DNA from: Stieleria neptunia | GTDB lineage: Bacteria; Planctomycetota; Planctomycetia; Pirellulales; Pirellulaceae | Direction of reading: 5' to 3' | Length of the DNA: 64,000 bases | Assembly: GCF_007754155.1 (NCBI RefSeq) | Contig: NZ_CP037423.1 | Coordinates: forward strand, 3,782,001-3,846,000 | Shown here: piece by piece, positions 1 through 64,000 of the stretch | How positions within the stretch are numbered: position 1 is the first letter of the stretch | Layout: each line of letters opens with the position of its first letter | The notes under the pieces: generated by a model | Database searches by the model: none | The model's input: only the letters and a program-made list of their open reading frames with translations | Told to the model about the DNA's origin: nothing | Program-made: the position numbers and the translations under genes

Positions 1-1081
1 TGCCGATTCGAATCCCAGACGGGTCCATCGGCTTACGCTTGTCGAACGGAATCATGTTCATGTTGACCGTGATTCCACAGCTGTCCAACACGGACTCGGC
101 GACTTTCCCGCCCAAGCCGACCGAGGTGACATCGACCAGCATCAGGTGGTTGTCGGTGCCGCCGCTGACCAAGGGCAATCCGGCCGCGATGAGCGTTTCG
201 GCCAAGACTTTGGCGTTGTCCACCACGGCCTGGGCGTAGACGCGGTACTCGTCGGTCAGCGCTTCAGCAAAACAAACCGCCTTGCCCGCGATCACGTGCA
301 TCAGCGGGCCGCCCTGGGTCCCGGGGAACACGTTTCGGTTGATCAGTTTGGCGTGTTCTTCCTTGCACAGGATCAAACCGCCGCGGGGACCACGCAGCGT
401 TTTGTGCGTCGTCGTGGTGACATAGTCGGCCAACCCGACGGGGCTGTTGTGAATCTTTGCCGCCACCAGCCCGGCGTAGTGTGCCATGTCCACCATCAGC
501 CGCGCGCCGACTTCCTCGGCGATCTCGGCGAACTTGTCGTGGGGGATTTCGCGGGGGTAGGCACTCGCACCGGCGACGATCAGCTTCGGCTTGTGCTCGC
601 GGGCCAGCGAGGCGATCTGGTCAAAATCCAATCGGTTCGTGTCCTGGGTCACGCCATACGAGTGGAAATCGTACAGCTGGCCGCTGATGTTCAGCTTCAT
701 GCCGTGCGTCAAGTGACCGCCCTGGGCCAAATCGAGTCCCAGAACCTTGTCACCGGGTTTCAGACACGACAGGTAGACCGCCGTGTTGGCTTGGGAACCG
801 CTGTGGGGTTGGACGTTTGCCACCTCGGCACCGAACAACTGCTTAGCCCGCTCGATGGCAAGCGATTCGACCACATCAACGTGTTCGCAACCGCCGTAAT
901 ATCGGCGGCCGGGGTAACCTTCGGCGTACTTGTTGGTCAGCACACTGCCGGCGGCCTGCATGACTGCGAAACTGGTGTAGTTCTCACTGGCAATCATTTC
1001 CAGGCCATCGCGTTGACGGCTGGCTTCGTCCTGGATGGCGTCCCAAATTTGGGGGTCTTGTTGTTGGAGCGGATTCATCAT
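1..1081 (-). CDS. glyA: Serine hydroxymethyltransferase, N-terminal ~360 residues (runs off the left edge)
   Basis: Converts serine plus tetrahydrofolate to glycine plus 5,10-methylene-THF, a PLP enzyme of cytosolic one-carbon metabolism. Reading the reverse strand from 1078 gives [18 protein letters not shown], then the SHMT signatures [21 protein letters not shown] and [16 protein letters not shown], and the PLP-lysine motif [14 protein letters not shown] at about residue 226. All are diagnostic of GlyA. Two adjacent ATGs (1081 and 1078) follow an AAGG ribosome-binding site; either could be the start. The frame stays open to base 1, so the C-terminal ~60 residues lie outside the window. No abnormality is visible in the part seen. 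Confidence 0.96.
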
Positions 1082-1379
1082 GGCCTTGCAGGGAGAAATG
1101 CCTGGAAATTGGAATTCGGGAACGGGGAGTTGTCCCGCAGCTTCTCAGGGATTGTTGATGGGGAACCAAAACCAGTCAATCCTTGGCACTTCGGAACGAG
1201 CACCCCGAATCACGGTTTTGACGCCCACGCGGCACGCCTGTCCGAGCCCCTGCGGTCGCGAGCGGAGCCCTCCGTTGCGATGGCGGATCGCCTGGCCCAC
1301 CCCGGCGGACTCCTCCTGTGACCGCAACGCGAGCCCTCGGAAGAACCGATCTCGGCCGCAGATTCGTAAAAACTATCCC

Positions 1380-1395
1380 ATTTCAATGTTGAAAT
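1380..1395. promoter_or_regulatory. Operator-like inverted repeat between glyA and the metalloprotease gene
   Basis: ATTTCAA-TG-TTGAAAT is a perfect 7-bp inverted repeat in the 497-bp divergent intergenic region 1082-1578, which otherwise contains no convincing gene. A dimeric regulator could bind here, but nothing identifies it. Confidence 0.3.
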
Positions 1396-1587
1396 CGGTA
1401 CAATCCATTGTTTGGTTTGGGCAGCTTTTGCCGGTTCGACCTGTAATGGTTTTTCACGGTCCGCTACCCGATCGCGCCTCGGCAGGTGCTTGATGGCCCT
1501 GGCCGCCGCCCGCCGACCCCCGCCCCGCCCAAAGCGTGACCTACGCTTGCTTCGTTTCCGTTTTCACCTGATGCTCGAGTGCCTGGA

Positions 1588-4578
1588 ATGAAATACGCCG
1601 TCGCCGGTTTTGTTTTTTTGCTAACTCTTTCTGCGGCTCAGCGTCGCGTTTCTGCGGCCGATTTGCCCCCTTTCGACAAAGTTTCCGAGGGCTACGAAAA
1701 AGTCCCGGTCTCGGACCAAGAGAATCGCAAGGGATTTTTCAACGTCTGGCAGCGGTCCAAAGACGCGCAGCTGCTGGCCGAATTGCCGAAAAATTTTGCG
1801 ACCAAGAGCTACTTCATCGCGCTGACGGTCAGCAGCGGTGACACCTATGCCGGTTTGCAATCCGGGGAACTGGTCGTCAAGTGGCGCCAGTATGACGATC
1901 GGCTGGCCCTGATCGCGCCCAACCTGTCGATCCGTGCCACCGGCGATCCGGAATCCAAGGCGTCGGTCAAACGCTTGTTCACCGACAAAGTCTTGCTGGA
2001 CATCCCGATCGTCGCCAAAGGCAGTGCGGGCGGTCCGGTGATCGATCTGGACTCGCTGTTGCTGGGTAACGCCAGCACGTTCTTCGGACGAAGTGTCCGC
2101 ATCTCCAACTCACGAATCAAAAAAATTGAGTCGATCAAGGTCTTCCCGTCCAACGTGGAAGTCGCTCTGGAGACCGTCGGTGCGGCCGGTCGCTTTCAAA
2201 CCCTGCACTACTCCTTCAGCGAAGTCCCCAGTCCGTCCAGCGGTTTCAAACCACGTCTGGCCGATCAGCGGGTCGGGTTCTTCACCACCACGTACTCCGA
2301 CCTCAGCAAGTACACCGACGACGAGACCCGGATCCGTTACATCAATCGCTGGAACTTGGAGAAACGCGATTCGAAACTGAAGCTGAGCCCGCCCAAAAAA
2401 CCGATCATTTTCTACGTCGAACACACCGCCCCGGTCCGCTATCGCCGGTTCATCCGCGCCGGCGTCGACTACTGGAACAAAGCCTTTGAAAAGGTCGGCA
2501 TCGTCAACGCGATCGAAGTCCATTACCAAGACGCCCAAAGCGGCGCCCACATGGAAAAGGATCCCGAAGATGTTCGTTACAACTTCGTTCGCTGGTTGAA
2601 CAATGACATCGGCACCGCGATCGGCCCCAGTCGCGTCCACCCGATGACCGGCGAGATCCTCGACGCCGACATCATTTTGACCGACGGCTGGATTCGCCAC
2701 TACAACTACCAGTACGACGACTTGCTGCCCAAGCTGGCGATGGAAGGGGCCAGCCCGGAAACCTTGGCCTGGCTCAGCGAACACCCCTCCTGGGACCCCC
2801 GCGTCCGCATGACCTCCCCCTCCAAGGTCTCGCAAGTTCGCCAACAGATCGCCCGAGACGCCCAGAAACCCTACGCGGGGTTCTCCATGGCCGCCGCCGA
2901 TTCGTCGCTGATCGGCGACGATGAGTTTGACGGATTGATCGGTCACCTCAGCCAAAAGAATGGCATGTGCATGGCCGCCAACGCCCGCAGTCTGGACCTC
3001 GCGGTCGCCCGGATGGATTGGGCCCTGGCCATGATGGATGACAAACCCAAGTCCGAGACCGAAGACAAAAAGGACGACGAGAAAGAGGAAGAGGAAGAGG
3101 AAGCGTCGGACAAGGAGGACGCCGATGACAAAGACGACGCCGCCGACAAGAAAGAGGGCGACAAGGAAGACGACGACAAGGACGCGGACAAAAAAGATGA
3201 CGACAAGGAAGACGAAGACGAGAAGAAGGACGACGAGAAGAAGGACGATTCGGCAGACATGCTCGATGGCATGCCCGATTGGTTCGTCGGTCCGCTGCTG
3301 GCCGATCTGGTCGCCCACGAAGTCGGACATACCCTCGGATTGCGGCACAACTTCAAAGGCTCGGCGCTGCACTCGCTGGACAAAATCAACAGCGAAGAAC
3401 TCAAGGGCAAAGAAGTCTTCACCGCCTCGGTGATGGACTACATCCCGATCAACTTCCGCTACGAAAGCGGCGAAGTCCAAGGGGATTACACCATGATCGA
3501 CATCGGTCCGTATGACTATTGGGCGATCGAATACGGTTACACCTTCGACGACAAAGCTCTGCCGAAGATTCTCAAGCGTTGCGTCGAACCGGAACTGCAA
3601 TACGCGACCGACGAAGACACCAACGGCCCCGATCCGCTCGCCCGTCGCTACGACTTCTCCGCCAATCCGCTCGACTACGCTCAAGAGCAGATGAAGTTGG
3701 TCAAGCTCTATCGCGAACGCATCCTGGACAAGTTTGTCAAAGACGGTGACAGCTGGGCCAAGGCACGTCGCGGCTACGAGTTGACGCTGTCGATCCAAAC
3801 CCGCGCGGCAAGCATGATGGCCAACTGGGTCGGCGGCGCGTTCGTCAACCGAGACAAGAAGGGGGATCCGAATGATCGACCCCCGGTCGTCGTCGTGCCG
3901 GCGAAACAGCAACGCGAAGCGATGCAATTCGTGATCGACCAGACCTTCAACGACAATGCCTTCGGCTTGACGCCCAAGTTGCTCGAGCGAATGACCTCCG
4001 ATCAATGGCTCGACGGCGGTGCCCATTTCGGAACGTCCGGTGAAGCGACCTGGCCGATTCACGATCGTGTGCTCGGTCTGCAAGCTTCCGCACTGACCTG
4101 GTTGATGAGCCCCACGACGCTGCGTCGTGTCTATGACAACGAACTTCGTCTGCCCGCCGAAGACGATGCGTTGACGCTGCCTGAACTGCTTACCACGATC
4201 AGCACTGCCGCCTGGACGGAGCTGGAATCCGATTGCCCCGAAAACCGCAGCAATCGCCAGCCGATGATCAGCTCGCTCCGCCGCAACCTGCAGCAAGAGC
4301 ACGTGCAACGGCTGATCGATCTGATCCTGGAGAAAAACGACGGCGCGGCGGCCTACAAGCCGATCGGTGACCTGGCACGCATGCAACTGGTCGATCTGAT
4401 GGAAAAGATCGACATGCGACTGAAGAAGTGCGAGAAGAAAATGGACGCCTACTCACGCGCCCATCTTCATGAAGTCTCGATGCGGATCGAGCAAGCGCTC
4501 AAGGCCGGTTACACCTATAATTCAGCCAAGGCGCCCAGCCTTTCCAGAATGCTGATTTTCGGTGAAGCGGAAGAGTAA
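1588..4578 (+). CDS. Secreted zinc-dependent metalloprotease (DUF5117/DUF5118-like) with acidic insert
   Basis: Predicted exported zinc metallopeptidase of the gluzincin/metzincin-like family common in planctomycetes. The first ~26 residues (MKYAVAGFVFLLTLSAAQ...) form a Sec signal peptide. The zinc site HEVGHTLGLRHNF lies at about residue 576: HExxH, with a third His in the extended GxRHN motif. The upstream GFFTTTYSDL and later SVMDYIPINF segments also fit the family. Between about residues 485 and 557, just before the catalytic helix, sits a ~70-residue stretch made almost only of Asp, Glu and Lys, which is not a normal part of the fold. I chose ATG 1588; an in-frame GTG at 1579 adds three residues. 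A strong terminator follows the gene. Substrate unknown. Confidence 0.85.
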   Translation: MKYAVAGFVFLLTLSAAQRRVSAADLPPFDKVSEGYEKVPVSDQENRKGFFNVWQRSKDAQLLAELPKNFATKSYFIALTVSSGDTYAGLQSGELVVKWRQYDDRLALIAPNLSIRATGDPESKASVKRLFTDKVLLDIPIVAKGSAGGPVIDLDSLLLGNASTFFGRSVRISNSRIKKIESIKVFPSNVEVALETVGAAGRFQTLHYSFSEVPSPSSGFKPRLADQRVGFFTTTYSDLSKYTDDETRIRYINRWNLEKRDSKLKLSPPKKPIIFYVEHTAPVRYRRFIRAGVDYWNKAFEKVGIVNAIEVHYQDAQSGAHMEKDPEDVRYNFVRWLNNDIGTAIGPSRVHPMTGEILDADIILTDGWIRHYNYQYDDLLPKLAMEGASPETLAWLSEHPSWDPRVRMTSPSKVSQVRQQIARDAQKPYAGFSMAAADSSLIGDDEFDGLIGHLSQKNGMCMAANARSLDLAVARMDWALAMMDDKPKSETEDKKDDEKEEEEEEASDKEDADDKDDAADKKEGDKEDDDKDADKKDDDKEDEDEKKDDEKKDDSADMLDGMPDWFVGPLLADLVAHEVGHTLGLRHNFKGSALHSLDKINSEELKGKEVFTASVMDYIPINFRYESGEVQGDYTMIDIGPYDYWAIEYGYTFDDKALPKILKRCVEPELQYATDEDTNGPDPLARRYDFSANPLDYAQEQMKLVKLYRERILDKFVKDGDSWAKARRGYELTLSIQTRAASMMANWVGGAFVNRDKKGDPNDRPPVVVVPAKQQREAMQFVIDQTFNDNAFGLTPKLLERMTSDQWLDGGAHFGTSGEATWPIHDRVLGLQASALTWLMSPTTLRRVYDNELRLPAEDDALTLPELLTTISTAAWTELESDCPENRSNRQPMISSLRRNLQQEHVQRLIDLILEKNDGAAAYKPIGDLARMQLVDLMEKIDMRLKKCEKKMDAYSRAHLHEVSMRIEQALKAGYTYNSAKAPSLSRMLIFGEAEE

Positions 4579-4606
4579 TTCGACGCGCCCGTTATGACTT
4601 TCGACG

Positions 4607-4641
4607 CACGGCCTCTCCCGCCAGAGAGGCCGTGTTTTTTA
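4607..4641 (+). terminator. Rho-independent terminator, probably bidirectional
   Basis: Perfect 11-bp stem CACGGCCTCTC / GAGAGGCCGTG with a 6-nt loop, followed by TTTTTT. It sits between the convergent metalloprotease and acetyltransferase genes; the T-run overlaps the acetyltransferase stop codon. Confidence 0.9.
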
Positions 4642-5235
4642 TTGCCTCGCGTTGATCAGAAACGTCAAGTGCGTCTTCACGGTCGGCCACTCCCCCGCGA
4701 TGACGGAATACACGCAGGTGTCTCGTAGCGTCCCGTCGGCCAAGACCTGATGGTTCCGCAAGATGCCGTCCAGCTTCGCGCCCAGACGTTCGATCGCCGC
4801 GCGGCTGCGTCGGTTGAAAAAGTGCGTGCGAAATTCGACGGCGATGCAATCCATCGTTTCAAACGCCTGCGTCAGCAAAAGCAGCTTGCACCGTGTGTTC
4901 AGCCCGCTGCGCCAAACCGATTGGCGATACCAAGTCGACCCGATCTCCAGGCGTCGATTCGCTTCGTCGATGTTCATGTACGTGGTCATTCCGACCGCCT
5001 TGCCCGATGCCTCGTCGATGATCGCAAACGGCAACATCGACCGCCGCGCGTACAACTCAAGTCGACGCTTGATCTCGCCAGCCATCGCGTCGGGCTCGGG
5101 CACGCTGGTGTACCAGAGTTCCCACAGGCGACCGTCGCGTGCCGATTCAACCAGTTCATCGTGATGACGTGGATCGAGCAATTCCAGTCGGACACCCTCG
5201 CCAGCAAGCGTCACCGCATCCAACCATCCCGTCAT
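4639..5235 (-). CDS. GNAT-family N-acetyltransferase (RimJ/RimL-like)
   Basis: 198-residue acetyl-CoA-dependent N-acetyltransferase. The order of segments is typical of the RimJ/RimL protein-acetyltransferase group: GEGVRLELLDPRHHDELVES at the N-terminus, PFAIIDEASGKAVGMTTYMN, RRLEIGSTWYRQSVWRSGLN in the acetyl-CoA region, then AVEFRTHFFNRRSRAAIERL. The last segment matches the RTxxxNxxSxxAxxRLGA motif of the family. The start at 5235 directly follows the tandem-repeat spacer. The acceptor (protein N-terminus, antibiotic or small amine) cannot be inferred. Confidence 0.88.
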   Translation of the reverse strand: MTGWLDAVTLAGEGVRLELLDPRHHDELVESARDGRLWELWYTSVPEPDAMAGEIKRRLELYARRSMLPFAIIDEASGKAVGMTTYMNIDEANRRLEIGSTWYRQSVWRSGLNTRCKLLLLTQAFETMDCIAVEFRTHFFNRRSRAAIERLGAKLDGILRNHQVLADGTLRDTCVYSVIAGEWPTVKTHLTFLINARQ

Positions 5236-5362
5236 CCTGTCACCCCATCATTCCACCATTCCATCATCCTGTCACCCCATCATTCCGCCACCCCATCATT
5301 CTGCCACCCCATCATTCTGCCTTCCCATCGTTTTGCCCCCATCGTCTTGCCTCACCGTTCTG
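5236..5362. repeat. Degenerate ~16-bp tandem repeat spacer
   Basis: About seven imperfect copies of a CCCCATCATTCTGCCA-like unit fill the gap between the acetyltransferase start and the glycosyltransferase stop. The later copies drift toward TCCCATCGTTTTGCCC. The tract is strongly strand-asymmetric (C/T on the + strand). It has no coding sense and probably arose by slippage. Confidence 0.8.
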
Positions 5363-5382
5363 ACCTCCCGTCACCCACCCCC

Positions 5383-6270
5383 TCAAGCCGCCTCCCGGAC
5401 CTCATCCAGCCCCTGCTGTGCCCGGGTGATTCCCATCTTCCGCACGCGGAGGCGGATGTCTCGATTGCGCTGCCAGTCTTCGTCGTTGACGTAGCCGCGG
5501 TCATGGTCCAGGTGATAGCAGACCGCACGGTGTCGGATTTGCATCCCCAGCACACCGGCATTTTCGAGTCGTTCACCGAGTTCACGGTCCAGTCCGCCGT
5601 ACCGCATCTCGTGATTAAATCCATTGGCGGCAACGACATCCGTTTTCCAGGCCGATGCGTTGTGGCCGTTGAATGTCGGGCGTGTCGTCGTGGCCAGGTC
5701 CAGCACCTTGGCCAGGCCGGGTCGGTTTTGGATCCACAACCATTTGGCGGGAACGTCGTCGCCGTTGTGTTTCAGCCAAACGGGGTCGGTGAAATCCTGG
5801 TACGCGACTTCGCCGGCCAGGATTCGATCGGTCAACGCACGTTCCAGACGATAACAGCCGCCGGACAAAAAGCGGCCCGGCGCGGCGAGCCGCAGGTGTT
5901 CGGCGACAAAGTCACGGCGCGGGACACAGTCGCCGTCGGTGAAGATCAGGTAGTCGCCCCGGGCCGCAGCGATGGCGCGATTTAGGATCCGAGTCTTGCC
6001 GAACCCCTGGTGCGTCTGGGAAACGTAACGGACTCGAAAGTCGGTGCGTGTGGCAAACTCATCGATCACCCCGCGCGTCTCTTCCGTCCGGCCGTCTTCG
6101 CCGACCACGATTTCAAAGTCTCGGCAGGTCTGATGGGCAAACCCCTTGAGCACTTGGCGGAGGTAATGGGGCGACCGAAACGTTGTCATGATGACGGACG
6201 CGGAAACGGGAGCGGGCTGGTCGGCGGCCGGGCGGGCGGGCGGACGGGCGGGCGGACGGTGCGAATCCAT
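5383..6270 (-). CDS. Family 2 glycosyltransferase
   Basis: GT-A-fold glycosyltransferase that moves a sugar from a nucleotide-sugar donor onto an unknown acceptor, probably a cell-surface glycan. SASVIMTTFRSPHYLRQVL gives the first beta strand of the fold, FEIVVGEDG the nucleotide pocket, and YLIFTDGDCVPRRDF the DxD-type metal site at about residue 111. The C-terminal FNGHNASAW and YGGLDRELGERLENAG segments match the galactosyltransferase-type acceptor region. An open frame continues upstream to 6531, but ATG 6270 follows an AAAGAG ribosome-binding site and the extra residues look random. Residues 5-14 (RPPARPPARP) are a low-complexity Pro/Arg/Ala stretch. Confidence 0.87.
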   Translation of the reverse strand: MDSHRPPARPPARPAADQPAPVSASVIMTTFRSPHYLRQVLKGFAHQTCRDFEIVVGEDGRTEETRGVIDEFATRTDFRVRYVSQTHQGFGKTRILNRAIAAARGDYLIFTDGDCVPRRDFVAEHLRLAAPGRFLSGGCYRLERALTDRILAGEVAYQDFTDPVWLKHNGDDVPAKWLWIQNRPGLAKVLDLATTTRPTFNGHNASAWKTDVVAANGFNHEMRYGGLDRELGERLENAGVLGMQIRHRAVCYHLDHDRGYVNDEDWQRNRDIRLRVRKMGITRAQQGLDEVREAA

Positions 6271-6485
6271 TCGTCGACACTCTTTGGCAGGGCTGAGAAG
6301 GCGGTTTGGCGTAGTAAACAGCAAGACCTGGAGGCGGGTAAAGATTGATCTGACCAATTGACATCGACCTGGACCGTTTCGGCAGGGTATCGAAGGCGTG
6401 TCGCCCCCCGCGCCCGAGCGAGCATCACGCACGCGTGTTCGGGGAAACCGTGCCATGGCCCACTCCTGCCCCAGGTCACTCCACC

Positions 6486-8234
6486 ATGCTCCCTGCGCAA
6501 CTCGATCCAGCCCGCCCCGAATCTGCCCCAACTGGCGTCCGGTTCTCCCACCGCGTCACCCGAGACCTCGTTTTGCTGGCACTACTGGTCGTGACCGGCT
6601 GCTCCGGCGAACGCGGCGGACAGGCGATGGGGGAGCCGGAAGCACATGCCCCGGAAGCACATGCCCCGGAAGCACAGATCGAGGCGATTCAGCCGGCTCC
6701 GGAGGTCGATTCCGACGTCAGGTTGGCCCGGGAAGCCCCGCCCGCATCCGCGGCGGTGCCGCCGACGATCGACCGGGGCGCCCGGAAATCCGCCGATCCC
6801 GTGTTCCAGTCGGATTCCGAGCCGTCGATGGCGTTCTCGTCCGAAATGGTACCCCGTTCACTTTCTGAGCCGCCGCCGCCCCCGCCGATGGCCGCCCGGG
6901 TTGCCGAGCCGGCGCCGACGGACCCGATCGCGACGGGCCCTTTCGCCTCGCTGCCCGCCGGCGCGTCCCATGACGCCGATCGAGCGTTCGCGACCGTGGC
7001 CGTTTACTACGCCACCGACCGCCAGCGAGATTCGCTTGCCTTGTCCGACTACAACGTCAGCGGCAACCGCGACGCGTTGGTGTTGTTGGGCGGTTCGTCG
7101 ATCGTCTTTCTCGCCCTCGCCGGGTTCGGCGTGTTGCGGCGTCGTCCCCAAGCCGCCTTGGGGTTCTCCGCGTTCGGCGTTGTTTCCGCCCTGGCCGCTT
7201 CGGCCGTTCTGCTCTCTGGCACCGCCAACATCGAAAAGCACGGCGTGACGTACAGCGCAGACCGGGGAACCCTGGTCAAAGGGATCGCCGAAGTGACGGT
7301 GCCGGACACGCACCAACGCGGCATGGTCGAGCGCCCCAGCTTGTTGAGATTTGAGATTCGCGAAGACCAGCGGGAACACGTTGTCCTGACCAGTGCGATC
7401 GAGCTTTCCGATTCCGATTTTCAGCGACGGCTCGCCGAGACCGTGGCGTTGTCGCCGAGCCAAGACCTGCTCGTCTTCATTCACGGCTACAATGTCGACT
7501 TCCAATCGGCGATTCGACGGACCGCCCAGATCGCGGTCGACCTGCCCTTCGAAGGCGTTCCGGTGTGTTACAGTTGGCCCAGTCAAGGCACGCTGCTGGG
7601 CTACACGGTCGATGAAAACAACGCCGCCTGGACCCAAACCCACCTCAAGCAATTCCTGCTCGATCTGGCCCATCAAAGCGGTGCCCGTTCGATCAACGTC
7701 GTCGCCCACAGCATGGGAAACCGGCCGACGACCGGCGCGCTGGTCGAAATCGGATGGCAGCAGCGACAAACCGACAGCCAACCGTCCGCCCTGTTCGACC
7801 GCGTCGTGTTGGCCGCACCCGACGTGGACGCCGATCGGTTTCGCCGCGACTTGGCACCCGCGCTGACCTCCGTCGCCGAGCACGTCACGCTCTATGCCTC
7901 CTCCGACGATCAAGCGTTGATCGCATCCAAACAAGTGCACGGCTACCCCCGCGCCGGCGAGAGTGGCGACGACATCGTGGTGGTGCCGGGCGTTGAAACC
8001 ATCGATGTCAGCGGGATCGACCTCAGCCTGCTCGGGCACAGCTATTACGGCGACGCCCCGTCGATGCTACAGGATCTGTACCAGCTCGTCCGCAACCGAC
8101 TGCCCGCGACCCAGCGACCCCAACTCGTTCCAAGACCCCTCGGCGCACTGACCTACTGGCAACTGATCGGGCAACCCAGCGGCCAACATCGGTTCTCCGC
8201 CGAACCCTCGCCGATCGATTCGCCGATCAAATAG
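6486..8234 (+). CDS. Lipoprotein alpha/beta hydrolase (DUF900 family)
   Basis: Predicted envelope lipoprotein with a DUF900 serine-hydrolase domain. The N-terminus has a hydrophobic run ending LALLVVTGCSGE, a lipobox with Cys at about residue 37, then a Pro/Ala-rich linker. VAVYYATDRQ (about residue 175) is the usual DUF900 entry strand. It is followed by two hydrophobic helices (about residues 198-245) that are not part of the standard hydrolase domain. DLLVFIHGYNVDF (about 332) and NVVAHSMGN (nucleophile Ser at about 407) form the oxyanion and nucleophile-elbow motifs; VVLAAPDVDAD and a late GHSYYG His complete the triad region. ATG 6486 is the first start that gives the lipoprotein signal. 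Substrate unknown. Confidence 0.82.
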   Translation: MLPAQLDPARPESAPTGVRFSHRVTRDLVLLALLVVTGCSGERGGQAMGEPEAHAPEAHAPEAQIEAIQPAPEVDSDVRLAREAPPASAAVPPTIDRGARKSADPVFQSDSEPSMAFSSEMVPRSLSEPPPPPPMAARVAEPAPTDPIATGPFASLPAGASHDADRAFATVAVYYATDRQRDSLALSDYNVSGNRDALVLLGGSSIVFLALAGFGVLRRRPQAALGFSAFGVVSALAASAVLLSGTANIEKHGVTYSADRGTLVKGIAEVTVPDTHQRGMVERPSLLRFEIREDQREHVVLTSAIELSDSDFQRRLAETVALSPSQDLLVFIHGYNVDFQSAIRRTAQIAVDLPFEGVPVCYSWPSQGTLLGYTVDENNAAWTQTHLKQFLLDLAHQSGARSINVVAHSMGNRPTTGALVEIGWQQRQTDSQPSALFDRVVLAAPDVDADRFRRDLAPALTSVAEHVTLYASSDDQALIASKQVHGYPRAGESGDDIVVVPGVETIDVSGIDLSLLGHSYYGDAPSMLQDLYQLVRNRLPATQRPQLVPRPLGALTYWQLIGQPSGQHRFSAEPSPIDSPIK

Positions 8235-8412
8235 CAACGCCACATCGGGGGCCTCGTCGTCCCGCACCCCGACCGTTCGGATCGCTCGATTCCCCGGTGC
8301 ATCAAGCCAAGAAGTCACGCTCCTGGCGTGCCTGGGGGGCTACCCATCTGAAACCGCGCTCCCTGGGGGATATCGATTGTGTAGCGTCAGGATATGGCAA
8401 CCGATTTAGTCT

Positions 8413-8759
8413 CTCTCCCTCTGGGGGTTCTTCGCGGATTTTAGTGGGTGCTCTCGAATACTCGGGGAAGGTTTTTTGAGGGATGACTGCGATGTCCGAT
8501 GGTTCTGTTCTGTTCGGTAGGATGGCGAAGCCAGGTGAAGCGGAGGCGGGCTCTGCGGAGGAGCAACCCACCTAGGAATCACCAGGTCTGCGATGCGGCG
8601 AAGGTGCTTCGTGCCCTCCGCCGGCCCGCGTCGCCGGAGGGGCGTTTGAACCGAGCGTTTGTCGTCCAACACTCATTCGGACATCGCAGCAATGCCTCAA
8701 AAAACCTGGGTCCTGAGTGATTAGCCGTTAAAATCCACGAAGAACCCCCGCTGGGAGAG
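8413..8759. mobile_element. 347-bp terminal-inverted-repeat element, copy 1
   Basis: Non-coding unit with imperfect ~90-bp inverted ends. The left arm starts CTCTCCCTCTGGGGGTTC and the right arm is its near-complement ending CTGGGAGAG. Both arms contain a TTTTTTGAGG tract and GCGATGTCCGA. A second copy lies at 60478-60826, embedded in the same flanks but with the core in the opposite orientation. There is no transposase inside, so it is MITE- or BIME-like. Short open frames across it are artefacts of the palindromic sequence. Confidence 0.8.
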
Positions 8760-8880
8760 ACGGCGTTTGCGCAGCAAGCAAACGCCAGAGGGGGCCGGCG
8801 CTGACAAAAGTCTTGGCGTCTTGCGCTGCGATGAAATCCGCCTCCTCTGAAATCGACGTCCGGTACACGGGAGGGGCGCG
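8760..8880. repeat. Conserved right flank of the TIR element, with hairpin
   Basis: Begins with the hairpin GGCGTTTGC-GCAGCAA-GCAAACGCC (8762-8786), followed by a block ending near AATCGACGTCC. The same block, in the same orientation, follows copy 2 at about 60827-60935, so it belongs to the repeated unit even though the core beside it is inverted. Confidence 0.7.
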
Positions 8881-8892
8881 GAGGAGTTAACG

Positions 8893-8990
8893 CGCCCAGC
8901 GGGGAGGGTCGATGTGGCTCCGAATCGCTCAGCGACGACCGCTCGCCTCTCCCCTCGCTGCGCTCGACCCTCCCTGCCAGGGAGGGTGAC
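8893..8990. repeat. GC-rich inverted-repeat element, family with 51844-51986
   Basis: Contains GGGAGGGTCGA near its left end and its near-complement TCGACCCTCCC near its right end, plus the CCCTCGCTGCGCTCGACC core and a terminal CAGGGAGGGTGAC. Closely related sequence occurs at 51844-51986. No gene lies in 8235-9083 apart from these repeats. Confidence 0.65.
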
Positions 8991-9083
8991 TGAAGTTGTG
9001 TCGACACCCATGCCCTAAAACGGAGCGCGACGACAGGTCTTGGGATCTGCCCGAAGACCGACGTTCCAAAAAGGGACCGCGAC

Positions 9084-9494
9084 TCAGATAGAAACCGGCA
9101 CCGAGTGGTCGTGATCGGATTCGATTGCGGCAGCCACGGGCGCCGGTTCGTTCTCCGGATTCCCGTCGAATTCAAAGATCCGCTCCAGGCGTGTGATGCG
9201 AAACACATCACGAACGGCTTCATTGAGCGAACGCAGTCGCAGGTGGATACCCGAGGCCCTCGATTGGGCCTGTAGCCGGATCAATTCGTTCAGCCCCGCG
9301 CTGCTGATCCAGGTCACTTGGCCGAGATCGACGATCACATCGGTCACCAGACGCTCGCGCGGTTGATCCAGGGCGGCGCTCACCTTGGAAGAAATTTTTC
9401 TGGCCGATTTCCGACGGTTGATCACCTTCAGCGAAGGCGACACGACCATGGAACAGTCGTGGAAATGGATCTCAACTGCCGTAGCTTGACTCAT
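9084..9494 (-). CDS. STAS-domain anti-sigma factor antagonist-like protein
   Basis: 136-residue single-domain STAS protein of the SpoIIAA/RsbV type. In such systems the unphosphorylated form binds an anti-sigma kinase, and phosphorylation of one Ser releases it. The core strand VTDVIVDLGQVTWISSAGLNE contains the conserved D...SSAG loop with the phosphorylatable Ser; the following LRSLNEAVRDVFRITRLERIFEF is the usual helix 3 and final strand. A charged N-terminal extension (RRKSARKISSKV) and an acidic tail flank the domain. No partner kinase or phosphatase is adjacent, so the pathway is unknown. Confidence 0.85.
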   Translation of the reverse strand: MSQATAVEIHFHDCSMVVSPSLKVINRRKSARKISSKVSAALDQPRERLVTDVIVDLGQVTWISSAGLNELIRLQAQSRASGIHLRLRSLNEAVRDVFRITRLERIFEFDGNPENEPAPVAAAIESDHDHSVPVSI

Positions 9495-9879
9495 CGGTGT
9501 GATGCGTTCTCACGTCTAAGGGCACGGAACGGGACCGAGTGCCAAAACTGTGGTGTCATTGGCACCCGCAACCATCTCCGACTGCTTCACTGAACACGAT
9601 GTTGTTGCGTAAACCTAATGTTTTCCGCACTCAACTTCATGAAAGCCTATCAAAAAAGATCGCGCAGGGCAAACAAATTCGTGCCGCCCAACGGCTGGTG
9701 GTGGGGCATTGGCGGCCAACGGCGACGCCTCACAACGGCCTGTACTCACTATCCCCGATCGGGTGTGGCGTGAGCAACAATCACAAGACGTCTCCATCAC
9801 TGCTCGACATTCGATCACCCCTACGACGACGCCTCGTCTATCTTTCAAGGACCCCGTCTTCAGGTTCACGGCCTGCGGT
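9495..9879. other. Intergenic stretch without recognisable features
   Basis: 385 bp between the STAS gene and the next reverse-strand gene. I see no convincing gene, RNA or strong repeat here; it presumably holds the STAS promoter. Confidence 0.5.
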
Positions 9880-10176
9880 TTAGCCTTCGCGGTGACGCGG
9901 GATCACGAAGGAGTGAAACGTGATCACGCAACCGAACGCGATCATCGACAGTCCCAGCCAGCGCGGGGGGGTGACGCGCTTTCGTGGTACCGGAGTGACG
10001 GGCTCGAAGATCGAACCCAGAGTTGTTGAATTATCGACCAACGGGGTATTGGTCATCTTTGCGACGAACCGGGTGGAGCGTTCATTGAGCACGAAGGATT
10101 CGACGCGACGAAACTGCAACCCGAGCAGAATCAGCAGCATTCCACTGAGGAAGTATCGATTTCGATAGAAAGACAT
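9880..10176 (-). CDS. Small hypothetical membrane protein (98 aa)
   Basis: Starts at ATG 10176 with MSFYRNRYFLSGMLLILLGLQF, one N-terminal membrane helix, and ends with a second (WLGLSMIAFGCVITFHSFVI). The region between is short, polar and probably periplasmic. The longer upstream frame to 10473 reads as Arg/Gly-rich noise and is not used. It lies downstream of another small reverse-strand membrane protein. No family recognised. Confidence 0.6.
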   Translation of the reverse strand: MSFYRNRYFLSGMLLILLGLQFRRVESFVLNERSTRFVAKMTNTPLVDNSTTLGSIFEPVTPVPRKRVTPPRWLGLSMIAFGCVITFHSFVIPRHREG

Positions 10177-10340
10177 AGATCGAGCTCTGTGTAAATCGTC
10201 TTGGGGGCGTCCAGCACGCAGCAAACCGTGATAGATCCATCGGCATTGCGTCTGGCACGCCATCAATGACGTCGCCCAGCGACAGGTCGCCAAGATCGAA
10301 TCGAACGTGCCAATCGTGCCGGCCGCGCGGCTTGGCGTCG

Positions 10341-10634
10341 CTATTGCCCGCCGAAGACGTCGTCGACGACCCGGCGCACCGCATTGCCGAAGTTGCGGTG
10401 GGCGGAATCCTCCAGCAAATCGCTCTGATTGCTCCGCATGATGGCCGCCGCTAAGGGCTTGTGGTTCTGCCAATCTTGCAGGTCAAAGGCGCGGATGTCG
10501 GTGTAGATGCCCGCCAGATTGTTGCTGATCTTGGGCACCAGGACGACGCCGTTGTTGCCACGCACGATGTGGTAGTGCATAACGACGAACAGCAGCAGCG
10601 CGCCGCAGAACATTCCGGCAAAAAATCGAGACAT
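10341..10634 (-). CDS. Small hypothetical protein with one N-terminal membrane helix (97 aa)
   Basis: Begins MSRFFAGMFCGALLLFVVMHY, a membrane anchor or uncleaved signal, followed by a ~75-residue polar domain containing NNGVVLVPKISNNLAGIYTDIRAFDL and ending VRRVVDDVFGGQ. It precedes the 98-aa membrane protein on the same strand, so the two may be co-transcribed. Its amino-acid composition is normal, unlike the overlapping frames. Function unknown. Confidence 0.65.
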   Translation of the reverse strand: MSRFFAGMFCGALLLFVVMHYHIVRGNNGVVLVPKISNNLAGIYTDIRAFDLQDWQNHKPLAAAIMRSNQSDLLEDSAHRNFGNAVRRVVDDVFGGQ

Positions 10635-10916
10635 CTCGGCGGCCAGGGGAAAACGGAAGCGGGGTTGGAGGCGGAACCCTCAAATCCCGCGGTTTCATTT
10701 TTAGACCTGCACCCCATTCAGGGCAAGTCCGAAGTTTTTTCGTTCCTTCGCCAAGCCGTCTTGACGACGCCTCCTGATCGCTACACACTACGCAACCGAT
10801 CGGCCGACCGAGAAAGTTGAAGTTTCAGCCCCCGACGTCCGATCCCACTCGGTACCGCAGCAGACCACCGCACGACACCCCGTGTCAGCGATCGTGCCGT
10901 CTGCCCCCGATCACGC

Positions 10917-10993
<77 letters not shown>

Positions 10994-11127
10994 GAAACAA
11001 ATCTCGTTTCGTCCCGCAAATCCCCGGTCGGATCGCTCTCGTAAGCGTTACCAGCGACATAGCTGTGCGGCCCACTTTCTGACGTAGCCGGTATTCACTA
11101 CCGCCTACGAATTGAGGAGGTGGCGCA

Positions 11128-12348
11128 ATGCCGCGACAGAATTCGTCGACGCCTACGTATCTCTACCACACGTCCGGACAAGCCCGAGTCTACCTTGACG
11201 GGCGATACTTCTACCTCGGTGAACACGGCTCTCCAGCCAGCTACGCCAAGTTTTACGCCCTGCTGGCCACGTACACGGCAAACGGAAATCGGATGCCCTC
11301 CGATGCCGAGATCGACGTCGCCGACGCACCGATCACTGTGCGTTGCCTCACCGCCGAGTTTCGCGAACACGCGAAAACCAAGTACGCCAACAACAAGACC
11401 CAGCGAGGCCGGTTCAATAACCTCTGTACGCTGCTGGACGATGAATACGCAGACGTCCCGATTGACCAATTCGGACCCCGCAAGCTGGCCGAGATCCGCG
11501 AACTGCTGGTCGCGACGAAAAACAAGCGGGGGCGGAATAACACCCGCAGATACATCAACGAGCAAATCCGATCGATTATCAAGGTGTTTCGATTCGGCGT
11601 CTCCCGTGAAGTCGTGGACCCTAGCATCGTTGTCGCCCTGGATACTCTCGAACCACTGGCATACGGTCAGACCAAGGCCCGTGAATCTGACCCAGTGACA
11701 CCCGTCGACATTGAATCGGTTCGACTGACAGCGAAGTTCCTCTCGCCCCAAATTAAGGCGATGGTGAGGATCCAGGCAGCAACAGGGATGCGCCCGAGCG
11801 AAGTTTGTGTCATGCGGCCGATTGACATTGAGAAGCGTCCGGACGGCGTTTGGGTCTATCGGCCGGCCAAGCACAAGACCGCCCACCGCGGGAAGAAAAA
11901 AGAGGTGCCGTTGGTGGGTGATGCCAAGCGGGCGCTGAAACCATTCCTCAACCGCCCCGATGAGGAGTTTTTCTTCAAACCCGTCGAAGCGTCCGAGTGG
12001 CACCTGCAGCAACGGCGGGAAAATCGCAAAACCCCGATGAATCAGGGAGATCGGCCGGGATACAGTAAGTCCAGCCGAAGCGGAACACGGAAGCCCCGTG
12101 AATACCAAGAGCGGTACAACAAGGATTCCTACCGCCGGGCAATCGAGCGAGCGGCGAAACAGGCCCAGACGGATCACTGGCACCCCTACCAGCTGCGTCA
12201 CACTGCGGCGTCCGTCATTCGGGAGGCACTCGGTATTGAAGCAGCCCAGGCAATGCTGGGGCACTCCCGCGCGGCGATGACCGAACATTACGCGAAACAG
12301 TCACTCGATCGAGCGATCGAGGCCGCCAAGGTTGCTCCGAAAATCTGA
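11128..12348 (+). CDS. int: Tyrosine recombinase / phage-type integrase
   Basis: 406-residue site-specific recombinase, predicted to insert and excise the surrounding element at tRNA-Val. The N-terminal 90 residues form an arm-binding-like region (TYLYHTSGQARVYLDGRYFYL) and the SAM-like core domain follows. The catalytic domain shows Arg I in TGMRPSEVCVM (about residue 221), a Lys in the following beta hairpin, HxxR in HPYQLRHTAAS (about 352), His in LGHSRAAMT (about 377) and the nucleophile Tyr in EHYAKQS (about 387). The start has an excellent GAGGAGG ribosome-binding site. It lies 137 bp from the intact tRNA, the usual attL-side position. Confidence 0.95.
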   Translation: MPRQNSSTPTYLYHTSGQARVYLDGRYFYLGEHGSPASYAKFYALLATYTANGNRMPSDAEIDVADAPITVRCLTAEFREHAKTKYANNKTQRGRFNNLCTLLDDEYADVPIDQFGPRKLAEIRELLVATKNKRGRNNTRRYINEQIRSIIKVFRFGVSREVVDPSIVVALDTLEPLAYGQTKARESDPVTPVDIESVRLTAKFLSPQIKAMVRIQAATGMRPSEVCVMRPIDIEKRPDGVWVYRPAKHKTAHRGKKKEVPLVGDAKRALKPFLNRPDEEFFFKPVEASEWHLQQRRENRKTPMNQGDRPGYSKSSRSGTRKPREYQERYNKDSYRRAIERAAKQAQTDHWHPYQLRHTAASVIREALGIEAAQAMLGHSRAAMTEHYAKQSLDRAIEAAKVAPKI

Positions 12349-12435
12349 ACGGCAATAATCAAAACAACTGCCATGGCGACGGCCGCGGCATTTCCTCAAA
12401 TCATGCTGGCGACGGTCGGCGTGATGGCAACGTGT

Positions 12436-12494
12436 CCCGCCGTTGGAATCTCTCATCGCCAACGGCGGGCGCGGGGCCAACCGAAGATGAGAGA
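12436..12494 (+). promoter_or_regulatory. Competing hairpins in the leader of the 256-aa gene
   Basis: CCCGCCGTTGG (12436-12446) pairs with CCAACGGCGGG (12459-12469). The loop sequence TCTCTCATC can alternatively pair with GATGAGAGA, which ends 2 nt before the ATG at 12497. The two structures exclude each other, as in attenuators or riboregulators. There is no T-run. Confidence 0.35.
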
Positions 12495-12496
12495 CA

Positions 12497-13267
12497 ATGG
12501 ACAACGAAGCGACAGGCGACCAGGTGGTCGCTTTCTTCGATGCTGCAGTGAGCTTGCTCACCTACTGCAACGAAGAGATCGACAGTTTTAACGAAGCGAT
12601 CGAAGAGCGTTTGCGTCGGGAAGAGATGACGCCATACGCTGCAGACCGAAAAGACCAGATCCACCGGCTTTGGCTCAATGTTCGAAATCGGTCGGTCGAA
12701 GTGACGGATTTTATCCGCATGGTTAACGCCTCTCATCGAAAGCCTATCCACATAGGTGACGATTGGGCGGGCGGGCTGATTTCGGAAGCTGTTTGCCCAG
12801 TTGCTCGATTGGTCGTCAACGTCATCAACGTGATCGGGTTTCCCGACGAAGAGAGGACGCATGCGGAGGCCAAACGGGACAGGCGAGTAGCGAGAGACCT
12901 GCTTGATCGCCTTCCTGAAAATTGGACAGCGGTTTCAGCTGAGATTCTTGAAATGGAACGGCAGCGGTGCCTAGCATGCCTTACGGAGCACCGATTCGCG
13001 GAGGGGCGGCAACCGGGAGCCCTCTGGAGCGTTGAAGTTATCTCCAAGTTGAAGGGGCAACAGCGAGCATTGCTTGAAACGATGAACAACGCGAACGGCA
13101 GCGTCCCCATCGACGAATTCGCCCAAAAATCCCAATGGGTATCTCCGTACGACGACGCTGCAGCGAGCTTGATTCAACGACTGAACAAGAATCTCGAAAA
13201 GCATTCTGTGGATAGTCGAATCCGACGGAATGACGGCCGATTCGAAAAAATACCGAAACCGACATAG
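12497..13267 (+). CDS. Hypothetical protein (256 aa) of the integrative element
   Basis: Unrecognised. It is soluble and mostly helical, with no signal peptide. The N-terminal half (FFDAAVSLLTYCNEEIDSFN...) looks like a helical bundle. The C-terminal ~90 residues (LKGQQRALLETMNNANGSVPIDEFAQ ... SLIQRLNKNLEKHS) resemble a small winged-helix unit. It sits between the integrase and a terminator-like hairpin, so it is a single-gene unit. A regulatory or accessory role is only a guess. Confidence 0.6.
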   Translation: MDNEATGDQVVAFFDAAVSLLTYCNEEIDSFNEAIEERLRREEMTPYAADRKDQIHRLWLNVRNRSVEVTDFIRMVNASHRKPIHIGDDWAGGLISEAVCPVARLVVNVINVIGFPDEERTHAEAKRDRRVARDLLDRLPENWTAVSAEILEMERQRCLACLTEHRFAEGRQPGALWSVEVISKLKGQQRALLETMNNANGSVPIDEFAQKSQWVSPYDDAAASLIQRLNKNLEKHSVDSRIRRNDGRFEKIPKPT

Positions 13268-13311
13268 AAACGACACATTTTCGTACGAGAACCGACACAT
13301 CGGTCCTCCCT

Positions 13312-13357
13312 AACCTTTTCGCAACTTGCTTCAAAACGCATTGCGAAAAGGTTTTTT
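13312..13357 (+). terminator. Terminator/RBS-sequestering hairpin before the DUF1580 gene
   Basis: Perfect 13-bp stem AACCTTTTCGCAA / TTGCGAAAAGGTT followed by TTTT. The right arm contains the AAAAGG ribosome-binding site of the next gene (ATG 13359). The structure can therefore end transcription of the 256-aa gene and also mask translation of the DUF1580 gene in read-through RNA. Confidence 0.8.
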
Positions 13358-13358
13358 C

Positions 13359-13613
13359 ATGCTCGCTACAGCCAACCAAACCCAATCGAATCCCGTTCGC
13401 CGGATTTTGACTGAGGACACTCTGACGCTTCAGGACGCCGCCTCCGACGTGGAGTCTCTCATTGGCCGGCGGCCTGACAAGACGACTCTCTACCGTTGGT
13501 GCCTGCGTGGTGTTCGCGGTGTCAAGCTTGAGCACGTTCGCCTCGGCGGCCGGATCATCACCAGCAAACAGGCGATCACGCGATTCATCGAAGCGCGAAC
13601 CAAGAAAGCCTAG
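13359..13613 (+). CDS. DUF1580-type small DNA-binding-like protein (84 aa)
   Basis: Matches the planctomycete DUF1580 pattern: LTLQDAASDV, then GRRPDKTTLYRWCLRGVRG, VKLEHVRLGGRIITSKQAI, and a C-terminal RFIEARTKKA. The LYRW...GVRG...GGR...T layout is an excisionase/MerR-like helix-turn-helix with a wing. Such proteins act as recombination directionality factors or repressors in mobile elements; that role here is inferred from context (near the integrase, own regulated leader). The start is ATG 13359 behind AAAAGG; an upstream in-frame start at 13326 would lie inside the hairpin. Confidence 0.75.
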   Translation: MLATANQTQSNPVRRILTEDTLTLQDAASDVESLIGRRPDKTTLYRWCLRGVRGVKLEHVRLGGRIITSKQAITRFIEARTKKA

Positions 13614-13715
13614 GAGGGTGTTGACGGCGCAGCCCATCAACACACAACGGCCAACCGGGGCGTAACCGGCTGGCCGTCGCGATTTCCGAAGTTTGCTCCA
13701 AGGACACAGAGCACC

Positions 13716-14054
13716 ATGACCATAGCACAACCGTCAGACTCGGCAAGTCAAACGCCACTTTTTGACCACGGTCAACACGCCAAAGCAACCCGAGCCGCCG
13801 CGGCATCGGCAGCGAAAGAGAAGGGGCCGAACCGCCGGCTGCAGATCCTGACGTTACTCCGCTCCCGCGGCACCACCGGCGCGACACGTCACGAGATCGC
13901 CGACGCAATGGGTTGGCCGTTGTCATCTGTTTGCTCGCCGGTCTTAGAGTTGCTCCGCACTGGCGATTTGATCGAGAACGGCGAGAAACGAAAAACGCAG
14001 TTCGGATCGATGGCCGCGGTGATCGTCGTGAACCCTTTGAAGGCGGAGGGCTGA
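13716..14054 (+). CDS. Winged-helix DNA-binding protein (112 aa)
   Basis: A disordered Ala-rich N-terminus is followed by a MarR/Dprt-type winged helix: RLQILTLLRSRGTTGATRHEIADAMG, LSSVCSPVLELLRTGDLIENG, then the wing KRKTQFGSMAAVIVV. It is the first gene of a run of tightly spaced forward genes reaching to about 17.35 kb, so it may regulate the replication operon. No cofactor-binding domain is visible. Confidence 0.65.
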   Translation: MTIAQPSDSASQTPLFDHGQHAKATRAAAASAAKEKGPNRRLQILTLLRSRGTTGATRHEIADAMGWPLSSVCSPVLELLRTGDLIENGEKRKTQFGSMAAVIVVNPLKAEG

Positions 14055-14057
14055 ACG

Positions 14058-14381
14058 ATGGAGATTGCTAGAAAAATCATCCAGATTGTCCCCGGCGACT
14101 GGGATGTCATTTGGTTCTGCCGGACGCAAAAAGAAATCTACAAGACCAAAGCGATGTTCTGCGCCGCGGTCAAGGAATACGAGATCAAGCGGGACACCAG
14201 CGGCCGCGTATGCGATCGGCAGTACCTATGGGACAGCGTGATACCGATCGATCCCAGTGACATCGGCATCGGTGGAATCGTTGACAGTGACGAGTACATC
14301 GGCATCGTCCCCGCCGGGGTTGACCCGCGAGATCCGCAATACGCCCTAGAGTTTCCCATGGAAGCGAGGGATGCGGCATGA
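14058..14381 (+). CDS. Hypothetical protein (107 aa)
   Basis: Starts 4 bp after the winged-helix gene and overlaps the primase gene by ATGA, so it is part of the same transcript. The sequence (IIQIVPGDWDVIWFCRTQKEIY ... IPIDPSDIGIGGIVDSDEYIGIV) is acidic, soluble and not recognised. Position suggests a replication accessory role; sequence alone does not show it. Confidence 0.6.
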   Translation: MEIARKIIQIVPGDWDVIWFCRTQKEIYKTKAMFCAAVKEYEIKRDTSGRVCDRQYLWDSVIPIDPSDIGIGGIVDSDEYIGIVPAGVDPRDPQYALEFPMEARDAA

Positions 14382-15469
14382 ACGGACCAGGCGAGACGGC
14401 GGCATGGTTGGATGCCCTTTACAGCCGATGCACTCCCGACGATGGCGAACTCGTTTTCGTCGATTCAACCAAACGCAAAACCGTGGGAATGGCGAAAGCC
14501 GGCGATCCCGACGAACTGGTCAAGGCAGCCAACGCGATGAATGGCCGGCTCGATCAGTATTTGAAAATCAACCCGATGGACGGTGACGCGATCCGGGCGA
14601 GAGCGGAACGCGATGGCAAGGGACGCTACATAGTCGGTTCTGCAAACGAAGTCAAAACGATCGTCTCGTTCCACCTGGACTGTGACGCCGGGAAATCATC
14701 GAAGTATCACACCCGCGAAACGATGCTCCGATTGCTCGACAAGATGCCTCGCAAGCCGTCGCTGATTGTCAACAGTGACGGTCCCGAGGGCGGGTTTCAT
14801 TGTTACTGGATTCTTGCAAATCCGTTTCGCATCAAATCAGACGATGATCGCGAATACATCAAGCGTCTGACGAAGCGTTGGCAGGACAAGCTAAACAGTT
14901 TGGCCGGCGGAAAACTTGACTCAACGGCCAACATCGACCGCGTGTTGCGAGTGGTTGGGCAAGGTCGCAGCAACGGCAACGCGGTGACGTGTCACGAGTA
15001 TCACCCTGAGCGGTTGTATTCGTTGCGTGAATTGTCGCTCCCTGCAAGTCAAAGCGAAATCAAAACGTCTGCCACAAAGTTTGCTCGGCAAGTGATCCGC
15101 GAAACACTCGGCAAGTGTGACACATCAGACCAGCCGATCACCGCGTACATCGACGCGAGCAATTTAACCGTCGAAGACCTGTTGGCACAAAATGGATACC
15201 AACAGCTACGCGGTGACGAATGGATTCGCGAGGGCAGCGTCAGCGGTGCCAGAACGTTGAAGATTGCCACCGAGGCGGATCGGCCGGGGATCAATGTGTT
15301 TTCGGGGAACGAAACGCGGTTCCCTTGCCTCAAGGATGACGGCAGTGTCGGCCGGTTCTATTCGATTGACCAGATGTTTGTGACTCTCCGTCACGGTGGC
15401 GACTGGAAGGCCGCCGCGCGTTGGTGTCACGAACAAATCGAAAGCCAATCAGGGAGGGGGCCAGCGTGA
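14378..15469 (+). CDS. RepB/AEP-type primase-polymerase-like replication protein
   Basis: Probable archaeo-eukaryotic-type primase that starts replication of the element. FHLDCDAGKSS (about residue 101) supplies the metal-binding DxD, SLIVNSDGPEGGFHCYWIL the conserved S-DG-GFHxYW strand with its nucleotide-contacting His, and DSTANIDRVLRVVGQGRSNG (about 190) the D-x5-RVLRxxG signature of plasmid and phage RepB-like primases. The C-terminal ~130 residues are a separate domain, possibly for helicase or DNA contact. The gene overlaps its upstream neighbour (ATGA) and the helicase downstream (GTGA). Length (363 aa) suits a stand-alone primase rather than a primase-helicase fusion. Confidence 0.8.
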   Translation: MNGPGETAAWLDALYSRCTPDDGELVFVDSTKRKTVGMAKAGDPDELVKAANAMNGRLDQYLKINPMDGDAIRARAERDGKGRYIVGSANEVKTIVSFHLDCDAGKSSKYHTRETMLRLLDKMPRKPSLIVNSDGPEGGFHCYWILANPFRIKSDDDREYIKRLTKRWQDKLNSLAGGKLDSTANIDRVLRVVGQGRSNGNAVTCHEYHPERLYSLRELSLPASQSEIKTSATKFARQVIRETLGKCDTSDQPITAYIDASNLTVEDLLAQNGYQQLRGDEWIREGSVSGARTLKIATEADRPGINVFSGNETRFPCLKDDGSVGRFYSIDQMFVTLRHGGDWKAAARWCHEQIESQSGRGPA

Positions 15470-16800
15470 ACGAATACACCGATGAAGCGATTGAACAGTT
15501 TCAACGCAAGTATGACCAGGCCGTCGAAGAGGCGAGCCGAAAGACGGCCGCGGTCAAGCTACTGGCACGAGAGGCCAAGCGTCGGCAAATTGATCTTGGC
15601 ACCATCCCTGCCGGCGATCTTCCCGAGGTCAAAACCGATAAGGGTCTGACCATCAAGGTCGAATCAGTTGCGTTTGACGGGAACCATTCGGGCACAGTGC
15701 GGGATGAATCAGGCGAGTCGATGCCGTTTGGTTGGATCGTCACCAGTGACGACGATCGAAGCCGGTTCATTAAGAGCGTGGTTGCCAAGTGGCCTGATGA
15801 AACACCGGAATCGATCGAGGCAGTGATCGATGTTTTTTCCAGCCGATGGGAAACCCTTCAAGCGTCTCGTGACACAGACGATTCTGAAAAGCCGTTGACG
15901 CGGTGCGGTATCGAGATCCTTCACGAATTGCTTGACGATCTGCACGACGGTCGCGGCGATGTTCTCTATACGCTCGGCAACGCCCTTGAAGGATTCGAGA
16001 TCGGACCCGGATTGATCGCCGCACTCGGAGCTGGGCCGGGGGTCGGTAAGACCGCGTTGGCCGGCCAAGTCACCTTTGAAGTGTTGCAGCACAATACCGG
16101 CGTCCAGGTTTACATCGCAAACGCTGAGTCGACGTTCAAGGCGTTGTTGAAGCGCGAGTTGGCCGGACGAACAAGTGTTCCGCCCAAGGCGTTGCGATTC
16201 GCTGACCTGACCGCCGGCCAACTTGCTGAGGTTGACTTCGCCGCGGCAGAGATCGCGGAACACGTTGGTGCCGATCGGTTGAACGTGATGCCAATTGAGC
16301 TTTGCACGATGGAAGGTCTGGGGCGTCTGATGCGAGAACGCGAGCCGGGATTTTTGATCGTCGACTACATCCAGAAATTCGCCCCTTACGGAAAGGACAT
16401 TCGGCAAGGTGTCAACGAGGTCATGACGCTGCTGCGTGTGATGGCCAGCAAGGGCTGGGGCATCCTCGCGTTGTCGGCCACGTCGCGCACCACGGGGAAG
16501 TCATCCAGCGGGCACGACACCTCCAAACTGACGCTGGCGAGCTTCAAGGAATCGGGCGAGATCGAATTTAACGTAGACAGTGCGTATCTGTTGCGTGATT
16601 GCGGTGAAGTCGAACCAGGCGTGCGAGGTGTTCGCAACATCGCCCTTGATTGCGTCAAGAACCGTCACGGCGATCAGATTCGAAAGGAACTCGTTTTTGA
16701 CATGCCGCGAATGCGATTCGGAACGCCTGACCCGATGCCCCATGACTTTGGGGAGTACGGGGGAAATCTCGGCGACCAGCCTTGGAAGGCGAAAGGATGA
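15466..16800 (+). CDS. DnaB/RecA-fold replicative helicase-like ATPase
   Basis: Hexameric-helicase-type ATPase. GPGLIAALGAGPGVGKTAL contains Walker A GAGPGVGKT at about residue 188; FLIVDYIQKFAP (about 295) is the DnaB-type Walker B (DYIQ); LALSATSRT and the ESGEIEFNVDSAYLLR segment match the DnaB/RadA sensor regions; KNRHGDQI is the KxRxG motif near the C-terminus of DnaB enzymes. The N-terminal ~150 residues are not a classical DnaB N-domain. I start at GTG 15466, which overlaps the primase stop (GTGA) and follows AGGGAGGGGG; the longer frame from 15421 lacks a ribosome-binding site. It presumably acts with the primase. Confidence 0.86.
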   Translation: MNEYTDEAIEQFQRKYDQAVEEASRKTAAVKLLAREAKRRQIDLGTIPAGDLPEVKTDKGLTIKVESVAFDGNHSGTVRDESGESMPFGWIVTSDDDRSRFIKSVVAKWPDETPESIEAVIDVFSSRWETLQASRDTDDSEKPLTRCGIEILHELLDDLHDGRGDVLYTLGNALEGFEIGPGLIAALGAGPGVGKTALAGQVTFEVLQHNTGVQVYIANAESTFKALLKRELAGRTSVPPKALRFADLTAGQLAEVDFAAAEIAEHVGADRLNVMPIELCTMEGLGRLMREREPGFLIVDYIQKFAPYGKDIRQGVNEVMTLLRVMASKGWGILALSATSRTTGKSSSGHDTSKLTLASFKESGEIEFNVDSAYLLRDCGEVEPGVRGVRNIALDCVKNRHGDQIRKELVFDMPRMRFGTPDPMPHDFGEYGGNLGDQPWKAKG

Positions 16801-17354
16801 CTCAAAAACAGAAATCAAATTTACGATGGGAGTCGGGCCGGCACATTCATGACATCGTGCTGCCGTCCCTGGATTCGACCGCACAGGCCGCGGTGCTAAT
16901 GTTCTGCTGGTTTCACGCCCGCGGGCGTGACTGCGTTTTCGATGCGACTGCCCAGCAAATCGGGGACGCACTGAGTATGTCGCAGCGTCACGCGAAACGG
17001 GTTCTCTGTGAACTTGAGACGGGCGGCGTGGTCAAGACGCTGACCAGTGGTCGGGGACGGGGCAACCCATCAACGCGATACATCACAGGCCAGCCATTGA
17101 AGATCACAAAAGGGGACTCCCATGTCACCCTTTCCGATCAAAAAGGGGACACAGGCGTCACCCTTCCAAAAACAAAAGGGGACAAACGGCGCACGAAAAG
17201 GGGACAAATGGCGCACGAAAAGGGGACACCCATGTCACCCACACAGAACAGAACAGAAGCGGCGTCGCTTTCGCTTCGCGACGACACCACTTCTGGCACA
17301 CCAAAAGACGAACGCCCCCGCCGCGTTGCAACACCTGACGCTGCTGCTGGATGA
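16797..17354 (+). CDS. Winged-helix replication/regulatory protein with iteron-encoded tail
   Basis: Residues 1-100 form a helix-turn-helix domain: LPSLDSTAQAAVLMFCWFHARG, FDATAQQIGDALSMSQRHAKRVLCEL, then a GGVVKTLTSGRGRGNPSTRY wing. This resembles the winged helix of plasmid and phage replication initiators. ATG 16797 overlaps the helicase stop. The C-terminal ~85 residues are low-complexity and rich in Lys, Thr and Gly, because the DNA there is an array of AAAAGGGGAC repeats in changing reading frames. The tail is probably a by-product of a cis-acting site inside the gene. Together with primase and helicase this forms a replication operon. Confidence 0.7.
   Translation: MTQKQKSNLRWESGRHIHDIVLPSLDSTAQAAVLMFCWFHARGRDCVFDATAQQIGDALSMSQRHAKRVLCELETGGVVKTLTSGRGRGNPSTRYITGQPLKITKGDSHVTLSDQKGDTGVTLPKTKGDKRRTKRGQMAHEKGTPMSPTQNRTEAASLSLRDDTTSGTPKDERPRRVATPDAAAG
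17108..17227 (+). repeat. Iteron-like array: five AAAAGGGGAC copies at 33, 33, 22, 22 bp
   Basis: Exact AAAAGGGGAC begins at 17108, 17141, 17174, 17196 and 17218. The last two units are a near-perfect 22-bp repeat (GGCGCACGAAAAGGGGACAA). All spacings are multiples of 11 bp, so the copies face the same side of the helix. Because 22 is not a multiple of 3, the copies fall in different codon frames; the DNA is conserved, not the protein. It is a probable Rep-binding site or origin. Confidence 0.75.
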
Positions 17355-17445
17355 GTAGGTACTACTTTGAGGTCCAACGCTCGGGCCTCCAAAGGGAACA
17401 GTCACAAAAATTAGTACTGTTGACCACTAAGAAGGAATAAACCCA

Positions 17446-17835
17446 ATGGCAAGACCGAAAGGGAAACAAATCGCCGTCACCTGCGGAGTTTGCGGCACGA
17501 TTCGACACTGGCCCCCATCAAAAGCGGCGGGCAAAAAATACTGTTCCCGCCCATGCCGGGACCGAGGGCGCGAGCTGGTCACAGATTGGGACTGGATCGC
17601 CGGCGGGGCGTCGGTGATTTACCGGATGCCCGATTGTTCCGATCCGATGGGACGGGGTGTCATCGCCGATGACCGGGTGTTCCTACGGGTTGATGATGGC
17701 TGGCAAGAACTGGTTTTGCAGCGAAACGCCCACTCCGCGGGATTTCGCGTTGTCGAGCGTGTTCCCATCGATGCGGCTGAGATCCCGGCCCCGACCATCG
17801 AAACGCCACACGCGACGACTGAGGCGACGGAATGA
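17446..17835 (+). CDS. Small zinc-finger protein (129 aa)
   Basis: Residues 12-36 hold a likely treble-clef/zinc-ribbon: VTCGVCGT, then KKYCSRPCRDRGRE (CxxC-x18-CxxxC). The rest contains a beta-rich domain (RVFLRVDDGWQELVLQRN) of unknown kind and a Pro/Thr-rich tail. A good AGAAGG ribosome-binding site lies 8 nt upstream of the ATG. It is the first gene after the replication operon; its stop overlaps the next start (ATGA). Probably a nucleic-acid-binding accessory protein. Confidence 0.65.
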   Translation: MARPKGKQIAVTCGVCGTIRHWPPSKAAGKKYCSRPCRDRGRELVTDWDWIAGGASVIYRMPDCSDPMGRGVIADDRVFLRVDDGWQELVLQRNAHSAGFRVVERVPIDAAEIPAPTIETPHATTEATE

Positions 17836-18098
17836 CCAATTTTGAAGCCGCCGCCCAGTGCACCATCGACCACAACCGCCGGCTATGGGCGTCGCGCCGT
17901 TTTCTGGCCGAACAGGCAGCCGCCCACCTGGACGATGCCGCGGCAATCCTGGCCGAGATCGACGACGAATGGGAGGCGATGGAAAACAACCACGCCCGAT
18001 TGCGGCATCACGTCCGGCGGTTGCAGCAAAAGTTGGCGACCGACGACAAGCCGCTGAGCATCGGCGAACGGTTCGACATCATCACCCGAAAAAAGTAA
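17832..18098 (+). CDS. Small coiled-coil protein (88 aa)
   Basis: Overlaps the zinc-finger gene by 4 bp, so it is translationally coupled. The whole sequence is helical with a heptad-like middle (LAEQAAAHLDDAAAILAEIDDEWEAMENNHARLRHHVRRL). No known family. It could be a small structural or regulatory protein. Confidence 0.55.
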   Translation: MTNFEAAAQCTIDHNRRLWASRRFLAEQAAAHLDDAAAILAEIDDEWEAMENNHARLRHHVRRLQQKLATDDKPLSIGERFDIITRKK

Positions 18099-18133
18099 TT
18101 CCTCGTTAAGCACATCGCATCATTTTTTCCGAC

Positions 18134-18415
18134 ATGGACGCCGCTAAAACTTCCAACGTGACGGTCACCGCCAAGACGTTTACGGACACACCCCGTTGCC
18201 CAGCTTGCGGAACGACTGACCGAACGCCCTACGGGCACAACCGAACCGTCGAGCTAAAACCGACCGATCAGGAACCCTGGACGCACCTTGTAGCCCGTCG
18301 CTGCCGGTGTGCGAAATGCGATAAGCCACGAATCGATTATTTCCGAGAGATCCGAACCGATGACAAACCATCCAAACCCAATGGCGGGAATCCTGAGCGT
18401 CGGCGATGCCGCTGA
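18134..18415 (+). CDS. Small zinc-ribbon protein (93 aa)
   Basis: RCPACGTTDR near residue 22 and RCRCAKCDKPRIDYF near residue 56 provide two Cys pairs typical of a zinc ribbon. The layout recalls phage Com-like or Ogr-like zinc proteins, though I cannot assign it to either. The gene overlaps the start of the next gene (18360) by 56 bp. The C-terminal ~20 residues are basic and may be unimportant. Confidence 0.5.
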   Translation: MDAAKTSNVTVTAKTFTDTPRCPACGTTDRTPYGHNRTVELKPTDQEPWTHLVARRCRCAKCDKPRIDYFREIRTDDKPSKPNGGNPERRRCR

Positions 18416-19127
18416 AATGCTGGGGGCCAATCCGATCGACGTTCAGCGTGTAATCGCACTCGGCGAACTGGACGACAACCGCAACAAAGACGGCAACGTC
18501 GTGATGCGTGGCGACCTGGAACGATTCATGGGCCGTCGGGCACCGAACTTGAAGTCACTTCGAACCCGTGACGGATGGTTTGCACATGACCCCACCCTCG
18601 TCCAGCGTGACGAGTTTCAGCGTCGAATCCGTCGTCATGCCGGCGAACTGGCCCAAGTCACTGACGAGCAGATTGACGCGGCATACAAAGCCAACCCGCG
18701 GCAACGCCCCCTGACGTTCACGGTTGCCCCAACGAAATCGATGCGGGACTGTTTCGCAGCGGATTCAACCGGCACCCTGTTTGCCCGCAAACCCTCTGGC
18801 GTTCCGTTGGGCGTGTCCGCGATGGCGGCAGTCTTGCGGGATGGAGCACTGCGAGAAGTAAACCGACGACTCGGCCGGCGTGGTATGAGCAAGGGCGGAG
18901 TCGGCAGCCGCCACGCGCTCGAGACGCTGTACGAATCTCCCGAGGCGTTCAAAGGCATCGCTGAAGCTGCCAAGTCTGCGCTGACCGCCCTGGACGTGGC
19001 ATTCCACGAATCCCGAAAGCCGGCATCGGCACCCGGTGAAGTCTCCATTCTGACCACCGTGAAGCTGTCGTCACTGTCGACGAACTTCGACCATCACGTC
19101 GCGATGGCGGTTGACCTGGCGTTCTGA
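18360..19127 (+). CDS. HTH-containing hypothetical protein (255 aa)
   Basis: The N-terminus has an excisionase/MerR-type helix-turn-helix (ILSVGDAAEMLGANPIDVQRVIALGEL ... VVMRGDLERFMGRR). The remaining ~190 residues are not recognised. ATG 18360 follows a GAGAG sequence and gives MTNHPNPMAGILSV; the longer frame from 18309 lies in the zinc-ribbon gene. Its position before coiled-coil and tape-measure-like genes suggests the beginning of a structural or late block, but no virion motif is visible. Confidence 0.6.
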   Translation: MTNHPNPMAGILSVGDAAEMLGANPIDVQRVIALGELDDNRNKDGNVVMRGDLERFMGRRAPNLKSLRTRDGWFAHDPTLVQRDEFQRRIRRHAGELAQVTDEQIDAAYKANPRQRPLTFTVAPTKSMRDCFAADSTGTLFARKPSGVPLGVSAMAAVLRDGALREVNRRLGRRGMSKGGVGSRHALETLYESPEAFKGIAEAAKSALTALDVAFHESRKPASAPGEVSILTTVKLSSLSTNFDHHVAMAVDLAF

Positions 19128-19171
19128 TCCCGACCACTCTTTTTGCCCCCTACCCTCCGAGGAACCCAACG

Positions 19172-19783
19172 ATGACTGCCCTGTTAGAACGAGTCTTCAA
19201 GCAACGCGAAAAACAAGACCAAGCGATCCACGAAAACGAACAGCACATGCGCGATGAACTGCTGGAGCTCGCGATCAAAGATGCCTTCGGCGAAGAAGTC
19301 ACCGACGACGACGCCAACAATCTCTCAGCGTTGCTGTACGCTCAAAAGTTGAGTGACGACGAATACGGCAAGCTGGTAGCGGCGATTGCTCGCGTGCCGG
19401 CTGCGGTCGGCAGTCACGAATACGTGACGGAACTTCACGAGCAAAAGGCCGCGGAGTTTGAAGAGGCGCAGCGGCAAATGCACCACGCCCGCATGGTGTT
19501 TGAGAACGCACAGCGGCGAGTCAATTTCTTGGCCCATCTCCCCACCGTCAATGCGACATCCCAAGCGGTCAAGCAGTTGCGTGAAGACGTCCCGATGGTG
19601 TTTGATGAATCAGGCGAACCGATCGCGGTATTGCGGGATCGAATCGAAAAGCACAAGACCGGCCAGCGGGAACATGACGCAGCCACCAAAGCGAAAGCCG
19701 CGGCGGCGACGTTCGACAAAATGAACGGCATTTTGGCCCGGCTGGGACTGAAACAATTCCCGGCACCGGGAGCAACCGAATAG
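19172..19783 (+). CDS. Coiled-coil hypothetical protein (203 aa)
   Basis: Rich in Glu, Lys and Gln with long helices: RVFKQREKQDQAIHENEQHM at the start and a heptad region at about residues 85-120 (LHEQKAAEFEEAQRQMHHAR). It ends with a short Pro-rich tail. The size, composition and location upstream of a tape-measure-like gene recall tail-assembly or scaffolding proteins, but that is inference. A strong terminator follows 33 bp downstream. Confidence 0.6.
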   Translation: MTALLERVFKQREKQDQAIHENEQHMRDELLELAIKDAFGEEVTDDDANNLSALLYAQKLSDDEYGKLVAAIARVPAAVGSHEYVTELHEQKAAEFEEAQRQMHHARMVFENAQRRVNFLAHLPTVNATSQAVKQLREDVPMVFDESGEPIAVLRDRIEKHKTGQREHDAATKAKAAAATFDKMNGILARLGLKQFPAPGATE

Positions 19784-19816
19784 CCACTCCCCTTCCGGCT
19801 AGCGGGGGACGTGGCC

Positions 19817-19861
19817 GGCGGCGTTGGTTTTTAAAGAATTGGCCAACGCCGCCACTTTTTT
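19817..19861 (+). terminator. Rho-independent terminator
   Basis: Perfect 11-bp stem GGCGGCGTTGG / CCAACGCCGCC, 15-nt loop, followed by ACTTTTTTTA. It ends the forward block from about 17.4 kb, so the genes from 19890 onward need their own promoter or antitermination. Confidence 0.9.
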
Positions 19862-19889
19862 TATTCGTATCGACCAAGGATCAATCGTC

Positions 19890-20144
19890 GTGCTCGACCC
19901 TTTCGAAGAAATGAACCAGCAACTTGACGCGATGCGTGACAAGTTGGTCGATGGCGGAATCAAGCAAGTCGAAACCGGCGAGCTTGCTGTCATGTTTTAC
20001 AAGTCGACGCAGATGATTGACGCACTGGAAGAAATCTCGTTGCGGGGCACGCAATTAACCGAGGCGATTACCGCGATCGGGAAGGCGATCAACGCCGAGT
20101 GCGAGCGGCGAGAACACAAGCAACCAACCCGAGGGGAAAAGTAA
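19890..20144 (+). CDS. Small helical protein upstream of the tape-measure-like gene (84 aa)
   Basis: GTG 19890 is preceded by AAGGA at 9-nt spacing and gives a leader LDPFEEMNQQLDAMRDKLVDG, followed by two more helices. The open frame extends to 19824 but that part lies inside the terminator. The stop is 1 bp before the tape-measure start. Small helical proteins directly before a tape measure are often tail chaperones; no sequence signature proves this. Confidence 0.6.
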   Translation: MLDPFEEMNQQLDAMRDKLVDGGIKQVETGELAVMFYKSTQMIDALEEISLRGTQLTEAITAIGKAINAECERREHKQPTRGEK

Positions 20145-20145
20145 C

Positions 20146-22599
20146 ATGACCAGCAGCCAAAACATTGACGCGGGCGGGGCGAGTTTTGCGTTATCGCTGA
20201 AAGACGACCTGACCCGTGATCTACAATCTTCGCTGTCCAACGCCGTCAAAGCGGTGCGGGGCGTGGTCGGGGAGATCGATCGAGAGATCAAGGCCCTAGG
20301 TCGGACCATCACGGACACCGGGAAGCAAATCGCCAAGATCGGAGCCGGCGCGAGTGCGTTGGGTGCTGGCGTGACTTTCGGTTTTGCTCGTGCGACCATT
20401 GCCGCCGGCGACTTTGCCGAAACGCTTTCGATGTTTGACGCAGTGTTTAAGGATCAATCCGAATCTGTCCGGCGATGGGGCGAGAACTACGCAAAAACCG
20501 TTGGCCGATCACGGGGGCAACTGTTGCAGTTCTTGGCAGACGCCCAAGACACGTTTGTTCCGCTGGGATTCGACCGCAAAGAGGCCACCGAGCTTTCCAA
20601 AACCGTCGCGAAGCTGGCGATCGACTTGGGAAGTTTCAAGAACATCGACGACGCCGACGCACTGCGTAGTCTGTTGGGCGGCATCATCGGGAACACCGAA
20701 AACCTGCGCCGGTTTGGAGTGGTCGCACAAGAGGCTCAAATCAAGGCCCAGGCGTTATCGATGGGTTTCGACCCGTCAAACCTCACAGCGTATCAAAAGG
20801 CGTTGGCCATCTTGGAACTGACGCTAGCGGGCACCCAGGACGCACAGGGCGATGCGATCAAGACCGCCGGCAGTTTCGCTAACAGCGTGCGAGCACTCAA
20901 AGCCGCATTCGGTGACCTGAAAAACGCGATTGGCCAACCGCTCTTGGAAATCGGCACGTCGTTCGTCCAAGGCATGGCGGCGGTTATCCAGTCGATCAAC
21001 ATGGTGCTCGAAAAGTTTCCCCTGCTGACGAAGTTTGCCGCGGGGACGGCGTTGGCCGTTGGTGCTGTCGGTGCAGCGGCGACCGGGTTGGGCGTGGCGT
21101 TGGCAACGATGGGGACGTCCCTGGCGACGTCTGGGGCGTTGCTGCTGGTCTGGACGGTGCGAGCCCAGGGTTTAACCGCAACGATGGGGAAGATGGCAGT
21201 AGCGGCCAAGACCGCCGGCCCAGCGATCGCAGCGGCAACGGCAGAGGCCGGCAAAGGAGCTGCGGCGATGGCTGCGGGTGAATCGGGGGCTATGTCGTTC
21301 GGTGCTGCGTTGCGAGCCGTGGGAATGCGTATCGCCTACGTTGCGGAGGCGATCGTGCTGGCGTTTCGGTCGAACATCTTCAAGGCCGCAATGGGCGGCA
21401 TCATTCGCGGTCTGAAGAACATCATTTCCGTTGCCCGGTTCGCGGGATCTGCCATCATCGGCATCGCCAAGACTGGCCTGGCTGCGGTTGCGCGTCTGCT
21501 GGTTTCGCCAATCGGTCTGATTGCGGGTGCAACCGCCGCGGCGATGAAGGGTCTGGAACTGTACTACCGTCGTGCCGAACAACTGGCGAACAAACGCGGG
21601 AAGCAACTGGACATTGAGCGGGTTAAGTTGGTGCGTCAGTCGTTCATCGATGCCGGCCAAACGCCACCCCATGACCTGTTCAAAACCTTTAATCCCAACG
21701 GTGCCCGTGTCGTCAAGAATCCGGCCCCCGAGCTTGCCGCACTGACCGCAGCCCAGCGTGGTCTGGTCGATGAGATCAACGCGATGCGTTCCCCGCTGGA
21801 AACCTTCCGCGATCGGATCAAGGCGGCAAGCGAATTGCTCAACCGTGGCGAGATCAGCAAAGATCAATTCAATGCGTTTTCTCGCCAAGAGTTTGATCGG
21901 TTCCAACAATCCGACCCGGCGACCCAGGCACGCAACAGTCTTGCCGATCAACTGCGAACGCCTGCGGAAACGCTCCGCAAATCGGTTGCCGATGCTCGCA
22001 GGTTGTTTGCCGACGATGCACAGATGATGCGTCGCGCGGTCCAGGCCGCTGTCGATACGTTCAAGGCGACCGATCCGGCGGAGCAAATGAAACAGCAACT
22101 TATGACGCCCGTTGAGCGGATGCGGCAATCCATCGCCAACGCTCACAAGTTGTTCGCAGGCCAACCGGAGTTTCTTCGCCGCGCGATTGCCGCGTCCGTG
22201 AAAGAGTTTAAGGCAAGCCAACCAACCGCCGCTGACGACCCAGGCATTAAAGCTGCTGAGGGGATCAGGGACGCACTGAAAACCGATGCCCAGCAAGTCG
22301 CCGAGAAGATGGCCGAAGGCGTTAGGTTGGTGCAATCTGGCCACCTGACGAAAGCAGAGGCCCAGGCGTTCAACCGTCAATTGCGTGACGACTTTTTGGG
22401 TGACAATCCCGGCAAGCCAAGTTTCCAGCAGATGGCGGCCCAGAGTGCTCACGTAGCCGCAAACATCGGCAAGTTCGCCCCGAGTTTCGACAACACGTCA
22501 TCGGAAGAAAAAGCCTACAGGCGGAAGACAATCGAACTGCAACAGGAGATGCGAAAGGAACTCAGGGACATTCGACGACGACGCCCCGCGTTTATCTGA
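20146..22599 (+). CDS. Phage tail tape-measure-like protein (817 aa)
   Basis: Resembles tape-measure proteins, which set tail length and pass into the host envelope. The N-terminal coiled-coil (residues 10-70: LKDDLTRDLQSSLSNAVKAV) leads into a TP901-type core (FGFARATIAAGDFAETLSMFDAVF...). A hydrophobic Gly/Ala-rich block at about residues 285-420 contains several membrane-compatible helices. The C-terminal third has about four ~45-residue tandem repeats built on TPxExxRxSxxxAxxLF and a terminal coiled coil. It is short for a long-tailed phage. No baseplate, tube or sheath gene is nearby. The stop overlaps the next start. Confidence 0.75.
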   Translation: MTSSQNIDAGGASFALSLKDDLTRDLQSSLSNAVKAVRGVVGEIDREIKALGRTITDTGKQIAKIGAGASALGAGVTFGFARATIAAGDFAETLSMFDAVFKDQSESVRRWGENYAKTVGRSRGQLLQFLADAQDTFVPLGFDRKEATELSKTVAKLAIDLGSFKNIDDADALRSLLGGIIGNTENLRRFGVVAQEAQIKAQALSMGFDPSNLTAYQKALAILELTLAGTQDAQGDAIKTAGSFANSVRALKAAFGDLKNAIGQPLLEIGTSFVQGMAAVIQSINMVLEKFPLLTKFAAGTALAVGAVGAAATGLGVALATMGTSLATSGALLLVWTVRAQGLTATMGKMAVAAKTAGPAIAAATAEAGKGAAAMAAGESGAMSFGAALRAVGMRIAYVAEAIVLAFRSNIFKAAMGGIIRGLKNIISVARFAGSAIIGIAKTGLAAVARLLVSPIGLIAGATAAAMKGLELYYRRAEQLANKRGKQLDIERVKLVRQSFIDAGQTPPHDLFKTFNPNGARVVKNPAPELAALTAAQRGLVDEINAMRSPLETFRDRIKAASELLNRGEISKDQFNAFSRQEFDRFQQSDPATQARNSLADQLRTPAETLRKSVADARRLFADDAQMMRRAVQAAVDTFKATDPAEQMKQQLMTPVERMRQSIANAHKLFAGQPEFLRRAIAASVKEFKASQPTAADDPGIKAAEGIRDALKTDAQQVAEKMAEGVRLVQSGHLTKAEAQAFNRQLRDDFLGDNPGKPSFQQMAAQSAHVAANIGKFAPSFDNTSSEEKAYRRKTIELQQEMRKELRDIRRRRPAFI

Positions 22600-23033
22600 T
22601 GGATCAGTTTAGAACTCGGGCGGAGCTTGATCGAATCCGCGTCAAGCATCGGCTACCGCACTCCACTCTCGGCGAAATGCAAGCCGAAGTGTCGGCGTTT
22701 GTCTCCGTCGGCATGGACGTTGACGAAGCGTGTCAACTGGTTGGATTGCCCCGCCGGCTGTATCGGATCGATGCCGCCGGCAATGAGCGGATCACGCATC
22801 TACCGACGCCGGCGGAGATCGAAGCGTTGACAATTCGCATCCGTGCGGGCGAGCGAATCTGTACCCGCCGAAGTCAAGAACGGTGGTTGAAGTACAACGA
22901 AATGATCGAAGCAGGCGACCCGGATTGCGAATCGTTCGACCTGGCCGGCCAGATCGCCGAGGATGCGTGCCCCCTCCCGCCCTGGCTCTATTCCGCCGAT
23001 GAAGAAAAAGAAACGCGATCGCGTGGTCGATGA
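22599..23033 (+). CDS. Hypothetical protein (144 aa) coupled to the tape-measure gene
   Basis: The ATG begins at the last base of the tape-measure stop codon (TGATGG), so the two are translationally coupled. The sequence is acidic and soluble, with EVSAFVSVGMDVDEACQLVGLPRRLYRI (possibly a helix-turn-helix-like segment) and ICTRRSQERWLKYNEMIEAGD. The latter resembles the helper segment of transposase/terminase-type HTH proteins only loosely. Family not recognised. Confidence 0.6.
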   Translation: MDQFRTRAELDRIRVKHRLPHSTLGEMQAEVSAFVSVGMDVDEACQLVGLPRRLYRIDAAGNERITHLPTPAEIEALTIRIRAGERICTRRSQERWLKYNEMIEAGDPDCESFDLAGQIAEDACPLPPWLYSADEEKETRSRGR

Positions 23034-23208
23034 TTCAAACCACCTTTTGACGCTGGCCGAAGTTGCCAGAATCGCAAACGTCAAACGCGATGACGTTGAC
23101 CGATGGATTGAGACGGGAGCGTTGAAGTCGGTCCCGATGCCGGGCTCCACTCGGCGACGTGTGAGGCGGCGAACGTTGAATGCGTTTCTGGCCGAGTTGC
23201 GGGAGTGA
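22999..23208 (+). CDS. Excisionase/MerR-type HTH protein (69 aa)
   Basis: A basic start (MKKKKRDRVVDD) then a classic HTH_17/Xis fold: LLTLAEVARIANVKRDDVDRWIETGALKSV, PMPGSTRRRVRRRTLNAFLAEL. I chose ATG 22999, which overlaps the upstream gene by 35 bp; a start at 22963 adds noise. As a recombination directionality factor candidate it would oppose the integrase, although it lies at the far side of the element. The non-coding palindrome and array region begins right after its stop. Confidence 0.68.
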   Translation: MKKKKRDRVVDDSNHLLTLAEVARIANVKRDDVDRWIETGALKSVPMPGSTRRRVRRRTLNAFLAELRE

Positions 23209-23300
23209 AATGCTCCGCCCCCGGATCCGGTGTCGGTCGATCGAGCGGCAACGGCAGCCGCACAATCATGCGGCCGGTGATGACCAGAGCCGCCGGTGAT

Positions 23301-23320
23301 TGCGTCCCTGCAGGGACGCA
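23301..23320. repeat. Perfect 20-bp palindrome
   Basis: TGCGTCCCTGCAGGGACGCA reads identically on both strands. It is the first of three perfect palindromes in 130 bp leading into the CRISPR-like repeats. Confidence 0.85.
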
Positions 23321-23343
23321 GGAAACCGCGTCATCGGACGTTG

Positions 23344-23373
23344 CCGACTAGAATTGACGTCAATTCTAGTCGG
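23344..23373. repeat. Perfect 30-bp palindrome 5 bp before the first CRISPR-like repeat
   Basis: Centre GAATTGACGTCAATTC, extended symmetrically to CCGACTA...TAGTCGG. Its length makes cruciform extrusion or a dimeric protein site likely. There is no T-run, so a terminator is unlikely. Confidence 0.85.
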
Positions 23374-23378
23374 ATAGT

Positions 23379-23559
23379 GAGCAGCTATCCGGCGATCCCA
23401 ACGCCCACTGCAACGTTCGGAATTCCGAACATTTCCGATCGCGTCAGCCGAGAGCAGCTATCCGGCGATCCCAACGCCCACTGCAACCGACAGTCAGCAA
23501 AGAATCAAGCGACCTTCGCCATAGAGCAGCTATCCGGCGATCCCAACGCCCACTGCAAC
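23379..23559 (+). CRISPR. CRISPR-like mini-array: three 36-bp repeats, two spacers, no cas genes
   Basis: Three identical 36-bp repeats at 23379-23414, 23452-23487 and 23524-23559. They start GAGCAGCTATCC and end CCCACTGCAAC. Spacers are 37 nt (23415-23451) and 36 nt (23488-23523) and unrelated to each other. The repeat can fold: GGCG/CGCC inner stem and GCAG/CTGC outer stem. On the other strand it would start GTTGCAGTGGGCG, which is CRISPR-like in style. Against it: only two spacers, no cas gene in the window, and spacer 1 starts with a perfect 16-bp palindrome. Iteron-type protein sites are the alternative. Confidence 0.55.
23415..23430. repeat. Perfect 16-bp palindrome at the start of spacer 1
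   Basis: GTTCGGAATTCCGAAC is fully self-complementary and abuts the first 36-bp repeat. A palindrome is unexpected in a randomly acquired spacer. Confidence 0.8.
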
Positions 23560-23729
23560 AGCCCCATCGGCAGCCCCCGCAAAACACGGGGCGAAAATGA
23601 CCGTTTGCGAGCGGTCCCCGATTCCATGTTGAAAAACTTTCGTTGTCGCTGTTGACTCCGGCTTTAGGTCCCGGCAAACTCTGGTCTCTGTCTGGCTGTT
23701 TTGCGGGCTTGAACACTTAGCAAAACTTC

Positions 23730-23753
23730 TGATCGGTTCGTTTCACCCGATCA
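23730..23753. repeat. 7-bp inverted repeat
   Basis: TGATCGG-TTCGTTTCAC-CCGATCA between the array and the long stem-loop. Possible operator or small hairpin; no further support. Confidence 0.35.
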
Positions 23754-23792
23754 GCGACCCGGCCTCCACACGATTCTTAGGCAAATGAAAAT

Positions 23793-23935
23793 GGAAAAGT
23801 CGCTCAATACGTCGGTGTTATCCAAGCGTTGATCCTGCACAGGCAGGGGAGCAAAGTTTCATCGGGCGGCCAAGTGGTAACACTTGGTAGGGACGTGTGC
23901 CCTTTCGCTGTTCAAGCGTGTTGAGCGACTTTTCC
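23793..23935 (+). ncRNA. Candidate structured RNA closed by a 15-bp perfect inverted repeat
   Basis: GGAAAAGTCGCTCAA (23793-23807) is the exact complement of TTGAGCGACTTTTCC (23921-23935). The stem extends inward through U-G, A-U, C-G, G-C and U-G pairs to about 20 bp. Inside lies a second perfect hairpin, CCAAGTG-GTAA-CACTTGG (23870-23887). No open frame occupies the interval, and the next gene starts 40 bp downstream. It could be a non-coding RNA, a 5'-leader regulator of the 192-aa HTH gene, or a DNA cruciform. Confidence 0.45.
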
Positions 23936-23975
23936 GTGCGCGCATCGAATCGGTGCGCAAGGGGGATTTCATCCC

Positions 23976-24554
23976 ATGGCTTACATCTCTTTCTCTGAGG
24001 CCGCACGTCGCGCCGGCGTTTACGTTCATGGCGTTCACAAGTTGGCCGATGCGGGCATCATCCAGCGACACACCGTCAAAGGGCATCGCTTCCCGATGCT
24101 GAATGACCGCGACGTCGCGACGATCAAGGAACACTTGCCGGCCAGATACCTCCCGCCGGTTCGCGTTGCGATCGGAAACACGTTCACCGATCCGACACCT
24201 GCGGAGATTCGCGACCGGTGTGAAATGATCCTGGCGAATCGAAAAAAGGTCAGCCCGCATGAGCGTTGCCGACAGCGAATCTTGTGGATCCTGAGCCACC
24301 AAGGCGGTCTGACGATAGATCTCGTTGCGACCGCACTGGGGGCCAGCACAGTCACCGCATCGGCAAGGCTGAAAGAACTGGAAGCGGTTGGGTTGGTTGA
24401 ATCGATCGGCATCACGCATCGCCGCTACTTCTGCGCCGAAAGCGTCGGCAAGTTTGCGGCAATGGATACCGCCGACACCATCTTGGCCCGTTTTCGCACT
24501 CGAGCGGAACGCTATGCCCGTCGATCGAGAAGACCGCGACAGGCCGCCGCCTAA
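23976..24554 (+). CDS. Two-domain HTH regulator (192 aa)
   Basis: The N-terminus has an excisionase-like HTH (ISFSEAARRAGVYVHGVHKLADAGII, then KGHRFPMLNDRDVATI). The middle has a winged helix (RILWILSHQGGLTIDLVATALGASTVTASARLKELEAVGLVE, wing ITHRRYF). The C-terminus is Arg-rich. Two DNA-binding modules in one protein suggest a master regulator of the element. It follows the palindrome, array and stem-loop region and may control or bind it. Start ATG 23976 comes after a weak ribosome-binding site (AAGGGGG). Confidence 0.7.
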   Translation: MAYISFSEAARRAGVYVHGVHKLADAGIIQRHTVKGHRFPMLNDRDVATIKEHLPARYLPPVRVAIGNTFTDPTPAEIRDRCEMILANRKKVSPHERCRQRILWILSHQGGLTIDLVATALGASTVTASARLKELEAVGLVESIGITHRRYFCAESVGKFAAMDTADTILARFRTRAERYARRSRRPRQAAA

Positions 24555-24606
24555 TCGCTGTTCGTTTAATCAACCAATCAAACATTCAAATCAGAGAATC
24601 AATTCC

Positions 24607-25119
24607 ATGACCAAGAACAGAACCAAGATTGTCAGCCGCAAGCAGTTCACCGCCCAAGAGCGCGACGATCGCATGCTGCACTTCGCCGATGAAGCGTACC
24701 GCTGCATGCACATCAACTTTCACACCGGAAGCCCGGACAACGGTCTGCTGATCGGTCGGGCGGTGCTGCCGATCCTGGCGAAACAGATTCACCGCACGAT
24801 GGTTGACCGGTCCCATTCCGGCCAATCACTCAGTCAGATTCTTGAGGATCTGCTGTCGCAGGGCATCGTCGACGAATGCACTCACGTCAGTCTGCGTCGA
24901 GCAGCTGCGGCAGTGGGCGAATTCGGCAGCGGCCGGGACCTTCACGACGTGATGGCAGCGTGTGACGTGCTGAGGAGGATCACGAAGTCTGCCGCGTTCA
25001 AGGACGCTGCAGAGGTCAGAAGATTGGCCAAAGCCCGCAAGGCTACCGACAGAAGACCGGCGTTGATCCGCTGGGCATCGGCCGCCGCCGGACTATTCAG
25101 CGTCGGCGCGTCGTCGTGA
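24607..25119 (+). CDS. Hypothetical protein (170 aa)
   Basis: Starts MTKNRTKIVSRKQFTAQERD; helical, soluble, no signal peptide. HFADEAYRCMHINFHTGSPDNGLLIGRAVLPILAKQ and SQILEDLLSQGIVDECTHVS look like a compact helical domain. I could not match it to a family. It overlaps the next small gene (TGATG), so the two form a unit downstream of the two-domain regulator. Confidence 0.55.
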   Translation: MTKNRTKIVSRKQFTAQERDDRMLHFADEAYRCMHINFHTGSPDNGLLIGRAVLPILAKQIHRTMVDRSHSGQSLSQILEDLLSQGIVDECTHVSLRRAAAAVGEFGSGRDLHDVMAACDVLRRITKSAAFKDAAEVRRLAKARKATDRRPALIRWASAAAGLFSVGASS

Positions 25120-25364
25120 TGACCGCCGAAGATTGCGAGCCGGCGATTCCAGCGACCGCCTACGGGATGCAACGCTGGCAGCTGGACGCATGGGAGGCCG
25201 ATGTTGCGGTTGATCGCATCCCTGACCACTTGGGAGCGTTCCAGGTGGTCAGATTCGACCGCGACGATCACGGAACGATTTGGGACGGGTATGTCCTCCC
25301 CGAGTCGCGAGACGCCGGCCTGTTCGTTCTCGGCTGGCTTGTCGGCCGCGAATCGATCGCATAA
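25119..25364 (+). CDS. Small hypothetical protein (81 aa)
   Basis: The start overlaps the upstream stop codon. Short acidic protein containing YGMQRWQLDAWEADVAVDRIPDHLGAFQVVRF and ending LFVLGWLVGRESIA. No recognisable motif. It is the last forward gene of the element before the reverse-strand cargo. Confidence 0.5.
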   Translation: MTAEDCEPAIPATAYGMQRWQLDAWEADVAVDRIPDHLGAFQVVRFDRDDHGTIWDGYVLPESRDAGLFVLGWLVGRESIA

Positions 25365-25476
25365 CGCCGGCATCAATTCAGGCCGCCGGATTCGCCGGCG
25401 GCCGCGGGGCATCGGGTTGAATCTCGCCGCTGGGGCATCGGGAGGTGTCACCCAGGATGGCCGAAGGCCGCGCGGT

Positions 25477-25836
25477 CTAAACTCTCTCGCTGCAATCATC
25501 ATCTGCCGGCGCAATAAACGCCGGGCCGGGATTATGATCCGACGGATCTGGAAATCTAACAGGTATCTCGAATTCGATTCTGGAAACGCATGCTTCCGAA
25601 ATCGCTGCTTCAAGCTTTCCACTTGCACCAATCCCTAAGACGGAGAGATTCGTTTTTCCTTCTCCTTGTTTTTCAGATGCAACTGTGACAGCGACATCAA
25701 ACTTGATCTTCGAATCCTTGCCGTACGAGCCGATAGCTCTCCCATCCCGCCGAGTTTTTACAAGTTCATCGTTTGCATCGTTCATGCCGCCCATGACTTC
25801 GACAATCGTTTCCTTAACGAATTCCCGGACATTCAT
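25477..25836 (-). CDS. Trypco-like (trypsin-co-occurring) domain protein, candidate defence cargo
   Basis: 119 residues. The middle and end follow the pattern KIKFDVAVTVASEKQ, a variable Gly-rich linker, SVLGIGASG, then SRIEFEIPVRFP. That alternating strand/linker/strand layout with a final IxFxxPVxFP resembles the small beta-rich trypsin-co-occurring domains described in NTP-dependent conflict systems. This rests on pattern memory and needs a profile search. The gene is on the opposite strand to the rest of the element, next to attR, the usual position for cargo. The start overlaps the upstream gene's stop (TAATG). Confidence 0.5.
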   Translation of the reverse strand: MNVREFVKETIVEVMGGMNDANDELVKTRRDGRAIGSYGKDSKIKFDVAVTVASEKQGEGKTNLSVLGIGASGKLEAAISEACVSRIEFEIPVRFPDPSDHNPGPAFIAPADDDCSERV

Positions 25837-26102
25837 TATTCACCTTCGTTTGGAACGTCAGTGTTGTCATACGCGATAGACCTGGATGCGATGCTCAGAG
25901 CTTCAGCAAGTTCCTTTGCCTGATCCTTTGTGAGATGAAGGCTTCTGCATTCACCGTTGCTGGAAAACTGCAGATAGACTTGGTGATTCGAAAAGAAATT
26001 CGAGACGATTACTTCAACAACTGTCGGCTCACCACTTTTATCAGCGAGCCCGTTGTTACCCGGCGTGTATAGGGGTTCTTCAAAGTAACTCATTGTCGAC
26101 AT
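25836..26102 (-). CDS. Small partner protein of the Trypco-like gene (88 aa)
   Basis: First gene of a two-gene reverse operon. MSTMSYFEEPLYTPGNNGLAD leads into EVIVSNFFSNHQVYLQFSSNG and a C-terminal helix DQAKELAEALSIAS. The sequence is soluble with a beta hairpin plus helix. Not recognised. The stop overlaps the Trypco-like start, implying stoichiometric expression. Its promoter must lie in 26103-26299, an AT-richer stretch than the flanks. Confidence 0.55.
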   Translation of the reverse strand: MSTMSYFEEPLYTPGNNGLADKSGEPTVVEVIVSNFFSNHQVYLQFSSNGECRSLHLTKDQAKELAEALSIASRSIAYDNTDVPNEGE

Positions 26103-26299
26103 GTTTCATGCTCCGTTCCATTGACCGTAGCCGGTACAGATACCGTTTATCCGCCCCGTTCGGCTCTATCGAGCGACCTTTATACCGCAAACCGCACCAC
26201 AACTTGCAACGGGCGTATGTACTTTGGTAAGCTGATTTTGTTGTGAAAGTGGTGTTTTCCCCGCGAAAACTGGGTTTTTGCTACGGGCATTTTGAGATT

Positions 26300-26344
26300 T
26301 TGACATCGTAGAGGTCACAGATTCGAATTCTGTATCGCCCACTC
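26300..26344 (+). other. attR: second 45-bp copy of the tRNA-Val 3' end
   Basis: Identical to 10949-10993. The sequence upstream (TTTGAGATTT) is not tRNA-like, so this copy is not a functional tRNA. It is followed by the terminator that probably belonged to the original tRNA locus. Confidence 0.95.
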
Positions 26345-26347
26345 CCG

Positions 26348-26386
26348 AAAACCCCGTGAAACCCAGCGTTTTGCGGGGTTTTTTCG
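26348..26386 (+). terminator. Terminator of the original tRNA-Val locus
   Basis: AAAACCCCG ... CGGGGTTTTTTCG hairpin with T-run, 4 bp after attR. Insertion of the element has separated it from the tRNA gene by 15.35 kb. Confidence 0.8.
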
Positions 26387-26742
26387 TTTCGAGCGGCTTG
26401 GGACGCGTCTTTGTTGATGTTGCTGTAACCTCGCTTGATCAATTACGGGCCGGGCACAGTCGGTCCCGGTGTTCAGCCGTAAGCGATTGCGTAGCTGGCG
26501 AGCATGTGAAGGGCGATCATCGCGGCGAACCAAATCGCCATGGTGCATGCGGTCGATGCAACCGACTGCGCTGAACGCAGCGTCATCCCATGTTAGCTTA
26601 GGGCGAGCTGCATCCCCTTGAAATGACCGACTGGCGTCAATGGCCTGAGCCGATCCAGTCGAACCGGCTTTCAGCATTCGGTACCAAAACCGCTGAATCC
26701 GCGAAGTGTATTCGTACGGTTTTTCCGTCCAGCATACGTTGC
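26387..26742. other. Intergenic stretch without a convincing gene
   Basis: 356 bp. Several short frames exist but none has natural-looking protein composition. It belongs to the decayed region right of attR. Confidence 0.5.
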
Positions 26743-27228
26743 TCAGCTCGACGGAACGACCTGGACTCGGACCATTGTCGAGAGCAGTTCGACAAAGGCT
26801 TTCGACTCACGTTCCTGACTTCCTTCGACGTCCAAGACGCATTCACCCCAGTACATCCAATCGGGGAAAACACTGTTGTTTGTGAACGTCCCATCACCGA
26901 TGAAGTGAAACAGGTGGATTTCCTTTCCGCCAACGAGCCTCAGCCCCACGTTGAACCAATCAGAGCTGTCGTGAGCGCTCCACGAAGCGCCCATTGTATT
27001 GTCGTGATAGCCATAGGTGATCGCCTCGATGTCGCCATACGGAAATACGTGATGGCGACGCAAGAAGCAAAGATATCGCGAATGGAGAAAGACGGTCTCT
27101 GCTTGAGGGGCAATCTCGACCTCCCGTACGGCCAATCCAATAAGCAAGATCCGCAGCCGCCAAGCTGTCTTGGCAACAATGCGACAACCTCGTTTTTCAA
27201 CGCGTGGGCAGATTGAGAGTCGTCGCAT
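26743..27228 (-). CDS. Hypothetical membrane-associated protein (161 aa)
   Basis: The segment CFLRRHHVFPYGDIEAITYGYHD, then SSDWFNVGLRLVGGKEIHLFHFIGDG and PDWMYWGECVLDVEGSQE, has the alternating hydrophobic pattern of a PH-like (bacterial PH/DUF) beta domain after a short N-terminal hydrophobic helix (AWRLRILLIGLAVREVEI). The frame continues to 27318 but ATG 27228 is a reasonable start. It stands alone among gene remnants and may itself be decaying. Confidence 0.5.
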   Translation of the reverse strand: MRRLSICPRVEKRGCRIVAKTAWRLRILLIGLAVREVEIAPQAETVFLHSRYLCFLRRHHVFPYGDIEAITYGYHDNTMGASWSAHDSSDWFNVGLRLVGGKEIHLFHFIGDGTFTNNSVFPDWMYWGECVLDVEGSQERESKAFVELLSTMVRVQVVPSS

Positions 27229-27305
27229 GATGGAGCTTGTTCCAGAGGTGCTATCGGGAAACGTCAGTCGCACGGCGCAGTGATGACTACGAACTAGATT
27301 CCGCT

Positions 27306-27635
27306 TCAGGCGTCCCATTGGATCGCGATATTCCCGATATTTCGTCCCGAGTCTACATGACGGTGAGCTGCGACAGCCTCTTCGACTGGGTATTGCCGGC
27401 TGATGATCGGTTTCAAGTGCCCCGAACTTCCTAGATGAGCAAGAAGGATCAGATCATCTAGCCGCTCTGCGGCTGGGAGGTGCTTTTCGATCCAAACTTT
27501 GCGGTGATCGAAGTTCTCTCCAGAAACTGGATCGTCGCCGAAGAGAAAGCATCTGCGAACCGTCCGATTCATAATGTGCGCAATTGCGACCTCACTGGGG
27601 TCCAAGATCTCAGCCCGGGTGAGTCGAGCCATCAC
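27306..27635 (-). pseudogene. Chimeric relic: transposase N-terminus joined to quinone oxidoreductase C-terminus
   Basis: The first ~52 residues (MARLTRAEILDPSEVAIAHI ... CFLFGDDPVSGENFDHRKVW) match the N-terminus of the planctomycete Y1/REP-type transposase family, whose members normally exceed 250 residues. The last ~50 residues (GSSGHLKPIISRQYPVEEAV, AAHRHVDSG) match the extreme C-terminus of NADPH:quinone oxidoreductases. Neither half is functional; deletion has fused two unrelated gene ends in frame. Confidence 0.7.
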
Positions 27636-28120
27636 AGCCCCATGTGCTTGGAGAGATTAGAGAAGAGAAGCGGATTGGATCCTATCTCGGTCGCGTCTGC
27701 CCGCAACCCCAACTGAGAGTGCTCTGTCCCCGCTGTCCAACTGTCCCCGCTGTCCCTGTCCCAACTGAGAGTGCTCTGTCTCCGCTGTCCCCGCTGTACA
27801 ACGCGATCTCGCTGTGCTGCATTGGCGCTTGCCGCTTGGGCAACCCTGGGTGCCACGCCGGCCCGTGATCGGTGGGTCCCGAATGAATGCCTGAGCGCAT
27901 GAACGTGAGCAACGCATCCGTCCGCGTCGGTCTTGTCGATCCCGGCGCCGATTAGGTCGCGGTTCATAATCCGCAGGATGCCAGCCGGCACATTGAATAC
28001 GATTTCGGATCGGTCGCGGCCGTTGATCCATTCACGCGGGTCGGCGACAAGGTTGCTACGCAATGCACGGGTTGACAATGCAATGGTTGAACCCTTGCGG
28101 CTTATCTCCTTGCAGTGACG
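27632..28120 (-). pseudogene. Tyrosine recombinase relic (C-terminal catalytic fragment)
   Basis: On the reverse strand, EIVFNVPAGILRIMNRDLIGAGIDK followed by VHALRHSFGTHRSRAGVAPRVAQAA is the catalytic HxLRHSFGT region of the large planctomycete integrase family. Arg I and the Tyr nucleophile region are missing or scrambled, and the frame runs into unrelated repeat sequence. It is a remnant of an earlier integration next to the present attR. Confidence 0.65.
27716..27802. repeat. Tandem-like repeat with CAACTGAGAGTGCTCTGTC units
   Basis: CAACTGAGAGTGCTCTGTC followed by CCGCTGTCC-type repeats occurs twice (from about 27715 and 27760). Further CCCCGCTGT copies lie between them. The tract interrupts the integrase relic. 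Confidence 0.6.
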
Positions 28121-28144
28121 CAACTTGATGAACGGATCACCGCA

Positions 28145-28450
28145 AACCCTATGCGCCGGCGTCGAATTTTTGTCGAGGAACTGAAAACCCGCCTCGTGCT
28201 GGCGACGTTCATGGTGACCAGCACGGCAAACTATTTCGACGGAAATGGCCAGCAGACATTGAGCGACGTCCTGCCGAGCGATAAGGATGCAAGTGGTGCC
28301 GACACGGTTACGTTCTCCGAGTGCTTCTTCTCGACCCAGCACATCTGGTCGCGGTCAACGGCCCCGGCCAAGACGCCAGATGCGCAAGTAGATCCTTCCA
28401 CGCCCGAAACCGTGTACAATGCGGCGTCAGATGAAAAGACTTCGTTAATG
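28145..28450 (+). pseudogene. N-terminal relic of a LEPR-XLL-type secreted protein
   Basis: RRRRIFVEELKTRLVLATFM is a degenerate copy of the N-terminal LEPR-XLL motif. TSTANYFDGNGQQTLSDVLPSDKDASGADTV then resembles the start of the parallel-beta-helix proteins that carry it. The frame loses sense after about 100 residues and runs into the sigma-factor leader. It is probably a truncated copy of a surface-protein gene. Confidence 0.55.
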
Positions 28451-28460
28451 GGAGTAGACA

Positions 28461-29084
28461 TTGAAGAACGCTACAAATTGGGACTTCCTGGTCCAACGTG
28501 CGGGGCGTGGGGATACCGAAGCGATCGCCCAAGTTTTCGAAGCGAACCGCGAGCGTCTTCAGAATTACGTGCATCAACTTCTCGATTCGCGAGTCAAGAT
28601 TCGAGTGGGCGCGTCGGATGTCATCCAAGAAGTATTCTTGGACGTGCAGCTTCAGATCCAAGGGTTTCTTGCTCATCCTCGAGTTCCCCTGTCTGTGTGG
28701 CTGCGTGGAATTGCCGCGCAGCGAGTCATCAAAACCAACCGTGCCCATATCTTTACCGCTTGCCGTTCGCTGATTCGAGAGCATCGCCAATCCGAACGGT
28801 CGTCCGATCTCCAAACGCATCAATTGGTCTCGGATGATTCGTCTCCCAGCCAACAAATCGCTAAGCGTGAATCGCACATTCAAGTGCATCAGGCCTTGGA
28901 CCAGCTCAAGCCGTCTGATCGCGAGATCATCGTTGCGAGGCAATTCGACGGACGCAGCAACCGTGATCTGGCAAAATCGCTTGGGATCAGCGAGACAGCT
29001 GCCGCGATGCGTTATGTCCGAGCACTCGGCCGATTTCAACGACTCGTTCGAGGATCGCTCACGACCTCCGGGCTCGGCCAATGA
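28461..29084 (+). CDS. ECF-type RNA polymerase sigma factor
   Basis: 207-residue sigma-70 family protein of the extracytoplasmic-function class. Region 2 is recognised by ASDVIQEVFLDVQLQIQGF (promoter melting), region 4 by LDQLKPSDREIIVARQFDGRSNRDLAKSLGISETAAAMRYVRAL with its HTH. Start is TTG 28461 preceded by GGGAG. The stop overlaps the start of the kinase-WD40 gene (ATGA), so the two are translationally coupled. The pairing of an ECF sigma factor with a Ser/Thr kinase is known in planctomycetes: the kinase is thought to control the sigma factor. Confidence 0.9.
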   Translation: MKNATNWDFLVQRAGRGDTEAIAQVFEANRERLQNYVHQLLDSRVKIRVGASDVIQEVFLDVQLQIQGFLAHPRVPLSVWLRGIAAQRVIKTNRAHIFTACRSLIREHRQSERSSDLQTHQLVSDDSSPSQQIAKRESHIQVHQALDQLKPSDREIIVARQFDGRSNRDLAKSLGISETAAAMRYVRALGRFQRLVRGSLTTSGLGQ

Positions 29085-32000
29085 GCGATGTCCGTGGGTT
29101 GTCCGCTCTTGAGGACGATTCGTCAGGATCGGCAGACTCTGACGACGAACTCACCCGCATCCTTGCAGACATCGCAGAGGATTATCACGCTCGTGCTGAA
29201 ACAGAAAGTGACTTTGACGTCGCAAGTCATTTGATCGCTCACCCTGAACACGCCGAAGCGATTCTGGAAATGGTTGCCACGCTTGAGTTTTTCGGACAGT
29301 GTGATTCGCCGAGCGCACCGGATCGAGCGACGGCACTGTCAGCCGGCCAGCAATTGGACGACTTTCGGATTGTTCGAGAAATCGGCCGGGGCGGCATGGG
29401 GATCGTCTATGAAGCGCAGCAGGTTTCGCTCCGGCGACGCGTCGCATTAAAGATTTTGCTTTTGCCTCTGCTCTCGACCGACCTGCAACGACAGAGATTT
29501 GCTAACGAAGCGTTCATTGCAGCGCAATTGCGTCACCCGAATATCGTGTCGGTCATCTCCATCGGTTGTGAAGGGAACATTCACTATTACGCGATGGAAT
29601 ACATCGGCGGCCCATCGCTGGCAGATATCATCCGACAGGGAAGTCCGTCTCGAAAACGACTTGCAACAAACTCGGAACCCGACACCGATGAAACGGAGGA
29701 TCTCGATCGGTCAAAACCGCTTGCCAATTCGTCCCACCTGACTTGGATTCCTGAGCATGGACCGGACAGTCGACGATGGGGTGCCAGCGTCGCTTTGACT
29801 GTCGCGAGGGCGTTGCAATACGCACACGACAGCGGCGTTCTCCATCGCGACATCAAACCATCCAATCTGCTCTTTGACGAGCAAGGCAAAGTGCACTTAA
29901 CCGATTTTGGGCTGGCGCAACACACACACCAATCGGCATTGACGCGTACCGGAGACATCGTCGGGACGCTGCGATACATCAGTCCGGAACAGGCTTCAGG
30001 AAATCGAAAACCGATTGACGCGCGATCCGACATCTATTCGCTCGGGCTGACGCTCTACGAGATCGCTGCCGGTCGCCCTGCTTTTCCGGAGACCTCACCG
30101 GCACAATTGCTGGCACAAGTATTCCATGACGAACCGCTTCCGTTACGACACGTTGACGCGAGTATTCCCGTCGATCTCGAGACGATCGTTCTCCGAGCGA
30201 CCGCAAAAGATCCGGCGGATCGCTACGAGTCAGCAGAAAGCTTGGCGAATGATTTGGAACGATTTCTCAATCGCCAGCCGATCAACGCCAAACGGCTGAG
30301 TTTCCAAGAGGTTGCCGCCCGTTGGTTCTGGAGACATCGCAGGCGATTGCTGTTCGCCTCGTTCTATGGACTGCTGCTCATCGTCGTTTTGGGGTGCAGC
30401 ACGATTGCCATTTTCCTATCTCAGCTCGCTACGAAGCGAGCGTTGGTCACAGCAGAGGCAAACGCGATGCATGCCCAGGAGGCTGTTCGCCAATACCAAA
30501 TCAGTCATCGCCGGACCACACAGTTGCTCTATGTGGCCAACATGCATGCGGCCGGCCAAGCCGAAAGGGTCGGTGACCTTTCGCGTCTCTCCGAAATCCT
30601 CCATTTACATCAACAAGTCGAGACCGACCATTGCGTACACGGCTTTGAATACGATCTACTTTGTGAACGCACCAAGACCGCGTCAAAAGAACTTTGGACC
30701 ACAGAGGGTGCGTTGTATAGTGTTTGTGTCTCTCCTGATGGCAACAAAATTGCGTTTGCTGGACAAGACGCCAACGTCAGAGTGCTTGATCTGTCCAGCG
30801 GCGATTTGGTCTGCCAGTTCCCCACCGAACAAGGCGAAGTCAATCAAGTTGTGTTTGATCAAACAGGCACAAGGCTTGCCACGACGGGCGACACCGGAAC
30901 GGTCTGTCTCTGGGATTCACAAACCGGTCAGAAACGACGGCGGATCTCCGCTCACGATGGCCAAAGCTACGGGGTGGCGTGGGTGCCAAATGACCGTGGC
31001 GTCATCTCTTGTGGAGCGGATCGGCAGATCAAGGTCTGGCCGATCTCAGGGAACTCGACTGCGGAAAACGTTCTTGGCAGCCACCGCAGGTCCGTCGAAG
31101 CGATCAGTCTGTCCGATGACGGACGTTGGCTGGTTTCGGCGGGATCTGATCATGTCGCTAGTGTATGGGATACGACATCGAAACGTTGCATCCAAGCAAT
31201 CGTGCCCGGAAACGCGTCGGTCAATTGTGTTGCCTCGTCTGATGAAGGAATGGTTGTACTGGGCACCAAAGCAGGCATCGTGGCGGCATTCCATTTGGAC
31301 GATCCGACGCAATTCTGGTGCGCCGCCCATTTCGACAGCATCTCAAGCGTCGGGTTTGCGTCCGACGGACGAACCGTCATTGCCGGCGATCACGGAGGTG
31401 TCCTACGTGTCTGGGAACCGATGGATTCGGGACAGCTACGATCGGGCACGACGACAGCGTCTCCGCTCCCGATCGCCATGGTCCGTCCCGATTCGGTCCA
31501 GCTGACGACGAAAGACGATCTTGCAGATCAACTGCAAAAAGGGGGCGTCGCAGGTTTGCAAAGAGAGACCGATACTCAATTCGTACGCACCCATGCGATG
31601 CGACAGATCGCCAGTTGGGAAGCGCATCTGGGCCGAGTCTACTCGGTTCAGTCGATCGGCAACGGCGCAGCGGTTTCTACCGGTCAAGACGGTCGACTGG
31701 TCCGCTGGAGGTTCGGACAAGAGACAATGCAATCGGTCTCTGGACCCGCCGAGCAGCCCATTCGGAGATTTGCCATGGGGGATGATGGACGGATCATGAC
31801 CGTCCATCAAAATAGCACCACGATTGGCGAGGTCGCCGATGGCTCGCTCGTCGACATCCTCACGAGCGATTTGAATTCGATCACCGCCGTCCAGACGTCG
31901 CCGTCCCATCAATGGCTGGCCGTCGGCGGCCCGGGCCCGGCGATCGAAATCTGGGACCTTGCGTCCTCCACTCGCACCTGTCGCATCGATGTATCCGGCA

Positions 32001-32653
32001 AAGGTTTTGTCAGCAAGATTGTATTTTCACCGGATGAGCGATTGATCGCGGTGGTTGGCATGAGAACCAAAAACTCTGTGCCAGGACACGAGGGTGTGAT
32101 CCGCGTCTACGACGTCCACAGCGGCAAGCGACGTTTCGCCATGGCCGCGGCGGATTGCCAGGCGATGGCGTTTCAACCAAACACGGAACCGCCCACCCTG
32201 GTCTGTCATGATCGACACGACCTTTTGATCTGGCGTCTCGGATCTCAGCCTGACAGGGTCGCGGACGCGCACGACAACGCGATCAGCCAAATCAGGTTTT
32301 CTCGCAACGGCCAGTTATTTGCCACCGCCAGCCACGACCGCTCGGCAGTACTTTGGGACGCCAGGGGCAATCGGTTGGCGACGCTCGTCGGTCACAACGA
32401 TCGGGTGTTCGCAGCTTGTCTTCATCCGAATGGCCGGACGTTGGTCACTGGCAGCGAAGATGGCGAGGTGAGGTTGTGGAATGTCGCAACTGGGCAACCG
32501 TTGTTCGTGTTGAGAAGTTTTTCGAGTCCGATCCGGCAACTTGGCTTCAGCTCCGACGCCCGAAACCTCGCCTGCCTGTTGGACGACGGAACATTGCACC
32601 TGCTCGAGACGGGACTCTCAGCGAATGAAAACGCGGCCGGCGGGCCGAAATGA
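29081..32653 (+). CDS. Membrane-anchored Ser/Thr protein kinase with C-terminal WD40 propeller(s)
   Basis: 1190-residue Hanks-type kinase. Gly loop IGRGGMGIVYEA at about residue 103, catalytic Lys in VALKILLLP (123), HRDIKPSNLLF (255), LTDFGLA (274) and the APE-like SPEQASG. One membrane helix (LLFASFYGLLLIVVLGCSTIAIFL) lies at about 420-445. From about 540 to the end are at least ten WD40 repeats such as GALYSVCVSPDGNKIAFAG and SHDRSAVLWDARG, enough for one or two beta propellers outside the cytoplasm. The insert at about 190-230 in the kinase N-lobe is unusual. Coupled to the upstream sigma factor, it probably senses an external ligand and regulates it. Confidence 0.92.
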   Translation: MSDVRGLSALEDDSSGSADSDDELTRILADIAEDYHARAETESDFDVASHLIAHPEHAEAILEMVATLEFFGQCDSPSAPDRATALSAGQQLDDFRIVREIGRGGMGIVYEAQQVSLRRRVALKILLLPLLSTDLQRQRFANEAFIAAQLRHPNIVSVISIGCEGNIHYYAMEYIGGPSLADIIRQGSPSRKRLATNSEPDTDETEDLDRSKPLANSSHLTWIPEHGPDSRRWGASVALTVARALQYAHDSGVLHRDIKPSNLLFDEQGKVHLTDFGLAQHTHQSALTRTGDIVGTLRYISPEQASGNRKPIDARSDIYSLGLTLYEIAAGRPAFPETSPAQLLAQVFHDEPLPLRHVDASIPVDLETIVLRATAKDPADRYESAESLANDLERFLNRQPINAKRLSFQEVAARWFWRHRRRLLFASFYGLLLIVVLGCSTIAIFLSQLATKRALVTAEANAMHAQEAVRQYQISHRRTTQLLYVANMHAAGQAERVGDLSRLSEILHLHQQVETDHCVHGFEYDLLCERTKTASKELWTTEGALYSVCVSPDGNKIAFAGQDANVRVLDLSSGDLVCQFPTEQGEVNQVVFDQTGTRLATTGDTGTVCLWDSQTGQKRRRISAHDGQSYGVAWVPNDRGVISCGADRQIKVWPISGNSTAENVLGSHRRSVEAISLSDDGRWLVSAGSDHVASVWDTTSKRCIQAIVPGNASVNCVASSDEGMVVLGTKAGIVAAFHLDDPTQFWCAAHFDSISSVGFASDGRTVIAGDHGGVLRVWEPMDSGQLRSGTTTASPLPIAMVRPDSVQLTTKDDLADQLQKGGVAGLQRETDTQFVRTHAMRQIASWEAHLGRVYSVQSIGNGAAVSTGQDGRLVRWRFGQETMQSVSGPAEQPIRRFAMGDDGRIMTVHQNSTTIGEVADGSLVDILTSDLNSITAVQTSPSHQWLAVGGPGPAIEIWDLASSTRTCRIDVSGKGFVSKIVFSPDERLIAVVGMRTKNSVPGHEGVIRVYDVHSGKRRFAMAAADCQAMAFQPNTEPPTLVCHDRHDLLIWRLGSQPDRVADAHDNAISQIRFSRNGQLFATASHDRSAVLWDARGNRLATLVGHNDRVFAACLHPNGRTLVTGSEDGEVRLWNVATGQPLFVLRSFSSPIRQLGFSSDARNLACLLDDGTLHLLETGLSANENAAGGPK

Positions 32654-32756
32654 CGGCACTCAGGTGCGCTGAATCATTCGCCGACGGCTGGTCGATTGAG
32701 TGAGATCCGCCAAGTCATCGGAACACAAGTTAGACAACGCCACTTTTGCTCGTTTT

Positions 32757-32821
32757 CCAGCTCGAAGCGCAAACGAGTGAATCTCTTGCGGCGGATTCCA
32801 CTCGCTCGCGTGTCGAGCTGG
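32757..32821 (+). promoter_or_regulatory. Nested inverted repeat in the leader of the giant surface-protein gene
   Basis: CCAGCTCGA (32757) pairs with TCGAGCTGG (32813-32821). Inside, CGAGTGAATC pairs imperfectly with GATTCCACTCG. The 407-bp gap 32654-33060 has no gene and probably holds the promoter for the giant gene. Confidence 0.45.
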
Positions 32822-33060
32822 TGTTTTCCAGGGAAAAACGGCAATCATGGCCGTTGTCGCGCAACAGCAAATTGCGACATCTCGGGGCCCCATACCCCTC
32901 TGCCACTCAGGCGTGGCCGAACGCCTCTGGGATCATTATTTTTCCGAGAGCGACAAATTTTCGAAGAAATCCTGTGAAATCTGGCAGCAACTCGGCAAGT
33001 CCCTGATGAGGGGACTGTTTGCCACTCTAACATCATGATTCGAACACAGGGAACTGCGCC

Positions 33061-36000
33061 ATGCGGCAGGGATTCTTCGGTAAAAACGGGGCAGGCGTCG
33101 GACGAACAAATAAAAGGCGCGAGCAGCGGAGACAACGCGCTCAACGACGGAGAATGTTGCTCGAACCCCTGGAAAGCCGCCGGTTGCTCGCCACCATCTT
33201 CAGCGACAACTTCGAATCCGGTTCCCTGAGCAGCTCAAAATGGTCGGTGAGGGATGCGCGCGTCGATTGGGACAAAGGAACTTCAGGTCCCAAGATGTTT
33301 GTCAGTTCCTGTAATCTCCCGAACTGCAGTCAAGTGTTGGGCACGTATGCGGCGGAACTCGATGGTGTCAGAGAAGAGTTGCGGTCCAAAACGATCAACT
33401 TGCAAAACTACGTTTCGGCGTCGTTGAGCTATTATGTCCAGGCCGGTGGGAATGAGAATGCGCCAGAAACGGTAGACGACCTTTACGTCCAGTATCGTAA
33501 GTCAAATGGCGGATGGGCAACGCTGGCTAGCCACGATGTATCCGCGTTTGAGCCAAGCTTCCCCTCTTTTGATCAAGACGGTTTTCTCTCCAGAAGCGTA
33601 AATTTACCTGCGGGGGCATTTCACTCCAATTTTGCTTTCCGTTTCAATGCCTATGCGTCTGATTCCGGGGGGGCTTTTGGGACGACCGGCTTTGACGACT
33701 GGTTCATTGATGTAGTCGCTCTCACTGGAACTCTCAATTCGCCACCATCGATCGCATTGACGGGGACCAACGGGACAGTGTTGGACAATGAAACTCACTC
33801 GTTCACCTACACGCCATCGGATCCAGACAACAATCTGTCCAGCGTCTCTGCTGTGGTAAAACGTGGAAACACCACCGTTTCCTCGTCCACTAGCACAACG
33901 ACGACAACGCTTTCTCCGAGTAACAATGCCGGGCTCGGCAAATATGAAATCACGGTCGTTGCCACCGATGCGAAAAACCAGTCTGTCACGGCGACCCGTT
34001 CGTATACCTTGGACGACGACGACAAGAGCGCTCCCTTGATTTCTTTGGGCGGCTCGTCCGGCTTGGAGAACCACACTCAGCCACAAGCCTTTTCTTGGTC
34101 CGCAACGGACCAGGATTCTGGAATCGATTCTTCCAGTGTCGTCATTTCCCACAACGGAGCAACGATTCACACGTCCAATTCCGCGTCGGGAAATTTCAAC
34201 TTCGACGCGTACGGCATCGGGACGTTCACGATCTCGATGACGGCGACCGATGACGACAATGATCGTACGAATGACTCGCTGAGCAGTAGCGCCAGCCAAA
34301 CGGTGACCGTGACCAATGTTTTACCGGAGGCAGACGCCGGCTTTAATCGTGTCGCAGTGGAGGGAATACCGATTGCCTTTGATGGCTCAGGCTCGACGGA
34401 CTCCGATGGCGACGCACTGACCTACTCCTGGGATTTCGATGACGGCAACGTCGGTTCAGGTCCCCAACCTTTGCACGTCTTCGAGGACAACGGCACTTAC
34501 ACGGTCTCACTGACCGTGGACGACGGATATGGCGGTTCGCATACGGACACGATGACCGTCACCGTCTCGAACGCCGCTCCTCAAATACTCTCGATTAGCA
34601 ACCCGGGCTTTGTCGATCCTGGCAACTCCGCTGAAATCATCGTCAATGCCGTCGACACGCTGCTCGACACTCTGAGCTACGAGTTTGATTTCGACAACGA
34701 CGGTGCATTTGAAATCACCAACGACTTGGGTGCCGCGTCACATACCTTCGCCGATCCGGGAGTCTATCCGGTCAATGTTCGGGTCTTGGACGAAGACGGA
34801 GGATCCGCCACCGGCTGGACGACAGTGCAAGTCGGCGCGGGCGCGACGATCATCCCCACCATCAACTTTGACAGCGTCGATCAATCCGTTTCCGAGGACG
34901 CCGGCCAGCTCACCCTCTCCGCGACTCTGGACACGCCAACGGACGCGGATGTCGTGGTGCCACTGGTGTTGTCAGGCAGCGCGGCGGCGGGTAGCGATTA
35001 TTCGTTCCCCTACACGTATTTGTACATTCCATCAGGACAATCCCAGCAAACGACGACGTTCGACATTAGCAACGACGCGATCAATGAAGCGATGGAAGAG
35101 CTGATCATTTCGATGGGCACGCCGCTGAACGCCAACTTGGGGACAGAAATCGTTCATACCGTGGAGATCTCTGATAATGATCCACTACCACAGGTCGCGT
35201 TCGCTAGCTCCGGACAGGTTGCCTCCGAAGACGGAGGCGAGATCATTGTTTCGGTGCGGCTTTTGCAGCCCTCCGGGCGTGACGTTTCCGTACCAGTGGA
35301 ATTCGCCGGAAAAGCAGAATCTCCCGACGATTTTCAGGTCAGCGGGCCGACAACACTCGTCATCCCCGCCGGCCAACTCAACGCGACGACAACCATCAGT
35401 GTGATCGACGACGCAACGGCCGAAAACAACGAAACGATCGTCGTGACGATGGGGCCACTGATCAACGCAGACGCCGTCACGGATGCTAGCCAGCCGTCAG
35501 TGCATGTGGTGACGATTCCTCGCAATGATGCTCCATCGGTCAATCTCGAGCCCGTCTTTCAGTTGGTCGACGAGTCCGCCGCGACGGTTTCGGTGATCGC
35601 TCGGTTGTCTGGTCCGTCTCCAAATCCCGTGACTGTCCCTTTCACCATTTCTGGCTCCGCCGTCCTCGGAGCCGATTTCAGTGTTGATCCATCTACTGAA
35701 ATCGTCTTCCAGCCTGGCGAGACGGTCGCGGCCATCGACATTCCAATCGTGGATGATTTGACTGCCGAGGACACGGAGACCGTCCGCGTTCAGTTGGATG
35801 CCCCGACGGGTGCCACGCTGGGGACAACGGCCGCACACCTCGTCCGGATCGAGGACAACGATACGCCGCGAGTGTCATTCAACCGCACGGCCAATTCGCA
35901 GTACGAAGACGAGGGCAAAGTTGCGATCGAAGTCTTTCTATCGAATCCCCTGGATCATGAAATCGCGGTCCCAATTGAAATCTTCGGTGGAACCGCCAGC

Positions 36001-39000
36001 AACGGCAACGACTATGTCCTCGCGGCGAGCGAAGTGATCATCCCTGCCGGTTCCTATCAAGGCAGCCTGATCGATCCACTTGACGGTACCGCAGCGCTGA
36101 GTTTCCTCAACGATTCCCTGAGTGAAAGCGATGAAACAATCGGTCTGAACATCGGAATCTCGAATGAATATCTGCTAGGCAGTTGGAGCCAGCAAACGGT
36201 AACGATTCGCGATGACGACCCCTTCGTGAACCTCAGTTCCACGACCACGTCGGTCGACGAAGATGCCAGCTCGATCACGGTCAACGCCGAACTGTCCGCC
36301 AGGACCAACAAGGACGTTACCGTTTCGCTCGACTCCCGTGGGATCGCGCTCAGAAATAGCGATTACACGATGCCGAATACGGTGACGATTCCAAAAGGAT
36401 CGACATCAAAACAAATCACGATCGAGATGATCAATGATACGCGTGTCGAGAAGATAGAGTCATTTGTCGTCTCAGCTACCTCGGCATCGAACGCATTGTT
36501 GGGGGGAGCGATCAATAGGACGCTTTCGATCCATGACGATGATGTTCCGCCAACGGTGACGTTTACGGTAGAGCAACAGACTGTGAGTGAAGATGCCGGA
36601 AACGCGTCAGTAACTGTTCGTCTTTCTAGTCCCGCCACGGAGAGACTCCGAATACCTTTGACGTTCATGACTTACAGCGGAAGTTTAGGGCTAACAGATT
36701 TCGACAGCGTTCCCGATGAAGTGGTGATTGAAGCAGATTTTCGTACAGGCGTAATCAAGATCCCCATTCTAAATGACGAGATCAAAGAACCCCGCGAAAC
36801 ATTTGTCATTCGCCTCGAAGAGACAGCAGCAGTTGAACTCGGTGACACTAGGACGCACCATTTGACAATCGTGGACGATGATCGGAAGGCATCAACATGT
36901 CCTCCCGGAACCCAGGAAAACGCTGGGATTATTTCTGGATTGGTCATGGATCGGGACGTGACGTCGTGCGGAGGCGCGTTTATCGAGGTCGACCAGGCGG
37001 AAAGAGAGAGAGAGAGAGAAGATGACTCAATAACAGGGGGGATAGTGTTCGTCGTCGTGGGACTCGGCAAACACATCTTCAAGTTCGTGAACGGGCCTAT
37101 ATCCGACGGCACGGTATTCTTTGACGCGAACAAGAACGGCGTTCACGACTTCCTAGACTTGGATGGGAACGGCACGCAGGACCCGAGTGAACCCGATGAG
37201 GTCTCGGCTAAGACAACCCCGGATGGTTTCCTTGAGCTTTCGATTCCCCCCATCTTCGATCAAGACAACGATGGTATCCTGAGCACAAATGAAGGGCAAT
37301 TCGTTGGTGTTGGTGGAACCAATGTAGCCACTGGACTATCAATGACCGCCCCGATGGTCGCCCCAGTGGGTTCGTCGATTATCAGTCCTCTATCCTCGCT
37401 GATTTCAGCGTTGATCGATCAGCGGGGACTATCGCTGCCAGCAGCACATCAGCGAGTGATTGATGCATTCGATCTGCCGCAGGTCGAGTTAACCACGTTC
37501 CAGCCTATGTTAGAAGCGTCGGTAGGCAACGGTGACGGGGCGGCTGTCTACGCCGCCAGCATCAAATTGCAGGATACCATTTTGCAGACGGCGAATCTGA
37601 TCTCCGGTACGACCGATGCTCCCCCCGTGACGTTCCTGGCGCAGCAAGTCGTCAATGATCTGGCGAGCAAAATCTCCGTGCCCGGATCGCAACTGGACCT
37701 CAGCGAACCGGCCGTGCTGGAGGCAGTGATCCAAGGCGTGATCACGGAAACCGCTGTCGACATTGATCCTGCGGTCGTGAGTGGCGCAGCAGACGTGATC
37801 GCAGCCCTTAATCAGCATGTCGACGACATTCCGGTATCCACCGACATCGACTACTTGACCCAGTTGGTTCAAACCGAACTCGTGGCTGTCGGCGAAGTTG
37901 CCTTGTCTCTGGCCCAGGCTGCATCCGGGCAGACACCCATCCAAGATGTCATTCAGTCAAGCACGGGCAACGCATTGGATAGTCGCGTCAGCACGGCTAC
38001 GGTCGGTGACGTGATCCCTGTCACCCTTTGGGTGTCAGACGTCGCCCATGTCGAAACGGATGACGGCAGCACATTTTACGAATTCCTGGTCGAGCCCTCG
38101 AGGCAGTCAAAGAATACCATTTCTGTCGACTACGCTACGCAAGATTTCACGGCCATGGTCGCCGATGGAGACTACGCGGCGGTGCAGGGAACGTTGACAT
38201 GGGAGCCCGGTGATAACTCGCCACGTACCATCCAAGTAGAAGTCTTTGGGGACACCGCGTTCGAATCCGACGAGTCGTTCTTGCTCTCACTGTCGAACGA
38301 ACAGAATGCGGCGTTACGCCGCGAACTTGCACAAGGCGTGATCTCCAACAATGACGCATTGTCCTTCACCGTTCCTGCCGGGGCGAATGAAAACGATGTG
38401 TCCCTCAGCGTCCGTGAATCGATCGTCGACTTGACTCACAATGGGCAAGTCGTCTTCAGTGGTTTCCTCTCCTCACCGACCCCAATCGTCTTGTCCGGAG
38501 CCGACGGAGCCCAGAACTCTTTTGAAATCGACTTGGATCGTCCTAGTGATGCTCTCTCTGCTGGCGTGCACGTGCAGGGCGGTCATGGCGGCACCAACAG
38601 CCTGACGGTCGGCGACGGGTTGGCCGGTCGCGTGGTGCATACGCAGCAATCCGATGTCGCTGGCAGTCTTGATGTCGACACCAGCCTGATCACCTACGCC
38701 GGGATCGAGTCCTTCGCCGACGACCTCGCTCCGTCGTTTCCTTCCCCGCCGCTGAACTTGATCGAAGGAGACACGGTCTCGTTGACTGGACTGGGTGCCG
38801 ATTCGGAAATCGCCTACGACTTTACCTGGGAAGTCACTCTCGATGGCGAACCCTATCCTTCCGATCAAGGTTCACCTCTGCAGGCAGTAGGAGGTGATTT
38901 GCAGTTTGTCGCCGATGATGATGGACAGTACGTCGTCACCTTGAGCGCTACAAACGACGACCGTGGCAACGCCGCCTTCATTCGCAGCTTTACGGTCGCC

Positions 39001-41550
39001 AACGTGAAGCCTTCGTTTGAGGCCGGGCCTTCGGTCTACCTGGGACCGGACACATTCGGGCATTTTGAAAGAACCGGCATTGCATTCACCGATCCCGGTG
39101 CCGATCAGTGGACCGTTACCGTGGATTACGCGGACGGAACGGGGCCACAAGTGGTTCCCTTTGACCCGATCGCCAAAACATTCGATCTGGCACACACCTT
39201 TGCCGTCACCGGAGACTACGCGGTCAGCGTCACCGTCGATGACGGCGATGGTGGGGTCTACACCGATACATTCAACGTGGACGTCGTGCTCGCGATGGTC
39301 GAGTTCTCGCAGGCGAGCTTCAGTGATCTTGAAGGCGTCGGGACCAGCCACGTCGTGACGCTGGAACGCAATACCGATCGAGTCACTTCGCAGGTCTTGG
39401 TCGACATCAGCGGAGGCTCCGCAACCGCCGGCGGCATCGATTTCGATGACAGCGATTTCGATGACAGCGATTTCCCCATGCTGGTCACATTTGATCCGGG
39501 TGTGCAAACGCTCTCCATCCCAGTACCGATTCACTCGGACAACATGGTCGAGCTCGACGAAACGATCCTGTTGACCGTGACCGCAGTGAACAACGCCTTG
39601 ATCAACGACCAAAACACGACTCAGTTGACCATTCGCAACGACGACACGGCGACGGTTTCGATCGCCGATTTGAGCCAGGACGAAGAATCAGGGTCGTACA
39701 CCTTCAAGGCCATCCTCGACCACCCGGTCGATGGCGGATTCACGGTCGATTACGCGATCAGCGGCAACGATACCGAATCAAGCGACATCACGAGTTTGCC
39801 CGGCGGAACATTGGCGTTTGCCGGCAATGCCAACGAAGCCCAGGACATCGTCGTCACCGTCGATGACGACTCGATCGTCGAAGGCGACGAGAGTTTTCTT
39901 GTCAGCCTTGGTGTGATCGTCCCGGCTGGAACGCCGGCCTTCGTTCCTGCGGACGTGTCTGCCAGTGACACTGCCACCGGGACGATCGTCAACACGGACA
40001 CGGCATCGATCACGATCGACGACATCGTCCAGGACGAAGAACTCGGCACCTACACCTTCAAAGCCATCCTCGACGACCACGTCGAAGACGGGTTCACGGT
40101 CGATTACGCGATCAGCGGAAACGACACCGAGACAAACGATATCACGAGTTTGCCCAATGGCACCTTGACGTTTGCCGGAATTGCCGGTGAGTCGCAGGAC
40201 ATCGTGGTCACGGTCGATGACGACTCGATTGTTGAAGGCGACGAGAGTTTTCTCGTCAGCCTCGGTGCAATCATTCCGGCCGGATCGCCAACCATCGACG
40301 CGACCGACGTTGCTACCAGTGACACCGCCACCGGCACGATCATCAACACCGACACCGCTTCGATCACGATCGCCGACGCTTCGGTAGTCGAGGGCTCAGG
40401 CGGAACATCGAATTTGGTTTTCACAATTGCGTCAACGAACCCGTCCGAAGAAGACTTGACGGTGCAAGTCGACACGGCGGAAATCCTGGGCCAAGCAAAG
40501 GGCGGTGGCGTCGACTACACGGACATCGTGAGCCACATCGCGACGATCGCCGGTGATAGCGTCTCGACATTGACCACCGTGACGGTGGTGGTCAACGCAG
40601 ACTACTTTGTCGAGTCCGACGAAACGCTGGAAGCCAACCTGACCCATCCACAGTTTGATTCCCAGGGCGATGAAACTCGTGTGATCATCGGAGACGCACA
40701 GGCAATCGGAACGATTCTCGACGATGATTTGGAGAACAGCGTCGTGGTGGGCGATGGGGACCTCGACAATACAAAAGTACTCTACGTCAACGGTTCGTCA
40801 TTTGACGACAAGATTGAGGTGAAGCTCGGTTCGATGGGATCCATGGGTTCGATGGGATCCATGGGCTCGGTGGGTGGCTTGTTCAAGATCACGATCAAGA
40901 CGGGCTCGATGGCCGGCTCTGGTTCGATGGGGACGTTCAAGCATGAGCAGATCGTCGATCCCGCAGATCACGAAGGCGTGATCAGCAAGATTGTCATTTA
41001 CGGGCTCGATGGCAACGACGACATCAAAATCCATGGCGACCTCGACGGTCTCCGCGGATTCCTGTTTGGCGGCGACGGCGATGACAAATTGAAAGGTGGT
41101 AAGTCAGATGACGTGCTGATCGGTGGGCCCGGGGACGACAAGATGGACGGAAACAAGGGCCGAGACATCCTCATTGGTGGCATTGGGAAGGACACGATCA
41201 AGGGCGACAAGGACGAGGACATTTTGATCGGAGGGACGACGGACTATGACAACAACAACCTCGCAGCGATGTGTGCGATCATGGATGAGTGGACGCGTTT
41301 GAACAACACGTTTGAAGACCGTGTCAACAATGTCTTTGACGCAACTGGTGACGCGGGAGCTCTCAATGGCGAATACACTTTGATGAACCATGTTCAGATC
41401 AGTGACGGCTCGAAAGACAATCTGAAAGGCGGTGGCGGCAGTGGAGCCGATTGGTTCATTGCGTCGGAAGCGGATGATGACAAGACGGACAAACTCAAGG
41501 ACGGTGAGGCGTTCTGGAGTGAAGTCGAGGCGTTGTTCTTTGAGACTTGA
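33061..41550 (+). CDS. Giant secreted LEPR-XLL/Calx-beta/PKD/RTX-like adhesin (2829 aa)
   Basis: Large surface or exported protein. The Arg-rich N-terminus ends in LLEPLESRRLLATIF, the LEPR-XLL motif. Residues about 50-225 form a jelly-roll-like domain (DNFESGSLSSSKWSVRD). PKD domains lie at about 423-510 and 1980-2076 (FDGSGSTDSDGDALTYSWDF). Calx-beta repeats fill about 600-1276, 1650-1765 and 2077-2556; two neighbouring copies near 2200-2440 are almost identical. A GSMGSMGSMGS tract and RTX-like GGxGxD repeats (DDVLIGGPGDDKMDGNKG) end the protein, suggesting calcium-dependent folding. Around residue 1316 is a REREREREDD run encoded by an (AG)8 microsatellite. Probable role: adhesion or cell-surface structure. 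Confidence 0.88.
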   Translation: MRQGFFGKNGAGVGRTNKRREQRRQRAQRRRMLLEPLESRRLLATIFSDNFESGSLSSSKWSVRDARVDWDKGTSGPKMFVSSCNLPNCSQVLGTYAAELDGVREELRSKTINLQNYVSASLSYYVQAGGNENAPETVDDLYVQYRKSNGGWATLASHDVSAFEPSFPSFDQDGFLSRSVNLPAGAFHSNFAFRFNAYASDSGGAFGTTGFDDWFIDVVALTGTLNSPPSIALTGTNGTVLDNETHSFTYTPSDPDNNLSSVSAVVKRGNTTVSSSTSTTTTTLSPSNNAGLGKYEITVVATDAKNQSVTATRSYTLDDDDKSAPLISLGGSSGLENHTQPQAFSWSATDQDSGIDSSSVVISHNGATIHTSNSASGNFNFDAYGIGTFTISMTATDDDNDRTNDSLSSSASQTVTVTNVLPEADAGFNRVAVEGIPIAFDGSGSTDSDGDALTYSWDFDDGNVGSGPQPLHVFEDNGTYTVSLTVDDGYGGSHTDTMTVTVSNAAPQILSISNPGFVDPGNSAEIIVNAVDTLLDTLSYEFDFDNDGAFEITNDLGAASHTFADPGVYPVNVRVLDEDGGSATGWTTVQVGAGATIIPTINFDSVDQSVSEDAGQLTLSATLDTPTDADVVVPLVLSGSAAAGSDYSFPYTYLYIPSGQSQQTTTFDISNDAINEAMEELIISMGTPLNANLGTEIVHTVEISDNDPLPQVAFASSGQVASEDGGEIIVSVRLLQPSGRDVSVPVEFAGKAESPDDFQVSGPTTLVIPAGQLNATTTISVIDDATAENNETIVVTMGPLINADAVTDASQPSVHVVTIPRNDAPSVNLEPVFQLVDESAATVSVIARLSGPSPNPVTVPFTISGSAVLGADFSVDPSTEIVFQPGETVAAIDIPIVDDLTAEDTETVRVQLDAPTGATLGTTAAHLVRIEDNDTPRVSFNRTANSQYEDEGKVAIEVFLSNPLDHEIAVPIEIFGGTASNGNDYVLAASEVIIPAGSYQGSLIDPLDGTAALSFLNDSLSESDETIGLNIGISNEYLLGSWSQQTVTIRDDDPFVNLSSTTTSVDEDASSITVNAELSARTNKDVTVSLDSRGIALRNSDYTMPNTVTIPKGSTSKQITIEMINDTRVEKIESFVVSATSASNALLGGAINRTLSIHDDDVPPTVTFTVEQQTVSEDAGNASVTVRLSSPATERLRIPLTFMTYSGSLGLTDFDSVPDEVVIEADFRTGVIKIPILNDEIKEPRETFVIRLEETAAVELGDTRTHHLTIVDDDRKASTCPPGTQENAGIISGLVMDRDVTSCGGAFIEVDQAEREREREDDSITGGIVFVVVGLGKHIFKFVNGPISDGTVFFDANKNGVHDFLDLDGNGTQDPSEPDEVSAKTTPDGFLELSIPPIFDQDNDGILSTNEGQFVGVGGTNVATGLSMTAPMVAPVGSSIISPLSSLISALIDQRGLSLPAAHQRVIDAFDLPQVELTTFQPMLEASVGNGDGAAVYAASIKLQDTILQTANLISGTTDAPPVTFLAQQVVNDLASKISVPGSQLDLSEPAVLEAVIQGVITETAVDIDPAVVSGAADVIAALNQHVDDIPVSTDIDYLTQLVQTELVAVGEVALSLAQAASGQTPIQDVIQSSTGNALDSRVSTATVGDVIPVTLWVSDVAHVETDDGSTFYEFLVEPSRQSKNTISVDYATQDFTAMVADGDYAAVQGTLTWEPGDNSPRTIQVEVFGDTAFESDESFLLSLSNEQNAALRRELAQGVISNNDALSFTVPAGANENDVSLSVRESIVDLTHNGQVVFSGFLSSPTPIVLSGADGAQNSFEIDLDRPSDALSAGVHVQGGHGGTNSLTVGDGLAGRVVHTQQSDVAGSLDVDTSLITYAGIESFADDLAPSFPSPPLNLIEGDTVSLTGLGADSEIAYDFTWEVTLDGEPYPSDQGSPLQAVGGDLQFVADDDGQYVVTLSATNDDRGNAAFIRSFTVANVKPSFEAGPSVYLGPDTFGHFERTGIAFTDPGADQWTVTVDYADGTGPQVVPFDPIAKTFDLAHTFAVTGDYAVSVTVDDGDGGVYTDTFNVDVVLAMVEFSQASFSDLEGVGTSHVVTLERNTDRVTSQVLVDISGGSATAGGIDFDDSDFDDSDFPMLVTFDPGVQTLSIPVPIHSDNMVELDETILLTVTAVNNALINDQNTTQLTIRNDDTATVSIADLSQDEESGSYTFKAILDHPVDGGFTVDYAISGNDTESSDITSLPGGTLAFAGNANEAQDIVVTVDDDSIVEGDESFLVSLGVIVPAGTPAFVPADVSASDTATGTIVNTDTASITIDDIVQDEELGTYTFKAILDDHVEDGFTVDYAISGNDTETNDITSLPNGTLTFAGIAGESQDIVVTVDDDSIVEGDESFLVSLGAIIPAGSPTIDATDVATSDTATGTIINTDTASITIADASVVEGSGGTSNLVFTIASTNPSEEDLTVQVDTAEILGQAKGGGVDYTDIVSHIATIAGDSVSTLTTVTVVVNADYFVESDETLEANLTHPQFDSQGDETRVIIGDAQAIGTILDDDLENSVVVGDGDLDNTKVLYVNGSSFDDKIEVKLGSMGSMGSMGSMGSVGGLFKITIKTGSMAGSGSMGTFKHEQIVDPADHEGVISKIVIYGLDGNDDIKIHGDLDGLRGFLFGGDGDDKLKGGKSDDVLIGGPGDDKMDGNKGRDILIGGIGKDTIKGDKDEDILIGGTTDYDNNNLAAMCAIMDEWTRLNNTFEDRVNNVFDATGDAGALNGEYTLMNHVQISDGSKDNLKGGGGSGADWFIASEADDDKTDKLKDGEAFWSEVEALFFET
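37003..37018 (+). repeat. (AG)8 dinucleotide microsatellite inside the giant gene
   Basis: Eight AG units encode alternating Arg-Glu. A gain or loss of one unit would frameshift the remaining ~1500 residues, removing the second PKD and Calx-beta block and the RTX-like end. Confidence 0.8.
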
Positions 41551-41561
41551 TCTGACACGAT

Positions 41562-43706
41562 GTGAATCGGACGGTGGACGACGTGCTGCAAGATCAAGCT
41601 GAACATCACGAGCTTCTCGAACGCGTTGAACGGATCCTCAGCGATCGCTGGGACGGCCCCGTTCGATTGGGCGAGGTGACGCAGCTCTCGGAGCGACGGG
41701 CACGGAATATGGTGTTGCGGTGCAAGCTAAGCGGGGCTCCCGATGGTGCCCCGCCCTCGGTCATTCTCAAACGGGCACGCCAACGCAATTACGATCCTGA
41801 CGACCCCAAATCGCGTCCCGCGGTGGGCCTGTTCCGCGATTGGGCCGGCCTGCAGTTTCTTGGTTCCCTTGGCGATCAAAATCTTGCGTGTGCCGAATGG
41901 TACGGTGGCGATCGCGAATCAGGCTTCTTCTTGATGGAAGATCTCCGTCACACCGTGGACCTGGACCACTTGTTGACTCGCTCAAGCGAATCGGAGGCAA
42001 TGGACGGTTTGAAACTGCTGGCCAGCTCACTGGGGCGAATGCACGCTCAGACAATCGGCCGCGAAAGCGAATATCAATCAATCCGTGGCGTCTTGGGGCC
42101 GGGCGACACGGCCCATCGTCACCGATTGGCGCAGCATGCTCGAGAGGCCGGACCCTACTTTGCGGAACGATGCGAATGGTTGAAAGTCGATCTGGTTCCT
42201 GGTGTCGACCGTGACATCGAGCGCATTGCCAGCGCCATGGCCGAGCCAGGTGACTTTCTGGCATTCACCCATTGTGATGCCTGTCCCGACAACTGCAGGA
42301 TCACGGAGGATCGACTGTATCTGATCGATTTCGAGTTCGCCAGTTTTCGGCACGCACTGCTCGACGGTGTCTATGGCTGGATCCGTTTTCCAACCTGCTG
42401 GTGCGTTCGCGATCTTCCGGAGTCGGCAGTACAAGCGATGGAGAGCGCTTATCGACGCGAGTTGGCGAAAGGCTGTCCAGCGGCCGAGGACGATACGGTG
42501 TATTTCCGAGCCGTGGCCGAAGCCTGCGGGTATTGGCTGTTGGAGAACATGGCGCAGCTTTTTGACCGTGCCGTTGAATACGAAACGCCCAAAGGAACGT
42601 CGACCAATCGTCAGCGTTTGATGGTTCGAATGGCGGCGTTTTGCCACGTGGCCCAGCGAGCCGAGCACTTGATGGCACTCCAGGAGACTTTTGCCAGGAT
42701 GCTCGATCGACTGCGTCAGTTGTGGAGGGACGACATGTCGCTCTACGACGCGTTTGGGCAAGCGATGCCGGTCACCTCCGAACAGGTATCGGCGATGGTC
42801 GCCGCGGTTCAATCCGGTGATGTGGCACGGGTTCGTGACTTACTCGATAAAAACCGCGGCCTATCCAACGCCAAAGCCCTCGATGACGATCAATCTCCCA
42901 TCTTGCGTCTGGCGATCGAGAGCAGGAACGTTGAGTTGATCAAACTGCTGTTGGACTCCGGTGCCGACTGGCGGGTCACGACACGGAGCGGTTGGACGAC
43001 CCTCGCGCGGGCTTGCTCGCATGGCACGCCGCGGATCGTCGATCTGCTGTTGGAAAAAGGGGCAGACTTGAATCGACGTGATAGTTGGGGGCTCCTGCCG
43101 ATTTATGGTGCCGTGTCGAGCGGCAACGCGGAGATGCTCAAACACCTACTTTCACGCGGGGCCCAGCCGGACCTGAAACTTGCCATCGACCTGCGTCAGC
43201 CCGCGTTGGCCAAACGATTGGTGGAGCAGGACCCCTCACAAGCTCGATTGCGATTTGGGACGGGGGTCACACTGTTGCATGACTCGGCTCGAGTGGGTGA
43301 TTCGCGGATCGACGCGATGAGTCTCTTGCTGGCACATGGCGGATCAGTCAACGCAACGACAAATTGGGGCGCGACACCGTTGCACCTGGCTGCATTTTTT
43401 GGGCACGAGCAAACCATCCGATGGCTCCTTGGGCACGGCGCCGATCCAAACGCGGAAGACAAACGGGGGCGAACTCCGAAAATGCTGGCCCATGGAAGGG
43501 GGCACAAACGGTGTGCCCGTTTACTCGGATACGATTCAGAAGGACAAACGGATTGCACGCTCGGATCGGGAGATCACTTGAATGCGTTTGACGATCTCTT
43601 CGCCGACTTGGGAGGCACCCGCGATGGCGAGCCCCATCCGATGGACGACCTGCAATCGGAATTCGGCAAGTGGCTTGGGGAACGCAGCAGTGGTCGGCCA
43701 ACTTAA
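41562..43706 (+). CDS. APH/choline-kinase-fold phosphotransferase fused to ankyrin repeats (714 aa)
   Basis: Residues 1-400 resemble aminoglycoside/homoserine-type small-molecule kinases: PPSVILKRARQRNYD for the ATP-binding Lys strand, FFLMEDLRHTVDLDHLL for the hinge, FLAFTHCDACPDNCRI (catalytic HxDxxxxN, about 236) and LYLIDFEFASF (metal-binding DxE/D). Residues about 407-655 form about six ankyrin repeats (IELIKLLLDSGADWRV-type, WGATPLHLAAFFGHEQTI). The start codon is GTG 41562; the ATG two bases upstream is followed at once by a stop. It starts 11 bp after the giant adhesin stop, so it may be co-transcribed. Substrate unknown; the ankyrin half suggests a protein partner. Confidence 0.8.
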   Translation: MNRTVDDVLQDQAEHHELLERVERILSDRWDGPVRLGEVTQLSERRARNMVLRCKLSGAPDGAPPSVILKRARQRNYDPDDPKSRPAVGLFRDWAGLQFLGSLGDQNLACAEWYGGDRESGFFLMEDLRHTVDLDHLLTRSSESEAMDGLKLLASSLGRMHAQTIGRESEYQSIRGVLGPGDTAHRHRLAQHAREAGPYFAERCEWLKVDLVPGVDRDIERIASAMAEPGDFLAFTHCDACPDNCRITEDRLYLIDFEFASFRHALLDGVYGWIRFPTCWCVRDLPESAVQAMESAYRRELAKGCPAAEDDTVYFRAVAEACGYWLLENMAQLFDRAVEYETPKGTSTNRQRLMVRMAAFCHVAQRAEHLMALQETFARMLDRLRQLWRDDMSLYDAFGQAMPVTSEQVSAMVAAVQSGDVARVRDLLDKNRGLSNAKALDDDQSPILRLAIESRNVELIKLLLDSGADWRVTTRSGWTTLARACSHGTPRIVDLLLEKGADLNRRDSWGLLPIYGAVSSGNAEMLKHLLSRGAQPDLKLAIDLRQPALAKRLVEQDPSQARLRFGTGVTLLHDSARVGDSRIDAMSLLLAHGGSVNATTNWGATPLHLAAFFGHEQTIRWLLGHGADPNAEDKRGRTPKMLAHGRGHKRCARLLGYDSEGQTDCTLGSGDHLNAFDDLFADLGGTRDGEPHPMDDLQSEFGKWLGERSSGRPT

Positions 43707-43868
43707 TGTCGACGAATTTTCCAGAATCGATTCGTAAAGGACGCTACGATCACGGAGTGATCGGCGACATTGGAAAATGAACAAGCCGCCAGCCGTCGAT
43801 GGACCCTCTGCTCCAACATGAGTCAGAGTAACCGTGCCTCTCCAACAGATTCCTGTCGAATACAGTCG

Positions 43869-44046
43869 TCATATCGCCTGTTGTGGTCTGAATCCGATCG
43901 TTTGTGTTCGGCTGAGTGCGGGCTCTAGGTGTGGATCAGAGAACATGTATTCTGGATCCGTAAACGCACCACCCAAAGCAAAACGCATCTCTCCCTTGAC
44001 CGTGCCAACATTCACCAACTCATCGCGGGAGGCACGGGAGTATTAA
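43869..44046 (-). pseudogene. Formylglycine-generating-enzyme/sulfatase-modifying domain relic
   Basis: Reverse-strand reading gives ELVNVGTVKGEMRFALGGAF followed by TDPEYMFSDPHLEPAL and RTQTIGFRPQQAI then stop. This matches the C-terminal end of FGE-sulfatase domains often fused to planctomycete kinases (NVWEW...LGGAWxxPxYMF...DRxPTxGFRC). The frame is closed upstream by a stop at about 44044, so only ~55 residues survive. It lies in the otherwise empty stretch 43707-44154. Confidence 0.6.
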
Positions 44047-44154
44047 CGCCGATGCTCGCCAAAACGCACATCGATTGCTCGCGAAACGGTTCCGCTTAGG
44101 GGCAAGATCGTTGCCATAATTGGACAAACCCCATCCTCGTCTAAGGCGCAGAAG

Positions 44155-44577
44155 TTGGACCAACCGCAGCGTTTTAGCCAAACCCCTGACGCACCAGCGG
44201 TGGCGGACACCGACGTGGCGAAGTCGTTTCGGATCGTTTCTGGTCGTCAGGCCGATACGTCTGGCATCCGGGGTGACAGTAAAAAAGGGGGAGGGCTCCG
44301 CGCCGAGACAGATCGGAATTCGCCCATGTCCGCGAATGCCTGTTCATGCAATCTGGCGGAAATTCCAGCGGATGATCAGCTGTCAATACCGCGAAACGCC
44401 TTCACACGATGGTCGTCGTATTGGCGCGAAGTCGAAGTTTTGCCCAACAATGCAGAGTCTCGCTGGAGCCTGATTGCCTATCATGACGGCAAACGCATCG
44501 CGATCGAGTGTCGAACAAATCGGTACCGAAAGCGTGTCGAAGTGCAGTCTATTTGGATGGAAAGAGAATGGGATTGA
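44155..44577 (+). CDS. Hypothetical protein (140 aa), doubtful
   Basis: Only the C-terminal ~75 residues look protein-like (WREVEVLPNNAESRWSLIAY, GKRIAIECRTNRYRKRVEVQ). The N-terminal half is a Ser/Asp-rich random-looking sequence. It overlaps the start of the next membrane-protein gene by 10 bp. It may be a decayed gene or a small accessory to the membrane protein. Confidence 0.35.
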   Translation: MDQPQRFSQTPDAPAVADTDVAKSFRIVSGRQADTSGIRGDSKKGGGLRAETDRNSPMSANACSCNLAEIPADDQLSIPRNAFTRWSSYWREVEVLPNNAESRWSLIAYHDGKRIAIECRTNRYRKRVEVQSIWMEREWD

Positions 44578-44954
44578 TCACCCTCGCGGTTGGTGCCGGT
44601 CTCGGTCGGTACTTGAACTATCGACAAGCAACTGATTGGCAACGAGCGCTTACGGCAGTGAGCGGCTTTGTTGGCTTTTTCTTCTGGCTTCTAATGGCTC
44701 AGGTAGCGTTTAGCTCGAACAAGAATGACACCGTTGCGGGGCATGTTGGGTTTTTCTTGGCAGGCGTTTCGGTCGGTATGATTTCCCGATACCTCGTCAA
44801 CTCTCGAGGACGGGGCAAAGGCAAAAGTAATGCGGCTACGGAAGACCCGCGAGATCGTCCAACAGAGCAGCCATGGCTGCTGTTGCGAGCCCAGTGGGTC
44901 GTGCCAGCATATTGGCTCGCCTGCCTTTACGCCTCCTATTGTTTGACCCCATGA
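44568..44954 (+). CDS. Hypothetical membrane protein (128 aa)
   Basis: ATG 44568 follows AAAGAGA. Three or four membrane helices are visible: LITLAVGAGLGRYL, LTAVSGFVGFFFWLLMAQVAF, VAGHVGFFLAGVSVGMISRYL and VVPAYWLACLYASYCL. A charged cytoplasmic loop (NSRGRGKGKSNAATEDPRD) joins the last two. No family recognised. The region downstream to 45493 has no clear gene. Confidence 0.55.
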   Translation: MGLITLAVGAGLGRYLNYRQATDWQRALTAVSGFVGFFFWLLMAQVAFSSNKNDTVAGHVGFFLAGVSVGMISRYLVNSRGRGKGKSNAATEDPRDRPTEQPWLLLRAQWVVPAYWLACLYASYCLTP

Positions 44955-45493
44955 AAAGCCGTTTCTGAAACTGGTTCCCAAAGACGCGATCGCCTGACGG
45001 TCGTCTCGCGATCTCGTCTCCGCCAGCGGCAAACCGCGGCAATGTCTCCTTGAACACACCCTTGGGCGTTGCCCTAGGCTAGGGGGGGCAATGGCTTCTG
45101 AGATGTGGCTTCTGAGATATTCTGGCCGAAGGTCATTCGCGTGGAAACGGTGCAAGCGTTTTGATCTCGCGGGGCCCACGCGTTGATCCTCAGCCCCACG
45201 ACTCTCACGTGACTGGCGATGTGTGATCGATTCGTTTTTTCTTCGACTCAAAGGACCTTTGCGTCAGTCGCACGACGCGCCGTTGTTCAAGAGTCGTGCG
45301 GCAATGGCGTTTCGGAAAAAGACGGTGAGATCAAGACGCCGATTGTAACGGGACGTGGATGAACGTCCCGCAGGAGATTCCAGAAGCTGGCGCGAGCCAC
45401 TTCGGGAAGCGTCGCGCCGGATAAAATGTCGACGCAAGTGACAATTAGATTTGGTTCGGCGAGGGCCATTCGGGCGATGTCTCCGACGCCGGT
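44955..45493. other. Intergenic/decayed stretch
   Basis: 539 bp. A 60-residue reverse frame (45287-45469; MALAEPNLIVTCVDILSG) has plausible composition but no recognisable family and no clear start context. I treat it as possible debris. Confidence 0.4.
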
Positions 45494-45850
45494 CTAGTCG
45501 AGCTTTTTGCCGATGAATTGGATCACGGAGGCCATGCCGGTGTGAAACTTGCCTTCGACCACATCGCGTTCGGTTTCGTGCAGCAGGATGGTTTCCAGTC
45601 CGGTGAGTTCCCTCTCGATCTTGACGCACGTCATCAGCAGGTCCAAATCGCTAGGCCCCCCCGTGCCACGAGCACGTTGGTTTTCTGAATACGCTTCGAG
45701 GATCAGGATGCCGCCCGGTTTTAATGATTGCACTAAAAGCGGGTACAGTTTGTCGCGAATCGAACTCGGCAAATGCGCGTGGATCGAGACGACCCCGCCG
45801 TAGGTATTGGGTTGGGGAGCAGGGATAGGTGCGAAGCGAGAAAGGGCACG
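45494..45850 (-). pseudogene. Truncated class I SAM methyltransferase (C-terminal half)
   Basis: Reading from the stop at 45494 upward gives NTYGGVVSIHAHLPSSIRDK, SLKPGGILILEAYSENQ, GTGGPSDLDLLM and LHETERDVVEGKFHTGMASV. This is the C-terminal half of a TehB/UbiE-like methyltransferase (VVSI-HLP, GG-LILEAY-xxQ-xxGTGGP). The SAM-binding GxGxG half is absent; upstream the frame enters unrelated sequence. It could be expressed from TTG 45772 as 92 residues but would not bind SAM. Confidence 0.7.
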
Positions 45851-46077
45851 GCGGCGGTTGGACTTTGGCGTGCGAATGCGTGAAGCCGAGTTTTCTGACG
45901 TCAGTTTGTTCTACGCCGGATTCAGCATTCCAAGTTCCGTTGAACCAGGGCACTACCGCCGGTCCAATTCCGCGAGAGGCAGGACAGTCACGCTCTCCAA
46001 TCCTTCCGCATGGGCTTGTGCGTTACTGCTGGTGGGTTGATGATTGCTCAAAACTTTCCATCTGATTGGCATGGTTC

Positions 46078-46956
46078 ATGACGCAATTCATCGACACACT
46101 GCGGGAAGTCTTGGCCGAATTTGATGTTGCCGTCCTCGATCAATGGGGCGTGTTGCATGATGGCACGACGCCTTATTCACACGCGATCGAAGCGATCGGG
46201 ATGCTGGCCGATCACGGCAAGGAAATGATTGTCGTCTCGAATTCAGGAAAACGCTCGGAATTAAACCGGGCGCGCATGCAGCGAATCGGCTTGCCGATGG
46301 ATCGCATCGGCGAAGTGGTCACGTCCGGTGAAGCGTTGTGGGACGATATCCGAAATGGACGCCTGACGGTGCACGGCACGGTGCCCAAAACCTTGTTTCC
46401 GATTTGCGCGACGTTCCGGGATGCGATCGATTGGGGGGCCGGGTGCGAGAGGATTGAGCTGCGCGACACGTTCGACGAAAGCGTCGACGCGATTTTGCTG
46501 ATGGGGCTCTCCGACGAAGCCCGGGAGGATGACTATGACGGTGTGTTCGACAAAGCGCTCGCGGACGGAATTCCCGTGATCTGCTCCAACCCCGACAAGT
46601 CATCGCCGCGCGCCGGTGGATTGGTCATTTCGCCGGGGCATCTGGCCGATCGGTTTTGCACGATGGGTGGAGAAGTCCTCTGGTATGGCAAGCCACACGC
46701 CGCGATCTACAACGCCGTCCAACGGGCGTTCCCGGACGTCCGACCCGATCGTTTTTTGATGGTCGGTGATAGCCTGGAACACGATATCGGTGGCGCACAG
46801 AATATCGGTTTCGCGTCGGCACTTGTTCGCAGCGGTGTTCACCGCAATGATTTTGCGAAAGCGAGGGGCAACCGTGAACGACGGAAAGTCATTGACAACC
46901 TCTCCGCACGAATGGGAGTCATCCCGCCTACGTTCTGCCTCGATTGCTTTGCCTGA
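46078..46956 (+). CDS. HAD-superfamily class IIA hydrolase (TIGR01459-like)
   Basis: 292-residue sugar-phosphate or nucleotide-type phosphatase of the HAD IIA group. AVLDQWGVLHDGTTPY is motif I with the DxWG variant typical of TIGR01459 members (second acidic residue displaced), IVVSNSGKRS is motif II, VLWYGKPHAAIYNAV motif III with the catalytic Lys, and RFLMVGDSLEHDIGGAQNIG motif IV. ATG 46078 is preferred to a TTG at 46066. It lies 36 bp before an FGGY sugar kinase, so the pair may act on the same sugar phosphate. Confidence 0.88.
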   Translation: MTQFIDTLREVLAEFDVAVLDQWGVLHDGTTPYSHAIEAIGMLADHGKEMIVVSNSGKRSELNRARMQRIGLPMDRIGEVVTSGEALWDDIRNGRLTVHGTVPKTLFPICATFRDAIDWGAGCERIELRDTFDESVDAILLMGLSDEAREDDYDGVFDKALADGIPVICSNPDKSSPRAGGLVISPGHLADRFCTMGGEVLWYGKPHAAIYNAVQRAFPDVRPDRFLMVGDSLEHDIGGAQNIGFASALVRSGVHRNDFAKARGNRERRKVIDNLSARMGVIPPTFCLDCFA

Positions 46957-46992
46957 TGAAAGTTCCATCCGAATACAGGGTAAGAGAAGCCG

Positions 46993-48306
46993 ATGCCAAC
47001 CGATGACGATCTTTTTCTCGGGATCGACATTGGGACGTCCGGTGTGCGATCGACCGTCATCACCAAGACGGGTGAGCAAATCGCGACGGCAAGCGTTCGT
47101 TTGCCGAAGCCGCTCGAAATCGATTCGCGTCCCTGTCAGGATCCCGGACTCTGGTGGGGCGCGACTTGTGACAGCCTGTTCGATCTCGCGAAACGATTGA
47201 AACAGCATGACAGAAACATCGGAGACGTTCGCTCGTTGAGCGTCGACGGGACCTCAGGCACCTTGTTGCTTGCCGACGAAAACCTGACACCGGTGTCTCC
47301 CGGGTATCTCTACAACTCCGCCGGATTCGATCGGGAAGCCGCGGTCATTGCCGCACACGCTCCGCGCGACTCGATCGCCAATGGGTCCGGATCGGCTTTG
47401 GCACGCCTGATGTATCTGCAGAAACAGACCGGAGCCCAGCCCGCTCGGTTCATCTTTCACCAAGCCGACTGGATCGCCGCGAACTTTTTGGGCGCTAGCC
47501 AAATTCAAGGCGGTGGGCTATCGGATGAAACGAACGTGTTGAAGATGGGTTACGACGTTGTCCATCGCAACTGGCCCGATTGGATCGTTGATTGTGGTGT
47601 TCCCACCCGTTCGCTCCCTGACGTCCATCCCGTCGGCGCGATATTTGGAAACGTTTCCCGCGCGGTGAGCCAACAATTCGGATTTGCACAAGACGTACGC
47701 GTTGTCGCCGGCGCCACCGACAGCAATGCGGCGTTCCTGGCATCCGGTGCGTCAAAGATCGGTGAGGGAGTCACATCGCTCGGCACCACGTTGGCGATCA
47801 AGTTGTTGTCGGATCAACCGGTCTTCGATCCGAGTCGCGGCATTTACAGCCATCGCATCAAGGACATCTGGTTGCCAGGCGGCGCCTCCAGCTCCGGGGG
47901 CGGTGTGCTTTTGAACTTCTTCACGCGGGATCAACTCGGCGATCTCGAAGCTCGCCTTGATCCGTTGACCCCAACCGGTTTGGACTACTATCCGTTGTCG
48001 AGGCCTGGCGAACGCTTCCCCATCGCCGATCCTAAACTCCAACCCCGGCTGACACCGCGTCCCCCAGACGACGCCGTCTTTCTGCAAGGCATGCTTGAGA
48101 GCATCGCTGAGATTGAGCGTGTCGGCTACGCCGCGTTGCAGGAATTGGGTGCCCCGTCGGTGCATCAGGTTTATACCGCTGGAGGTGGTGCCGCCAACAA
48201 GGCTTGGACGCAGATCCGCGCTCGCGGTCTTGGTGTGCCCGTATTGAAGGCCGACTCGTCAGATGCGGCCGTCGGTGCGGCGCGAATCGCCGCGGGATTG
48301 ATTTAG
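46993..48306 (+). CDS. FGGY-family carbohydrate kinase
   Basis: 437-residue sugar kinase of the ribulokinase/xylulokinase superfamily. DLFLGIDIGTSGVRSTVI is the phosphate-1 loop, SLSVDGTSGTLLLADENL the sugar region, VVAGATDSNAAFLASGA the second domain with a catalytic-base Asp, and VYTAGGGAANKAWTQIRARG the adenosine-binding motif. It is shorter than classical XylB (about 490 aa), closer to YDR109C-type D-ribulokinases. The upstream HAD phosphatase shares the unit. Substrate cannot be fixed from sequence. Confidence 0.9.
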   Translation: MPTDDDLFLGIDIGTSGVRSTVITKTGEQIATASVRLPKPLEIDSRPCQDPGLWWGATCDSLFDLAKRLKQHDRNIGDVRSLSVDGTSGTLLLADENLTPVSPGYLYNSAGFDREAAVIAAHAPRDSIANGSGSALARLMYLQKQTGAQPARFIFHQADWIAANFLGASQIQGGGLSDETNVLKMGYDVVHRNWPDWIVDCGVPTRSLPDVHPVGAIFGNVSRAVSQQFGFAQDVRVVAGATDSNAAFLASGASKIGEGVTSLGTTLAIKLLSDQPVFDPSRGIYSHRIKDIWLPGGASSSGGGVLLNFFTRDQLGDLEARLDPLTPTGLDYYPLSRPGERFPIADPKLQPRLTPRPPDDAVFLQGMLESIAEIERVGYAALQELGAPSVHQVYTAGGGAANKAWTQIRARGLGVPVLKADSSDAAVGAARIAAGLI

Positions 48307-48637
48307 CGTGTGTCGAGCGTTTGGCCACTTGCCGGCCGAGGATCGGTGCCAATGAATCGTGGGAAGGACCGGTCACACCGTTGTTGCGGATCGCTTCGTC
48401 TCGCGGAGAAGGGCTGGGCCGGTGCCGCGAGATGCGAGCGGGCCGTCGATTGAAGCCCGCACGCGTGAGCAAGGGGCCACGCGGCGCCCCTCGCTAAAGC
48501 GTCGGGCTAACAGGACCAAGTTGATTCAAAAACATGGGCTAAATCGACAGGCCGCTAGCCCGCAGGGCGCAAATGGCAAGCTATGCATTGAGCGATGTCT
48601 GAAAACCCGCATCTGCACTCCGCTCCATCGAACTACC
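48307..48637. other. Intergenic stretch
   Basis: 331 bp. No convincing gene; it contains only short GC-rich imperfect repeats of the type seen in many spacers of this window (GCCCGCACGCGTGAGC, GGGGCCACGCGGCGCCCC). Confidence 0.4.
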
Positions 48638-49234
48638 ATGACCGACTATTCGGCAGAACCGTTCGCCGTACTTGGCAATCTCGTTTCATCCAGCTCTGTG
48701 TTCGAGATCACTTCGATTGTAGTGGCCGTGCTGATCACGATTGCTTCGTACCGGCGATCGATCTTGTGGCTCGGTGACGCCTCGCCCGGTTATCTTGCGT
48801 GTGCCGGTTGGTTGTTGGGCATGTCCGTTGCCAACGTTCTTTTGATCGTCATTCCGGCAATCCTCATGGGGCAGGCCGGCAAAGAAATCATCATGCTGTT
48901 CGTCTTCTTTATGACGGTGTATTGGACATCCTGTGCGGCCAAGTGTGGACTGACGCAGTCGATCTTCATTCTGATGGTCCACTCGTGTCTTTCGGTGCTC
49001 GGAATGGCATTGTTTATTACGGCGGCGAGCGTTTTCCAACTCATCGTCGTTGAGACTCAGCAAGCAATCACGTTGCCGTCGGGAGACACGCCCTCGGCGG
49101 CGCTCGAACCACTCGACGAATCAACCGCAGCCAATCCCGTGGGACTGCGGCCGATCCAATCGGACCCGCCGCCGGTGTCCCGGTCGCAGCACCGGGACCT
49201 TCAAGGAACGAAGGCCAATCCATTCTTCCAATAG
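48638..49234 (+). CDS. Hypothetical multi-spanning membrane protein (198 aa)
   Basis: ATG 48638 gives MTDYSAEPFAVLGNLVSSSS and four membrane helices: ITSIVVAVLITIASY, LACAGWLLGMSVANVLLIVIPAILM, IIMLFVFFMTVYWTS and ILMVHSCLSVLGMALFITAAS. A ~60-residue Pro/Ser-rich polar tail follows. The longer frame from 48359 reads into GC-rich spacer. No family recognised; no operon partner. Confidence 0.65.
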   Translation: MTDYSAEPFAVLGNLVSSSSVFEITSIVVAVLITIASYRRSILWLGDASPGYLACAGWLLGMSVANVLLIVIPAILMGQAGKEIIMLFVFFMTVYWTSCAAKCGLTQSIFILMVHSCLSVLGMALFITAASVFQLIVVETQQAITLPSGDTPSAALEPLDESTAANPVGLRPIQSDPPPVSRSQHRDLQGTKANPFFQ

Positions 49235-49622
49235 TGAGAATCGCGAGTCAGAACAGGCAGAAGCGGGGTCGGTAAGCGGTCCGGATGGTGGGCGATCGCG
49301 AGCCGGGGCGTGCCGGCTCAGCAGCCGATCGGTCCGCCGTGAACGGGCCCAAAGGCCCCGTCCAGGTTAGGACGAGTGGTTTTTCGAGTACGATGGCGCT
49401 TCCGGGCCGTCGTCCGCTGGGCTTCCGACGACGACCTAAAAAGGACGTCGTACAGCGATCCGCCTCATTCCCAAGCTGGACGGTCCCTTTGGGCCCCAAT
49501 TGGGACGGCGAACTTGGTCCATGGCGGTGGCGAACAGTTGCCATGGGGGTGCCGAGGCGATAGGATCGACTCTTCCGGGGGGCGATCTCCCGATCCACAT
49601 GCTTCACGGGAGACACGGTGTT
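49235..49622. repeat. Spacer with repeat family CGTACGACGGC...GTCGTAC
   Basis: 49387-49453 begins AGTACGATGGCGCTTCCGGG and ends GGACGTCGTAC, an inverted-repeat unit. A related unit occurs at 51112-51164 on the other side of the TlpA-like gene. No gene is seen in this gap. Confidence 0.6.
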
Positions 49623-51077
49623 ATGGGATCCTGCAGTCTTGCTTTTTGTCGACGATTGACGCAACCGAAGGCATTCGTCTGGGCCTTCACGTTTGTCTCG
49701 CTGTTTGCCGTCTCCAGCGGTTGCAAGGAATCGAGTCGGGAGGAGGCGTCCGATGGTTTGGAGCCGCCGGTCGTGTATGATTCCATGACCGCGGACTCCA
49801 ACGACGCGCCGGCATCCGTCTCCGGCACCTCGGATGATTCCGAATCGGATCTGCCGGCCCTCGAAACGCCGCCGGAAAAGCTGACCATCGGGGACAAAAA
49901 TCCCGGTCTGGCGATTGCAAAATGGGTCCGCGGCGAACCGGTCGAAGAACCACTTCGCGATCGTGTCCACGTGGTGGAATTCTGGGCGACCTGGTGTGGC
50001 CCTTGTCGTGCCGGCATGCCGCACATCAGTGCGCTGCAATCCGAGCTCGCCGAAGACGTCACCTTCATCGGTGTGACACGTGAAGACGAAGCGACGGTCG
50101 AAAATTTTCTTGTCAGCAACGCGACGGGTGACAAAACCTGGGACGACATCATCGGGTATCGGCTGGCAATCGACGATCGCGACTGGACCAACATGGCGTA
50201 CATGAAGGCCGCCGGGCAAGGCGGAATCCCTTGCGCCTTCGTCGTCGGCCGTGACGGAGTCGTCGAGTGGATCGGCCACCCGGGAAGCATTGATGAACCG
50301 CTCAAGAAAATTGTCGACGGGACATGGGACCGTGAAGCCGCGATCGCCGAATACAAACAGCAGGAAAAGCTGCAGCAACTGACCGGCGAAGTGGGCGCCT
50401 TGCTCCGCGAGCAGGACTTTGACGGCGCATTGGAACGGCTCAACCAATTCGAAAAAGCAGAGGGCTCGTCCAAGACGCTGCTCAACTATCGCGTCAGGGT
50501 CCTGGAAATCGCCGGGCGCACCGACGAAGCGGCGACGGCCCGTGAAGCCCTGGTCGAATCGGCCTGGGAGGATGCGATGCTGCTGAACCAAATCGCCTGG
50601 ACCACCGCGACCAACGGCGACCCCTCCGATCTGGAACTCGCACTCAAAGCCGCCAAACGGGCGTCCGAGTTGCAGCAAAACGAAGACGGCCCGATCCTCG
50701 ATACGCTGGCGCGATGCTACTACGAACTCGGTCAACTCGATGAAGCCATCAAGTACCAACGGATGGCAGTCGAACATGCCAACGGACAACGGCAAATCGA
50801 AGCGACCCTCAAGGGATACCTCGACGAAAAAGCCGCCGCAGAAACGACCGATGCCGATGACAAGCCCGAGGAAGTGACGGCCGAAGAAACCAAGGCCGAA
50901 GAAACTGAGGCTGAAGAAACCAAGGCTGAGGAAACTGAGGCTGAGGAAACTGAGGCTGAGGAAACTGAGGCTGAGGAAACTGAGGCTGAGGAAACCAAGG
51001 CTGAGGAAACCAAGGCTGAGGAAACCAAGGCTGAGGAAACTGAGGCTGAGGAAGCGGAACCCGACGTCGCCGAGTAG
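49623..51077 (+). CDS. TlpA-like thioredoxin-fold lipoprotein with Glu-rich repeat tail (484 aa)
   Basis: Exported thiol-disulfide protein. The N-terminus ends FTFVSLFAVSSGCKES, a lipobox with Cys at about residue 38. Thioredoxin core: VHVVEFWATWCGPCRAGMPH (CGPC at about 124), FIGVTREDE, GGIPCAFVVGRDGVVEWIG with cis-Pro. Residues about 240-400 are tetratricopeptide-like helices (AATAREALVESAWEDAMLLN). The last ~75 residues are 5-residue AEETE/AEETK repeats, 15 bp each. The disordered acidic tail is atypical for TlpA proteins. The role is presumably reduction of periplasmic disulfides; no cytochrome-maturation genes are nearby. Confidence 0.85.
   Translation: MGSCSLAFCRRLTQPKAFVWAFTFVSLFAVSSGCKESSREEASDGLEPPVVYDSMTADSNDAPASVSGTSDDSESDLPALETPPEKLTIGDKNPGLAIAKWVRGEPVEEPLRDRVHVVEFWATWCGPCRAGMPHISALQSELAEDVTFIGVTREDEATVENFLVSNATGDKTWDDIIGYRLAIDDRDWTNMAYMKAAGQGGIPCAFVVGRDGVVEWIGHPGSIDEPLKKIVDGTWDREAAIAEYKQQEKLQQLTGEVGALLREQDFDGALERLNQFEKAEGSSKTLLNYRVRVLEIAGRTDEAATAREALVESAWEDAMLLNQIAWTTATNGDPSDLELALKAAKRASELQQNEDGPILDTLARCYYELGQLDEAIKYQRMAVEHANGQRQIEATLKGYLDEKAAAETTDADDKPEEVTAEETKAEETEAEETKAEETEAEETEAEETEAEETEAEETKAEETKAEETKAEETEAEEAEPDVAE
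50878..51054 (+). repeat. 15-bp tandem repeat (GAGGAAACTGAGGCT family)
   Basis: About twelve in-frame copies of GC(T/C)GA(G/A)GAAAC(T/C)(G/A)AGG encode AEETE or AEETK. The third codon of each unit toggles Glu/Lys. The copy number can change without a frameshift. Confidence 0.85.
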
Positions 51078-51520
51078 AGGGACCGTCCAGCTTCAGACGA
51101 CTGCTTTCGCAGGTACGACGGCCCTTCCGGGCCGCCGTCGGTCGGGCTCGCCCCGACGACCCAGAATGAGCGATCCGCTGATCATCTCGCTCCATCGGCG
51201 AGATCGTGAGGATCCGTCGCGTTTTCGCACCACCGGAAACGGCGAGCATCGTCGAAGATCGAGGCGACCCAAACGCTGATGCCAAACGCGGACGCCTGTA
51301 CGTCCGTTTTAGCGGTTCCCTACACGCCCCTTAGGGTGAAATTGGATGCCGCTATCGGGGTGGATGACGATCCTTGTAAAGATGAGATTGACGGTGGGAT
51401 CGTGAAACGAACAATCTGGGATTCCGTTTCCGTCAAGTCGCGGTCTTCACCAGTTCGCTGCTGTTGGCTGTCATCACTTGAACGGGGAATCAGTTCAATC
51501 CGATCAAGTCAAGGAAGCAA
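51078..51520. repeat. Spacer with second CGTACGACGGC repeat (51112-51164)
   Basis: GGTACGACGGCCCTTCCGGG ... CCCCGACGACCC matches the 49387-49453 unit. The remainder to 51520 has no convincing gene; an 81-residue frame at 51279 lacks a ribosome-binding site and natural composition. Confidence 0.55.
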
Positions 51521-51757
51521 ATGATGCCTCACGCTCCGTCGACACTGTCCGAAAATGAAATCGCTCAAATTGAGCAACACAAGTACTTCTTGAGCGAAAA
51601 AGCCGGCTATGACGTCGGTTGGGAACACGCCGAGCAGGATTGGCGTGAACACTTTGGTCCCCAGGCCAGTGACGTTGCCGAGCCCGGCCCGGCGACGGTT
51701 CGCCCGAAGGGTTTGGGCGGGTTCTTTAAACGGTTGATTTCCCGGGCAGCCGTCTGA
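51521..51757 (+). CDS. Small hypothetical protein (78 aa)
   Basis: AGGAAGCAA precedes tandem ATGs at 51521 and 51524. The sequence SENEIAQIEQHKYFLSEKAGYDVGWEHAEQDWREHFG is a compact helical, acidic domain, followed by a Pro/Gly linker and a basic amphipathic end (GFFKRLISRAAV) that could touch the membrane. Similar small proteins (H-x-YFLSE-x-xG-DVGWE) are common in planctomycete genomes; function unknown. Confidence 0.7.
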   Translation: MMPHAPSTLSENEIAQIEQHKYFLSEKAGYDVGWEHAEQDWREHFGPQASDVAEPGPATVRPKGLGGFFKRLISRAAV

Positions 51758-51843
51758 CCGAATCCTGGGGTCCGTTCACGCGCCCCCATACGCACCGAGT
51801 GACGAAATCATCCTCTGGTGTGGAGGCCGTGCAGTTTTTGTAA

Positions 51844-51986
51844 GTCACCCTCCTGGCAGGAGGGTCGAGCGAAGCGAGGGGAGGTCGATCGGTCAATCGC
51901 GGAGTTCTTTTTAATATTGAGAGACGCGCCGCAAGCAACAACGCAACCCTCTCCTCGTTGCGCTCGACTGTCCCAGGGGGGGGTGA
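51844..51986. repeat. Inverted-repeat element: TCACCCTCCTGGCAGGAGGG ... GGGGGGGTGA
   Basis: The left arm (51844-51884) and right arm (51948-51986) are imperfect complements, with CGAGCGAAGCGAGGGGAGG facing CTCTCCTCGTTGCGCTCG. They flank ~65 bp with no gene. Related arms occur at 8893-8990. MITE-like. Confidence 0.65.
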
Positions 51987-52048
51987 CGAAAAACCTTTCC
52001 CATCAACGACTTTAAAACTGCGCGAACTCCTTGCCCATCGACACCGTC

Positions 52049-53527
52049 TCACCGCGAGATCTCAAAGTCGGTGTGTTTCGCTTTTTTCATCCGTCGCCAG
52101 AACGCCGTCGCCGAACCGGACCAATTGTTCGGGATGCTGCCGTCGGCTGTCTTGTACCAACTGGTGCAATCCCCGGCCCAAATCGACGACGCCAGTTGCT
52201 GCTGGATTTCTCGGTCGTAGCATTCCATGGCGTCCTTTCTGACTTCGATCCTTCGCGCTCCGGTGTTTTGCATTCGCCGCAGGCACTTGGTGATGTAACC
52301 GACTTGGCGTTCGACCATAAAGATGATGGAGTTGTGGCCTAAGTTGGTGTTGGGGCCGTACAGCAGGAACAGGTTGGGGAATCCGGCAACGGCGATCCCT
52401 CCATAGGCTTTGGGCCGACCGGCCCAGGCATCATCAAGGCTTTGCCCGTTGCGACCGCGGATGTCCAAGGGCTGCAGGAACGCGTTGGCTTGAAAACCGG
52501 TCGCAAAAATGGCCGCGTCGATCGGGTAGCGTTGATTCGACGTCAAGACAGCGTCGGCATCAAACCGATCCACGTGGTCGCTGATCACGTCGACATCGTC
52601 GCGTTGGAGCGTCTGCAAATAGTCGCTCGACAACAGCACCCGCTTGCATCCGGGGGCGTAGTCCGGGATCAGCGTCGACCATTGTTCGGGCGGAATGACT
52701 TTCCGCATCCGGCTGCGCAGCCACCGAGCATATTCGAGGTTCAGCTTGCTGCCGCTGCGAAATGCAAAGACGCGCATGTCGCACATCAGATAAATCCACG
52801 ACCGGTGGGCCCGGGCGCAGATCGGCAAGGTGCGAAACATCCAGCGTGCCCAGTGGGGATAACGGTAGTTGTGCAGCGGATGAATCCAGCTGGGCGTGCG
52901 TTGGAACACCAGTGTTCGCCCGGCTTGCCGAGCCACCTCGGGAACAAACTGGATCGCGCTGGCACCGTTCCCGATCACCGCCACGGTCTTGTCGGTCAAG
53001 TCGAATTCGTGATTCCAGCGGGCGCTGTGCCATGACGCGCCGGCGAACGACTCGATCCCGGGAATCGCGGGAATGTTGGGACGATTCAGTTGGCCGACGG
53101 CGCTGACCAGAAACTCAGCGGTTAACCTGTCACCGGCATCGGTCGTCACCTGCCAGGTTGCCGTGTCCTCGTCAAACGTCGCTGCGCGGACGGTGGTTCG
53201 AAACCGCAAGTGCGGACGCAGTGAAAAACGTTCCACGCAATTCCGAAAGTAGGCCAAAATCTCCGGCTGACGCGCGTACTTCATCGACCAGTCGTAATTC
53301 GGCGCGAACGAATAACAGTACAAGTAGGACGGGATGTCACAACCCGCGTTGGGATAGGTGTTCTTGTGCCAGGTGCCCCCGACTTCATCGGACGATTCGA
53401 GAACGGTCACGTTGTCGAAGCCCGCTTGCTTCAAACGAATCGCCATGCAAAGACCGCTCATGCCGGCGCCGACGATGATGAACCGCGGCGAACCGGATCG
53501 GACTGAATTCACGAAATCTTCCTCCAT
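52049..53527 (-). CDS. Baeyer-Villiger-type flavin monooxygenase
   Basis: 492-residue class B flavoprotein monooxygenase that would insert oxygen into ketones using FAD and NADPH. FIIVGAGMSGLCMAIRLKQAG is the N-terminal FAD Rossmann motif. ESSDEVGGTWHKNTYPNAGCD matches the GGTW-x-NxYPGxxCD motif, and FAGASWHSARWNHEF (about 159) is the BVMO fingerprint FxGxxxHxxxW. DKTVAVIGNGASAIQFVPEV is the NADPH-binding Rossmann motif and AIFATGFQANAF the ATG motif. ATG 53527 is the first start that keeps the FAD motif near the N-terminus; the frame to 53764 runs through a repeat hairpin. Substrate unknown. Confidence 0.92.
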   Translation of the reverse strand: MEEDFVNSVRSGSPRFIIVGAGMSGLCMAIRLKQAGFDNVTVLESSDEVGGTWHKNTYPNAGCDIPSYLYCYSFAPNYDWSMKYARQPEILAYFRNCVERFSLRPHLRFRTTVRAATFDEDTATWQVTTDAGDRLTAEFLVSAVGQLNRPNIPAIPGIESFAGASWHSARWNHEFDLTDKTVAVIGNGASAIQFVPEVARQAGRTLVFQRTPSWIHPLHNYRYPHWARWMFRTLPICARAHRSWIYLMCDMRVFAFRSGSKLNLEYARWLRSRMRKVIPPEQWSTLIPDYAPGCKRVLLSSDYLQTLQRDDVDVISDHVDRFDADAVLTSNQRYPIDAAIFATGFQANAFLQPLDIRGRNGQSLDDAWAGRPKAYGGIAVAGFPNLFLLYGPNTNLGHNSIIFMVERQVGYITKCLRRMQNTGARRIEVRKDAMECYDREIQQQLASSIWAGDCTSWYKTADGSIPNNWSGSATAFWRRMKKAKHTDFEISR

Positions 53528-53580
53528 CAGAATTGCGGAGCTACGCTGTGAAGCATTTTTCTCAAGTGTTTTATGCGGTT

Positions 53581-53653
53581 TTAGCGGCAGGGCGCGAGCC
53601 CTCCGGTTCTTCATCTTTGTCAACACACCGGAGGGCTCACGCCCTACCGCTAA
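53581..53653. repeat. Long hairpin repeat between monooxygenase and TRAP receptor genes
   Basis: TTAGCGGCAGGGCGCGAGCC(CTCCGG) at 53581-53606 pairs with CCGGAGGGCTCACGCCCTACCGCTAA at 53628-53653, an imperfect 26-bp stem. It lies upstream of the monooxygenase and downstream of the TRAP receptor gene, and could terminate transcription of the latter. Confidence 0.75.
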
Positions 53654-53660
53654 AAATGCT

Positions 53661-55109
53661 TCACTGCGTTGGGTGCGGGGGCGGATCGGTGGCAGCATGA
53701 TCGATCGGTTGGGGGGGCTCTTCGTCATCGGCCGGGCTGGGGCGGTCCAGTTCGACGATCGCATTGCGGACCCGTCGCTGAACGAATTCGACGTGCAGCC
53801 GCAGATTGTAGAACTCTTCCATGTAGGACAGCGGAACGGATTTCAGGTCATCCAGCTCGCCTTGCATTTGACCCAGCGTCGTCACATTTTTCTCCAGGCG
53901 TTCGACATCCGGTTCATGGCGCAATTCGGATTCGATCCCACGCAAGATCTCGTACCAGCGATAGATTCGTGAGCGGATCCGCCAGCGATACAGCGGCGGC
54001 GCCATGCGGAACAACGGCAATAGCAACGTCAGCGCCGGCAACAACAAAATCTTTCCCCGACTGATGGCCGAGGCGACCCAAAACGGCAGATACTTTTGCA
54101 GGAACGGAGGCCCATCTTCGAAGTACACCCGGGCCGATTGATTCAGTGGAAACTCGATGAATTCGGTCGATGGCAAGCGGCCCGGTTGCAACAGGCTTTC
54201 ACGCCCGCGATGCGTTTGCGACGCCGCCCGCAGCAGCAGCGGAATCAGCGCGTCGTGCAGCGATCGGGTGGCGATCAGGTTCGCCGCCGGGGCGATCAGT
54301 TGAACGTCTCGCGGCGGGTAGTCGTGTTGCAGATCGATCACACCGCGTTGGAGTGTGACGGCGGTCAGGAACGGGTGGCGCCGGACGTATGCATCGTCCC
54401 GTTGAAAGCTCAACAGATGGATGTCGGGCGCAGCGATCATTTCGCGGATCAACGTCGATTGGGGCGACAGGACAAACAGGGCGACATCGACCTGGCCGTT
54501 TTTCAGACGCTCGACGGCATCGCGGCCGCCCGCTTGCACCCGCGTCGAATCCGAGTCGGCATCGATCCCGTTTTCGTCCAGCAACAACGTCGCGATCGAT
54601 TCGGTCCCGCTGCCGCTGCGGCCGATTGCGATTCGCTTGCCTTTCAGGTCTCGCAGATCGGCCATCGTTTCGTCGCCGCGATAAAACACCCAGAGGGGTT
54701 CGAAATAGAGGCTGGCCAAGGATTCGATTTCCACCGCCCCGCTGAATGATTTCGGCACCGTGCCGCCCTGGACGATCGCCAAGTTGACGTCCGGATCGGA
54801 TTCCAGCAACCGATAGTTTTCGATCGAACCGGCCGTCGAACGCAGTTCAAGCGTCACACCCTGCCGGCCCAGGAAGTCTCGGTACTGCATCGCAAATCGG
54901 TGATACGCCCCATCGTCGGACCCGGTCGCCATCACGATGGTGCGCGGCGGGGCCGGCTGGATGAAAAACCAGGCCAGGGCAAACCCGAACAACACGACCA
55001 AGAATCCGCCGCCCCAGATCTTCAGCAACAAGCCTCGCAGTTGGCGACGCGTTTCGCGAAAGTGCTCGGTCAGCAAACTTTCGCTGCGATGGCTCGTGTT
55101 CTCTGTCAA
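53661..55109 (-). CDS. TAXI-family TRAP transporter solute-binding protein, membrane-anchored
   Basis: 482 residues. The first membrane helix (IWGGGFLVVLFGFALAWFFI, about 30-50) anchors an outward-facing TAXI domain: RTIVMATGSDDGAYHRFAMQ, LRSTAGSIENYRLLESDPDVN, LAIVQGGTVP and LKGKRIAIGRSGSGTES are the hallmark segments of this substrate-binding fold. A second helix (GKILLLPALTLLLPLF, about 350) is followed by a cytoplasmic coiled-coil tail. Two anchors and a cytoplasmic domain are not typical of free TAXI receptors. No TRAP permease (DctQM) is nearby, so it may be an orphan sensor. The next gene upstream ends 25 bp away. Confidence 0.82.
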   Translation of the reverse strand: MTENTSHRSESLLTEHFRETRRQLRGLLLKIWGGGFLVVLFGFALAWFFIQPAPPRTIVMATGSDDGAYHRFAMQYRDFLGRQGVTLELRSTAGSIENYRLLESDPDVNLAIVQGGTVPKSFSGAVEIESLASLYFEPLWVFYRGDETMADLRDLKGKRIAIGRSGSGTESIATLLLDENGIDADSDSTRVQAGGRDAVERLKNGQVDVALFVLSPQSTLIREMIAAPDIHLLSFQRDDAYVRRHPFLTAVTLQRGVIDLQHDYPPRDVQLIAPAANLIATRSLHDALIPLLLRAASQTHRGRESLLQPGRLPSTEFIEFPLNQSARVYFEDGPPFLQKYLPFWVASAISRGKILLLPALTLLLPLFRMAPPLYRWRIRSRIYRWYEILRGIESELRHEPDVERLEKNVTTLGQMQGELDDLKSVPLSYMEEFYNLRLHVEFVQRRVRNAIVELDRPSPADDEEPPQPIDHAATDPPPHPTQ

Positions 55110-55133
55110 AAGCTCGTTCCTGAATCACTGCGT

Positions 55134-56633
55134 TCAGCGTTGTTTGATCGAATCGATGGTCGGCGGGGCGTAGTTGCCGTGCCACATTTGTTCGAACGTG
55201 TCATGATTGGCGGCATGGGCTACCGCTTCATCATGCGAGATCACGTCCTGTTTCGCTAGGTCGACCAAATACTTCTCAACGATAAACGATTCCGACATCA
55301 CTTGCTGCATGCCGGCACGAATCCCCTGGGCATCGCCCGACAAGATGCAGTCGGCGATTTGCTTGGTGTCGTTGAACAAGAATTCCAGCGCCGGAACACG
55401 CCCGCCTTTCACTTTGGCGACCAGACGTTGGCAAATGATACACTTAACACAATCACGCAGTTGCAGCCGCACCAGATCGCGTTCGATCGGGTCAAAGAAA
55501 CTGACGATCCGGGTGATAACCTCCGATGCCGTGTTCGCGTGCAGGGTGCTGATGACCAGGTGCCCCGTCGCGGCGGCACTGATCGCCGAACGAATCGTAT
55601 CGCTGTCGCGCATCTCGCCGACGAAGATGACATCGGGATCCTGGCGAAGCGCCGCACGGACGGCTTCGTTGAACGATTCCACATCCTCGCCCACCTGCCG
55701 CTGGGAAATGATCGACTTCTTGTTCACCTGGGCGTACTCGATCGGATCTTCGATCGTCAAGATGTGCCGAGCCTGGTTCTGGTTGATCCAATCGATCAGT
55801 GAGGCGACCGTGGTCGATTTCCCGCTGCCGGTCATCCCGGTGACCAGGATCAACCCGAAGTGCAGGCCGCCCAACTTTTTCATCACCTCGCTGGGAATCT
55901 GAAGCTCGTCAAACGACGGAATCGCTTCGGGTAGAAAACGCAGCGTGCAGTGGGGGACGCCGCCACGAATGAATGCCGAGACCCGGGCAAATCCGACACC
56001 GACCTGGTGGTACCGAAAACTACACTGCGAATGTTCCAGGTACTCGTTCCAGTCTTTTTCGGGCGCGACATCTTTGATGAACGCCGTGATCTGATCGGCC
56101 GTCAACGGGTGCCGCAAATCAGAACGCCGGATCGCGTTATCGACGCGAAACACCGGATCGGCGTCGGGGTACAAATGAAGATCGCTGGCCCGAAACTTCA
56201 CCATCGCTTCCATCAATCGGTGCGGACGGAGTACTTCACGCCGAAAGCGTTGGCCTTGAAAACGCCACACGTCGGGCAGCAGCAGCAATCCCGAAATCTC
56301 TTTGATCGCGGCCATCGATGCCTCCTGATGATGGGCCATCTTGAGAAACTCGACGCCGAACACACCGTCTTCTTCAGTCACCGCGGCATTGGGAGGAAAC
56401 AACTTGGCCGACTCCTGCAGCGCCGCCAGCGTCTCCCCGTCGGCACTGATCCGAAACTGATAGGAGTCGAAGGGGCCGTCAAAACCCTTGCGCTGCGCCT
56501 GCATTTCGATCCCGCTGGCGCGCGCGACGATTAGTTTCGCTCCCCCATAGGTCCGACGAATCTCGGCTTCGATGATCTCGGCAATCACCGCCAGATTGGA
56601 TTGCTGTCCGACGCCGATAATCTTTTCAGCCAT
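55134..56633 (-). CDS. PilT/GspE-family secretion ATPase, type IV pilus-like
   Basis: 499-residue hexameric traffic ATPase. GLILVTGMTGSGKSTTVASLI is Walker A (about residue 266); ILTIEDPIEYAQVNKKSII the Asp box; DPDVIFVGEMRDSDTI Walker B; ATGHLVISTLHANTASEVI the His box. All are standard for PilT/PilB/GspE proteins. ISQRQVGED suggests PilT-like ordering. The N-terminal ~130 residues form a domain of unclear kind rather than the usual short PilT N-domain. No pilin or PilC gene is adjacent. It may share a transcript with the TAXI gene, which starts 24 bp after its stop. Confidence 0.88.
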   Translation of the reverse strand: MAEKIIGVGQQSNLAVIAEIIEAEIRRTYGGAKLIVARASGIEMQAQRKGFDGPFDSYQFRISADGETLAALQESAKLFPPNAAVTEEDGVFGVEFLKMAHHQEASMAAIKEISGLLLLPDVWRFQGQRFRREVLRPHRLMEAMVKFRASDLHLYPDADPVFRVDNAIRRSDLRHPLTADQITAFIKDVAPEKDWNEYLEHSQCSFRYHQVGVGFARVSAFIRGGVPHCTLRFLPEAIPSFDELQIPSEVMKKLGGLHFGLILVTGMTGSGKSTTVASLIDWINQNQARHILTIEDPIEYAQVNKKSIISQRQVGEDVESFNEAVRAALRQDPDVIFVGEMRDSDTIRSAISAAATGHLVISTLHANTASEVITRIVSFFDPIERDLVRLQLRDCVKCIICQRLVAKVKGGRVPALEFLFNDTKQIADCILSGDAQGIRAGMQQVMSESFIVEKYLVDLAKQDVISHDEAVAHAANHDTFEQMWHGNYAPPTIDSIKQR

Positions 56634-56847
56634 GGTATGTCCCCCACCAGGTTGGCCACCGTGCCCGTTTTCGCGACCTCCTGATTTTCCCCCTGCCGGT
56701 CACGCCGGTCAATCATCAACTGTGCCCGGCAGATCGCGAAACCACAATTCGATGCTTGACGCGATCGCGTCACCGCGGAGGGCGTGTGCTGTCGGAATCC
56801 TCGCGACGCGGGGCGAAAAAACAGTTGACGGGCCACGCCGGACTTTG

Positions 56848-56866
56848 TACTTTGTGATGCAAAGTA
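56848..56866. promoter_or_regulatory. Operator 1: TACTTTG-TGATG-CAAAGTA
   Basis: Perfect 7-bp inverted repeat with a 5-bp centre. TTGACG at 56825 lies 17 bp upstream of TACTTT, giving a -35/-10 pair whose -10 overlaps the operator. A matching site lies before ispH. The natural regulator is the winged-helix protein of the same operon. Confidence 0.7.
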
Positions 56867-56898
56867 ACTCTGTTTCTCTTCGACTCCGGGCCACGGTG

Positions 56899-57510
56899 AT
56901 GGAACTTCGCGAGGCGCTTCGTCAGATCTCTGAAATTCGGGCATGCGTCGCGCGGAGCGAAATGTTTCGCGGCTATCGATCGGCAACGGTCGGGTTTTCC
57001 GCCGTGATCGGGATGATCGCCGCGGCGTCGCAACCGCACTGGGTCGCGTCGCCGGCGACGGACTTGGGGCGTTATTTGCTCGGATGGATCGGTGTCGCGA
57101 CGGTCAGCGTGATGGTGGTGGCCGCCGAATTCATCTGGCGCAGCGAGATCAACGGCGCGGGCCGATCGCGCGAGATGACGCGTCTGGCGGTCGAACAGTT
57201 CGCGCCGTGCATCGTCGTCGGGGCGCTGCTGACGCTCTCGATTTATCGTTACGCCCCCCAGGTCGGTTGGATGTTGCCGGGGCTGTGGGCGTTGATCTTT
57301 GGGCTCGGCGTGTTTGCTTCCTATCGCCTGATGCCACGTCAGGTGTTTTGGGTCGGTGCCTACTACATCGCCTGCGGCTGCGGATGTCTCCAGTGGGGCC
57401 AGGGTGAGAACGCATTTTCTCCATGGCTGATGTTCATCACCTTCGGCGGCGGCCAGTTGCTCAGCGCCGTGATTCTGTATTGGTATCTGGAGCGACCCGA
57501 TGCCCGCTAA
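56899..57510 (+). CDS. Membrane protein co-transcribed with a winged-helix regulator (203 aa)
   Basis: Four to five membrane helices (ATVGFSAVIGMIAAAS, YLLGWIGVATVSVMVVAAEFI, VVGALLTLSIYRY, LWALIFGLGVFASYRL, LMFITFGGGQLLSAVILYWYL). I start at ATG 56899 because the ATG at 56857 lies inside the operator. The gene overlaps the regulator by 11 bp. This pairing of a small membrane protein with a short winged-helix regulator is seen in other bacteria, but the function is unknown. Confidence 0.75.
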   Translation: MELREALRQISEIRACVARSEMFRGYRSATVGFSAVIGMIAAASQPHWVASPATDLGRYLLGWIGVATVSVMVVAAEFIWRSEINGAGRSREMTRLAVEQFAPCIVVGALLTLSIYRYAPQVGWMLPGLWALIFGLGVFASYRLMPRQVFWVGAYYIACGCGCLQWGQGENAFSPWLMFITFGGGQLLSAVILYWYLERPDAR

Positions 57511-57928
57511 ACGAAAATCGAAACCGTCAAACACACAACCTGCCCCTGCCGGATCGGGACGTTTCGCCTACGGCGGACTCGATCGCGTCATGCATGAAAA
57601 GGCGCGACTGGGCATCCTTGCGTCTCTGGCGGCGCACGACGGCGGATTGCTATTCAACGATCTCAAACAACTCTGTTCCCTCACCGACGGAAACCTCAGT
57701 CGCCATTTGGCCGTGTTGAGCGATGCGGGGCTGGTTGAAATCTGGAAGGGAACCGGCCGAACACGGCCCCAGACCATGTATCGTCTGACCGACGTGGGGC
57801 GTTCCCGCTTTGCCGACTACATCAACGAACTGGAACGGGTGATCGCCGACGCCCAACTCGATGCGACGTCGCGTGCCGAAGCCCCAAAGGCGCGCCAACG
57901 TGATTCACGCGGCTGGTCTGCAACCTGA
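57500..57928 (+). CDS. Winged-helix transcriptional regulator (142 aa)
   Basis: A single winged-helix domain: KARLGILASLAAHDGGLLFNDLKQLCSLTDGNLSRHLAVLSDAGLVEIWK, then GRTRPQTMYRLTDVGRSRFADYI. This is the MarR/PadR-like (HTH_27-type) layout without a ligand domain. It overlaps the membrane-protein gene, so it is made from the same transcript. The inverted repeats CTTTG-N5-CAAAG before the operon and before ispH are its probable operators, implying autoregulation and control of ispH. Confidence 0.85.
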   Translation: MPAKRKSKPSNTQPAPAGSGRFAYGGLDRVMHEKARLGILASLAAHDGGLLFNDLKQLCSLTDGNLSRHLAVLSDAGLVEIWKGTGRTRPQTMYRLTDVGRSRFADYINELERVIADAQLDATSRAEAPKARQRDSRGWSAT

Positions 57929-57965
57929 ACGGTCACCTCCACAACGTCTCTTTTTTTAATCTTTC

Positions 57966-57982
57966 ACTTTGTATTGCAAAGC
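57966..57982. promoter_or_regulatory. Operator 2: CTTTG-TATTG-CAAAG before ispH
   Basis: ACTTTGTATTGCAAAGC, same core and spacing as operator 1 (CTTTG-N5-CAAAG). It lies 20-36 bp before the ispH ATG and after the winged-helix gene, a position suited to repression of ispH. Confidence 0.65.
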
Positions 57983-58001
57983 TTAAGCGACAGGATCTTC
58001 G

Positions 58002-58871
58002 ATGAACGTGATTCGCGCCGACGAGATGGGCATGTGTTTTGGCGTACGCGATGCGTTGCAGATCGCCGCGGAAGTCGACGATCCGACTCGGGTGACGATT
58101 CACGGAGAATTGGTGCACAACCGGATCGTCAACGAGCGGCTCGCCGATGCGGGGTTTCGACAATCCGATGAACGGCGCCGTGACTGTCACGCCGAGACCC
58201 CGTTGGTGTTGATCACGGCACACGGGGTCAGCAACGCCGAACGCGAGCGATTGCGATCAGCGGGCAAACAGTTGATCGACACGACCTGTCCGCTGGTTCG
58301 GCGTGTTCATGACGCGGCATGCGAACTCCAGTCCGAAGGCCGGCACGTGATCTTGATCGGAAAGAAGGGGCATGTCGAAGTCCGTGGGATCGTCGACGAT
58401 CTGGACGAATACGACGTGGTCGCCGGCGTCGAGGATGTACGGGATTTCCAAGCGGATCGGCTTGGCATATTGAGTCAAACCACGATGCCGGTCGACGTCG
58501 TTGAAGCGATCACTCGGGAGATTCGCCGCCAAAACCGCGACGCCGACATCCGCTTCGTTGACACGGTTTGCCACCCGACCAAGCGTCGGCAAACGGCCAT
58601 GATGGACTTGCTCGAACGCGTCGATGCCGTGGTGGTCGTCGGCGGAAAAAACTCGAACAACACGTGGCGGCTGGTCGAACTCTGCCGGCAACACGATACG
58701 CCCGCCTTTCATGTCCAATCGGCCGACGACATTCTGCCGGAGTGGTTCCGCCCGGATGAAACCGTGGGGTTAACCGCCGGTACGTCAACGTTGGACGAAA
58801 CCATCGACCAAGTCCACCGCGCATTGCTGCGTCTGAGACATTGCCACGAAGAAACTGGATGGACGCAATGA
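58002..58871 (+). CDS. ispH: 4-hydroxy-3-methylbut-2-enyl diphosphate reductase
   Basis: Last step of the MEP isoprenoid pathway: reduces HMBPP to IPP and DMAPP with a [4Fe-4S] cluster. The three cluster Cys are in MGMCFGVRDA (residue 12), IDTTCPLVRRVHDAA (about 95) and FVDTVCHPTKRRQ (about 189). IHGELVHNRIVNERL and ITAHGVSNAERERL match IspH active-site strands, GILSQTTMPVD and VVVVGGKNSNNTWRLVELC its C-terminal lobes, and LTAGTSTLDETI supplies the STP/ST(P) substrate loop in a variant form. Length (289 aa) is typical. The gene overlaps the radical SAM gene by ATGA. Confidence 0.94.
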   Translation: MNVIRADEMGMCFGVRDALQIAAEVDDPTRVTIHGELVHNRIVNERLADAGFRQSDERRRDCHAETPLVLITAHGVSNAERERLRSAGKQLIDTTCPLVRRVHDAACELQSEGRHVILIGKKGHVEVRGIVDDLDEYDVVAGVEDVRDFQADRLGILSQTTMPVDVVEAITREIRRQNRDADIRFVDTVCHPTKRRQTAMMDLLERVDAVVVVGGKNSNNTWRLVELCRQHDTPAFHVQSADDILPEWFRPDETVGLTAGTSTLDETIDQVHRALLRLRHCHEETGWTQ

Positions 58872-60373
58872 AACGTTCGGTCCCCCGCGCGATGCGGATC
58901 GCTCCTGAACTTGATCCACACCGGCCCGCGCCTCCGGTCCGCCAGCGCCAGGCATTGTTGATCAACCCATTTTATCCCAAGGACCCACACGCCAGTTTCG
59001 GCAAACACGTGTTGACGCCGACGCTGGCGCTGACCAGCGTCGCCGCGGGTACGCCGGCGGACTGGGACGTCCGGTATTGGGATGAAAACCTGTTGCAGGG
59101 GCCGCCGCCGAGCGATCCGATGCCGGCCGTCGTCGGGATCACGGTCCATCTGACCTTTGCCCAGCGAGCGTACGAGCTGGCGCGATGGTATCGCCAACGT
59201 GGCTCCGTCGTCATCCTCGGCGGCCTGCACGTGATTTCTTGCCCCGAGGAAGCCGCACCGCACGCCGACGCACTCGCCATCGGCGACGGCGTTGCCCTGT
59301 GGGGCCAGATTCTGCGCGACGTTGAACAGGGCTGCTTACGATCCACCTATCGAGCCGACTTTCGCCGCCCCTATCGAGACGATCCGCCGCCCCGACGCGA
59401 TCTGTTGCCCCGCAACGGTTTCTTGACGACATCCAGCTTGATCGCAACCCGCGGCTGCCACAATCGATGCGGTTTCTGCTACCTCTCGACCAAGGGCTTG
59501 CACATGCCCTACCTGATGCGGGATGTTGAACAGATCGCGGAGGAGTTTCAGCGTGACGGGCAACCGTACGCGGTGTTCACCGACAACAACCTGGGATCGA
59601 AGCCCGAGTACTTGAGACAGTTGTGTCGCGCGCTGCGACCGCTGGAAAAAATCTGGAGCGCCGCGGTCAGCATCGACGTCACCGACGACCCCAGCTTGGT
59701 GCGCGAGATGGCGCTGGCCGGGTGCACCGGCGTGTTCATCGGGTTCGAATCACTACAAAACGACAACATCACCGACGCAAAGAAAAAAAGCCCGAACACC
59801 AAAGACTACGCGCGTCGAGTCGCCTTGTTGCATGACAACGGCATTCAGGTCAACGGGAGTTTTGTGTTGGGGTTCGACCACGACCGCGAAGACGTTTTTG
59901 AAAACACGATCCGCTGGGTCGAAGAGAATCGGCTTGAGTGCGCGACGTTTCATATCATGACGCCTTATCCGGGAACGCCGCTGTTTCGGCAGCTGGAATC
60001 CGAGGGGCGGCTATTGCATCGCGATTGGAGCAAGTACGACACCGCCAACGTCGTGTTTCGGCCCAAGCACTTGACGCCCGAGCAGTTGGCGGCTGGTTAC
60101 GAACTCTGTTACGACCGCCTGTTTTCGCACGCGTCGATTTGGCGTCGGCGTCCGAAAGACTGGCGTGCGGTCCCCGCTTATTTGGCGATGTCGTATTTGT
60201 ACAAACGCTCCAACTGGATGTGGCATCTGTTGATCAAGTATCGGTTGACCGCGACGGTTTGGCGACCGTTGGTGGAATGGACGCGCCGGCGGCACGTCAA
60301 ATTTCGTCGCCGTTTGCAGGCCAAACCCGAGACGTCCCGCCGCGGCAGCACCGTCGTTTCCGCGGGGGTGTAG
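58868..60373 (+). CDS. B12-binding-domain radical SAM protein
   Basis: 501-residue cobalamin-type radical SAM enzyme. The N-terminal ~170 residues fit the B12-binding domain (ALLINPFYPKDPHASFG, VVGITVHLTFAQRAYELARW, GSVVILGGLHVISCPEEA). The radical SAM core starts with TRGCHNRCGFCYLSTKG (CxxxCxxC at about 196-203), then FTDNNLGSKPEYLRQL, GVFIGFESLQNDNI and NGSFVLGFDHDREDVFEN. It starts within the ispH stop (ATGA). No substrate is evident; coupling to ispH suggests a lipid or hopanoid-type modification, but this is inference. Confidence 0.9.
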   Translation: MKRSVPRAMRIAPELDPHRPAPPVRQRQALLINPFYPKDPHASFGKHVLTPTLALTSVAAGTPADWDVRYWDENLLQGPPPSDPMPAVVGITVHLTFAQRAYELARWYRQRGSVVILGGLHVISCPEEAAPHADALAIGDGVALWGQILRDVEQGCLRSTYRADFRRPYRDDPPPRRDLLPRNGFLTTSSLIATRGCHNRCGFCYLSTKGLHMPYLMRDVEQIAEEFQRDGQPYAVFTDNNLGSKPEYLRQLCRALRPLEKIWSAAVSIDVTDDPSLVREMALAGCTGVFIGFESLQNDNITDAKKKSPNTKDYARRVALLHDNGIQVNGSFVLGFDHDREDVFENTIRWVEENRLECATFHIMTPYPGTPLFRQLESEGRLLHRDWSKYDTANVVFRPKHLTPEQLAAGYELCYDRLFSHASIWRRRPKDWRAVPAYLAMSYLYKRSNWMWHLLIKYRLTATVWRPLVEWTRRRHVKFRRRLQAKPETSRRGSTVVSAGV

Positions 60374-60477
60374 CAACGGGACGATTGCGGCACACGGGCT
60401 CAGAGGCTTTGACTCCCACGTCCGCCGGCGGGGGACGTCGCTGCTTTTACTGCAGGATTTGGCAACCGACTTCGTTT

Positions 60478-60826
60478 CTCTCCCTCTAGGGGTTCTTCGT
60501 GGATTTTAGTGGCTAATCGCTCAGGACCGAGGTTTTTCGAGGCATTGCTGCGATGTCCGAATGGGTGTTGGACGACAACCGCTCGGTTCAAACGACCCTC
60601 CGCCGACACGGGGGCCGGCGGAGGGCACGAAGCACCTTCGGCGCATCGCAGACCAGGTGATTCCTTGGCGGGTTGCTCCTCCGCAGAGCCCGCCTCCGCT
60701 TCACCTGGCTTCGCCATCCTACCGAACAGAACAGAACCATCGGACATCGCAGTCATCCCTCAAAAAAACTTCCCCGAGTATTCGAGAGCACCCACTAAGA
60801 TCCACGAAGAACCCCCTCTGGGAGAG
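60478..60826. mobile_element. 349-bp terminal-inverted-repeat element, copy 2 (core inverted)
   Basis: Same ends and flanks as 8413-8759 (left flank GGCAACCGA, right flank hairpin GGCGTTTGC...GCAAACGCC). The interior, however, reads as the reverse complement of copy 1. The segment after the left arm (CTAATCGCTCAGGACCGAGG) equals the complement of the segment before the right arm in copy 1. There is no coding content. Confidence 0.8.
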
Positions 60827-61188
60827 ACGGCGTTTGCGCAGCAAGCAAACGCCAGAGAGGGCCGGCGGCTCGCGAAAGTCTTGACGACTTCCGCTACGAT
60901 TAACTCCGCAACTTCTACAATCGACGTCCCGAGCCGGCGACGCATTGCGCAGCCCAGGCTGAGCCTGGACACGAGTTGCGACGGTCTCCGGAATCACAGC
61001 AACGGAGAACGCCCACGGATGGCAGAGCGTACCCACGGATCCTTGGCTGCTGTTCATCCGTGGGTACGCTCTGCCATCCGTGGGTTCATTCAAATTGGGC
61101 ACTGAGGGCTGTCCGACGGCTGGCGAATCCAGTTCGTAGGTCACGCTGTGCGTGACATCTGGCATGCACAGCATGCCCTACCGAGATC
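60827..61188. repeat. Spacer rich in inverted repeats
   Basis: 60827-60935 repeats the 8760-8880 flank. 61012-61040 and 61056-61084 are perfect 29-bp complements around a 15-nt loop; each arm contains CCCACGGAT twice. 61136-61152 (GTCACGC/GCGTGAC) and 61162-61178 (GGCATGC/GCATGCC) are further small hairpins. No gene is seen. Confidence 0.75.
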
Positions 61189-63399
61189 TCAGCCCACCGT
61201 TGGCACGCCACCCAGGGCCGCGAACCACTCATCCACCGTCTCCAATCGCAGCCGATCCTCGTCGTCGTCCTGATTCACCATCGACGACGGCACAGCGACC
61301 GACGAAGTCACGGCCGACGAACGTGCCGGCGACGCCGATGACTGCGACGCCGGTGGCGGCGGTGATTGCAGTGCCAAGTAATTCAGGACATGAAGTGCAT
61401 CACGCGGCGTGATGTTCCCATCGCGGTTGACATCGAAACGCCAGTCGGTCGCCGTGGGGAACCCCGATGCGAGACGGTTGAGCACATTCAGCGCGTCCAG
61501 CGGCGACACTTTGGTACTGCCGTTGACGTCCAATCGATTGAGCACCGAGTGGAGCGCCCGCTGCAGTTCCGCTTTGTCGATCTTGTCGGGGGTGATCGGA
61601 TCGGGCGCGCCGGGCAGCGACACCAAGTCGGCATACTGGTTTTCAAAGGGGGCGAAATCGCCGACATCGACGATGCCGGAATCATCCAGATCGACGTACT
61701 CCGGCGCGACACTGGTTGTGTGGCCGAACCAGTAAGCAAACGTCGCAAAGTCCAGCAGGTCGACGCGGGCGTTGCCATTCCAATCGCCCTTCAAAACGAA
61801 GAACCGATTGAGACGATCGCCGGTCCAGGTGAACTGGGGGCCCGACGTGACCGCGGGTGAAAGGATCAATCGGTAACGCCCGTCGGGCAATTGTCCCTCG
61901 TCTAGCTGGATCGTGATGGTCGTGCTGTTCGGTACAAAAATGACTTGGTCGCTCCGCAACGCGATGTCGACGGGCGTCTCGAAACCCGTCACGCCCAGAT
62001 TGCGCAACACGATCCCGTCGGGCGGAAGACTGGCAATGCTCTCCCCAATTTCAATCACGATGTCGCGCAACTGACTGCGTTGCCGGATCCAAGAGGTGGG
62101 CTGAGTCCCATGCGCAAGATCGCCCGGGTTGCTACGTCGCGTGTTGAGTGTGATCACCGGGGGATCGGCGGGGTCGCCGATGATCGTCCCGGTTGCCGAT
62201 GACATCGCGCCGACCAGGTAGGGGCGGCCGGTCATTTCCAGTTCACGTGAGACGTCGCGGCTGAATTGGCTGACCGATAGCAGGGTGTGTGCGGCAAAGG
62301 CGTAGCTATCGTTACCGTCCAGAGCGAGCCCATAAACATCGATAAAATCTTCGCCCGGATCTTGAGCGGGCTTGGGAGCATTCTCGATCGTGCCAGCGGT
62401 CCCCGGCGTCCGAATTTCGATCAGGGAATCAAAACTCTCGCTGGGCCGATGTGCCGAAAGGATTAAATTCCCTGACGAAAGGTAATCGAGATCGCCGCTG
62501 GACTGGTAATCGCTTGGCAGCAGCCGCGCCGCTAGGGCAGTGTCGATCTCGAAGACCGTGGTCACGCTTTGAAGGACCAGAAGATCGTCGGATGTCTCAA
62601 GATCTAACAATTTCAGATCCAGTGAGCGTGCGCCGACGGCAAACAGGTCACCCGATTCACTGCCGAAGTCACCGTCGCGACTGTCAATCAGGGCATTGGC
62701 GCTGGGGATGCCGTGGAGATTGATGAAGGTCGCCGCGATCACGCCGGCGTCGACTTGGTCCGGGTGCACTTGGTACAGCCGATCGGCGGTGATCGCGATC
62801 AGGTCGTCGTCATCGGTGAACGCGATGTCGGTAATCGTTTGGGTGGCGTCAATCGTGCCCAGGACGTGCACACAACCGGTTTCGATGTCCACGGTGGCCA
62901 ACCGATTTTCATCATCGACGACGTAGTAATCGGTTTGCTGCCGGGTGACAAAGTGTGCCGCGGCACCGTAGACCGGTCCGAACTCGTCCGCCGAGACGAT
63001 CGTGACGACGACGTCTTCGTCGCGTTCGATCAGGCTGTCCCGGATCGGCTTGACCGACAATTCGACCGTCGACTCGCCCGGATAAAACGTCGCCGTCGCG
63101 GTGACCGGGCCACTTGCGGGAGGATCCTCGGGAAAGAAAATCGTATCGTTTTCGACTTCGCGCGCGGTGTAGTCGACGTCGTAGACGGCATCACCGGAGA
63201 GTTGAAACTTGACCGTCAGGATGTCATCGGTCTCATCCCGCGTCATCGAATACACGATCCGCTTGGCGGGATCTTCGGCGATCGCGACGGGAGTCTCCGC
63301 GGTGACCGAAATCGTCGCCACCAACAACCGACGATCCTCCAGCGATTCCACGCGAGGGCGTCGCGAACGAAACGATCCCACAGTTGACAGGTTTCTCAT
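61189..63399 (-). CDS. LEPR-XLL secreted protein with Calx-beta and dockerin-type repeats (736 aa)
   Basis: Exported surface or secreted protein. The N-terminus RPRVESLEDRRLLVATISV is the LEPR-XLL motif. Residues about 30-130 form a Calx-beta domain (SIERDEDVVVTIVSADE-type end). The middle (about 135-480) is a propeller-like region with DYYVVDDENRLATVDIET. The C-terminus has dockerin/EF-hand-like repeats DWNGNARVDLLDFATFAYWF, VDLDDSGIVDVGDFAPF and FDVNRDGNITPRDALHVLNY. I chose ATG 63399; ATG 63438 adds MWPRRLIGKHQHP. It differs from the giant adhesin in ending with dockerins instead of RTX-like repeats. The region upstream (63400-63882) holds repeats only. Confidence 0.8.
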   Translation of the reverse strand: MRNLSTVGSFRSRRPRVESLEDRRLLVATISVTAETPVAIAEDPAKRIVYSMTRDETDDILTVKFQLSGDAVYDVDYTAREVENDTIFFPEDPPASGPVTATATFYPGESTVELSVKPIRDSLIERDEDVVVTIVSADEFGPVYGAAAHFVTRQQTDYYVVDDENRLATVDIETGCVHVLGTIDATQTITDIAFTDDDDLIAITADRLYQVHPDQVDAGVIAATFINLHGIPSANALIDSRDGDFGSESGDLFAVGARSLDLKLLDLETSDDLLVLQSVTTVFEIDTALAARLLPSDYQSSGDLDYLSSGNLILSAHRPSESFDSLIEIRTPGTAGTIENAPKPAQDPGEDFIDVYGLALDGNDSYAFAAHTLLSVSQFSRDVSRELEMTGRPYLVGAMSSATGTIIGDPADPPVITLNTRRSNPGDLAHGTQPTSWIRQRSQLRDIVIEIGESIASLPPDGIVLRNLGVTGFETPVDIALRSDQVIFVPNSTTITIQLDEGQLPDGRYRLILSPAVTSGPQFTWTGDRLNRFFVLKGDWNGNARVDLLDFATFAYWFGHTTSVAPEYVDLDDSGIVDVGDFAPFENQYADLVSLPGAPDPITPDKIDKAELQRALHSVLNRLDVNGSTKVSPLDALNVLNRLASGFPTATDWRFDVNRDGNITPRDALHVLNYLALQSPPPPASQSSASPARSSAVTSSVAVPSSMVNQDDDEDRLRLETVDEWFAALGGVPTVG

Positions 63400-63757
63400 G
63401 GGGTGTTGGTGTTTGCCGATCAGGCGACGGGGCCACATGGAGGTTTCGACGGGAGGTGGGGAGGGTTCGGATGCAGCCAAGCGACCACTGCGGAAGAGGC
63501 GTAGAACGCACCAAAAAACCGCCCACAGCGTCGTTCTCAGGCATTCCAAGCCGCTCAGAGCGGACTGGTTTGACGCTTGATTGTGCTTGGTGGTGCCCCT
63601 CAATCCAGCCGGAAAAGGGTGTTTTTTTCGGCTCACCCCCTGAATCGACGGGGGCAGCCCCGTTTTCGACGGCTCGATTGAGTCGGGATCGGCTGAGTCA
63701 ATGGTGAGCCGCTGGCCGTAAGGCCTCGGGCAGCGTCGCAGTGCCCGGTCGCTTAGC

Positions 63758-63862
63758 ACCGTCGGAAGAATAAGTGGGATAGGCTTCCAGCCTGTCATGG
63801 CGAAAACAACAGGCTGGAAGCCTATCCCACAATCAATCCCCGCCACTTATTCTTCCGACGGT
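63758..63862. repeat. 105-bp nested inverted repeat
   Basis: Outer arms ACCGTCGGAAGAATAAGTGG (63758-63777) and its complement (63843-63862). Inner perfect 21-bp arms at 63774-63794 and 63810-63830 (GTGGGATAGGC... / ...GCCTATCCCAC). It lies between two reverse-strand LEPR/dockerin genes; a terminator or mobile palindrome. Confidence 0.85.
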
Positions 63863-63882
63863 CCTAAGTGGCATTGGGAACG

Positions 63883-64000
63883 CTACTCCGACAACCGCTT
63901 TAAGAATCGTCTCCCGAACTGTCCGTAGTCTCGGCCGTCGACGTCTCCGTCGCCGTCGAAGTCGAGGGCGGGGTTGAATCCGGGGATGCCGGCTGCTTTC
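63883..64000 (-). CDS. C-terminal dockerin end of a secreted protein (runs off the right edge)
   Basis: The reverse strand encodes GIPGFNPALDFDGDGDVDGR, then DYGQFGRRFLKRLSE and a stop at 63883-63885. DFDGDGDVDGRDYGQF is a dockerin/EF-hand calcium-binding loop. Only 38 residues are inside the window, so the rest of the protein is unknown. Such ends are common on large planctomycete surface proteins. Confidence 0.75.
   Translation of the reverse strand, partial: KAAGIPGFNPALDFDGDGDVDGRDYGQFGRRFLKRLSE

Follow-up and report, generated by a model that had tools for sequence, protein, structure and literature searches.

A CRISPR-like array with no cas gene found beside it on an integrated element of Stieleria neptunia, and its palindrome-rich homologue in S. 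mannarensis

How can an array with the shape of CRISPR come to lie on a mobile element that seems to bring no cas gene with it? The question is raised by a 64,000-nucleotide stretch of the Stieleria neptunia Enr13 genome, hereafter called the window, in which three exact copies of a 36-bp repeat, GAGCAGCTATCCGGCGATCCCAACGCCCACTGCAAC, are evenly spaced with a period of 72-73. Exact repeat search places the copies at 23379-23414 (copy 1), 23452-23487 (copy 2) and 23524-23559 (copy 3); between them lie spacer 1 of 37 nt (23415-23451) and spacer 2 of 36 nt (23488-23523), all array features being given here without strand. Copy 3 and spacer 2 are proximal, and copy 1 is distal, to a conserved leader-like flank at 23579-23616. 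The original prediction, made from the sequence alone, saw textbook CRISPR geometry in these repeats and spacers, and this part stands: the copies are exact, and 100 dinucleotide shuffles of the window never produced the repeat pattern. It had also held that the repeat can fold, which is correct to a moderate degree as RNA, with z of -1.95 on the + strand and -0.66 on the - strand. Palindromes are found in and ahead of the array. Spacer 1 starts with a perfect 16-bp palindrome, GTTCGGAATTCCGAAC; a near-perfect one of 22 bp, AACGTTCGGAATTCCGAACATT, lies at 23412-23433 and has its first 3 nt in common with copy 1. Spacer 2 is without palindrome. A perfect 30-bp palindrome (23344-23373) lies 5 nt ahead of copy 1; a search of 14 genomes in the genus, allowing up to 3 mismatches, found it nowhere else. 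A perfect 20-bp palindrome lies at 23301-23320.

The repeat seems to be private to this locus. Allowing up to 3 mismatches, no further copy was found in the whole genome of Enr13 (10,975,817 bases, about 10.98 Mb), nor in the 13 congeneric genomes, nor in a further 395 from the order, some of them of the genus itself, and there was no exact match in a genome-contig collection or in IMG/VR, where near relatives of the window may be missing. Among the searched genomes, no relative with the same repeat was found, and thus the same spacers with clock-like divergence, which the original prediction had named as evidence against itself, were not seen.

What carries the array? The original prediction placed it on a mobile element, and it indeed sits in an element of 15.4 kb integrated at tRNA-Val(gac) (10917-10991, + strand). 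The ends of the element are 45-bp att direct repeats, the left of which (10949-10993) begins inside the tRNA gene while the right one lies at 26300-26344. All the genes to be mentioned are on the + strand: a tyrosine integrase (11128-12348, PF00589), a Rep/primase-like protein common to related elements, whose function we read by eye (14378-15469), a DnaB-like helicase (15421-16800), a tape-measure-like protein by our own reading, the best PHROG being 28918 of unknown function (20146-22599), an HTH_17 or excisionase-like protein directly ahead of the array (22963-23208), and a winged-helix (MarR-like) gene (23976-24554) behind a structured RNA. The array, about 6.6 kb from the DnaB gene and between two + strand units, occupies an accessory slot of this prophage- or satellite-like element. 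Some other repeats and genes in the window are worth recording. A winged-helix-like ORF behind the helicase gene contains 33- and 22-bp tandem repeats (17102-17228), candidate replication iterons; just outside the element a 21-bp sequence is directly repeated, 52 bp apart (27708-27780); and further on are a protein kinase of 1190 aa with WD40 repeats (29081-32653) and an ORF of 2829 aa that contains a tandem duplication of 354 bp (33061-41550).

Does the array have a Cas partner? Genome-wide searches covered Cas1, Cas9 and the Cas10 palm, and nine element ORFs were compared with PADLOC. The genome has a single Cas1, at 4.89 Mb, whose neighbourhood with cas4, cas7/Csd2 and part of cas8c is of type I-C (cas1c). 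The Cas10 palm model gave no match, nor did that of Cas9, a model with which no control genome came above the cut-off either, so that its sensitivity is not demonstrated. PADLOC gave no Cas match for the nine ORFs, only a generic winged-helix match for 23976-24554. The statement that there is no cas gene in the 64 kb is therefore upheld for the families and ORFs tested. The host I-C array has about 55 repeats of 32 bp, and in the comparison with arrays elsewhere in the genome, which the original prediction had proposed, this repeat aligns with that of the mini-array no better than shuffles do. Borrowing of host Cas proteins, as had been suggested, is thus unsupported, because the only host system detected is type I-C with an unrelated repeat. 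The possibility that the repeat is a copy of the host repeat is ruled out by the same alignment, and an anti-repeat or tracr-like partner within the element was also rejected, the best match being 15 nt at 14499, no better than in shuffles. Since neither cas genes in cis nor a related repeat beside host cas genes was found, as far as Cas1, Cas9, the Cas10 palm and the nine ORFs tell, the locus is not filed as a working CRISPR-Cas locus, even though its growth is CRISPR-like; of the earlier reading as a whole, the CRISPR-like geometry on a mobile element without detected cas remains, and the use of host Cas is not supported, though a system that acts in trans through an effector outside these families, such as a Cas12-like one, may exist.

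If not from a Cas system at hand, how did the array grow? When the intergenic DNA of the window was searched for in 241 family genomes, a homologous array came to light in S. mannarensis JC639 (contig G006:C112, NZ_JACEHH010000002.1), in the same place in a related element, after a tape measure gene (TMP_3). It has ten 36-bp copies, of which the last five are identical. The repeats of both arrays have the same length of 36 nt and a common 13-nt end, CGCCCACTGCAAC, and the best identity between the window repeat and the JC639 copies is 22/36, while the best-of-ten in shuffles reaches 20 at its 99.9% point. The 38-nt flank, GCAAAACACGGGRCGAAAANNNNCGTTTGCGAGCGGTC, is identical at 33 of 38 positions and lies in both arrays at a distance of 19 nt from the last repeat. 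When up to 3 mismatches are allowed, two of 240 family genomes contain it, once each, at the Enr13 and JC639 arrays; as the search pattern was built from these two arrays, only its absence elsewhere is informative. In JC639 the identity of the copies to the flank-proximal one runs 23, 22, 33, 31, 30, 36, 36, 36, 36 and 36 of 36 (rho 0.87), so that a leader and polar growth are seen there, while the three identical repeats of the window cannot show polarity. The JC639 spacers are of 35-39 nt and mutually unrelated (mean pair identity 0.36, against 0.35 when shuffled), and both arrays combine identical repeats within 23-50 bp with regular unique spacers. This pattern points to insertion at the leader with repeat duplication, because tandem duplication would have copied the spacers too; plain tandem duplication is ruled out by their unrelatedness. 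A protein-coding repeat is also ruled out, as the JC639 spacings of 71-75 are not all multiples of three and the ORFs over the window array look spurious.

Comparison of 19 ORFs of the window element with the 19-kb JC639 stretch (tblastn, E <= 0.01) gave matches for Rep, DnaB and a 190-aa ORF at 16782 only, and thus no dedicated effector is visible, nor do the two elements have an integrase candidate in common. Behind the JC639 integrase there is an ORF (L049, 11248-11808) with an RNRIVH stretch reminiscent of HEPN RNases; its PADLOC match is weak (E 0.034) and it has no Pfam match. More distant arrays were also sought. Pairs of the motif CRCTGCAAC occurred order-wide in 20 of 386 genomes, but a reversed-pattern control was equally common, and they looked real in just G000 (Enr13), G006 (JC639) and one hairpin-bearing unit of G002. 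At L085 8580-8720 (G002) lies a lone unit outside an array, in which the repeat end CACTGCAAC precedes a hairpin similar, by eye, to JC639 spacer 8. Pairs of CACTGCAAC in IMG/VR gave at least 120 matches; among the best 15 of 80 loci by repeat identity, L163, L141 and L109, which were examined as sequence, are coding-like repeats, and the remaining top loci, judged from match rows, were set aside as well.

What, then, do the spacers hold? The original prediction expected them to be records of rivals, and no credible target was found for either: against phages both spacers, and against plasmids spacer 2, gave only partial matches with E of 0.5 or more, one 20-mer from each had no exact match in IMG/VR, and no second copy of note was found inside the window. 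In the JC639 homologue, eight of the nine spacers fold with z of -3.2 or lower, the exception being the flank-adjacent spacer 9 (z -0.68). Ordinary protospacers would not be hairpins like these. Among 53 spacers of the host I-C array the mean z is -0.13 and the minimum -2.27, with a longest perfect arm of 7 in a single spacer, and the longest arm in 15 spacers of an RT-Cas1 array of JC639 is 6. It is to be noted that the evidence for storage of palindromes comes mainly from JC639, because in the window one of two spacers is palindromic and even its fold is unexceptional (z -1.33), while the flank-adjacent spacer 2 has z -0.92; the window array alone would prove little. Spacer length is alike with or without a hairpin (35-39), and thus hairpins were not simply added to finished spacers. 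Both hairpin-less spacers are flank-proximal, two cases that could mean that hairpins come with age. JC639 spacers 1 and 7 at first suggested a strand-specific RNA hairpin, in which G-U pairs would be confined to one strand, but this idea was abandoned, as single mismatches in the hairpins of another element (G012:C5) go both ways, two each. A literature search under the wording "palindromic spacers" with CRISPR found no report, and the wording "self-complementary spacers" did not occur among the papers listed.

These results bear on another explanation, that of an ordinary orphan CRISPR mini-array whose cas genes are in another host or were lost, with spacers that would serve as guides against rivals not yet sampled. 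The geometry, the length of the spacers, the polarity and the leader-like flank are what one would expect of it. The cas-less RliB of Listeria, as PMC3886909 describes it, works with Cas proteins supplied in trans, and a genome table in PMC12254169 gives two CRISPR arrays in Enr13, two in JC639 and one in Mal15; from the two arrays each in Enr13 and JC639, a CRISPR finder may already have counted those discussed here. It is nevertheless doubtful, given eight hairpins in nine JC639 spacers with none as strong among the 53 of the host, the lack of targets in the collections searched, the lack of an exact match to the repeat in genome contigs or IMG/VR, with the reservation made above on near relatives, and host repeats that are unrelated.

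Where could such palindromes come from? The related elements were followed with the help of the structured RNA behind the array (23789-23965, + strand, model R1), which lies upstream of the HTH gene and served as the family anchor. This stretch folds strongly (z -4.8), and in five homologues 22 of 47 aligned pairs have both sides changed in at least one sequence. The model built from these five finds 42 matches, themselves included, in 23 of 240 family genomes. Rfam, searched with window positions 22500-24500, gave none above the gathering score and one match below it. As the RNA precedes HTH, integrase and other genes, even at loci where an array is missing, it is not part of the array. A second copy in the genome of Enr13 (G000:C1:1697187-1697335, L248) has another gene downstream and no strong hairpins in the preceding 1300 bp.

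Hairpins of at least 9 pairs with at most one mismatch number 3 in the slot of the window, 9 in that of JC639 and 9 in that of G012:C5, where 20 shuffles of each gave averages of 0.15, 0.2 and 0.1; by the same criterion the slot of G010:C810 has none. Clusters are not confined to these slots: 400 kb of the Enr13 genome contain 34 perfect palindromes with arms of at least 9, among them two loose clusters of three, each within 500 bp (L261, and L272, which is three near-identical copies), and the 336-kb contig of JC639 contains 40, grouped in the array region alone. Further groups are at L033, from the same search of 241 family genomes with window intergenic DNA, at L163, and in the Mal15 array (L009), where they come from its own repeat. 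Slots anchored by the RNA were surveyed over 1300 bp upstream for hairpins of at least 10 pairs. Of the 42 matches, 12 had no locus for this survey, and 28 of the other 30 loci were taken, L235 being at a contig end and L251, usable and with one hairpin elsewhere in the data, being left out. Five slots have at least three such hairpins, five have one or two, and 18 have none.

The palindromes seem to form a pool. Similar hairpin pairs across elements number 6, against 0-3 in 30 sets of random hairpins. Among these pairs, JC639 spacer 2 differs from hairpins in G001:C49 and in G011:C2 by matched changes on both arms. Another recurrence comparison gave 69 matches against 33 in the control, the 69 being inflated by overlapping JC639 loci. 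The palindrome core TGTGCGCCATGGCGCACA occurs in the cluster of G012:C123, again about 4.7 kb off on the same contig within an open reading frame, and in a loop of the structured RNA of G001:C51, and JC639 spacer 6 contains a near copy of it. Judging from such positions, one of them in a putative gene, the recurrent palindromes are probably mobile. These short palindromes with a common core, in RNA loop, reading frame and intergenic cluster, are at L294 9745-9762, L293 7543-7560 and 12261-12284, and L252, on contigs of two species.

Might the locus rather be a cis-acting element that has nothing to do with CRISPR? Its repeats would bind a protein at 72-bp spacing, about 7 turns, and its palindromes would serve as operators, terminators or insulators where the upstream operon meets the RNA-led one. 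The place between two + strand units suits this explanation, as do repeat-free palindrome clusters in the same slot of G012:C5, G012:C123 and G001:C49, and 23 of 36 palindromes hand-picked from five clusters are self-complementary through the centre, like sites of a dimer. However, an insertion mechanism is needed to explain repeats that are identical while their spacers are unrelated, the palindromes vary in sequence yet keep their symmetry, which binding by one protein alone would not call for, and 18 of the 28 slots are free of such hairpins, so that this is no core function. Within 23200-23980 there is no sigma-70-like promoter (0.4 expected), and one terminator-like site lies on the - strand (0.7 expected). 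On balance we regard this explanation as unlikely.

Integrons collect cassettes, and their attC sites have inverted core boxes around each folded cassette site. An integron-like array, in which hairpin cassettes, each with its own 36-bp site, are collected by the tyrosine recombinase of the element, would agree with the tyrosine integrases encoded by both elements and with the polarity. Here, however, the ends of the repeat do not pair around the hairpin, attC core boxes could not be made out by eye, the genome has no free copies of the repeat elsewhere, and the integrase of the window finds no counterpart in the 19-kb JC639 stretch (tblastn, E <= 0.01), which together make such an origin highly improbable.

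Known systems resemble the array in part. Mini-CRISPR arrays borne by archaeal viruses and by plasmids are likewise short, cas-less and on mobile elements, but have repeats similar to those of host arrays and spacers that match rivals, whereas the present repeat bears no relation to the host array, the searches made found no targets, and the homologue stores palindromes. TIGR-Tas arrays, found in phages, are also CRISPR-like and cas-less; their units are of about 36 nt with two short spacers, in contrast to a period of 72-73 with one spacer of 36-37. Rickettsia palindromic elements and the double-hairpin elements of fungal mitochondria are small palindromic insertion elements, and the present palindromes likewise turn up repeatedly in the loops of RNAs, between genes and within reading frames but lie, in addition, inside CRISPR-like units of near-constant length. 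RliB is the closest cas-less array that we have encountered: according to PMC3886909 it is a conserved locus never beside cas genes, with a hairpin-rich transcript. In RliB, according to that source, hairpins arise by pairing of repeat with spacer, and the spacers have matches in phages, while in the present arrays the hairpins are within the spacers (PMC3886909).

The explanation that we prefer, at a probability of roughly 0.45, is an orphan CRISPR-type array grown at the flank by repeat-duplicating insertions of about 36 nt, mostly palindromes, and probably acting in cis, if at all, rather than through crRNAs of the I-C type. Growth would take place at the conserved flank 23579-23616, where each insertion would copy the flank-proximal 36-bp repeat and take in a length-measured piece of about 36 nt. 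The pieces would mostly be palindromes of 20-30 bp from the pool recurrent in these elements. The integrating enzyme, which is not visible beside the array, may act in trans from a host or helper. The units of Enr13 are then probably not crRNAs for the host type I-C system and, if they act at all, may do so as palindromic or hairpin DNA or RNA between two transcription units. Against this preferred explanation it counts that only two arrays are known, that one spacer of two is palindromic in the window, that the elements have no integrase candidate in common, and that hairpin clusters also occur outside these slots. A bolder version, which we consider quite unlikely, is an adaptation-like system with an integrase not yet recognised, in which mobile palindromes, either hairpin-forming mobile DNA or operators of rivals, are captured by length as a polar memory on phage satellites.

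What does the finding mean? Loci of this sort can pass as CRISPR on geometry alone. The polarity and near-constant spacer length of JC639 make the question of array growth concrete. If growth of the CRISPR kind stores palindromes without cas genes nearby, either unrelated repeats would be served in trans by adaptation enzymes, or loci of CRISPR shape would be built by some other enzyme, and both alternatives can be tested in two cultured type strains.
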